From: a virus
IMG/VR virus record: IMGVR_UViG_3300010885_018003
Coordinates: 1 to 36,654 of that record
Direction: 5' to 3' (one strand)
Length of the DNA stretch: 36,654 nt
The translations under genes and the position numbers were made by a program. Below are positions 1-36,654 of the stretch, in pieces (positions within the stretch are counted from its first letter, which is position 1; every line of letters starts with the position of its first letter). The notes under the pieces were generated by a model. It was not told the origin of the DNA and did no database searches. It saw only the letters and a list, made by a program, of their open reading frames with translations.

Positions 1-21
1 CTTGGGGTAACTACGCATACT

Positions 22-588
22 ATGAACAAAACGGTTCCATTAACGGTTGATGCATTTAGTGCTGGTCAGATTGAAAGCAAAATCTGGGCAGCTGAGGAAC
101 TAGAAAGAGTAGCAGCTCATACCTTTAATCTTAGGATCAGTATCTTAGGAGGTTGGTATGGATTGCTACACTTTATTTTAAAGAGTCGCGGAAAACAAAC
201 TATTGATTGGTGTCGTAGCTACGATCTTGATCCCATGGCCTGTTCTGTTGCCAACGTAGTCAACAATACTTGGGAAATGCAGGATTGGAAGTTTAGGGCA
301 ATTCCCAAAGATGCAAATACACTTGTATACAACGATGGAACAAACTGCGTTATAAACACTTCAACTGAGCATTTTAGCAGTCAAGAATGGTTTACAAATA
401 TTAACAACGATGTGTTGTGCGTACTTCAAGGTAATAACTTAATTATAGAAGATCATGTTAATCGCTCAGAAAGTTTAGAGCACTTTAAATCAATGTTTCC
501 CTTAACGACTATACTGTTTGAAGGTGAGAAATATTTTGAGTTTAAAGAAAATTCATATACCCGATACATGATTATAGGTTGCAAATAA
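22..588 (+). CDS. Probable class I SAM-dependent methyltransferase-like protein
   Basis: A 188-residue protein with the layout of a class I (Rossmann-fold) methyltransferase. A glycine-containing loop, ILGGWYG (residues 41-47), follows a hydrophobic strand, an acidic strand end, YDLDP (67-71), comes about 22 residues later, and NTSTEH (112-117) sits where the motif IV loop is expected. These motifs suggest binding of S-adenosylmethionine, but the substrate cannot be read from the sequence. The reading frame is open to the left edge of the window and no clear Shine-Dalgarno precedes this ATG, so a start further upstream is possible; the N-terminus nevertheless looks natural. The stop overlaps the next ATG by one base (TAATG), so the two genes are probably translationally coupled. 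The family call is inference from motifs. Confidence 0.6.
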   Translation: MNKTVPLTVDAFSAGQIESKIWAAEELERVAAHTFNLRISILGGWYGLLHFILKSRGKQTIDWCRSYDLDPMACSVANVVNNTWEMQDWKFRAIPKDANTLVYNDGTNCVINTSTEHFSSQEWFTNINNDVLCVLQGNNLIIEDHVNRSESLEHFKSMFPLTTILFEGEKYFEFKENSYTRYMIIGCK

Positions 589-869
589 TGGCAATTAAAA
601 ATGGCAAGCCCAATGCTTTAAATTACTTTGATTTGCGTAGGGTTGAATTTCCTGCATTTCACTTTCATTTTACAAGTTTATCAAAAAATACCCCAAATTA
701 TATCAAACAGATAGACCAGTGGATACATCAAAATTTAAATAGTCGCTACTATGTAGGACAATCACTCGAACTTAATCAAGATAATAACATTGTATATGTT
801 ACTAAAGTGGGCTTTGAACAAGAGAAAGAATTAAGTTTCTTCAGAATTGCCTGCCCGCTTTTATCTTGA
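588..869 (+). CDS. Small hypothetical protein (93 aa)
   Basis: I do not recognise this protein. It has 93 residues when started at the ATG at 588, which shares one base with the previous stop codon. A TTG nine bases upstream in the same frame is a weaker choice because the ATG fits the TAATG coupling seen at several junctions here. The protein is mixed alpha/beta, rich in aromatic residues (FPAFHFHF near residues 24-31), and has no signal peptide or membrane segment. It sits between the methyltransferase-like gene and a set of conserved small phage genes, so it is probably expressed with its left neighbour. A 39-base gap follows. Confidence 0.6.
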   Translation: MAIKNGKPNALNYFDLRRVEFPAFHFHFTSLSKNTPNYIKQIDQWIHQNLNSRYYVGQSLELNQDNNIVYVTKVGFEQEKELSFFRIACPLLS

Positions 870-908
870 TGATAATTAAGTATGTATTTTATTCATTAAG
901 GAGATACT

Positions 909-1154
909 ATGACAGAAGAAGTACAAGCCCCAGCTGAGCAAGCACCAGCTCAACCAGCACAAGAAAAAGGTGCTGATTTAAACATTAACGATCTAAATGC
1001 GTTAAAACAAATTATTGATGTTGCTAGTTCACGTGGCGCATTTAAGCCAGGAAATGAAATGGTAGCAGTTGGTCAAGTTTATGAAAAACTAGCTTCATTC
1101 TTAGAAGCAGTGGCTAAACAGGCCGAAGCATCTAAAGAAAAAACTGGAGCATAA
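909..1154 (+). CDS. Conserved small phage protein (81 aa), Ala/Pro/Gln-rich N-terminus
   Basis: An 81-residue acidic protein. Residues 1-20 are low-complexity (Ala, Pro, Gln and Glu), and the rest is predicted helical around DLNINDL, IIDVASSRGAF and a VGQVYEKLASFL segment. From memory, this helical core and its pairing with the next gene are conserved in marine T4-like phages, where it is annotated as hypothetical. The start is well supported by a perfect AAGGAG at 898-903, five bases before the ATG, the strongest ribosome-binding site in the + strand cluster, so this product may be made in larger amounts than its neighbours. It ends one base before the next ATG. Function is unknown. Confidence 0.85.
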   Translation: MTEEVQAPAEQAPAQPAQEKGADLNINDLNALKQIIDVASSRGAFKPGNEMVAVGQVYEKLASFLEAVAKQAEASKEKTGA

Positions 1155-1155
1155 A

Positions 1156-1788
1156 ATGGAATTAAAACATGTAGGCAGAGTTGTTCCCACTGGACGTAAA
1201 TGTCTAGTAGCATATAGGACCTTACCTGGAGATTCAAGTAATTGCTTGATTGTTCCTACGGAAGGTTTAACCGATGCACAGCACGACGCAATTATTAACC
1301 TAGTTAATAGTACCGCAGGACAAGATGCTAATGAATTTGCAGAAGTTATGGCAAGAACAAATTTTCCAGATGGTAGTATCATGTTGGCTAACCTACATGT
1401 TAACGGAAAATTGATCAAAGTTCCAACTGGTCAAATTGAAATGACTCCTAACACGCAGATGAAAATCTTGTTGTCAGAGTTAAATCAAATCATTGCTGAT
1501 CAGCGCGGTGTACCAGTAGATAACTTAGCAATAACATTATCATCTAAGGAAGATAAAAAATCTGAAGTGAGAGAAATTGCATCTGCTAAAGACATCAGTC
1601 CAAAAGCAGGCGAAGATGTTACTAAAACGGTTGCTGAACGTCAAGAAGAAACCGATGTACTAGCGTCAATGACTCCTGACCAACATGCTGCTAAACTACG
1701 TAGCGAAGCAGATCGTTTGTATAAACAAGCCGCGGTACTAAGAAAAGAAGCCGAAGAATTAAGTCCGACAAAGAAAAAAGAAAAGTGA
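1156..1788 (+). CDS. Conserved hypothetical phage protein (210 aa)
   Basis: The N-terminal part (about residues 1-140) is a compact conserved domain containing KHVGRVVPTGRKCLVAYRTL, PGDS, EFAEVMAR, FPDGS and a KVPTGQIEMTPN segment. The C-terminal 70 residues are charged and probably form a coiled coil, ending in a Lys-rich tail (PTKKKEK). I recall this domain as a conserved unknown in cyanophage-type T4-like genomes next to the preceding 81-residue protein, but I cannot name a function. A GGAG seven bases before the ATG supports the start. The TGA overlaps the GTG start of the next gene by four bases (GTGA), pointing to coupled translation. Confidence 0.85.
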   Translation: MELKHVGRVVPTGRKCLVAYRTLPGDSSNCLIVPTEGLTDAQHDAIINLVNSTAGQDANEFAEVMARTNFPDGSIMLANLHVNGKLIKVPTGQIEMTPNTQMKILLSELNQIIADQRGVPVDNLAITLSSKEDKKSEVREIASAKDISPKAGEDVTKTVAERQEETDVLASMTPDQHAAKLRSEADRLYKQAAVLRKEAEELSPTKKKEK

Positions 1789-2105
1789 CACCTAAAGGAA
1801 AACATTTTCCTAAAGATGTTGTAGCACACTGGCCAGAAGTATTTGGAGAGATTAATCTCAATGTAGTACCACTCAAATACTTACATACTATCAGTGTGAC
1901 TTTTAAAGACGGCAAAATTTGGGAAATAGATGTTAATAAAAATGGTAAGAATAATAACTGGGATTCTTTTGAAAAAGAAATTCAGGAAATTTTTCGCACC
2001 TATGAGGATAATATTGATAACATAGATTTTCAAATAAACACTGAAAAAGTAAAAAGCGATATTACAAAAATTACCAACAAATTTTTAAAGAAAAAGAAAT
2101 TATAA
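1785..2105 (+). CDS. Conserved hypothetical phage protein (106 aa), GTG start
   Basis: A 106-residue protein beginning TPKGKHFPKDVVAHWPEVFG after a GTG start that overlaps the upstream stop in a GTGA. It has a beta-hairpin-like segment (ISVTFKDGKIWEIDV) followed by acidic helices and a very basic end (KFLKKKKL). From memory, this is the third member of a small-gene set conserved in marine T4-like phages. Function is unknown. There is no good Shine-Dalgarno, so initiation probably depends on ribosomes finishing the previous gene. It ends in TAATG shared with thyX. Confidence 0.83.
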   Translation: MTPKGKHFPKDVVAHWPEVFGEINLNVVPLKYLHTISVTFKDGKIWEIDVNKNGKNNNWDSFEKEIQEIFRTYEDNIDNIDFQINTEKVKSDITKITNKFLKKKKL

Positions 2106-2791
2106 TGCAAGTTCGATTACTGTCCTATTCACAGCCGACAAAAGAATTTTTTGATCAGGGCATTGCAGATGCACAAGAATTAATTGCATATTGTGCCCGT
2201 GTATCAAACCCCAGCAATCAACTAAACACAGAGACCAGTGAAAAATTAATAAGATATCTCATTAAACATCAGCACTGGAGTCCATTAGAGATGGTCAGTG
2301 CCTGCATTGAAATTACCACTACTAGAGATATTGCAAGACAAATTCTTAGGCATAGAAGTTTTAGCTTTCAAGAATTTAGTCAACGTTACGCAGACCCGAC
2401 TAAAGATCTTAACTTTGTTTTTAGAGAACTAAGATTACAAGATCCTAAAAATAGACAGAACAGCGTAGAAGTTGTACTGGATAATCCAGAAGCACGTAAT
2501 TTAGCCATGGGTTGGGAACGTGCTCAACAGCGTGTATTGCTGGCTGTTAAAGAGGCCTACGCATGGGCCATAGAAAACGGTATTGCCAAAGAGCAGGCTC
2601 GCGCCGTATTACCTGAAGGTATGATGGAAAGCCGTCTATATATGAATGGTACACTGCGTAGCTGGATACACTTTATAGAACTACGCAGTGCAAATGGCAC
2701 ACAAAAAGAACATCAAGAAGTAGCCAAGGCCTGTGCCTCAGTTATTGCTTCTGTATTTCCATTGGCTGCAGACTTAGTACGTACTGATTAA
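2105..2791 (+). CDS. thyX: Flavin-dependent thymidylate synthase ThyX
   Basis: ThyX methylates dUMP to dTMP using FAD, NADPH and methylene-tetrahydrofolate, and supplies thymidylate for phage DNA synthesis. The protein has 228 residues, normal for the family. The ThyX signature is present as RHRSFSFQEFSQRY (residues 82-95), the phage and bacterial variant of RHRxxSxxxxSxR that binds FAD and dUMP. Upstream is HWSPLEM (57-63), equivalent to the conserved His-x-Ser-x-x-Glu region. The C-terminal active-site region, RAVLPEGMMESRLYMNGTLR then HFIELR, is also intact. The ATG overlaps the previous stop by one base. The last 50 bases overlap the antisense 3' end of the convergent glycosyltransferase-like gene, with no room for an intergenic terminator. 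Confidence 0.97.
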   Translation: MQVRLLSYSQPTKEFFDQGIADAQELIAYCARVSNPSNQLNTETSEKLIRYLIKHQHWSPLEMVSACIEITTTRDIARQILRHRSFSFQEFSQRYADPTKDLNFVFRELRLQDPKNRQNSVEVVLDNPEARNLAMGWERAQQRVLLAVKEAYAWAIENGIAKEQARAVLPEGMMESRLYMNGTLRSWIHFIELRSANGTQKEHQEVAKACASVIASVFPLAADLVRTD

Positions 2792-3827
2792 ATTTACCTT
2801 CTAGCCAAGCCCAGTCGTTGATTCTTCGAAGTCCTTCTGGGTTTTCTTTATTATCTAAACCAAACTTTCTTCCAGCGATTGCACCTGCTACTACATATGG
2901 TCCATATGTAGTTTTTTTACCTCTTGTACACCAAGCAGCCAATCGTTTGTCAGTTTCTAACTGCACCTGACGGTCAATAACTGCGCTGGCTAATTTAGCA
3001 CATTCTCTAAAAGCAGCTCTCCAGCTGGCAAACGGACTTGTATCAAAACTGTTGTAATTACTGACTTGTTCCATAATTTTAATATTAGCGCCAATACTAG
3101 TAGTAACATCAACACTGTCTCTGCTGGCTTGTAGAATTAAATGTCGAGGTATTAATTTAACACCGCCGTTACCGTATACAAGATCATTTACTTTGTTTTT
3201 GCTTTGCCAAATATGTACTACATCAAAATCCCAACTTGGTACTTCGTAGTCAAAATTAAAGTCTTCTGCAATTTCTGCATCAGCATCCACTACCCAGAAA
3301 AAGTCAGTTGAGCTAGCAATCGCTGCACAAAAGTGAGCGTTGAAGATTCCCTTAATATTCTGTAGATGTTTAGCATGTGGGTATTTTGTTAACAAATGTT
3401 GAAAATTAGTGTCTGCATTTTTTTCTTTATATGACAAAAAGAACACATCATATAGTTTAATATAGAACACACCAAAGTCTACAAATTTTACGTTATTGAA
3501 AAAATTCTTTTCAAATTCTTCATCTGCAAATGTATAATCTTTAGGGATTAAAAACAAGTTAGAATATTTTAAAAGTTGATGATGCACATAAGACTCATCC
3601 CATTTAGGGATTGTAAAATGTTGCATGTCTTTGGTCATGCCTATATCTGCAGGAATTAACCAAAACATCTTTGTATTAACTTGACTCATTAATCTTTTAG
3701 CATAGATAACATAGTTAAACTCTTTATCTACTTGAATAGTCTTGGCCTTGGGATACTTGGCCTTTAACCAGTTAAGTTTATACTCGGGAAAATCTTTTTC
3801 GTGATAAAATACAATATCGTAAAACAT
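2742..3827 (-). CDS. Glycosyltransferase-like protein with an internal tandem duplication
   Basis: A 361-residue protein whose second half (about 125-340) is clearly paralogous to the gene just upstream (3827-4747). Shared features are DVFFLSYKEKNAD versus DIIYLSYDEPNAE, a metal-binding DxD-type motif DADAE (181-185) versus VDGDN, YGNGGVKL versus YGNGGLKL, and SWRAAFRE versus AWRAGFRE. The first half (1-120) resembles the start of the same unit (YDIVFYHEK, YPKAK, FTIPKWD), but the DxD position reads PADI (59-62), so this copy is probably not catalytic. The likely role is sugar transfer from a nucleotide sugar; donor and acceptor are unknown. The start shares one base with the upstream stop. 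The last 16 codons lie antisense to thyX. Confidence 0.72.
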   Translation of the reverse strand: MFYDIVFYHEKDFPEYKLNWLKAKYPKAKTIQVDKEFNYVIYAKRLMSQVNTKMFWLIPADIGMTKDMQHFTIPKWDESYVHHQLLKYSNLFLIPKDYTFADEEFEKNFFNNVKFVDFGVFYIKLYDVFFLSYKEKNADTNFQHLLTKYPHAKHLQNIKGIFNAHFCAAIASSTDFFWVVDADAEIAEDFNFDYEVPSWDFDVVHIWQSKNKVNDLVYGNGGVKLIPRHLILQASRDSVDVTTSIGANIKIMEQVSNYNSFDTSPFASWRAAFRECAKLASAVIDRQVQLETDKRLAAWCTRGKKTTYGPYVVAGAIAGRKFGLDNKENPEGLRRINDWAWLEGKFNQYVLSLQPMEIQKQ

Positions 3828-4747
3828 TATTCTTTGTCCAATACATTAAATTCTATTCTAGTATAGTCAACGTGTACCATTTTAAAAAATCTACTAGCTT
3901 CTGTATCTAATACACTTATAGGTAAGTCTAATCGAGACCTAAGCTCTGCACCTAGCCTTTCAGCTTCTTGCAAGGCTGCATCTTCTGTTTTTGCAGACAA
4001 TGAGTTCCAAATTGAATCTAAATGATCAAAGTCTCGCACATTAACATAGTCCCATGATTTATCAAAATTTGTCATATAACAACCCTGGCGTGCTCCAAGT
4101 ATTGCCCATACTCCATTTGGTACATCCATACCAACATTCATCCATGTTACTAGTCTATGCAAATTTTTCCAGTGAATATGTTTAGTAAAGTCTTCTGCTT
4201 CAACAGTAACTCCCCTGTCTAAACTCATCTTTACACCTTCACGGAATCCTGCTCTCCATGCTTGATACGGACTTGCATTATTATGTACGTTACTATAACA
4301 GGCATTCATCTGAATATATTCAGCGTCCCAACAAAAATCTACTTGTGCATTAGGATCATCAGCAGGAGCATTTTCATGTGTTTTCATGTTAAGTACATAT
4401 TCTTTAGGCCACAATTTTAATCCGCCGTTGCCATACATTAATCCGTTGATGGCATTGTAGCCTGCCCAAGAAATAACACATCTAGATAAATCTTTGTTTG
4501 CATTAAAGTCAACTTCTTGATTAAAAAAATCTTCGCGTACAATATTATCGCCGTCAACAGTGATAAATCTGTCAGTGTCACTTAATCTAGCACAGGCTTT
4601 ATGTGCGGCATCACTGCCTTTAACTCCGTGTACACGCTTTGCCCACGGTGCTTTATTACACAGGTCAGCATAATTCTTTTCAGCATTAGGCTCGTCATAA
4701 CTAAGATAGATAATATCAAAGTCAATAATTTTAAACTTTTGGCTCAT
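3827..4747 (-). CDS. Glycosyltransferase-like protein (GT-A-type fold suspected)
   Basis: A 306-residue protein with FITVDGDNIV (residues 61-70), a DxD-like motif at the end of a hydrophobic strand as in GT-A nucleotide-sugar transferases, followed by YGNGGLKLWP (105-114) and the conserved YQAWRAGFREGVKMS segment (161-175). It is a paralog of the next gene in the operon. The start has a good Shine-Dalgarno (AAAGGAAA) and lies 17 bases inside the upstream gene. Proteins with this VDxDN/YGNGG pattern are, as I recall, found in marine T4-like phages near tail genes. It could decorate phage fibres, host surface sugars or DNA; the sequence does not decide between these. Confidence 0.74.
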   Translation of the reverse strand: MSQKFKIIDFDIIYLSYDEPNAEKNYADLCNKAPWAKRVHGVKGSDAAHKACARLSDTDRFITVDGDNIVREDFFNQEVDFNANKDLSRCVISWAGYNAINGLMYGNGGLKLWPKEYVLNMKTHENAPADDPNAQVDFCWDAEYIQMNACYSNVHNNASPYQAWRAGFREGVKMSLDRGVTVEAEDFTKHIHWKNLHRLVTWMNVGMDVPNGVWAILGARQGCYMTNFDKSWDYVNVRDFDHLDSIWNSLSAKTEDAALQEAERLGAELRSRLDLPISVLDTEASRFFKMVHVDYTRIEFNVLDKE

Positions 4748-5378
4748 ACTTTTCCTTTAGTGCATATGAATCAAAAAACTTAATAGTCGACAATCGAAGT
4801 TTTGATGTAATTGATTCGACTATCATTTCGTGCGGAATTGTCACTGAGCCCGAAGTAATTAGTGTATTTAGATTCACATCAAATACTCGATATAGGATAT
4901 TTTTATTTTCTTTTGCTGTAACAAATACTGGTTTTGTGTAATTAGCAACCGAATTTTGTAATCGAATTCTTTCTTCTTCGTTAAGTACTACGACCCAATT
5001 TTTATGTTCAATATCGTTAAAAATTGTCACTGTAGCCGGACTTTCAGAATACGGTACCAAAACTAACATTGATGACATTGCATTTAACTTAATGACTTTG
5101 GGAACGATTTCAAATTTATTATTTAAATCTGTAACAACTTTAAAATTTGCCACATGTTCATCTGCTGGTATTGATTTTACAAGATCTTCGCTAGTAGTTT
5201 CAAAATATGATGTTTCTGTGTCAAGTGTTTTTTGATCAGTAGTAGATATAATATCACCTGTTATCTTATCAAAATAAACATATCTAATATTACTAAAATT
5301 AAGAGATTCATTAATTCTTTCAAGTTCTTCGGGTGTTATATCGAACTCGAGTACTAAATCTTCATATTCTTCAATCAT
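4731..5378 (-). CDS. Hypothetical protein in the glycosyltransferase operon (215 aa)
   Basis: I do not recognise this protein. It has 215 residues and an acidic N-terminus (MIEEYEDLVLEFDI), then appears beta-rich, with segments such as RYVYFDKITGDIIS and FVTAKENKNILYRVFDVNLN. It has no signal peptide, membrane helix or DxD-type motif, so it is not obviously another transferase. It overlaps the upstream gene by 8 bases and the downstream gene by 17, which ties it to the four transferase-like genes. TTGGAG before the ATG supports the start. It could be an accessory or acceptor protein for the transferases, but that is only a guess from position. Confidence 0.72.
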   Translation of the reverse strand: MIEEYEDLVLEFDITPEELERINESLNFSNIRYVYFDKITGDIISTTDQKTLDTETSYFETTSEDLVKSIPADEHVANFKVVTDLNNKFEIVPKVIKLNAMSSMLVLVPYSESPATVTIFNDIEHKNWVVVLNEEERIRLQNSVANYTKPVFVTAKENKNILYRVFDVNLNTLITSGSVTIPHEMIVESITSKLRLSTIKFFDSYALKEKYEPKV

Positions 5379-6207
5379 TAATTTTCTCCAAATATTCTAC
5401 AATGCTATCTGTTAAAAATTCATTTTCTACGTAATGGAAGATACCCCGTTGTTTAAATTGATTAACAAACAACTCGAATTCGTCATTGAAATAACAGTCA
5501 CATTCTTTAATCCAACTATCGTATGCCATTGGCCAACCTTGTATATTAGGTTTCATATGAGTAAATGCAGTATCAAGCATGGGTTGAACTGCAATATCGT
5601 CCATACCTGTAATCTTTAATGCTATAGCTGCACTTACATCCATACTTAACCATCTTTGTTTAGCCTTGGGTGTTAGTTTAGAATATGTTGTTTGCCAATT
5701 ATTAACTATAAACTCAAGTGTTTTATAGAAAGCAAATGCATTTGGCGTCTTTTTAAAGTAATGAAATGCAAAATAAATGTTTGGTAAATCATTATGTACA
5801 AATACCTGCCTATTTAATTCATTAGATACAACATTGCCCCTGTAATCTTTTACAGAAGATGTAAAAAATATATCATGATGACTTAATAAATCCCATTTAT
5901 CTGCCAGGTCTTCTAAGACAAGCATGTCTGTATCAAGAACAATAGTTTCATCATAGGGACTGGCATGTATGAACTTCCATCTATTTTCAACTTTCCAGTT
6001 AGATTCTTCTGCATGATCTTTCCACGGGATAGGAATAATATGATCAAACACATGTAGGTATTGCTCCGAGACTTGATCATTTGTAATCAAGCTAATAGAA
6101 GAATACCTCGACTGTGTTTTCTTAATTGATAGTGCCAATGCGTATGCTTGTCTAACATAATCTATGCCTTCACTATTCTGTGCTATAACTAAAAAACCTT
6201 TATTCAT
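5371..6207 (-). CDS. GT8-like glycosyltransferase
   Basis: A 278-residue protein with the arrangement of GT-A/GT8-type transferases. It has an N-terminal strand and helix (GFLVIAQNSEGIDYVRQAYA), a strand ending in ETIVLDTDMLVLEDL (87-101) that carries the metal-binding DTD (92-94), and a later LSMDVSAAIAL (187-197) where a conserved acidic acceptor-side motif is expected. It is paralogous to the upstream gene: both share FLVIAQN/LLFAQN, SPYDETIVLD/SPYDETLVMD, and YFKKTPNAFAFYK/YFKKTASARAFFK. It overlaps both neighbours by 8 bases. Donor sugar and acceptor are unknown. Confidence 0.8.
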   Translation of the reverse strand: MNKGFLVIAQNSEGIDYVRQAYALALSIKKTQSRYSSISLITNDQVSEQYLHVFDHIIPIPWKDHAEESNWKVENRWKFIHASPYDETIVLDTDMLVLEDLADKWDLLSHHDIFFTSSVKDYRGNVVSNELNRQVFVHNDLPNIYFAFHYFKKTPNAFAFYKTLEFIVNNWQTTYSKLTPKAKQRWLSMDVSAAIALKITGMDDIAVQPMLDTAFTHMKPNIQGWPMAYDSWIKECDCYFNDEFELFVNQFKQRGIFHYVENEFLTDSIVEYLEKIND

Positions 6208-7039
6208 TTATGCATCTCGCTAGGCTGTATTTGTTCATTACATGAACATCTAAATTGTCAGTTTTTACTAAAGTATATTCTCCAACATGTCCACATTTTT
6301 CAACTAATAAGGTCATTGATGAATCTGCAGACGATACTAAAACATCTCTATCACGTGTATAGTATAACTTTCCAGGTAAATTAGCAATGTTACTTGCATT
6401 AGTATTACCATTCAATAAATGAATTGCAATACTGAAAGCATAATCATTTCTAAATGTTGGTGAGTCGATTACATAAAGGAGTCTATAATAAGCCCAATTA
6501 TATCTAATGTGCTGAATTATTTTAAAAAATGCTCTAGCTGATGCTGTTTTCTTAAAATAAAAAACTGTGGCCCAATAAAAAGGAATAGTGTATCGATTAA
6601 AATATTCAAAACTACTAGTATCCCTCCATTGGGCAAGATCATACCCTGTTTTGTATATTGCCAAATCACTTTCTGAATTCCAAATGTTATTTAAATTACT
6701 AGAATTTAAAATATAGTCCACATCCATGACTAGTGTTTCATCATAAGGACTGATATCAAACGCATCTGCCCTAGTAAAATTCTTCCAGGGTAGTATTTTA
6801 CTAGTTATCGATCCATCGTAGAATTGTTTTTTTTGATTATACGCAGAATTAACGTCAATGATATTCTCAAATACGCTGATTTTGTCCGGATATGTTTTTT
6901 CGAAGTAGTCTCGATTATCAGTGGCTAATGTAACTGGTACATTTAAAAATTTATTAATTCGCTCTGCGGCAAATATAGCTATTTGAACATAATCAATTTC
7001 TGGATTATTTTGAGCAAATAAAAGAACACCCCGGCTCAT
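6200..7039 (-). CDS. GT8-like glycosyltransferase (paralog of the next gene)
   Basis: A 279-residue paralog of the 278-residue protein downstream. Its DxD-type motif is MDVDYIL (105-111), preceded by the same SPYDET box. RNDYAFSIAIH (197-207) corresponds to the conserved region that in GT8 enzymes carries an acidic residue and an Ala-rich helix. WATVFYFKKT (156-165) marks the shared core. Compared with its paralog, the region before SPYDET is longer and holds an extra segment around YNQKKQFYDGS. The start overlaps the 115-residue gene by four bases (ATGA) and has only a distant AGGA, so translation is probably coupled. Target unknown. Confidence 0.8.
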   Translation of the reverse strand: MSRGVLLFAQNNPEIDYVQIAIFAAERINKFLNVPVTLATDNRDYFEKTYPDKISVFENIIDVNSAYNQKKQFYDGSITSKILPWKNFTRADAFDISPYDETLVMDVDYILNSSNLNNIWNSESDLAIYKTGYDLAQWRDTSSFEYFNRYTIPFYWATVFYFKKTASARAFFKIIQHIRYNWAYYRLLYVIDSPTFRNDYAFSIAIHLLNGNTNASNIANLPGKLYYTRDRDVLVSSADSSMTLLVEKCGHVGEYTLVKTDNLDVHVMNKYSLARCINE

Positions 7040-7383
7040 ACTGAAATTAAATCCTGTATTCTGCGTTTTGATTTAATTTCAGAATACTTGGCAAAGTACT
7101 CATTTGACGATTTAAAATACTGTGCAGATATTTCTTCGTAAAACGTCTTTATGTTTTCAATATTAACCGGTATTTGATTAACATCAATTAGTATGCAATT
7201 TAGACTGCCAGCATCAATAAGAGATTTTACAAAAGCCATTAATTCTAATGAAATTTGAAAACTAGATCCATTGATGTAGTATATTAAATTTTGTTGAAAT
7301 TCTTCAAATGCAACATTACGTTGATTGGTTAGAGTGGCCATATAGTTGGCCGTTTGGAATGCTTTTTCTACTTGCTCGTCCAT
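7036..7383 (-). CDS. Conserved hypothetical protein (115 aa), first gene of the glycosyltransferase operon
   Basis: A mostly helical, acidic 115-residue protein with FQTANYMATLTNQRNVAFEE near the N-terminus, YYINGSSF in the middle and YSEIKSKRRIQDLI at the end. I recall similar short proteins in marine T4-like phages, annotated as hypothetical. It is the first gene after the tail-fibre block. Its Shine-Dalgarno (GGGAGA, seven bases from the ATG) lies in the 3' arm of a strong hairpin (7388-7423), so access of ribosomes may be controlled by RNA folding. Its role in the operon is unknown; a small chaperone or assembly factor is possible but unsupported. Confidence 0.78.
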   Translation of the reverse strand: MDEQVEKAFQTANYMATLTNQRNVAFEEFQQNLIYYINGSSFQISLELMAFVKSLIDAGSLNCILIDVNQIPVNIENIKTFYEEISAQYFKSSNEYFAKYSEIKSKRRIQDLISV

Positions 7384-7387
7384 GAGA

Positions 7388-7423
7388 TCTCCCGCTGTAT
7401 AATGTAATTATCTCAGCGGGAGA
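7388..7423 (-). promoter_or_regulatory. Long hairpin masking the Shine-Dalgarno of the 115-residue gene
   Basis: A perfect 10-base inverted repeat, TCTCCCGCTG (7388-7397) and CAGCGGGAGA (7414-7423), continues after a small internal loop into a 5-base AT stem (7399-7403 with 7407-7411) closed by a three-base loop. In the - strand transcript the 3' arm contains the GGGAGA Shine-Dalgarno of the gene starting at 7383. The arm is followed directly by TCTCATG, not a U-run, so a classical intrinsic terminator is unlikely. It could be a translational switch, an RNase processing site or a transcript-end stabiliser between the fibre genes and the glycosyltransferase operon. Confidence 0.7.
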
Positions 7424-7442
7424 CGTAGTTAACTAATTCTGG

Positions 7443-8444
7443 TTAAGTTATAGTTAATTGATTTGCAATCGTAGGTATAATTGAAAATGCACCTTGGATT
7501 GGTGTTATTGTAGCTGTACCAGTAAGTGTTCCGTCAACTAGATCATCAACTGCTAGTCCTAACCCAGTAGGTGCAGCGGCAGCGCCGTCCGTATATACCG
7601 CTGTAATTTCAACCACATAAGGTGTTGTAGTAACGTATTTTGCGCTGACTGTAAGTGTGTTAGTAGCATAAGGAGCAGCCTGTGTAGTAGTGTAAATTAC
7701 CTGATCGACAGCAGATAGTGTAATGCTGGTTACAGTACCTGTGCCACCAGTCTTACTAACAGTAAATGCGCCAAATGTTGAGCTACTTTGATTTATAGCA
7801 AATGTTAAGGTTCCCATTCCTGATAGTGTATTGACCCAAGCATTATACTTGGCTAAGTTTCCTGTAAGGCTACCACCGGTGGCGGCAAGTAGGCCACCGC
7901 CTGTTAAAGTAGCTGAGTATTTAATTGTGCCGCCGGCATTAAAGTAATACCTAGCTTGAGTAGCATCAGATAAACTAACTCTAACTGAGTGAGTAAGTGG
8001 TGTAACTCCCCAAGTAGCAGTTCTAGCAGAAGATACACTGGTACTGCCCAACTGTGAGCTAAATGCCACAAATTTATTAGTTACACATGCATCTGCTACA
8101 CCCTGATACTGTGTTACAATATTATTAGAAATAACTGTGCCTGCACTAATACTGACTAAATTTGCCCAGGCTGGGCCACCGCCAGCGGCCGGAGTGACAG
8201 TATAAGCAACTGTGCCAACTGAGCCAATTTGATGAGTTCTTGCCTTTACTAGGTCATTTCTTAGATTAGTCCAAGTTGTAGAACGGATAATACTACCAGT
8301 GCTCACCTGCGCACTGCTCACGCTTTGGCCATAGCCAAATCTTGAATCTGCTGTGCTAGTAGATGGATTAGTGCCGCCTGACCCTAACACTGCTGCCGCT
8401 TTCTTTTGAATAGCGTTAAATGTTGATGCTGAAATGACTGCCAT
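7443..8444 (-). CDS. Ser/Thr/Gly/Ala-rich virion structural protein (333 aa)
   Basis: A 333-residue low-charge protein dominated by Ser, Thr, Gly, Ala and Val. Residues 1-80 form a conserved-looking start (VISASTFNAIQKKAAAVLG, FGYGQSVSSAQV, TTWTNLRNDLVKARTHQIG). The remainder is beta-rich with repeated T-rich strands, as in tail or fibre proteins. I recall the start motif in marine T4-like structural proteins, but no function was assigned. It follows three fibre genes with a 12-base gap and a strong AAGGAA site, so it is probably co-transcribed with them. It may be a distal fibre or baseplate decoration subunit. The hairpin at 7388-7423 lies after its stop. Confidence 0.75.
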   Translation of the reverse strand: MAVISASTFNAIQKKAAAVLGSGGTNPSTSTADSRFGYGQSVSSAQVSTGSIIRSTTWTNLRNDLVKARTHQIGSVGTVAYTVTPAAGGGPAWANLVSISAGTVISNNIVTQYQGVADACVTNKFVAFSSQLGSTSVSSARTATWGVTPLTHSVRVSLSDATQARYYFNAGGTIKYSATLTGGGLLAATGGSLTGNLAKYNAWVNTLSGMGTLTFAINQSSSTFGAFTVSKTGGTGTVTSITLSAVDQVIYTTTQAAPYATNTLTVSAKYVTTTPYVVEITAVYTDGAAAAPTGLGLAVDDLVDGTLTGTATITPIQGAFSIIPTIANQLTIT

Positions 8445-8456
8445 TTTTTTTATTCC

Positions 8457-9986
8457 TTATATAATAATTGATTCTATTAACTTAATACCTTCATCATCAC
8501 TAGATTCTAATGCTATTGCAAAAGTATCTGGGAAAGTACTGGCTCTTACTGGTGTGCCAACTAATAATACACGGGCAGCGCCTGCACATCCATTAGTAGA
8601 AGCAACTAATCTATCACCTTTTTTAACATGTCCTAGTACCTTAACTGGTACTCGACCTTTAAGGGCAACTGGTGTTCCGCCCGCTAAACCGTTATTCATT
8701 AAGTATGCAGGCGCAGCACTTACTGCACCAAAAGCTCTTTGTCCTGGCTGGCAAGCTGTAACTTCCTTTTCGCCGCCAACTACTAAGACTGTACCAACTT
8801 CATACTCTTCATCTGCTAGATATTTCTCAGCTAAGTCAGCTCCATCAGCAAAAATTGCATCGCCTCTAAATGTAGTTGCGTAAATATCTCCTACTCCATC
8901 TCGAGCAGCCACAGTATTAGCAGTGGGACTAGTATCGGCAAGTAGATATGAACCTTCATCAACTTGTAATCTGCCGGCCTGTGTGGCGGTACCATAAAAA
9001 TTTGTTGCCCAAACTTCAAGAAATCGTGCATCTGTATTACCTAACGTGCTAACAGGACTGGATTCTTTAGGTAGTAGATCTCTGCCAACCAGCCTAATAG
9101 TGTCGACCATGATACCATCTTTTTTAGTTCTAAACTGTATGGTATCATCGACAATGTTTTGAATTATTGGAAGGTTGCTATTTTCAATTTTAACTTCAAG
9201 TTGAGGAGTTGTTCCTACTTGAAATCCAGGGTCATTAAATTGTACCTGTCCTTCAAAATTAGTAGATTCATCTTTTCTCACAAAGCTATCAGCAGCAACA
9301 AAGATTCCACTTACATTAAACCCGTCTGCCGAAGTGGCAGTACCGTGAAATTTATATCCAGCTTCGGTATCAGTTACTCCATTTTGCTCTGACCCAGTAC
9401 TAACTAGAGTAATACCCTTGTATATTGTGTCAAAGGTGCCGTTGTATTTTTCTATTTCAGCATCACCTAATGTAAACTCATCACTAGAGATAATAAAAAT
9501 AACAGTGCCGGATGCCACTGCTTCAATAACAGTATAAGTTGCTGTTGTATCGTCGGCAACTATTGCAGTACGCATTTCAGTGATGGCGGCTCCAGCTGCA
9601 CCCTGCGGTCCTACTAGAGTAAATGTATTATCACCGTTACTAGCATATAGTTGCTGATTAACTGAATCCCAGTAAAAATCTCCAATTTTTAAACCAGATG
9701 GTTCTGATGTCGCAACATTTGCGCCATTCACTGACCTAAAAATAGTGCCGTCGTAGAATTTTAGCTTACTAGTTGTGCTATCAAACCAAATTTGACCGGT
9801 AATTTTCTTGCTTGGCTCACTGCCGTCGGCAAAATTTTCCAGTAAACGAACAAAATTCTCGTTCTGAATTTCGCCGTAGCCAGCGTAATTTTTACCAACT
9901 AGTTTTAAACTAGTAGTTTGATCTATTGTACCATCTGCAACAGTAGTAAGTACTTGACCGTTTGTTTTATTAATGCTGTAAGGCAT
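8457..9986 (-). CDS. Tail fibre-like protein with shared N-terminal module and ADLAEKY C-terminal domain
   Basis: A 509-residue fibre protein. Residues 1-135 are a module shared with the next two genes upstream (YSINKTNG, VADGTIDQTT, LVGKNYAGYGE, NENFVRLLENFA, GQIWFD, GDFYWDSVNQQL, LVGPQG), which probably attaches each fibre to a common baseplate site. The middle is a beta-rich shaft. The last 130 residues start with FADGADLAEKYLAD (about 379-392), followed by VLVVGGEKEVTACQPGQRAF and an end rich in small residues. This resembles the C-terminal chaperone or peptidase G2-like ends of other phage fibres, an inference. A late-promoter-like AATAAATA lies 18 bases upstream and an AAAGGGG site supports the start. 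Confidence 0.82.
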   Translation of the reverse strand: MPYSINKTNGQVLTTVADGTIDQTTSLKLVGKNYAGYGEIQNENFVRLLENFADGSEPSKKITGQIWFDSTTSKLKFYDGTIFRSVNGANVATSEPSGLKIGDFYWDSVNQQLYASNGDNTFTLVGPQGAAGAAITEMRTAIVADDTTATYTVIEAVASGTVIFIISSDEFTLGDAEIEKYNGTFDTIYKGITLVSTGSEQNGVTDTEAGYKFHGTATSADGFNVSGIFVAADSFVRKDESTNFEGQVQFNDPGFQVGTTPQLEVKIENSNLPIIQNIVDDTIQFRTKKDGIMVDTIRLVGRDLLPKESSPVSTLGNTDARFLEVWATNFYGTATQAGRLQVDEGSYLLADTSPTANTVAARDGVGDIYATTFRGDAIFADGADLAEKYLADEEYEVGTVLVVGGEKEVTACQPGQRAFGAVSAAPAYLMNNGLAGGTPVALKGRVPVKVLGHVKKGDRLVASTNGCAGAARVLLVGTPVRASTFPDTFAIALESSDDEGIKLIESIII

Positions 9987-10004
9987 TGATTGACCCCTTT
10001 GTTT

Positions 10005-10012
10005 TATTTATT
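10005..10012 (-). promoter_or_regulatory. T4-late-promoter-like element before the 509-residue fibre gene
   Basis: On the - strand this reads AATAAATA, 7 of 8 matches to the T4 late consensus TATAAATA. It lies 18 bases before the ATG at 9986 and overlaps the stop codon of the upstream 683-residue gene. The spacing leaves a short leader carrying AAAGGGG. The AT-rich setting makes chance matches likely, so position is the main support. Confidence 0.45.
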
Positions 10013-12063
10013 TAAAATGCGTAACTTATATCAAAACTAGTATTCCAATACCACTCGTTAGGCGATCCTGAGATCAATTGATAAACCCTTAATGTTCTAA
10101 CAACTAAAGGTGTTACTGCAATTCCGTCAAAATCCATGGTAGTTTTAGTGCATTGTACATATAGTTTTGTGCCAATAACATGATCATCTACTGGAAATGT
10201 GTCAGTTAGTAGTGTTACAGCATCGCCATCATCTAGATCTCCGCCTGCTGCATTGGTTAATTCTAAAGTAAACTGTAACGGTAATCCAGCAGTATAATCC
10301 TGCATTGTTTGATTATTAACTGCGTCATTGGCCATTCCCCCATCAACTAATTGCGGAGGAGAATTAGTATCGTACTCAGTGATTGCTAGATCAGCAATAT
10401 TCAAACTATCAACGCTGATAGTTCCAGTATCAGATGTAATAGCATTGCCATTTATGTTGATATTGTCAACTTGTAGGTTAACTAGTGTACCAACCGTGGT
10501 TAAACTAGAATAAATTACTCCCGTGCCCAGCGTATCTGCTGATAACACAACATCCCCTTCAATTCTATAATTTAAGTTTAATAGTCCACCAATTGGCACA
10601 AGATCTAGATAATAGTTGCTAGTCCATGCTAGCGTATCTTCTTTAAATTTCCAATTAGCCTTGTTTGTCGAAGGACCACGATCTATTTCAATGCCGGCAG
10701 TTCCAAGAGTTATTCCGCTGCCAGTTTGTCCGCTATTCAAAGTTATAGTGTTATCTTGAATCAGAGTATTAGTGGTAGTAATGGTAGTAGTTTCACCTAC
10801 AATCGTTAAATCACCTAGCACTCTAAGATCAGATCTAAATAGTCCCCTACCATTTACATCTAATGCCACTTTTGGATCGTCAGTTAATACACCAATTCGA
10901 GGATTTGATAAGGCTGTTATAAATCCGGCCCATCCGCCCACATCTGAATATAGTAATGTTACAGAGGTAGCTGTAACTGCAAAAACTTCTAGATCTTCGC
11001 CAACAACTGCTATCTCAAGGAGTTCATAGGGAGGGTCTAGATTGTATACATACTTTTTAGGTGTTACCACATCCCCTACTTGGTAGGGAGGTACTAATTG
11101 TTCTTCTTCAAATGTTAGTGTTAGGTATACGCCGTTGCCAGTCGATGAAGCTACTCCAACTGCTGTATATCCAGTATTTAAAATTTTAATACCTTGATAG
11201 CCAGTTACCGTATCAACAATAAATGTTAAACTTTGATTTTGTCCAATGGCTTTAATTTGGAATTCGTCAACTCGTGAAATTATTTCAGTGTTTTCAGAAC
11301 TACCTAGTATTAGCGGGTTATCGCTTTGTATAGTTAATGTTGCTTCGTTTCCAGCATCTAATCCAATCAACGAACTACCAATTGTTTTTACAAAGTCATC
11401 TGGTATATAGACATTATCTTCACTGTCAACTAGTTGACTTGCACTAGTAACAGGTACATCAAACGACAATCCAGATGCATCGCCTAAATTAAAACCTTTG
11501 ACTATATCACCTGTAAAACCAGCAATAGCTGGGGATGGAGTGAATGCATCTTTACTGAATATTCCAATTAACGAATTAGCAATATAGAGTAGACCGAGTG
11601 TATGTTCTTTTTCTGCTGTATCAAATACTGTAATTACTTGAATGCCGGATATGCCTTGACTTGCTGTATAAGAAGGCCCTGCTAGGACATAAGTTGTGTC
11701 ATCAACATAAAACCGTAGTTGTTGATTAGCGGTATCTATCCAAATATCTCCAGCAATAGCGGTTGAAGGTGTAGTTGCCGATAAAATTGTTCCGCCTGTA
11801 ACTTTAAACCCAGTACCAGTATATACTTTTAGTCTATTGTCAGATGTATCATACCATAATTGTCCAACTAATGCATTAGGAGGAGACGAACTATTAGCAA
11901 AATTTTCTAATAGATGCACAAAATTTTCATTAAATGCTTCTCCGTAGTTAACTGCATTTTTTCCTATTAGGGTAAGATCTGTGGCTGTAATATCAACTGT
12001 GCCGTCTGCTATATTATCAGTTAGAATAGAACCATCTGTTTTGTTTATTGTGTAGCTGCTCAT
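10012..12063 (-). CDS. Tail fibre-like structural protein (683 aa)
   Basis: The second of three fibre paralogs. The N-terminal module (1-135) matches the neighbours: YTINKTDG, IADGTVDITATDLTLIGKN, NENFVHLLENFA, GQLWYD, GDIWIDTANQQLRF and LAGPSY. The middle contains a fibre-shaft segment, VALDVNGRGLF (about 400-410), followed by NTLIQDNTITLNSG and TAGIEIDRGPS (about 430-460), a beta-helical unit common in phage fibres. The C-terminus (YQLISGSPNEWYWNTSF) is a small beta domain with no collar or ADLAEKY-type end. Its ATG overlaps the upstream TGA by four bases with no clear Shine-Dalgarno, so it is probably coupled to the 723-residue gene. The role is likely a baseplate-attached fibre or fibre segment. 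Confidence 0.8.
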   Translation of the reverse strand: MSSYTINKTDGSILTDNIADGTVDITATDLTLIGKNAVNYGEAFNENFVHLLENFANSSSPPNALVGQLWYDTSDNRLKVYTGTGFKVTGGTILSATTPSTAIAGDIWIDTANQQLRFYVDDTTYVLAGPSYTASQGISGIQVITVFDTAEKEHTLGLLYIANSLIGIFSKDAFTPSPAIAGFTGDIVKGFNLGDASGLSFDVPVTSASQLVDSEDNVYIPDDFVKTIGSSLIGLDAGNEATLTIQSDNPLILGSSENTEIISRVDEFQIKAIGQNQSLTFIVDTVTGYQGIKILNTGYTAVGVASSTGNGVYLTLTFEEEQLVPPYQVGDVVTPKKYVYNLDPPYELLEIAVVGEDLEVFAVTATSVTLLYSDVGGWAGFITALSNPRIGVLTDDPKVALDVNGRGLFRSDLRVLGDLTIVGETTTITTTNTLIQDNTITLNSGQTGSGITLGTAGIEIDRGPSTNKANWKFKEDTLAWTSNYYLDLVPIGGLLNLNYRIEGDVVLSADTLGTGVIYSSLTTVGTLVNLQVDNININGNAITSDTGTISVDSLNIADLAITEYDTNSPPQLVDGGMANDAVNNQTMQDYTAGLPLQFTLELTNAAGGDLDDGDAVTLLTDTFPVDDHVIGTKLYVQCTKTTMDFDGIAVTPLVVRTLRVYQLISGSPNEWYWNTSFDISYAF

Positions 12064-14231
12064 GATGTAACACCAGTATAAATGATATAGTTAATTGTTA
12101 AGTATGGATTCATAACATTAACGGCTGTACCTAAACTACCTGAAACAATTTGTACGCCGCCGCTGTTCTTTAATAGTCTTGCTCCATCAACTGCGCCACC
12201 AAGACCAGTTGCCGGAACTGAATCAGAATCAGTTAGTGTAGAATCACCTAACCCACCGTATTGCCCGTTACTAGATCCTTTCATTGTATGCTTGTGTTCT
12301 GGAAGGTTATTTATTGTTAAAGTTTTAGTTGCTGCTCCTGATCCAGAACCTAACGCACTGGCCGCAGTTTCAGTTACTCGGTTTGCGGCGCCACCGCCTG
12401 CATTAACTAAAATTGGCACTGGGCTATCAACAGAATCTTGTGTAGTAATATCTGGTAAAGTGGTGTTATCCATATTATCTTTACCGAGGGCAAACCTGCC
12501 TCTTAAATCTGGTAATTTAAATGTGCCGGCACCTACCAAACTACCAGCACCTTTGTAAACATCACCTATTTTAGAATATAGTAAATTATAAGTAGCTTTT
12601 GATACTTCGCTGCCGTCACAGAAAAGATACCCGGTTGGCACAGTTGTTCCAGCATAAGGCATTATTACTCCTACTGGTACTAACGCTACCCCGTCAAGAA
12701 ACTTTTCTTTTGTTGTTTTCTTTAGACCAACAGTATTTGGACGATACACTAAAAGTTCGTCTGTGGCTAGAACCTTAGTGCTAAAAGTAACTGAATCTTC
12801 TAATACTGATTTATTTGTGATAAGATTAGCGCTTAGAGCAGTGGTAAATGTTTTAGTAGTTCCGCCAACTGACCCATCAAATACTACTTCATTAGAAGAA
12901 ATATCGCCGGTTATACTGAATGTAGTTGGACTGAGTAACTTAGTTGCGGCACCGGCTATAGTAGTTCCACCAAGTGTGCCAGTAAATGTACCGCTGACAT
13001 TACCGTAAAAATAATCAGCATATACATTTCTAAACTTAGTGGTTTCAGATCCAATATCGTACTTGCTGCCGGCTTCTAAGCTGCCGGGCATTAAAGCTGA
13101 CCCAACTATAGGAGTACCTTGACTATCAATTCTATCTACATATAATATACCGTTAACACGAGTATTTGCCCCAACTCTTAAAGACTTATTAACAACCGCA
13201 CCACCAAGTGTATTAAAACTTCCCGAGGACAAAGTTGTTGCATCTTGTATACCAGTAATTAACAGTTGACTATCTGTTCTAATATTTCCAGTTACGTCTA
13301 ATGGATGCTGTGGATCAGTTTTGTTAATACCAACACGCTCTGAACTGTCAACACGAACAACTGTTTTTTCTCCGTCATTGTTGGTAATTTTAAAATCAAT
13401 GCTTGATCCAGAAGTTTTATTCCATATTGTCGACTTACCGTCGTCGACTCTTAGAACAAAAGATAAGTCATTGCCTATTTGTAGTCCGTCATTAGTTCTG
13501 ATACTAAATCTAACAGAACTAGGAGTTTCTTTATCGCTGCGTAAAAAATTAGCAGCATCAACTGATGTTGTACCAACTACTAAAGCATTTGCTTTTTGTG
13601 CAGTACCCCAGTACTTAATTGGGGCAGTGGCACTAGTTGCGTCAGTTGAAGATAAATTAATACCTTTATTAATTTCTTTAAAACCAGATACTGTTGATTT
13701 GGGGGTAAAAGTTGCACTACTTAGAATAGCAGTTCTTGTGCCGTTTACCCAAAGAGTAATTACAGCATTAGCACTGTCTGTTAAATCAATTATTGATTCT
13801 ATCTCGGGACCTGTCTTAACGCCTGCACTGAATTGCGGCCCAACTAAGATCCAAGTGGCGCCGTTCCATAATTTCAATTGTTGATTAGCAGTATCAGACC
13901 AAAGATCCCCAGTATTGGGATTTGTTGGAGCCCTTGAAGAGTTTTTAATGCCGCCTGTTGCAGACCATGTAGTACTGTCCCAAACTTTTAATTGATTTTC
14001 TCCTGCACTATTATCAAACCATAGTTGACCTTGTACAGGATTAGAGGGTGCTGTGTTATTAGCAAAATTTTCCATCAAGTGGAGAAAGTTTTCAGCAATA
14101 TATGATCCGTAACCTGGAAAATTCTTTCCCACAAAAGTTACAGCAGTTTCTTGATTAAGCGTTTGGTCTTCAACTGTAATTATTTGCTTTGCAGGGTTTC
14201 CAGTTTCGGTAAATTTAACTTGATAACTCAT
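12060..14231 (-). CDS. Short tail fibre / collar-domain protein (T4 gp12-like C-terminus)
   Basis: A 723-residue fibre paralog. Residues 1-135 hold the shared anchor module (VTFVGKNFPGYGS, AENFLHLMENFA, GQLWFD, GDLWSDTANQQLKLWNG). The shaft includes ERVGINKTDPQHPLDVTGN (about 304-322), typical of triple-stranded fibres. The C-terminal region has a phage tail collar domain: VPVGVIMPYAGTTVPTGYLF (about 515-534), CDGSEVSK, then FKLPDLRGRFALG (about 573-585) and INNLPEHKH. This is the signature of T4 gp12-like short tail fibres, which bind the host surface and carry a receptor-binding head. It ends in NPYLTINYIIYTG, also usual for this family. A CGGGAG site precedes the ATG. It starts two bases after the 202-residue gene. 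Confidence 0.88.
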   Translation of the reverse strand: MSYQVKFTETGNPAKQIITVEDQTLNQETAVTFVGKNFPGYGSYIAENFLHLMENFANNTAPSNPVQGQLWFDNSAGENQLKVWDSTTWSATGGIKNSSRAPTNPNTGDLWSDTANQQLKLWNGATWILVGPQFSAGVKTGPEIESIIDLTDSANAVITLWVNGTRTAILSSATFTPKSTVSGFKEINKGINLSSTDATSATAPIKYWGTAQKANALVVGTTSVDAANFLRSDKETPSSVRFSIRTNDGLQIGNDLSFVLRVDDGKSTIWNKTSGSSIDFKITNNDGEKTVVRVDSSERVGINKTDPQHPLDVTGNIRTDSQLLITGIQDATTLSSGSFNTLGGAVVNKSLRVGANTRVNGILYVDRIDSQGTPIVGSALMPGSLEAGSKYDIGSETTKFRNVYADYFYGNVSGTFTGTLGGTTIAGAATKLLSPTTFSITGDISSNEVVFDGSVGGTTKTFTTALSANLITNKSVLEDSVTFSTKVLATDELLVYRPNTVGLKKTTKEKFLDGVALVPVGVIMPYAGTTVPTGYLFCDGSEVSKATYNLLYSKIGDVYKGAGSLVGAGTFKLPDLRGRFALGKDNMDNTTLPDITTQDSVDSPVPILVNAGGGAANRVTETAASALGSGSGAATKTLTINNLPEHKHTMKGSSNGQYGGLGDSTLTDSDSVPATGLGGAVDGARLLKNSGGVQIVSGSLGTAVNVMNPYLTINYIIYTGVTS

Positions 14232-14232
14232 A

Positions 14233-14841
14233 TTATACTCCCGCTAGGCCAGTTAACGTCTGAATCCGTACAGTATAATCAATTTGAATTAATCTGTTTA
14301 AACTTTTTTGCACAGGATGAAATATTACATGAGTTAATAATAAACTTTGATCAGTTGAGCTGTAAGAACGTAAACCTAATTCGTCAAACACATAATCAGA
14401 CTCGTTATCCGTGGTGTTATCAAAGGCCTGTTGATCGCTGGGCTCGCCATAGTCTAACAAACAAGTTACAAAAATATCTGTATAATTTGTTCCAGTTACG
14501 TGTCTAGATTCAACAAAATTTCTAGTAGGATCAACGTTAGTACTAGACCTGTCGTCAACTACCTTATAATAAGTTCTGTTATATAGACTAGAATTAGTAC
14601 CAGTAGTGTTTGAACTCAAGTATGTGATAATACCAGTAGGATCTACCGCTGTACCACCGTTGCCAAAATCCATTTGATATATAAAACCTTGCCCAGAATT
14701 AGCAAGACTTTCTGCTAGGGCAACGCTCATATTTTCGTAGTGTATAGCATTACGTTTGTTAACAAATACTTCATTAGAAGAAGGATCCCATATTTTAATA
14801 TGACCTTCTACATGAACTCCGGAAAAATCCTTATTTTGCAT
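14233..14841 (-). CDS. Baseplate-region structural protein (202 aa)
   Basis: A 202-residue protein located between the giant structural gene and the fibre genes, where T4 keeps its peripheral baseplate genes. Recognisable segments are VHVEGHIKIWDPSSNEVFVNKRNAIH, given here in part as VEGHIKIWD (11-19) and NKRNAIHYENMS (28-39), and FGNGGTAVDPTG (59-70). It looks beta-rich with no membrane or signal sequence. I recall related virion structural proteins in marine T4-like phages but no proven function. A late-promoter-like GATAAATA lies 21 bases before the ATG, and the Shine-Dalgarno is weak (AAGAGAG). It may link the wedge to the fibres, inferred from gene order only. Confidence 0.78.
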   Translation of the reverse strand: MQNKDFSGVHVEGHIKIWDPSSNEVFVNKRNAIHYENMSVALAESLANSGQGFIYQMDFGNGGTAVDPTGIITYLSSNTTGTNSSLYNRTYYKVVDDRSSTNVDPTRNFVESRHVTGTNYTDIFVTCLLDYGEPSDQQAFDNTTDNESDYVFDELGLRSYSSTDQSLLLTHVIFHPVQKSLNRLIQIDYTVRIQTLTGLAGV

Positions 14842-14862
14842 TTTAAAACTCTCTTTATATTG

Positions 14863-14870
14863 TATTTATC
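14863..14870 (-). promoter_or_regulatory. T4-late-promoter-like element before the 202-residue gene
   Basis: On the - strand this reads GATAAATA, identical to the octamer before the gp6-like gene and 7 of 8 matches to the T4 late consensus. It sits in the 46-base gap between the giant gene's stop and the ATG at 14841. It would start a transcript for the 202-residue gene and the fibre genes. Confidence 0.55.
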
Positions 14871-14887
14871 TATCCAGTTATCTGGTA

Positions 14888-17800
14888 TTATTTGTCTCTA
14901 ATAAACTTAGCAATAGGGTTGTTAGAGTGTGCTAGACTAGCACCTAAATCTGCCCATACTGCACCTGTTCTCTTAACTAGCGTAATCTTAGTTCCCTCAG
15001 TTAACCTATTTGTTAGTCTCACTGTGTTGTTTTCCCCATCTACAGAGAACTCAGCTTCAAACTGAACATCACCTTCGGGACTTTCGTAATGATTTCTTAC
15101 ATTGTGTACCTTGTAAGGAACCTTACTTAATCTAACATTTCCTGTAAAATATTCCCAATTATCAATGTCATCGATGAATGATGCACTGCTAGTGTGTGCT
15201 GTAACACATCTGTAATTATAGCTGCCCACAACCACAATATCACCAACACTGTAACTTAACTTAGAAATCCATTCTCCTTGAACATCATAGCCTCCAACAA
15301 ACATCTCAATATCATTAGATTGTCCGTAGGTACTAGGAACGCTTTGATATGTAACAAGATTTAAAGTACCTGTTCCAGTAGTACCTTTAATCCATCGCAC
15401 TCTACCATTTCCACGCCCTGCGGTTATTGCAGTGAATGTAATTCCAACTTCGGGTTGGCCTGTAATAGTTGTAGAAGTCACTGTTTGATTAAAGTTAATT
15501 GTATATGTGCCCTCACCGCCCTCACCTGTGTTAAATTCTGTAATATAAGTTCCAAGTACTAATCCTTCTCCGGTGATATAAGTTCCAACTGCTAGTTCTC
15601 CAGAGGTAACATCGGTAACAGTTAATGTATTATCTGCAATTGAACCAGTTACTACTGCTGTACTTTCGGCACCTGCTTCAACCCAATCTGTTAATCCTAT
15701 TTTTACAATAGAATATTGATTACCAACTACGAAGCTACCGGCTGGTACTCTACTAATATCTGCACGGAATTTAACGCCTACTTGATTTGTTGGGGCGCCA
15801 ACTGCTCTAAAATCGCTTGTGCCAAGTTTAGTAATTATATAATAATTATCAACTTCTACTTCTTGAGCAGTTTTAGAAACTAACGTAGTTTTTCTATACC
15901 AACTGTTAGTTAATCCAATAGTGCCAGTATCCAGGCTTGATACAACTTTAAATGTATAAGTTAGATCAGAGCCTGTGTTAATCCAGTTAGTGGACTCAAA
16001 TGCTGTTGTACTTGTATGCGCTATAGAACATTCATACCTATAACCATTATAGGATACAACATCACCTTCTTCGTAATTTAAAGATGATTTCCAAGTTGAT
16101 AACGTTGTATGTTGCTCTGTATAAGTAGTATCTCTGTAAGGGATAGTTTCTGTTTTGCCAATGTCTTGCACAAGTGTACCAATTTCATAAACAGTACGAA
16201 CACCGGTGCCTAGCGTACCTCTACGTAGTTGACTCAACACAGATCCTTCTTTTTTATAATACTCAATACGTTCACCAAAAATTTCAATAATACCAGGTAA
16301 TCTCTTAGCAGGGTTCGGATTAGTCAATACTGATCCTTTAGCCACTGTAATAGTCATATCATTCCAGTGTAGATCTTCTGCTAGAGTAGTTTGACGAGAT
16401 TCAGACAATCTCTTGTAGTGTACGCGATTCAACATATCTTTAAACTGCATGAACGCAAAACTATCAACAACAATGTTATTACTAAATGTCATTATTGCAA
16501 ATTTATCATCAGTTGCTGGTTGTTGATCAAGATAAACAGATGTTAGATCTAAATTTAGTTTATAATCTATATTTGGTTGTAGTATTTTACCATTTTTAGT
16601 TAACCATACATAGCTACTATCGATTACTGGGCGAGGTAGTTTAATATTTTTACCGTAGACACTTAGATAATCAAACACTTCTAGAGACTCGGGTTCAAAA
16701 ACAACATTTGATGTAACAGTTCTTGATGTTTGTTTAATATCTAAAATATCATGCTTATAAAAACTAATTACACTAATTGTTTGATCAGCAACTGGAGCTG
16801 TATCAAAAATTATATACTCTCCGTCACAGGTATAGCTGTCCTCATAAATTACACTAACAGTTAATTGTTTGCCAACATTGGCTGCACGTACAGCTTTCTT
16901 AAGTGTCACTGATACTCCCAATATAGAAACAGAGTAATCAGTTAGTTTGCTTAATTCAACGCCGTCAATGTAGGTAGTTAATCTAAAATTTGAAATACTA
17001 TTAGGTTGTACTTTTGCTTTTGGTATTGTATAAGTTACTTTAGTATCAATAGTGAAATACTCGTTGATCGGTGGTAGATATATTGTACCAACATCAGATA
17101 ACACTAGCATATTTGATGCTAAAGGATTACTGACTCCTACTTTGTTTACTAGTTGATAAACCTGCGAGATGCCATCTGGTTGAAATGTTTCATTTTGCAT
17201 AACGCTGAATGATTGTTCAGTAGATGATGTAATCACATAATTTAATATTGCTCCGGCAGGTAAGTTTGATCCAAATCTAATACCCACTAGGTTAGCAGAT
17301 TCGTACTTACTGCTAGTTTTAAACAATACATAATCTAATACTTCACCGTTAACATAGACTAAAGATGTCAGTGTACTGAACCATGGCGCTTTAGTTATAA
17401 ATTCGCTTGTTGAACCGTCGGCAACAAAAGAGTCTATATCTAGTAGATTAGATCCGTTAAACCCTGCACTAATAATACTAATAATTTCGCCGCCTGTCAT
17501 TCCAATCACATCGGGATCCAATACCACTAATTTGTTAGGATAATCAATAGTGTAGTCATAATTAGAAATTAAAATTCTATTAAGTGACGTTATTTTTACA
17601 ATTACTGCATCTGGAGAATTAGGTGTTTGTCCTATGTTATAAGATGTTCTTTCGCCGTCATAAATGTAATTTTTAACAATCATTCTAGCAGAACCATCAG
17701 TCGGACGAGTGTATACTTTAATTGCTAGAGCATCTGATACTTGGCCTGGTACAAATTCTTCTGGACCCTGGCTAGTAGTTTGAGAAACAAAATCGTCACC

Positions 17801-20800
17801 GTCGACTAAAATGTCTTCGGCTGCTAGGCCAGTGGCAGTGCTATAGGCCAAGTTCCCGCCTAATAGCTCTGTATCATAATCCATATCTTGAGGGTTAATA
17901 GATCCATCACTGGCTAATTTCCTAAATATGAAATTGTCACCTGAACTAACTGATATAGTATTTGGAATTCCAATAGATGTAGTTTCACCGTCACCTATAA
18001 ATGTCTGCATAACTACATCTGGTTTTGTAAAAATAATTTCTCCAACATAGTAGAGGTCGTCAATTCTTACATAACGAGTATTGTTATTTGGTCTGTAATA
18101 GATAGTTATTTGTTCATCTTGTTCAGGAACATATGGCAGTTCAACTGGATATGTTTTATTCTTGACTATCATAGATCCTGTATCGTCAGTGACTAACAGC
18201 AGTGTGCCGTCTAGCGTACTACTAACTGTTATTGATGATGTTGCAGTAATTGTCCCCGATGGAATAATTGCAGTATCTGCAGAAAGTCCAGGACTAGTGT
18301 AGGTAAACTGATCGCTGTCTGTCACAGTTATAATTACATCATCTTCTGTATATTCACTATATCCAACTCCTGCATTAACATTAATTTTATTACCAGTTAC
18401 TAGTCCATGAGGTATTTGTGTTTTAATAGATACTGTTGGTACTGAAGCAGTTGTAATTCCCGAAGGCGCAATGGTAGTTGCACCAACTCCAAAAACATCT
18501 GGATTTTCAGGGTATGCTAGACAAATAGTTGACAATGTCCTAACAGTACCAACATATTCGCCATTGTAGGCTTCGTTGCCGTTGCCACTTACTAAGAATT
18601 TATATCCTAGCGGTAGTGGAACTCCTAGGGTTGCAAAAGAAAACGTTACAACTGCTGAGACATTTATTGTTTGGCTGACTGCTGCTTGACTTTGATTTAA
18701 AATATACGTGCCCAAGCCGCCTGTACCAGTGCCTAGAGAAAGAATATAAGTTCCCTCGTCAACATCATTACCAGTGATTAATTGACCCACTGTCAATGTG
18801 CCTGATGTAACAGAAGTAACAGTTAATACGTTACCTGGATTAGTTGTAGCACCGTCATTGATAGTTCCAATAACTTCTGCTGGGCCAACTGGAAACGTTG
18901 CTCCGGTAACTGTAACAGTAGGAGCAGTAGATACAGTTAACACTACCTCGTCTCCAGAGTTAATGTATGTAAACTCGTTGGCATTTCTAACGGCATAGAT
19001 ATTAACGTCAACTTGATTGAATCCCGGAACATCAATTCCTTCAATAGTGATTAGTTGATCAGTTACAAATCCATGCGGTATATCCGTAGTTATTACTGCA
19101 ATTCCATCGAGGCCAATCCTTCTGAAGGAAGTAATTTTACTACTGCCAACTCTACCTATAGAATATATCGGTACAGCACCACTAGGGGTAATTGAAGATA
19201 CATAATACGAAGTATTAGGCTCAATATCTCCTATTGATGTGCCAGTGAATTCAAGCAATCTTCCAACTTCAACATTAGTTGTAGAACTTATTTCAATGAT
19301 ATTCCCATACGCATAAGTTTGTACAGCAGTAGTATCAATCTTTTTACTGTTAGCTCCCACTGTAACTATGTAGTCATCAAAATTAGGATCTTGTGCATCC
19401 CATCCATCTGAGAACCAAGGAACACTTCCCCAACCTTGGGCAACATTAAATCCTAGACCGGTTATCTGTACGCCGCCGTAATCAACACCTTTCATTAATT
19501 GATTTAATTCTTTTCCAAAACTATTAGTGCCTGGATTGTAATACCAATTAATTCTATCGGCTGCTGACAAGTAATTAAAATCTTTCAAATACGTAATCTT
19601 AATCACTGAATCTTTAGATGGAGGTGTTGAGAATGTCAGCTGTCCGTAATAACTTGTATAACCTCTTGTTGTAGATTTTTTAGAAGTTAATGTATATGAA
19701 GTCCTTAGTGCGGCTACTCCATCAATCAACACTGTTGAATCAGCTAGGTTAATACTAGGGCTCCAAACCAATGTAAATTGTGTTTTACTGCCTGTTCCGA
19801 CAAACGCAGTATTAGTTTCTCCGGACTCGGTTACTTGTAATTCAGTAATATAATACAGGCCGCTGACTCGGTCAAACTTAATTTTTGTATAATTTGATCT
19901 AACAAGGCTACTACCAATTCTGGCGCTGGCGCTGGCTGCAACACCGTTAGAGTCAAGGCCTCCTTGAAGAGTTACTGTAGGTACAGTAAAATATCCACTA
20001 CCCTTTGTGATCAATGTTATTCTTGCTACTTTACCATTTGTAAGATATACACGGGCCGTTGCACCGGACCCACTATCACTTTGTATAACGACTGTTGGAG
20101 TGCTTATATAACCAGACCCACCATCATTAATAATAATTTCAGTAACTTGGAATCCAACATTATTAGTCCAATTTTTCCAAGGATATTCATCTATAAGAGC
20201 AGACTCACTGGTTATCTTGTTATCTACTATCTGTGCAGGCACTGTGGTAAACCTACCGTCTTGATAAATTGGTGGTAAATCAAAATCAGTTACCACTGAA
20301 CGTGCAACATCAGTCTTAGAATAAGAGCTGATAAATTCTCTAATTTTTGTTCTATAAGGTTTAACTTCTGAAATATATGATTCAAAGTCTACTAGGTTAT
20401 CGTTATTATAAGTAACTTTTTCTTTTAGATCTCCAACGTTATGTTGAGCTCTAATAAAACTTGTTTTAAACGCCCAGTCAATATACTGCTGTTCATTGTG
20501 TGCATAACGTAGGCCAGCAAAGAATGTATCTAAATAATCTTGTTTTAGATCATCAATAAGAATATTATTTTTAATTGTTTCTAAAATGATTCTTAATTCT
20601 TCTCCTGCAGAATTATCGTAGCCGTCTCCATCAAATGACGGGCCGTCGTAGCCCACTCCAGTATTTCTAATACTGTATAATGAACTTACAAATTGTATTG
20701 TTCCTTTTTCGCGACCAACAACTCTATAAGATTGAGTATAATCAGCTGAAGTACTAGTTGCATATCTTTCAAGCAGTATCCAGCCGCCGGTGCCTATTGT

Positions 20801-23800
20801 TTTAATTTTAACAAGTTGTCCAACTTCTACATCAACTGTGTTAAGTTCATACAAAGAATTCAAAGAGAAATTCGCAGGAGTAAACTGGCTGTAACCAGAT
20901 TTATAATAATCTTCATAACTCCAATATTGCCTAACATCATACCCTTGACTCTTTATTCGTTCCCAAGTGAGAGAAATTGAATCATAAGAATATATGCTCC
21001 ATCTATCTAAAGCACCCGAATCAAAATGTACTAGTGCAGAAAATGGTCTTAGAGTTAAAGTAGTATCATCTGTATAACCTTCACCAGAATTTTCTATAAT
21101 AACACCTGAAATTCCGCCTGTAACATTTAATGTTGTTTTAATTTTAGCATCAATTCCAGTTCCAGAAATTTCTAGATAAGGAGCATAGACATATCCAGAG
21201 CCAGGGTTAGTTATTATAATTTCTTTTATTCTACCATCAACGATGACCGGTGTTAAAGAAGGATATCGAACCGCAGTAACTCCAATAGTACGTAATTCTG
21301 TATCATAATCTACTACTACATCATACTGTCCTAGAATTGAACTTGGTTCTGTTTCGTAGCTGTTTAGAGTAGAAATATCTTTTTCTTCAACAATAACATG
21401 CTCCATTAATGTAGCATTAACACGTTCAAAATATTGTTTTAATGCTTCAAAACGATTTACAAACATGCTTTGACGAGGACGATTTTCAATACCGTAACGT
21501 AGTTTAGGCGGCAATGTAACATCTGGAATTCGTCTGTTGTTGGCATCTTTGCCGCACAGACTGTCTATCCATTTAACTTCAACTGCTAAAGGTAACATAG
21601 TATTGGTATCGTTACTGATTAGTTTCCATTGATTGTGACTGTTAATTGTATAGTCGTCAATTAACCAATATTCAACATACAAATTAATGTCTGTATGTTC
21701 TAGTAAGTTAGCCACGTTAACTAGGCTAAAGGTATTTGTTCCAGTGAATGCAATATACTTGTAACCGTAACCTTTAGGATCAGTTATAAGATCTGAAACA
21801 TCTTTTGCAGATAACTTTCTTCCTTTAACTTCTGGAATAATAGTTTTATTTTTTACCCAGAAATAATATGTATTTCTAAAACTTTTAGAAACGTTATCAT
21901 AAGTACGTTTAATACTGTAAGCAGAATTTCCGTATAGACTTATACCGCTGATGTTGGCAGTGAAACCTTCGTCTGTGTCAGCAATAGCATCCCACTCTTC
22001 AGGTAGTAAACTGGACGCTACCCACTCATAGATATCAATGCTGGCAGTTTCGTACAGTGTGTTCCAAGTAGAATTTCTATACACACCGTTACCGTTATAA
22101 CTATCTAAAAATTTAGCTCTAGATAAATTCCACCATAGGGTACCAACGTTGGCTGTAGTCCATGCTTGTCCGTCATCAACGTTTAGTGATTCAGTTCCAA
22201 CAGTATACGTTGCAGGATCATAGTGTGTTTTAAATTTAATTTCTTGATCTGCAATACCTGCAATTTTTCCTTGTATTGGATCAATTATATCAAGATAAGA
22301 CACTAATTCTTGTGTCTTTTTATTGTACAAGAAAATTTGTTTAATCTTACTTAGGTCAATTTTATCAGCTTCTTCTCTTGTAATAGTCCAAGTTTTAGTG
22401 TTTGGTGCCTTGTTGTAAGAATATAATTTCCCTGAATTAGTACTAGTATCATCAGCATTAGATGCACTGACAATAATATAATTATTTGCTGCAACTAATT
22501 CAAGACCGTAGTCTTCACCGTCAACACTATTGGTTGTTAAACTTTCAGAGAAAACCCATTTAGTAGAATATCTATCATAGACATCAATTCTTCCAGAGTC
22601 AGTAACAGGTACGTCGTTTTGAATAGTATTGCCGTTGAGACTAGCAATTACAAGAGTTTCACTGTCATTCATAAAAGAAACTTTTGCACCGTAGCCTTCT
22701 GAACCTTCTGGCAGGCGACTTGTTATAGTTTGATACAAACTATAAACGTTTCCAGTTCTCTTATAAATTTTAACATGGCCTTGATTAGTATTGGCTGTTC
22801 TATTGCCCACGGCAATATAAGTGCCGTCATTTGAAACAACTACACTATAATCTGAAGATCCGGCATCGCCAGGAGTAATTGTATTGATAAGAACGCTATC
22901 TGAATATACACGTACTTGATCGCTACCATAGGCCGTAACTGCTACTATTGATCCATCTTTGGATGCTGCAATAGTTTTTCCAAAATAAGTAGCACTACCT
23001 AGAGAACTAAATTCTGTTCCAGTATCCCATTGTAGAATATCATTTTCATCAACAGCGTAGCTAAACTTATATATTTGAGCGTTAGAACCATTTAACTCAG
23101 AGGCAACCATAAGTGTATTATCACCTACAAATTTAACCGTTGATCCAAATTTTTCGTTTGTGGCGGCGTTAACAGAAAGAATAGTCCTATACAATGCATA
23201 TTCATTTATTTTATTACGTTGATACAAGCGTACCATACCTTGATTAGTAAGTCCGCTAGTTGCTCCAATGTATTCTAAACAATTTGTTCCGTACATTTTA
23301 TAAGGGGTTGTAAGATAACCGGTGTCGATTAAATGAGCTGGAAGTATATCAGAGAAATCACTATTAATGACAACTTTGACTTTACCGGCAGCATCAAACA
23401 TTGCATACGGGCCGCCCGGTGTTGCAGGGATACCAAATGTGTTGCCAGCAGTGCCAGGTACATCAACTGTTGGTGCGGTGCCAGGTACATTGCTGATTGT
23501 GAATAACGTTTCACTACGAATAGATTTAACATAGTATGTGTCAGTTGTTGATAGGCCGCCGAACGTAGATCCTACAAATCTCACCTTCATACCCACTACC
23601 ATGCCTTTAGTTGTACTAACTTCAATGTATCCCTTATCAACTCCTGCAATTTGTGTGATAGTCGCAGTTGCAGTAGTAGTAAGATTTCCAATTGTAGCAA
23701 CTAGTGCATTAGAAATATTAACATACTCGATCCATTCGGCCAGTCTAAAAATCCCCAAAGTTGATGAAGTAGCTGTACATTGATATAAAATATGATTATA

Positions 23801-26800
23801 TAAAACAATGCTCCCAATACTATACGAAATGCTTGTTAAATAGAATCCTTGATATGATGTACTAAATTTAGCTGTAGATAATACTAGAGTTGCGCCCACA
23901 CTTGCTTCTACATTACTAGTATTTGTATTAGCAGTTTTGCTAATTGTAATCGCATATTCGTCTATAATATCTTTAATATAATATGGCCCTACTTCTGATA
24001 TTATCCCGCCAAATGCAGTACCATTGAACACCACGGGCATACCTATATGTATTCCAGATGTATCTGTAAGAGTAATAGTATTATCTAAGGCATTTGTTTT
24101 AACAACTGTAGCAACCACGTGCGGTGCTGCTCGATAATAATTTACAACATCGTCAACCCCTTGCGGTACTCTAACATATTGATTGTCACCAGCTGCCTTT
24201 GGAGTTCCCTCTTCCCATAATATTGATGATTTAATAATACTGTCTTCGGCTTTAAATTCTCCGTACTTAGATAATATATTTCCTGTGTTGGGAGACCCGA
24301 TGGCTAACCATGTTCTATCATTAGATATTGCCACAATTTTTCCAAATGATCCAACTGGTGTATTGTGCCAGAACGCAAGATCTACATCTGTAAAGTTAAA
24401 CGTTAGACCTAGTGACTGACCTCTTGACCAAGGAGAATTGTAACCATCTCGTTTGTAAATGATTACTTCGTCTTTGACTGTACCCACTGCAAGTGTAGAT
24501 GCTGTTTGATCTATAGCCAATACATTACCAAATTTTAATCCGTTAGCAGGATACTTGTTTGAAATACTAGATTGTGTGTAGGCCAGATTGTATTCATATA
24601 CTGCCCATTTACCGTTGCCGTTGTTGTCAACCCACAGCAGTTCTTTATCTTTAATTTTCTTAGGAAGCTCAACGTCAATATCATTAATGTTAGATATTTT
24701 CTGACTGTCAAAATAATACAGGGCAATATCTTCGTATGTTATTTCTGTTGGGAAGTTAGCAATAGTTGCAGTTACCGTAATAACATTAGTATCAATATCA
24801 TCAATCTTATAAAACCCTTGAACATCTGTTATGCCTGTTAATCCTAAATAATCACCTACTTGTAAGTATGTGGTTGAATCTACAGTGATTGACAGTGTAG
24901 TATCTGTATACTCTAATAGAGAAACTGTGCTTTCTGTGTCAGTGATTCTATAAATGTTCCAATATTCTGGCGGGTTTTCAAAAGTTGTCCATACATAATC
25001 GCCTGGGGTAAAACTAGTAACGTCATAGGTTAGCAAATCAGCTAGAGTGTCTACATTAGCCGAAACTTCTTCTATCCTAACATAACCAGGTGTTCTTAAG
25101 TACGGGGTATAATTTGTATTAATTGGCCACGGCTTTGAACTATAAGACTGTGGTTTTAAATAAACATCATTAGGTGTTTGTCTAATAACAAAATCTACTA
25201 ATGTTGGATCAATAGTATTAGTTAATTCAAACGCCTGTGGATTACTTTTAAACAAACTCTCGTCTAGCTCAAATTCAATCTCTTCAAACGCATTAATGGC
25301 TCCGTACTGTCCTACACGGATCGCCCACTCTTCAAAAAACTTAAGACTTTCTTGATTGTCTGCACTCAGTACGTCAAATAGTTTATTAAGAACATTTTGT
25401 GTACCTTTTTCAATAATCATACCTTGATAAAATTTATATTCTGAAATATCATCTTTAATAATGTTTTCAAGGTACTGACGTTTTTGGTAACCAATTAAAT
25501 GCTGGGCAATTTTTTGTTGTCCTGTGTCAAAGTTATCGCTGTCTAGACTATAAAAATCAGTAAATTGTTCTGCCTTATAACTCCAGTTAGGCAACAATCT
25601 TGATGTTGGTTTTTTAGTTAATTTTATCCAGTCTTCACTGACAAAACCTACGGCTCCGACTAATGTCTTAGAGGCGCTATAATAAAATTCTTTATACTTA
25701 ACTGTATCTCCAAGATTATAACTTGTCCAAGACTCCCAATCACTAATCGAAGCTTGGTCATATATAAAGCCTGGTATGTTAAATCCGCCGTTCCATCCAG
25801 TTGATGTATAACTAGAAACTTTAATCTTTTCTTGTCTATATCCTGTTGTTGGATCATAGACTGTATCATTAAACAATGTTGAATTATCTAATAGCAGTAC
25901 ATGTTCTTTTTGCACAAAATAGAACGTTGCACCGTAAATACCATCACTTTTTGTTGTGTATGATGACTGGTTATCATCTCTGTAAGAATTAATTAAATCT
26001 TCATCTAATTTTGTTCCGTCAACTTTAAAAAATTCATATACATTAAACTGATCTTTAATATCATCAATTACAGATAATTCAGAGTTAATAATAACACTGT
26101 TTGCCGCTGGACTTAATGCTAAGACACTGGCTCCAACTGTTGATATTCCATCAAGTTTAGTCCAGTCATTTTCTAAGAAAACATCTCCAGGCTCTACAAA
26201 CACATCTGCTTTATAATAATCTCCGTTAAATTGGACTATTTCACCAGCTTCATAACTATCAAACGGTGTCCAATCTTTCCATTTATCTTCGCCAGTACTC
26301 CAATTTTGTGTAGTCCAGAATAAAAATTCTTTTGCACTAGTAGTCCAGTTAGAAACTTCTCCAATGTTTGTATTAAAATCATCAAAGATAAATCCTTGAT
26401 CTTTTAAATATTCCCCGTGACCTACTAAGAAGTCTACTACTTCTTGTATTGTTCTAAATTTTGTACCGTAGGCAATGGTGATTGGTTCACTTCTATCCCA
26501 CGCAGTTCTAATAAGGGCATCTTTTCCACCATTAATCGGCAATGATGATATTGGCAAATAATACGATGATTCAAATGTTTCAGAAGATGTGTGAGATACA
26601 GACACTCTATAATAAGCTGTACCATACTTAACTATCTTGCCTCCAAGGTATAGTTGTTCCGAAGCCCATTCAACATAAGATTCGCTGATGCCGCCAACAT
26701 TAATGTTATATCCAGGACTAGTCCATCCGTAGTAATAAAAATATGGGCTAGATCTGCTATAACCTTTTACTTCATATCCTGTTGATAATCTTGTTACAAT

Positions 26801-29800
26801 TACGCCGCTGTATACTACTTTCTTAACAGGACTAGATGAATTTAAAAATATTGAATAATTTTCCTGCGGAACGTATATACCACCAACAGCAGTAGGTGAT
26901 TTAGAATCCAGTAGTAAATTGAATTTTTCTTTTTCAGTAAATCCGCTTACACGATATGACAGCTGCATTGTGCTGTTTGCAAGATCATATTTGTATTGAG
27001 TTAAAGATCGTTGATTCTCGTGTTGAATATAATCAACAATATAATTAACAAGGCCGGCAGTCTGCACTCGCTCGCTGTCTGAATAAATGCTTGGGGTAAC
27101 AACATCTTTTAATCGAAGACGCAGTTTTGTGTCTTTGTATATTAGTTGATTCGATGCATCTCTATAGATTCGTGAGCGATCAAATAATAAACCCATAACT
27201 TTAGAAGGGTATGTTAACAGTAATGTAGAAATAATACTAAAAGGATAATACGAACTTCTGCGCCACGCATTCTCTATTGGGCTAACATCACCAAATATAT
27301 AATCGCCCAAAGTAATTTCTGTAATAACTCCGTCAGCTAAATTATTAGTAGTAGGACTTACAATATTTCCATCTTCATCAACTGGCAAATGTTTTGTCAA
27401 ATACGGTTTAACATATTTAGGATTACGGTAAATTGGTTGTCCCGGAACCTTGATAATGCCTTCGGAAATATCTTGCCACATTACTAGATTGTCTGATGTA
27501 TATGGAGCTGAACCATATTGTTCTTCCCACCATGAGGGTTCAATGCTAAACCCCAACATCTCCCATGGGCACACATTTGGACGGTCGGTATCATAGATCC
27601 AACGATAGATACCTCTCCAGTACCCGGGCAATGTTCTTCCATCAGGTGCAGCCAATCCTCGATAGTTAAATGTTAACGGATTTGTTTGATCATAAGATAA
27701 TGGTTTTGTAAAATCTCTATTAATTAAAGTAGTCCATTGATAAAAATTTGGTGCTAATACTTTATTAAATTCATCTAATGTATAATCTCCTACTTGACTA
27801 TATCGTGGAATTAGATCGTTAACATCAAAAATATCTAAGTCGTAACTAACTTTGATATTATTAAAGATTCGTTTTTCTAATTCTAATAATAAGTCGTCAC
27901 GATAGTCACCGTAGGCTAAAATAATGCTGCCGTCGTGTCCTTGAATAACTTCTCGAGGAGTCAATAACGAGTTATCTAAATATTTTTTAGGTTCAAATTT
28001 TGGCCACATTCCCAACTTAGTAGGAGTTGCAGGAACATAACTACCATCTGTACTTTCATATTCTACAATAGTAATTACATCGTCGTTGGCCACAACTGCT
28101 TGTGAAGTTAAAATAATAAACCCGTCAGTATGGAAGGTGTAATCGATGTCATGTAAAATTTGTTCACCATTAATATAAACTAAGACAGCGGTTGCTGATA
28201 ACTTGTCTAAACTGAATGTAGTAGTTAAAGGATACGTTTTAGTTCTATAATCAACTACCGTGATGTTTGTAGTAATTGCTGATCCATTAGGAACCATATC
28301 ACTAAAATAATAAGGTGCAGTCTTAGGTTTATTTTTATTAATTTCATTTAAAATTAAATCAACAAATGCAACTGTATCAGTATCAACACCTAAATTTTCT
28401 GAAATATTAATAAAATTACGTTTAAATGCACCATAGTCATCTCTTGATTGCTCTAGAGCTTTTAATATATTATTTGTTTTATTGGTAATATGATATAATG
28501 CTAACGGTAATGCTCCCGCATGTTGCACAAATCGTGTTCCATAAGGACTAACATTGCCTAGATCTCTTAAATTGCTGGCTCCAAGATACTCTCCGTCAAA
28601 GGTGTCTAAATTATCAATTATTGAATCTACGTGGTCAATCACTTCTCCTAGAGTAAACTCTATTGGATTTTCATTCATTGGATTATTTTGAAGATTGATA
28701 GGAAGCTCGTAATAACCGTTTTTATTTTTAACTTGGGCTGCAAACGTTTTTAATGTAATAACATCAGTTGATTGATAATTAATTTCTGCAGATGTCATAC
28801 TGTCTATGTTAAAATAGACATACTTAAATCGGGTGCCGTTTTTAACTTCCCAGTATTTTTGATCTAATCTCTTACCGTTTATATAGACACGCACTTCGAG
28901 ATCTAAAAGATCAGTTATATTGTCATACACATCTATGTCAAAATTATTTGTTTTATTTGGGTCACGATAAATTCTTACCGCAGGTTGATAACGTGTAACG
29001 TTGCTGATTTCCCAACCTGATACATATGATATATTAGTTAAACTATCAAATTTTACTAGTTTTCCTACAGCAACTGATTGCGTTCTTACATCAATGATTC
29101 TTTTATAAACAAATGTGTCACTTAACAAATTAAAGTTAAAAACAATATCTCCAATGTTATTAATATTCTTATAAGATAACGGAAACCCTAGTTTGCTATC
29201 ACTAATACCAGTACCTACTTTATATGAGAATAGTTTTGTACCAACAAATGATGTTCCGTCGTAAACTGTCATATCTCCATAACTGTGGCCGTTTTCATCA
29301 ACTACATCAAATAGCGGAGCTTGATTTACACCAGTCTTTTGTTGGCCTTTTGCCCATGTTGATCCATTATAAAAATATGTTAGTCCTTGATTTTTTGTGC
29401 CAAACTTAATCAATACTGACTGATTTTCTATAGGTACTGCATCTTCTACTAAATGAATTTGTCGTTGAACTGATTCCCCCGGAGGAGTAACTCGAATAAA
29501 TTCTACTTTATAAATTTTATTTTTTACAAGTATGTCTGTATCAGCTAAAAATAATACACGCTGACCTTGTGTAAGGTTAATACCATCAACAATATAACTC
29601 GGTTGTCCTTCAACTGTTGAAAATACATCAGAGGTAAACGTATCGATAAGGTCAACATCTACTGTGGCTTCTAAGCCAAAGTTGTAAAGTTTAATGCCAG
29701 CAGCAAACTCAATAATAGGTCGAACAGCTCTAGCATCTTGATCTAAACTGGCAATTTGCCCGTTGAGAGAATAACTTGTTTCTATAACATTTTTATGGAA

Positions 29801-30979
29801 CCAACGATTATTACGTGCCCACGGATTTCTATCTTTACTTCCGCGATTGATAACAACATAGTCTTTTGATGTACTGTATGTTGTGGCAACGTCAAAAGAA
29901 TACTGATCAAACGGACTATCGTCAAACGGAACTGAAAAACTATCTGTAGTATTAGTAATAAGTTCTAAATCATTTTCAAGTACTAGATGTATTTTAGACC
30001 CAACTCCTTCTACATAATAAGATCCGGTTGCATATTTTTCAGGTGTCACATTACCTTTAAACCTCAACTTCATGCCGTTGCTTAACTTAGTACCGTCGGC
30101 TAACTTAAAAGTCTTTTTACCTATAATCTCATTTTCAACATCGATAGCAGTATTTTCTTTAATATCATAGATTTTAAAAATGCCTCCTAAATTAGGATCA
30201 TTTTCACTGACATAGTAAAGAACATTAGGAGAGTTCTCGGGAATTGTTATAGTAATGGTTCCCAACTCAACTGCATATACAGTATCATTGCCCCAGTTAT
30301 ATCTGGCATCAACACCTGCTAGTCTTTCTGTTTTAATGCTAAATGGTTCGCCTGGGCTGGTTATTTCAAAATGGTAGGTATGTCCTCTATACAATTTTAA
30401 TGCAGGGTTTCTATTAAGGCCGTTGGGGGTAAGGACATATTCTTTATATCCTAGTTCGTCTTCAATCCTTACAGTATAAGTACTCTCAATTTTTTGTTGT
30501 AGACCATAAACACTAATAACTGGAGGACCATAAGGCATCCAATAGTATTGTTGAAAATTAACAAACTTATCCCAATCAATGTGAGGATTCCAAGAATACA
30601 ATTCTTGACGATTTAGGCGTTCATGGTTAGAGATGTCAGCACCAAATACACTTAACTGATTGATATAATCTATATAATCTTTGTAAAAATTTACGTTATC
30701 TAGTGTGTCTTTTGACACCATACTAGGTTCTAATTGATAATTTTGACGCTGTGAGGTCACTGCCTCAACAAAAATATCATTAGTCGTAGATGATTTAGCG
30801 TTTTGTCTACCTATAAATCCAGTAACTTTTTTTACAGCACCAGGTTGCGTAAGCTGATCTAATGTAGATTGAATAAACTTTTTATTAGTATCAGTTCTAT
30901 AATATCGTGGTAACAGCTCAGAGTTTTTTCTTTTACTGTTTGAAATAGGTACTGGATTTTCTGATTGATTGTTGCTCAT
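14888..30979 (-). CDS. Giant modular virion structural protein (5363 aa)
   Basis: A single uninterrupted 16-kb gene, directly downstream of gp6 where T4 has gp7 and gp8. The N-terminal 450 residues (LPRYYRTDTNKKFIQSTLDQ, VSKDTLDNVNFYKDYIDYIN, DWDKFVNFQQYYWMPYGPP) and segments such as KLRYGIENRPRQSMFVNRFE and DWAFKTSFI...EVKPYRTKIRE (about 3495-3550) match, from memory, giant structural proteins of marine T4-like phages. Modules in order: carbohydrate-binding-like units near 1434-1479, 1567-1609 and 1746-1787; an apparent seven-bladed propeller (2140-2862) with a large insertion that holds another unit; paired GSGY repeats (3250-3315, 3610-3672); IPHG modules (3963-4230); fibre-like repeats with VYVNG boxes (about 4300-4850); an RRGTLGT tail motif (about 4915); and two last carbohydrate-binding-like units. 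A GGAG supports the start. It is probably a baseplate or host-contact scaffold, inferred from position and modules. Confidence 0.88.
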   Translation of the reverse strand: MSNNQSENPVPISNSKRKNSELLPRYYRTDTNKKFIQSTLDQLTQPGAVKKVTGFIGRQNAKSSTTNDIFVEAVTSQRQNYQLEPSMVSKDTLDNVNFYKDYIDYINQLSVFGADISNHERLNRQELYSWNPHIDWDKFVNFQQYYWMPYGPPVISVYGLQQKIESTYTVRIEDELGYKEYVLTPNGLNRNPALKLYRGHTYHFEITSPGEPFSIKTERLAGVDARYNWGNDTVYAVELGTITITIPENSPNVLYYVSENDPNLGGIFKIYDIKENTAIDVENEIIGKKTFKLADGTKLSNGMKLRFKGNVTPEKYATGSYYVEGVGSKIHLVLENDLELITNTTDSFSVPFDDSPFDQYSFDVATTYSTSKDYVVINRGSKDRNPWARNNRWFHKNVIETSYSLNGQIASLDQDARAVRPIIEFAAGIKLYNFGLEATVDVDLIDTFTSDVFSTVEGQPSYIVDGINLTQGQRVLFLADTDILVKNKIYKVEFIRVTPPGESVQRQIHLVEDAVPIENQSVLIKFGTKNQGLTYFYNGSTWAKGQQKTGVNQAPLFDVVDENGHSYGDMTVYDGTSFVGTKLFSYKVGTGISDSKLGFPLSYKNINNIGDIVFNFNLLSDTFVYKRIIDVRTQSVAVGKLVKFDSLTNISYVSGWEISNVTRYQPAVRIYRDPNKTNNFDIDVYDNITDLLDLEVRVYINGKRLDQKYWEVKNGTRFKYVYFNIDSMTSAEINYQSTDVITLKTFAAQVKNKNGYYELPINLQNNPMNENPIEFTLGEVIDHVDSIIDNLDTFDGEYLGASNLRDLGNVSPYGTRFVQHAGALPLALYHITNKTNNILKALEQSRDDYGAFKRNFINISENLGVDTDTVAFVDLILNEINKNKPKTAPYYFSDMVPNGSAITTNITVVDYRTKTYPLTTTFSLDKLSATAVLVYINGEQILHDIDYTFHTDGFIILTSQAVVANDDVITIVEYESTDGSYVPATPTKLGMWPKFEPKKYLDNSLLTPREVIQGHDGSIILAYGDYRDDLLLELEKRIFNNIKVSYDLDIFDVNDLIPRYSQVGDYTLDEFNKVLAPNFYQWTTLINRDFTKPLSYDQTNPLTFNYRGLAAPDGRTLPGYWRGIYRWIYDTDRPNVCPWEMLGFSIEPSWWEEQYGSAPYTSDNLVMWQDISEGIIKVPGQPIYRNPKYVKPYLTKHLPVDEDGNIVSPTTNNLADGVITEITLGDYIFGDVSPIENAWRRSSYYPFSIISTLLLTYPSKVMGLLFDRSRIYRDASNQLIYKDTKLRLRLKDVVTPSIYSDSERVQTAGLVNYIVDYIQHENQRSLTQYKYDLANSTMQLSYRVSGFTEKEKFNLLLDSKSPTAVGGIYVPQENYSIFLNSSSPVKKVVYSGVIVTRLSTGYEVKGYSRSSPYFYYYGWTSPGYNINVGGISESYVEWASEQLYLGGKIVKYGTAYYRVSVSHTSSETFESSYYLPISSLPINGGKDALIRTAWDRSEPITIAYGTKFRTIQEVVDFLVGHGEYLKDQGFIFDDFNTNIGEVSNWTTSAKEFLFWTTQNWSTGEDKWKDWTPFDSYEAGEIVQFNGDYYKADVFVEPGDVFLENDWTKLDGISTVGASVLALSPAANSVIINSELSVIDDIKDQFNVYEFFKVDGTKLDEDLINSYRDDNQSSYTTKSDGIYGATFYFVQKEHVLLLDNSTLFNDTVYDPTTGYRQEKIKVSSYTSTGWNGGFNIPGFIYDQASISDWESWTSYNLGDTVKYKEFYYSASKTLVGAVGFVSEDWIKLTKKPTSRLLPNWSYKAEQFTDFYSLDSDNFDTGQQKIAQHLIGYQKRQYLENIIKDDISEYKFYQGMIIEKGTQNVLNKLFDVLSADNQESLKFFEEWAIRVGQYGAINAFEEIEFELDESLFKSNPQAFELTNTIDPTLVDFVIRQTPNDVYLKPQSYSSKPWPINTNYTPYLRTPGYVRIEEVSANVDTLADLLTYDVTSFTPGDYVWTTFENPPEYWNIYRITDTESTVSLLEYTDTTLSITVDSTTYLQVGDYLGLTGITDVQGFYKIDDIDTNVITVTATIANFPTEITYEDIALYYFDSQKISNINDIDVELPKKIKDKELLWVDNNGNGKWAVYEYNLAYTQSSISNKYPANGLKFGNVLAIDQTASTLAVGTVKDEVIIYKRDGYNSPWSRGQSLGLTFNFTDVDLAFWHNTPVGSFGKIVAISNDRTWLAIGSPNTGNILSKYGEFKAEDSIIKSSILWEEGTPKAAGDNQYVRVPQGVDDVVNYYRAAPHVVATVVKTNALDNTITLTDTSGIHIGMPVVFNGTAFGGIISEVGPYYIKDIIDEYAITISKTANTNTSNVEASVGATLVLSTAKFSTSYQGFYLTSISYSIGSIVLYNHILYQCTATSSTLGIFRLAEWIEYVNISNALVATIGNLTTTATATITQIAGVDKGYIEVSTTKGMVVGMKVRFVGSTFGGLSTTDTYYVKSIRSETLFTISNVPGTAPTVDVPGTAGNTFGIPATPGGPYAMFDAAGKVKVVINSDFSDILPAHLIDTGYLTTPYKMYGTNCLEYIGATSGLTNQGMVRLYQRNKINEYALYRTILSVNAATNEKFGSTVKFVGDNTLMVASELNGSNAQIYKFSYAVDENDILQWDTGTEFSSLGSATYFGKTIAASKDGSIVAVTAYGSDQVRVYSDSVLINTITPGDAGSSDYSVVVSNDGTYIAVGNRTANTNQGHVKIYKRTGNVYSLYQTITSRLPEGSEGYGAKVSFMNDSETLVIASLNGNTIQNDVPVTDSGRIDVYDRYSTKWVFSESLTTNSVDGEDYGLELVAANNYIIVSASNADDTSTNSGKLYSYNKAPNTKTWTITREEADKIDLSKIKQIFLYNKKTQELVSYLDIIDPIQGKIAGIADQEIKFKTHYDPATYTVGTESLNVDDGQAWTTANVGTLWWNLSRAKFLDSYNGNGVYRNSTWNTLYETASIDIYEWVASSLLPEEWDAIADTDEGFTANISGISLYGNSAYSIKRTYDNVSKSFRNTYYFWVKNKTIIPEVKGRKLSAKDVSDLITDPKGYGYKYIAFTGTNTFSLVNVANLLEHTDINLYVEYWLIDDYTINSHNQWKLISNDTNTMLPLAVEVKWIDSLCGKDANNRRIPDVTLPPKLRYGIENRPRQSMFVNRFEALKQYFERVNATLMEHVIVEEKDISTLNSYETEPSSILGQYDVVVDYDTELRTIGVTAVRYPSLTPVIVDGRIKEIIITNPGSGYVYAPYLEISGTGIDAKIKTTLNVTGGISGVIIENSGEGYTDDTTLTLRPFSALVHFDSGALDRWSIYSYDSISLTWERIKSQGYDVRQYWSYEDYYKSGYSQFTPANFSLNSLYELNTVDVEVGQLVKIKTIGTGGWILLERYATSTSADYTQSYRVVGREKGTIQFVSSLYSIRNTGVGYDGPSFDGDGYDNSAGEELRIILETIKNNILIDDLKQDYLDTFFAGLRYAHNEQQYIDWAFKTSFIRAQHNVGDLKEKVTYNNDNLVDFESYISEVKPYRTKIREFISSYSKTDVARSVVTDFDLPPIYQDGRFTTVPAQIVDNKITSESALIDEYPWKNWTNNVGFQVTEIIINDGGSGYISTPTVVIQSDSGSGATARVYLTNGKVARITLITKGSGYFTVPTVTLQGGLDSNGVAASASARIGSSLVRSNYTKIKFDRVSGLYYITELQVTESGETNTAFVGTGSKTQFTLVWSPSINLADSTVLIDGVAALRTSYTLTSKKSTTRGYTSYYGQLTFSTPPSKDSVIKITYLKDFNYLSAADRINWYYNPGTNSFGKELNQLMKGVDYGGVQITGLGFNVAQGWGSVPWFSDGWDAQDPNFDDYIVTVGANSKKIDTTAVQTYAYGNIIEISSTTNVEVGRLLEFTGTSIGDIEPNTSYYVSSITPSGAVPIYSIGRVGSSKITSFRRIGLDGIAVITTDIPHGFVTDQLITIEGIDVPGFNQVDVNIYAVRNANEFTYINSGDEVVLTVSTAPTVTVTGATFPVGPAEVIGTINDGATTNPGNVLTVTSVTSGTLTVGQLITGNDVDEGTYILSLGTGTGGLGTYILNQSQAAVSQTINVSAVVTFSFATLGVPLPLGYKFLVSGNGNEAYNGEYVGTVRTLSTICLAYPENPDVFGVGATTIAPSGITTASVPTVSIKTQIPHGLVTGNKINVNAGVGYSEYTEDDVIITVTDSDQFTYTSPGLSADTAIIPSGTITATSSITVSSTLDGTLLLVTDDTGSMIVKNKTYPVELPYVPEQDEQITIYYRPNNNTRYVRIDDLYYVGEIIFTKPDVVMQTFIGDGETTSIGIPNTISVSSGDNFIFRKLASDGSINPQDMDYDTELLGGNLAYSTATGLAAEDILVDGDDFVSQTTSQGPEEFVPGQVSDALAIKVYTRPTDGSARMIVKNYIYDGERTSYNIGQTPNSPDAVIVKITSLNRILISNYDYTIDYPNKLVVLDPDVIGMTGGEIISIISAGFNGSNLLDIDSFVADGSTSEFITKAPWFSTLTSLVYVNGEVLDYVLFKTSSKYESANLVGIRFGSNLPAGAILNYVITSSTEQSFSVMQNETFQPDGISQVYQLVNKVGVSNPLASNMLVLSDVGTIYLPPINEYFTIDTKVTYTIPKAKVQPNSISNFRLTTYIDGVELSKLTDYSVSILGVSVTLKKAVRAANVGKQLTVSVIYEDSYTCDGEYIIFDTAPVADQTISVISFYKHDILDIKQTSRTVTSNVVFEPESLEVFDYLSVYGKNIKLPRPVIDSSYVWLTKNGKILQPNIDYKLNLDLTSVYLDQQPATDDKFAIMTFSNNIVVDSFAFMQFKDMLNRVHYKRLSESRQTTLAEDLHWNDMTITVAKGSVLTNPNPAKRLPGIIEIFGERIEYYKKEGSVLSQLRRGTLGTGVRTVYEIGTLVQDIGKTETIPYRDTTYTEQHTTLSTWKSSLNYEEGDVVSYNGYRYECSIAHTSTTAFESTNWINTGSDLTYTFKVVSSLDTGTIGLTNSWYRKTTLVSKTAQEVEVDNYYIITKLGTSDFRAVGAPTNQVGVKFRADISRVPAGSFVVGNQYSIVKIGLTDWVEAGAESTAVVTGSIADNTLTVTDVTSGELAVGTYITGEGLVLGTYITEFNTGEGGEGTYTINFNQTVTSTTITGQPEVGITFTAITAGRGNGRVRWIKGTTGTGTLNLVTYQSVPSTYGQSNDIEMFVGGYDVQGEWISKLSYSVGDIVVVGSYNYRCVTAHTSSASFIDDIDNWEYFTGNVRLSKVPYKVHNVRNHYESPEGDVQFEAEFSVDGENNTVRLTNRLTEGTKITLVKRTGAVWADLGASLAHSNNPIAKFIRDK
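15140..15277 (-). other. Carbohydrate-binding-like module 6 of the giant protein
   Basis: Residues 5235-5280, with W5237, then SYSVGDIVVVGSYNYRC, AHTSSASF and a closing Trp. It follows the pattern W-x(4-6)-Y-x-x-G-D-x-V-x(4-5)-Y-x-(C)-...-W seen in CBM5/12-type chitin-binding-like domains. The family call is by pattern only. Confidence 0.5.
15464..15634 (-). repeat. LTVT-type repeat module, copy 2, nested inside another module
   Basis: Residues about 5116-5172: LTVTDVTSGELAVGTYITG, GTYITEFNTGEGGEGTY, and QTVTSTTITG. Copy 1 lies at 18659-18832. This copy splits a different unit whose first half (YSIVKIGLTDWVEAGA) lies just before it and whose second half (VGITFTAITAGRGNGRV) just after. Confidence 0.7.
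15971..16099 (-). other. Carbohydrate-binding-like module 5 of the giant protein
   Basis: Residues 4961-5003, with STWKSSLNYEEGDVVSYNG, YRYECSIAHTS and FESTNW. This is the best match of the six to the W...YxxGDxVxYNGxxYxC...W pattern. It is close in sequence to module 6, especially the AHTS segment. Confidence 0.55.
18659..18832 (-). repeat. LTVT-type repeat module, copy 1
   Basis: Residues about 4050-4107: LTVTSVTSGTLTVGQLITG, GTYILSLGTGTGGLGTY, and SQAAVSQTINV. It is clearly homologous to the copy at 15464-15634, about 1070 residues further on. It lies inside a region of IPHG-type modules. Confidence 0.7.
22394..24562 (-). other. Apparent seven-bladed FG-GAP-like beta-propeller with a large insertion
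   Basis: Residues about 2140-2862. Seven repeats start with an FG/YG/Y box followed by a strand ending in AVG, AIG, VAS or similar and a strand such as VIIYKR or VKIYKR. They are FGNVLAIDQ (about 2148), FGKIVAISND (2210), FGSTVKFVGDN (2611), FGKTIAASKDG (2665), DYSVVVSNDG (2711), YGAKVSFMND (2764) and YGLELVAANN (2825). About 340 residues are inserted within the second blade. The count and spacing fit an integrin-type FG-GAP propeller; the fold is inferred. Confidence 0.6.
23723..23845 (-). other. Carbohydrate-binding-like module 4, inside the propeller insertion
   Basis: Residues about 2379-2419, with SYSIGSIVLYNHILYQC and LAEWIEYV. It is flanked on each side by a GMxVxFxGxxFGG unit (about 2311-2348 and 2458-2493). 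It has the same Y-x-x-G-x-x-V-x-Y-N spacing as the other modules but lacks the first Trp. Confidence 0.45.
25619..25744 (-). other. Carbohydrate-binding-like module 3 of the giant protein
   Basis: Residues 1746-1787, with SDWESWTSYNLGDTVKYKEF, YYSASKT and EDWIKL. W1748, W1751 and the closing Trp match the aromatic positions of the other modules. Confidence 0.5.
26153..26281 (-). other. Carbohydrate-binding-like module 2 of the giant protein
   Basis: Residues 1567-1609, with WKDWTPFDSYEAGEIVQFNG, DYYKADVFVEPGD and NDWTKL. The spacing and aromatic pattern match CBM5/12-like domains well. Confidence 0.5.
26543..26680 (-). other. Carbohydrate-binding-like module 1 of the giant protein
   Basis: Residues 1434-1479, with VEWASEQLYLGGKIVKYGTA, YYRVSVSHTSSETFES and a YYLP end in place of the usual closing Trp. 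The SHTSSETFES segment matches AHTSTTAFES of module 5, which supports common origin. Confidence 0.45.
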
Positions 30980-30990
30980 TTATTCTCCGC

Positions 30991-33900
30991 TTATGCGCTG
31001 GTAATATTTTGTTGTAGTATTGCTGTAGGTGAAATTACTGTATTTCCCGAGGCTTTGATTGTACTGGCTGTAATATTAGTAATAATTTCAATATCATCGA
31101 CTACAGCTCCGTTGATAAACAACTGGTCAGACTCGGCTGTTATTTCGAACAGACTACCAAATGTTAAATTACTTGATTTTGGAACCACAATAAAATTAGT
31201 AATTAATGGTGCTAGTCTATTCATTACATAAGTTGACAACTCTGAGAAATAAAATTTATCTCCAAAATCCCAATTTTCTAAAGCAAAAAATTCATTTATT
31301 GCTGACAGAACAGTTGCTTTAATTTCATTGTCGCTAGATACTTGTGCAACATTTTTTACAACTTTAAAAGTTGCTTGTAAATCTTGAGATGCGGCTGCGC
31401 CAAACAAAACTTTATATCGAACTGGATGATATATGATCTCATCGCTGATTGATTTAATTAAATTCAATGACGGTGCAAGTGTTTGATATAACGAATCAGA
31501 GCTAGGTGGCAACGGTTCATAGTCGCGACTGCCTGCAATCCATTGTCTAAACTGAATGTCATATGTTTTAGTTAAGACAAATATATCTATTATGTTACTC
31601 ATACCAGGATCAATCCTAGATTCATAATCTGCACTATGTACATATTGAAATTTAACGTCGGCTCTTCCTAAAAATACTTTATAATTTAAAGATACAACTA
31701 GTGTATTTGTAGTCCTGTTAAGTTTTTTAACAACATTAGAGTCAATAAAATAAAAATACTGTTCATCAACATAGGTAGTTAAATCGTTATCAACGTCAAA
31801 CTCAGACTTTAAAATTATCACAGTGTCTAAGCTGTTATCAATATATTTGTAATCTTCTTGCCCTTGTTCAATGTAGTATTTCTCTTGAACAATATAAGAT
31901 TTTTTAAATACATCAGGATCAGTTTCTGTGATCAACGGTGAAGCAACTAATGTTGAAAATAAATCAGGACGATCAACAATGCCGTCATCATTTGAATCAG
32001 CAAATACCACTTCAATTTTTTTAGTGTCTTTGTAACCGTCCAGTCCTTTAAAATCGTCATTAACCTCCCAAGTTAAATCTAAACTCAAAGGTGTAACCTC
32101 TGACGGTTTTGTATTAATACTTAAAACATTAATTCTATCCTTAACAATTAAATTAGTAGTGCTATCATAGACCTTATCTGTGCTGTCAAAATAGAAACGA
32201 ATTTGATCTTTACTTTCAAATATATAACGCATCAATCTAGTAGTTACAGTATAACGTTCCGTGTCAGTGGTAAACAATAATAGCCAACTAGAATCTAAAT
32301 TTTGATTAGTATTATCACCAGTTTTTCCAAGACTAAATTCTGATTTAGAATCTAAATTAGTTTCAAAAATAATCTCCCAAGAAGCAGTATCGATTGCATA
32401 TCTCAAACCAAATGGTTTGTTGGCAAATATTAAATCTATCATGGTTAATACTACACTCGAACTTAGAGTAGTTCGCCATTTAGGAATTACTTGAGATACA
32501 CGGGCTGTTTCAGGTATTACTTGATTTAAGATAACAGGTCCGAGGCCAGTAGCCGTTACAATACCAGTATTATTTGCTGTACCGTCACCGACAATAGATA
32601 CAATTGATGCCCAAATAGATGTAGATCCATTTAACGGAATACCGGTGTCTGGTATAGTAGACAGGATATTATTATTAGCTGTTTGAAAATAATAACCTGT
32701 GGGTGCGTTAAATTTGATAAGAGCACCGGGTTGTACATATTTTAAATTATTAGTAGTATAAGATCCTAGTTTAGCCGGAGAATCGCCTAATTGAAAATAG
32801 CCAGTAGATTCATTAGTTTCCTTTGTAACTTGACTCCAATCAATATTTAAACCATCATATGGTAAAACTGAGTATCGTTCGTAATAAAAGTTTCTTAAAT
32901 TCTTATCTTTCAATGCATCAATAACTGTATTGTAGATAACACCTTCAATGTCTGTCTTTGACAAATACGTAAAATTAAATGTTTCAGTATAATTCTGTTT
33001 GTACAAAACCCCATCATCAGCAAACAAATTTGTTGAACTATATTTTCCCGTAGGATCTTTTAAATCAAAATATCTACTAATACCGCTACTTGATCTGTTT
33101 ACACTCTTAATCTTTGCTACGTCTTGATTAATGGCCAGTGGACTAATATTATAGTCTTCGCCGGTGATCATTCTATTTTGTGTGTAATAATTTGCAGGAG
33201 CATTGGCTTTAATATTGTCATTGCTTTCTGTGGCAACTGAGTTGTTAACTGTTGTTTGTAAATTTAAAGTAATGGTCAATGTTTCACGTTGTCCCACATT
33301 AGAAACATAGGGGATATCAACACTGATACCCTTCATATCTTTAGGATTGATGGTATAGGTTAATCCGTTGCTAGTTCTATAATAAGTTCTAAACGTACCT
33401 AGTGGTAAATTACCAAATGTGCCATCACTGAAAGCTAAACTGACTCTATCACCTACGCGGCTGACAACACCATAGATGTTTTTAATATTCTTTTTAAGGC
33501 TGTTATAGATAACATTGTTGCCTTCAAAGCTAGGTACTTTAGCCCATTCTTCTGATTCTAATCCGTTTTTATCTAAACGGTGTAACCACACATCTGTGTC
33601 ATTGATGTTAATGGCATCAATGTCAATAGACTCATTGTTGTTAGGCTGAGTAATTGAAAACGTACCTTGATTTAATGTACCTTGACGAAATTGTAAGAAG
33701 AATCCTGAATTAGGACTTGCTGCACCGCGTCCGTCATCTCTATATAAAAATGCTAGATGATTTCCAACACGGGGAGTTTCTTCATAGATATAATCTTCTC
33801 CAGAAAACACTGTAGATACTAACTCAAAACTCATAGTCCTACCGTCAATGGGCTTGTTGAAAGCATATACAGGAACATCAGTATTAACACCCTGAACACG

Positions 33901-34461
33901 ATATTGCTCAGTAGGGATACCGTAGACAGTGGCCTTATCTTCTGGACTGCCGTATTGATTAGACTGTGATAGCGCGGCGTTGATAATCTTAATAAACTGA
34001 TCATACCAATTTGAATTAGCAGGGTCATTCCATACCGCAAGTTGTCCAGCAATATTGCGGCCGTTGCTGTCTATGATAGCCTGCGTTGTTCTTACACTTC
34101 CAAACTTTAATAGGCCATTTGCAGGCTGATTACGCTTGGCATTATAGCTTAATAAACGTGCTAGACGTAGCACACTTTCGCGGCGCTCTGCTAGCTCTAA
34201 GAAGTTTTCGCGGGCATTTAAATCAACACGGAAAGCTATGCTTTGGCCCAAGAATGCAATAAGGTCAATTAGGGCAAGGTATTCACTTGATTCAATGTAG
34301 TCGTTGTAATCTTCTGGGTAATTTTGACGAATGTAGGAGATCATTGTCCTACGTAAATTCTCAAAGTCGTAGCTTTGGAAGTCGGCATTGCGGAAACTCT
34401 GGTATACTTTTTTCCAGTCTTCTGCCACTAATAATCTATTTTGTCTATCTGTTGATGACAT
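30991..34461 (-). CDS. 6: Baseplate wedge protein, T4 gp6-like
   Basis: A 1156-residue protein placed directly after gp25, as in T4. The N-terminal region carries the conserved gp6 segment: FRNADFQSYDFENLRRTMIS, YLALIDLIAFLGQSIAFRVD, LNARENFLELAERRESVLRL and ARLLSYNAKRN (about 25-120). In T4, gp6 forms the ring of wedge dimers that holds the baseplate together and drives its shape change. T4 gp6 has about 660 residues, so this protein carries roughly 500 extra, probably in its middle and C-terminal beta-rich part. A GATAAATA element lies 18 bases upstream, and an AGGAAC site is 5-8 bases before the ATG. Eleven bases separate its stop from the giant gene. Confidence 0.9.
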   Translation of the reverse strand: MSSTDRQNRLLVAEDWKKVYQSFRNADFQSYDFENLRRTMISYIRQNYPEDYNDYIESSEYLALIDLIAFLGQSIAFRVDLNARENFLELAERRESVLRLARLLSYNAKRNQPANGLLKFGSVRTTQAIIDSNGRNIAGQLAVWNDPANSNWYDQFIKIINAALSQSNQYGSPEDKATVYGIPTEQYRVQGVNTDVPVYAFNKPIDGRTMSFELVSTVFSGEDYIYEETPRVGNHLAFLYRDDGRGAASPNSGFFLQFRQGTLNQGTFSITQPNNNESIDIDAININDTDVWLHRLDKNGLESEEWAKVPSFEGNNVIYNSLKKNIKNIYGVVSRVGDRVSLAFSDGTFGNLPLGTFRTYYRTSNGLTYTINPKDMKGISVDIPYVSNVGQRETLTITLNLQTTVNNSVATESNDNIKANAPANYYTQNRMITGEDYNISPLAINQDVAKIKSVNRSSSGISRYFDLKDPTGKYSSTNLFADDGVLYKQNYTETFNFTYLSKTDIEGVIYNTVIDALKDKNLRNFYYERYSVLPYDGLNIDWSQVTKETNESTGYFQLGDSPAKLGSYTTNNLKYVQPGALIKFNAPTGYYFQTANNNILSTIPDTGIPLNGSTSIWASIVSIVGDGTANNTGIVTATGLGPVILNQVIPETARVSQVIPKWRTTLSSSVVLTMIDLIFANKPFGLRYAIDTASWEIIFETNLDSKSEFSLGKTGDNTNQNLDSSWLLLFTTDTERYTVTTRLMRYIFESKDQIRFYFDSTDKVYDSTTNLIVKDRINVLSINTKPSEVTPLSLDLTWEVNDDFKGLDGYKDTKKIEVVFADSNDDGIVDRPDLFSTLVASPLITETDPDVFKKSYIVQEKYYIEQGQEDYKYIDNSLDTVIILKSEFDVDNDLTTYVDEQYFYFIDSNVVKKLNRTTNTLVVSLNYKVFLGRADVKFQYVHSADYESRIDPGMSNIIDIFVLTKTYDIQFRQWIAGSRDYEPLPPSSDSLYQTLAPSLNLIKSISDEIIYHPVRYKVLFGAAASQDLQATFKVVKNVAQVSSDNEIKATVLSAINEFFALENWDFGDKFYFSELSTYVMNRLAPLITNFIVVPKSSNLTFGSLFEITAESDQLFINGAVVDDIEIITNITASTIKASGNTVISPTAILQQNITSA

Positions 34462-34479
34462 AGTTGTTCCTGTTTTTAA

Positions 34480-34487
34480 TATTTATC
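34480..34487 (-). promoter_or_regulatory. T4-late-promoter-like element before the gp6-like gene
   Basis: On the - strand this reads GATAAATA, 7 of 8 matches to the T4 late consensus. It lies in the 47-base gap between gp25 and gp6, 18 bases before the ATG. It would give a very short leader that starts just ahead of the AGGAAC ribosome site. The same octamer precedes the 202-residue gene. Confidence 0.6.
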
Positions 34488-34508
34488 GCTTATAGTTAAC
34501 TGCGTATT

Positions 34509-34955
34509 TTACTCTGCCAATAATCCGTTTCTTTGATCAAAACTTAATCTCATACTTTGACTAATGTTGTAGGGTAAATAGGTCAACACACACTCTATTT
34601 GTATACCACTTTCGTAGGCAGTAACTATTACTTGATCTGCTTTTATACGGGGATCATAGTTAATAATATCTGTGACATTTTTAGTGATTACTTGTTTTAG
34701 TTCTTCAGTCAACGGTTCAAATAATGCATCCCATATAACTGTACCAAACGTAGGATTCATTAGTCGTTCACCTTGTCGTACATGAAAGTGATTAAGCAAA
34801 TCTTGCTTAATTAATTCAAGGTCAAATAAAGAAGAATTTTCACTGACAGAGCTGACCGTACTGAATCCTTTATAGGTCTGTGTACCTGGAGTTTCTGTAG
34901 CTTGATATTGTGGTACAAGCACAATTTTTTCATATAAGTTAGCATTAGTAGTCAT
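34509..34955 (-). CDS. 25: Baseplate wedge subunit gp25
   Basis: A 148-residue protein of the GPW/gp25 family, slightly longer than T4 gp25 (132). The family core is present: FDLELIKQDLLNHFHVRQGE (about 43-62), RLMNPTFGTVIWDALFEPL (63-81), and a YDPRI motif (about 100-104), followed by beta strands. In contractile systems gp25 sits at the wedge core next to gp6 and nucleates the sheath. The ATG is two bases after the hub gene's stop, with AGGAAG inside that gene as the ribosome site. Gene order hub-gp25-gp6 agrees with this role. Confidence 0.95.
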   Translation of the reverse strand: MTTNANLYEKIVLVPQYQATETPGTQTYKGFSTVSSVSENSSLFDLELIKQDLLNHFHVRQGERLMNPTFGTVIWDALFEPLTEELKQVITKNVTDIINYDPRIKADQVIVTAYESGIQIECVLTYLPYNISQSMRLSFDQRNGLLAE

Positions 34956-34957
34956 GA

Positions 34958-36514
34958 TTATCTTCCTTGGCGATTACCAAATGGTGTTGCATTTCCAGGT
35001 GGGGGATTATTATCTGGTGGTCTAATTTTTTCAAACGTATCAGTTATGGTGGAGTATTTTTTCCATGCTGTTGGAGTTTCGATGGCCAACGCATTTTCTC
35101 TGCTAGTTTTTTCTGCTGTAAATTTAGCGGGGTCTAGATTTTCATGATGTGGCCAAGGCTCGTGCGTTGGAATACGTTTCATTATACTAGTATAAGTTTG
35201 AGTATTTGTCTCGTCTGGTAGTTTAAAAGTTGTCATCGCTGTCAGCGTTGCTGCGGTAGCAGCGGTTGGGCCATTCATGTGAACTTGGCTAGCAGTTTCT
35301 ACATGGTTTCCTCCACTCTTAATATTAGTTGATCCGCTGGCGGTAAATTTATTTGCTCCGGTTGTATTGAGATCAAATCCTGCTTTACAGGTAATTTTTC
35401 CATTGGCTCCAACATAAATTTCTGTGTTGGCAGCAGACTCCGTACGAATTTTTGCACCTGATTTAATATTAATATTTCTACTGGCTTCTAAATTGATATC
35501 TCTATCTGCTCTGAAATTAATATCTTGTTTAGTATGAACACTAATACTATCCTCAGCGTAGATATCAATTTTTCCGTTGCTAGATAATTCTATCCAACTA
35601 GTTCCGCGAGCATTACCAATATAAATTAAGTCTTCACTATTGTGCATCAATATCTGATGCCCAGTTCGAGTACGAATTCTTAATAACTCATTGTGAGGAA
35701 TGTCAGGTTGGCCTGTAGTCTCTCCGTTGGCAACGCTGGCATACTCCGGAGCAGCTTCGCTTGCAGATTTTTTACGAAGGAATTTATCATCTCCATCATC
35801 CATGACAAAGGTCGTGCCGCCTAGTCTGCTGATAAAATAATTAACTTGGTTATCTAACTTACCAACTCGTCCTTTTGGAGCTCCGGATCTTTTATCCACA
35901 GGGCCGGGTGTACTAATGCCAAATACTGTGCTTGGTGTTTCTCTACGAGCACTGCTGGTTGTTATACCACGTATGTCATCGTTGATTAATCCCTGTGCTA
36001 CTAGTCTATCTGTTAGTGGATGCTGAGGTTTTTTAATTTTCGTTGAATCTAATTCAGCGGCGCCTGCTAATTTTTTATTGTATTCTGCTACTGGAGATCT
36101 AGTATAGTTGCCTTCAACATTGTATTTTGTTGCGGCTACTCCTGGCACCATAAAGTTTTGATCATTATCAGCAACACAGCCTATCCAAAAGCCACGTTTG
36201 GGATCTCCATCAATGAAAATTACCATGACCGTAGATCCTACATCTGGAGGTACGAACCACATACCGTAACTTTTTTGTGTTCCGTTGTAATCGTTGTTTT
36301 GATTTATAAAATCAACACTAGTTTGGCCAGCAAAAGGACTCATGTATTTTACTTGGACAAGATTTCCTTCGGCGCCGCTTTCGTTGCCTACAGGTCTTAA
36401 AATTTCAACTTGTAGTCCGCCCATGTAATTAGGATCAAGATGACTAATCACTTTGGCTAAAAAAGGACCAGGTTGCGGTGTGGGTTGCTGTGATGATCTA
36501 ATTTCTTCTGCCAT
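34958..36514 (-). CDS. 5: Baseplate hub / tail spike protein, gp5-like, without a lysozyme domain
   Basis: A 518-residue protein. Residues about 15-130 form an OB-fold domain (GPFLAKVISHLDPNYMGGLQ, YGMWFVPPDVGSTVMVIFID, PKRGFWIGCV) as in T4 gp5 and VgrG. The segment TRTGHQILMHNSEDLIYIGN (about 279-298) leads into a run of short repeats (GKIDIYAEDSI, QDINFRA, RDINLEA, RNINIKSG; about 310-415) that matches the triple-stranded beta-helix needle of gp5. T4 gp5 carries a lysozyme domain between these parts; here the linker (about 140-275) has no lysozyme-like motif, so cell-wall digestion must come from elsewhere. Its ATG overlaps the preceding gene's stop (TAATG). Confidence 0.88.
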   Translation of the reverse strand: MAEEIRSSQQPTPQPGPFLAKVISHLDPNYMGGLQVEILRPVGNESGAEGNLVQVKYMSPFAGQTSVDFINQNNDYNGTQKSYGMWFVPPDVGSTVMVIFIDGDPKRGFWIGCVADNDQNFMVPGVAATKYNVEGNYTRSPVAEYNKKLAGAAELDSTKIKKPQHPLTDRLVAQGLINDDIRGITTSSARRETPSTVFGISTPGPVDKRSGAPKGRVGKLDNQVNYFISRLGGTTFVMDDGDDKFLRKKSASEAAPEYASVANGETTGQPDIPHNELLRIRTRTGHQILMHNSEDLIYIGNARGTSWIELSSNGKIDIYAEDSISVHTKQDINFRADRDINLEASRNINIKSGAKIRTESAANTEIYVGANGKITCKAGFDLNTTGANKFTASGSTNIKSGGNHVETASQVHMNGPTAATAATLTAMTTFKLPDETNTQTYTSIMKRIPTHEPWPHHENLDPAKFTAEKTSRENALAIETPTAWKKYSTITDTFEKIRPPDNNPPPGNATPFGNRQGR

Positions 36515-36654
36515 TATAGTCTCGATCCGCTAGGAACTCCTTGGTAAGCTCTATTTGTACTACTAGTCCCAGTTATTGCACCTAGTATACTAGCATTAGT
36601 TGCATTAACTGCTTGTTGTCCTTCATTAGGCGGAGCAGCACTAGGAGGAACTGA
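36514..36654 (-). CDS. C-terminal fragment of an upstream structural gene (partial)
   Basis: An open frame enters from the right edge and codes for 46 residues, starting SVPPSAAPPNEGQQAVNA and ending NRAYQGVPSGSRL, before a TAA that shares one base with the gp5-like ATG. The one-base overlap and shared direction make it almost certainly a real gene of the same operon. By position it should be another hub, tube or baseplate protein, but the fragment is too short and low-complexity to identify. Confidence 0.8.
   Translation of the reverse strand, partial: SVPPSAAPPNEGQQAVNATNASILGAITGTSSTNRAYQGVPSGSRL

Follow-up and report, generated by a model that had tools for sequence, protein, structure and literature searches.

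A conserved hairpin that hides a Shine-Dalgarno sequence forms a probable translational gate on a phage operon, with promoter-like sequence nested in it in many relatives

By all of our computations, the 59-nt gap at positions 7384-7442 (minus strand) of the virus record analyzed here (36,654 bases, the whole of which we call the window) holds a real, conserved translational gate, a kind of control known from phages but here in an unusual form. The gap lies between a 333-aa ORF (8444-7443) and a 115-aa ORF (7383-7036), and the latter is the first gene of an operon of six overlapping ORFs, of which the first two encode a protein like a tail-fibre chaperone and one like a glycosyltransferase. 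We propose that the gate would work as follows: RNA reading through from the upstream tail genes would carry both arms of a hairpin, which would fold, hide the Shine-Dalgarno sequence (SD) and leave the operon barely translated, and RNA begun inside the hairpin would lack the 5' arm and have its SD free. In many relatives a nested sigma70-like promoter would supply the internal start; the window's own clade lacks the -35 and has a stronger, GC-rich stem, and there the likeliest release would be a start from the loop. The model has transcripts that would run through the gap, repression that would be strong and a nested promoter that would fire at a time suggested by its class (the early and late classes used here are inferred from promoter words). 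Taken whole, read-through silencing together with internal-start release, it seems to us reasonably probable.

The hairpin and the operon behind it

On the minus strand the hairpin consists of a 5' arm (TCTCCCGCTG, 7414-7423), an upper stem and loop (AGATAATTACATTATA, 7398-7413) and a 3' arm (CAGCGGGAGA, 7388-7397). The stem has ten Watson-Crick pairs and one G-U pair (G at 7424), followed by an upper stem of five A-U pairs that is closed by an apical loop of three nucleotides, UAC. The 3' arm contains the SD, GGGAG (7393-7389), and the longer GGGAGA (7393-7388), which is the end of the arm and lies 5-10 nt before the ATG, is completely paired. An earlier note on this DNA had described a stable hairpin that pairs all of GGGAGA, and folding bears this out, with a minimum free energy of -21.6 kcal/mol (z -5.57) that was reached by 0 of 200 shuffles. 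The computed cost of opening the SD is 11.9-12.7 kcal/mol for window RNAs begun at -120 to -60 and 2.2 kcal/mol for those begun at -26 to -14; a start inside the window's hairpin, should there be one, would thus free the SD. When gene starts are ranked by SD opening cost, the 115-aa ORF is second of 21 in the window, and among eight related contigs the same gene is first in three of the window's own group (G002, of 89 starts; G003, of 41; G005, of 28) and in G009 (of 37) and G011 (of 21); it ranks lower in G006 (8th of 64), G007 (12th of 39) and G008 (15th of 45).

A stable GC hairpin that adjoins a start codon might also be a terminator, an RNA thermometer or a split initiation region of the kind found in T4 genes 38 and 25, where a hairpin between the SD and the AUG aids translation (PMC3014915). 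We give these possibilities hardly any credence. No U-run follows the hairpin on either strand, as the earlier note had also found, and a terminator scan of the window listed nothing between the 333-aa and 115-aa ORFs; the predicted pairing of the SD is 1.0 at all eight temperatures from 4 to 42 C, which argues against a thermometer; and although the T4 gene 38 and 25 hairpins likewise stand at a phage gene start, here the SD is inside the stem rather than upstream of it. An Rfam search of the window gave 0 matches at the gathering score, which also speaks against a known RNA family of any of these kinds.

The gated 115-aa ORF (7036-7383, minus strand) has a predicted fold like that of DUF4376 phage proteins. 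Its model is confident (pLDDT 92.5), and a Foldseek search of BFVD gave an unnamed phage protein as the top match (E 8.0e-6) and DUF4376 proteins from E 1.6e-4. Passages of reports on Alteromonas phages V22 and A5 name DUF4376-containing proteins as tail-fibre chaperones (PMC10579305, PMC7289586), and judging by the modelled fold the 115-aa protein is possibly one as well. It has neither a Pfam nor a PHROG sequence-profile match, and a PDB fold search returned nothing at E <= 0.001. A PHROG search with 22 members of its family found three that match the undescribed phrog_9374 (best E 0.0004), the sole named PHROG being 'internal head protein' at E 0.089. The 279-aa ORF that follows (6200-7039, minus strand) overlaps it by 4 nt, and its model, which is of moderate confidence (pLDDT 78.7), is similar to glycogenin, UGGT and other GT-A glycosyltransferases (best E 6.5e-6, TM about 0.45). 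Because of this GT-A-like predicted fold, the second gene fits the earlier note's name 'glycosyltransferase operon'; the first, with its DUF4376-like product, does not. The four further ORFs (2742-6207, minus strand; 6207-5371, 5378-4731, 4747-3827 and 3827-2742) overlap by 1-17 nt and had no match in a Pfam search. Among 50,697 annotated phage records, tblastn found no match to the 115-aa protein (E to 0.01), to two of its divergent relatives (E to 1) or to the 279-aa protein (E to 0.01).

The 333-aa ORF upstream (7443-8444, minus strand) ends 59 nt before the gated ORF and is a putative tail protein by position only, PHROG and Pfam searches with it being without a match. Tail proteins are among the products of the upstream minus-strand ORFs, and three of these ORFs have a putative late octamer before them; farther upstream of the tail genes is an ORF of 5,363 aa (14888-30979, minus strand). 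The arrangement of the operon is stable: at all 13 loci that we examined, the 115-aa ORF comes directly behind the leader, with ORFs of 277-282, 272-278 and 205-215 aa after it in overlapping frames. At 12 of these loci an upstream open frame stops 57-88 nt short of the start; the exception, L096, has a different and longer frame that stops 122 nt short of it. The DNA polymerase of G002 has best matches that include those of Sinorhizobium phage Phosso (50.5%) and Agrobacterium phage Atu_ph07 (45.1%), which we take to be large T4-superfamily phages.

Conservation of the pairing among relatives

The hairpin is kept before the genes of eight relatives of the 115-aa protein, which are 89-100% identical to it. 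Among the four distinct leaders of this window clade, the variable columns number 0/10 in the 5' arm (invariant in 4/4), 1/16 in the upper stem and loop, 0/10 in the 3' arm and 0/4 in the spacer, or 1/40 for hairpin and spacer together, against 15/22 fourfold sites of the 115-aa ORF in the same four (a count of 13/16 for the upstream flank was set aside as inflated by a one-base shift in one alignment row). Adding the more distant leader L066 (71% protein identity), which retains ATAATTA, brings these numbers to 2, 5, 0 and 0. The loop, though weakly paired, thus varies hardly more than the arms do, a hint that its sequence itself may matter. We also considered whether the stem sequence is a motif common to other phages, and rejected this, since of 41 stretches fitting the stem pattern only 8 match in loop and context, and all 8 are window-clade contigs.

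The wider family was collected by protein searches, from which we took 41 loci, then the best 80 of 197 and, as a third set, the best 80 of 294. The first two sets (121 loci, contigs found twice included) reduce to 50 distinct 60-nt leaders, and the third adds 29 new leaders as a second leader set, 2 loci having been skipped for short flanks and 19 being already covered. These leaders were compared with shuffles in which the SD and start were kept and the upstream part was shuffled. The fold is better than the shuffle mean in 79 of 79 distinct leaders (50/50 and 29/29), and the cost of opening the SD is above the shuffle mean in 76 of 79 (48/50 and 28/29), counts that are not independent, given the kinship among the leaders and the promoter-rich group C profile used to draw the second set (query A6, made from 14 group C relatives of which 12 bear the nested promoter described below). 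The median z of the fold is -3.5 in the 50 leaders, 42 of which are below -2, as are 27 of the 29; an SD opening cost as high was reached by fewer than 5% of shuffles in 26/50 and 25/29 leaders. The gate looks weak in L068, L173 and L273, where SD opening is below the shuffle mean, and a distant relative on a contig of 187,935 bases (L158) is without a clear hairpin and has ATTATAAATTATT further upstream in its leader. These 79 distinct sequences, none of them from the classic T4 genes, preserve the hairpin-gated leader as a structure.

The leader sequences themselves differ strongly by group: those of the window clade are GC-rich, group B has TTGACAAGCTAATTACTATA..TATAGTAA, group C begins TTGACAAGATAATTACTGTAGTGTATTAT.. 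and group D has AGATAATTACTTGA..TCAAGT. A family-wide leader alignment was not possible, so covariation was counted in sub-groups only, in alignments of 15 group C, 15 group B and 20 group C leaders; the first and third share 10, and the last omits five of 25 leaders whose register differs (L137, L151, L183, L260 and L275). In the three alignments pairing holds in 88-92% of cells, against 27-49% after sliding. Changes on both sides occur at 4/19, 3/17 and 4/19 pairs, a number reached by 55, 21 and 83 of 500 shuffles, and the covariation score was reached by 3, 2 and 15 of 500. Unconstrained RNAalifold gave only an inner 8-pair helix for the group C alignment A3, with the GGAG of the SD left unpaired, and a helix that includes the SD for the group B alignment A4, with a slightly unfavourable covariation term (+0.11). 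The earlier note had set conservation of pairing in relatives as a test of its hairpin; the pairing is kept, with covariation support that we judge moderate. The principal support for the gate is the repeated sequestration of the SD by unlike sequences, and the silencing of read-through RNA is well supported by computation.

An inverted repeat could instead act in the DNA, as a repressor operator lying over a promoter, and in group B the dyad does overlap the -10 (e.g. TTACTATACTGTATAGTAA). This is very improbable, since pairing is kept while the loop varies in length, from 3 nt in the group B folds with TATAGT to 6 in L088 and 8 in L069 and L096, each group has its own sequences, and the SD falls within the repeat.

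Promoter-like sequence within the hairpin

We scored as sigma70-like any promoter with at least 10 of 12 matches to TTGACA/TATAAT, a spacer of 16-18 and a -10 ending 8-32 nt before the start. By this measure a promoter is nested in the hairpin of 60 of the 79 related leaders (33/50 in the first set and 27/29 in the second), against a background of 1.1% in dinucleotide shuffles of the 50 leaders and 23/376 at other gene starts in nine contigs. The first 33 have an exact TTGACA in 31 cases and a 17-nt spacer in 32; in the second set the spacer is 17 in 20 of 27, and L262 matches at 12/12. RNA with its predicted start at the seventh nucleotide after the -10 would be without the 5' arm, and truncation at that point reduces the predicted SD opening cost in 58 of the 60 (32/33 and 26/27). 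The drop exceeds 1 kcal/mol in 29 of the 33 first-set leaders, and the second-set median falls from 9.9 to 0.7 kcal/mol; truncation barely matters in L068, L074 and L081 (a drop of <=0.5 kcal/mol), and the cost rises in L173 and L273. On an unrooted tree of the 50 operons the presence of the promoter needs 4 changes, against 14.3 in shuffles, and it is found on both sides of a fully supported branch; the promoter-bearing L133 clusters (100/96) with L134, L066 and the window clade. These sequences make release via an internal start likely in the relatives. The earlier note had taken a start inside the hairpin as a refutation, but it is at this very place that many relatives have promoter-like sequence, and starting there would be how the gate is released, much as for gene e of T4. 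The note's suggestion of low or conditional expression on read-through transcripts stands in part, in that the SD is sequestered, the structure is kept and, by computation, translation should drop.

The window-clade leader is different, having no -35 and a best sigma70 score of 8/12 that is attained by 45% of shuffles. Its only promoter-like sequence is GATAATTA in the loop (7405-7412, minus strand), an unproven candidate for an internal promoter that could be read as a late octamer with one mismatch, as a -10-like GATAAT, or both. The earlier note had reported nothing like the late octamer in the 59-base gap, which overlooked this word at 7412-7405, one mismatch from GATAAATA, likely the late octamer of these phages. 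ATAAATA (with its reverse complement) is the most depleted 7-mer, among those with >=15 expected, in 198 kb of the window's group (the window, G002, G003 and G005), with 19 seen against 108 expected, and again in 268 kb of other relatives (28 against 137.9). In the window there are 4 against 22.4 expected, 3 of them shortly before ORF starts, and of the 47 copies in the two data sets together 29 sit 15-45 nt before an ORF start, for which the background is 1.3%. This avoidance and positioning fit a T4-type late promoter.

In the window clade, then, GATAATTA might be a working variant of the late promoter, so that read-through RNA would be silent until a late start from the loop. The single mismatch favours such T4-type late control, as does the position of the word, whose start lies 29 nt from the ATG, just as far as that of the putative octamer at 14863-14870 lies from its own start codon; so do the near invariance of the loop and the retention of ATAATTA in L066. 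GATAATTA also occurs at 871-878 (plus strand) before the ORF at 909-1154, a possible variant late promoter that is kept before what seems to be the same gene in 6 of 9 contigs, and this too counts in favour. Against it, ATAATTA is avoided only mildly genome-wide (74 against 117.5 and 97 against 168.1 expected in the two data sets), where ATAAATA is avoided strongly, and AGATAATTAC, which is kept in the window's loop, is common to groups C and D and so to relatives with the sigma70-like promoter, so that the window's loop word may simply be inherited. On balance we find late control of this kind doubtful.

A different account dispenses with the promoter: as a pure insulator the hairpin would do no more than keep tail-gene RNA from being translated, and release would come from leaky initiation or from an endonuclease that cuts in the A-U loop. 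The window clade, lacking a -35 or any strong promoter, suits it, any RNA end in the loop, whatever its origin, would free the SD, and the gap has no listed terminator-like site. It leaves unexplained the conserved loop sequence, and promoter-like sequence occurs at that place in 60 of 79 relatives' leaders. We consider insulation without an internal start rather unlikely, and prefer the gate with internal-start release.

Timing and comparison with known controls

Four T4 genes (e, soc, 49 and I-TevI) have their SD hidden by a hairpin; in the case of e and of I-TevI it forms on longer early RNAs, while RNAs from late promoters are without its 5' part, and for e the structure cuts synthesis 100-fold (PMC3014915). 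In gates of this type a promoter over the hairpin's 5' strand yields RNAs that lack that strand (PMC3014915, and in a passage of PMC2988022). The hiding of the SD in upstream-started RNA is the same here as in those four genes (and in Aeh1 mobE and T4 segB), here by folding only. The T4 gates serve late genes that lie within early or middle RNA and are freed by a late promoter, whereas here the upstream genes are, by sequence, tail genes, and the nested promoter is sigma70-like in the 60 relatives' leaders, the window's candidate being a one-mismatch octamer. With tail genes upstream and a sigma70-like promoter nested within, the timing would be reversed relative to T4; for the window, the tail ORFs and putative late octamers upstream make a late gene within early RNA look unlikely. 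Two further differences from the T4 gates are that the gated unit is an overlapping operon and that the gate is kept over a wide range of sequences. Since in the window the internal promoter and its late type are candidate features, and a late gene within early RNA looks unlikely, we claim a likeness in working only, and not membership of the T4 class. The IS10 and IS50 transposase genes offer another parallel, in that read-through RNA hides its own SD and the native RNA starts inside the structure with its SD free; those leaders belong to a transposon end and not to a phage operon, and we claim no kinship.

Our tentative reading of the family as a whole, held with less confidence than the gate model itself, joins two parts: an inverted T4 switch, in which an early sigma70 promoter would lie within an SD-hiding hairpin throughout a large clade of uncultured T4-superfamily phages, and a retiming in the window clade, in which the -35 would have been lost, the stem GC-clamped and the loop word turned into a late start with the gate retained. 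If true, the chaperone/glycosyltransferase operon would be translated only from its own early RNA and would be off on late RNA that reads through from the tail genes. The gate itself suggests a compact means of keeping the expression of a downstream operon apart from that of upstream RNA with no terminator between them. Among the matches listed in a search of the open-access literature, the titles and abstract openings describe no such leader or hairpin-nested early promoter.

Sites with 11-12 of 12 matches to TTGACA/TATAAT also precede other genes of these phages, and some lie inside ORFs. Another sigma70-like promoter has a 17-nt spacer that is itself a hairpin, whose arms vary but pair (CCTCCTTCGGGAGG, GGACCTGCGGGTCC, GGAGCTTCGGCTCC, GGGTCTTCGGACCC); it occurs at G002 53762 (before an ORF matching phrog_1314), G003 13729, G006 21753, G007 582, G008 8054, G009 4083 and G011 1305 (sequences L099-L101 and L105-L123). 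Finally, in five contigs (G002 51851, G003 11813, G006 19827, G008 6130 and G009 2169) a late octamer stands directly before a hairpin, TATGCG..CGCATA, that coincides with the SD and start of an ORF of 94 aa (MSRPKP..), an arrangement much like the classic T4 layout.
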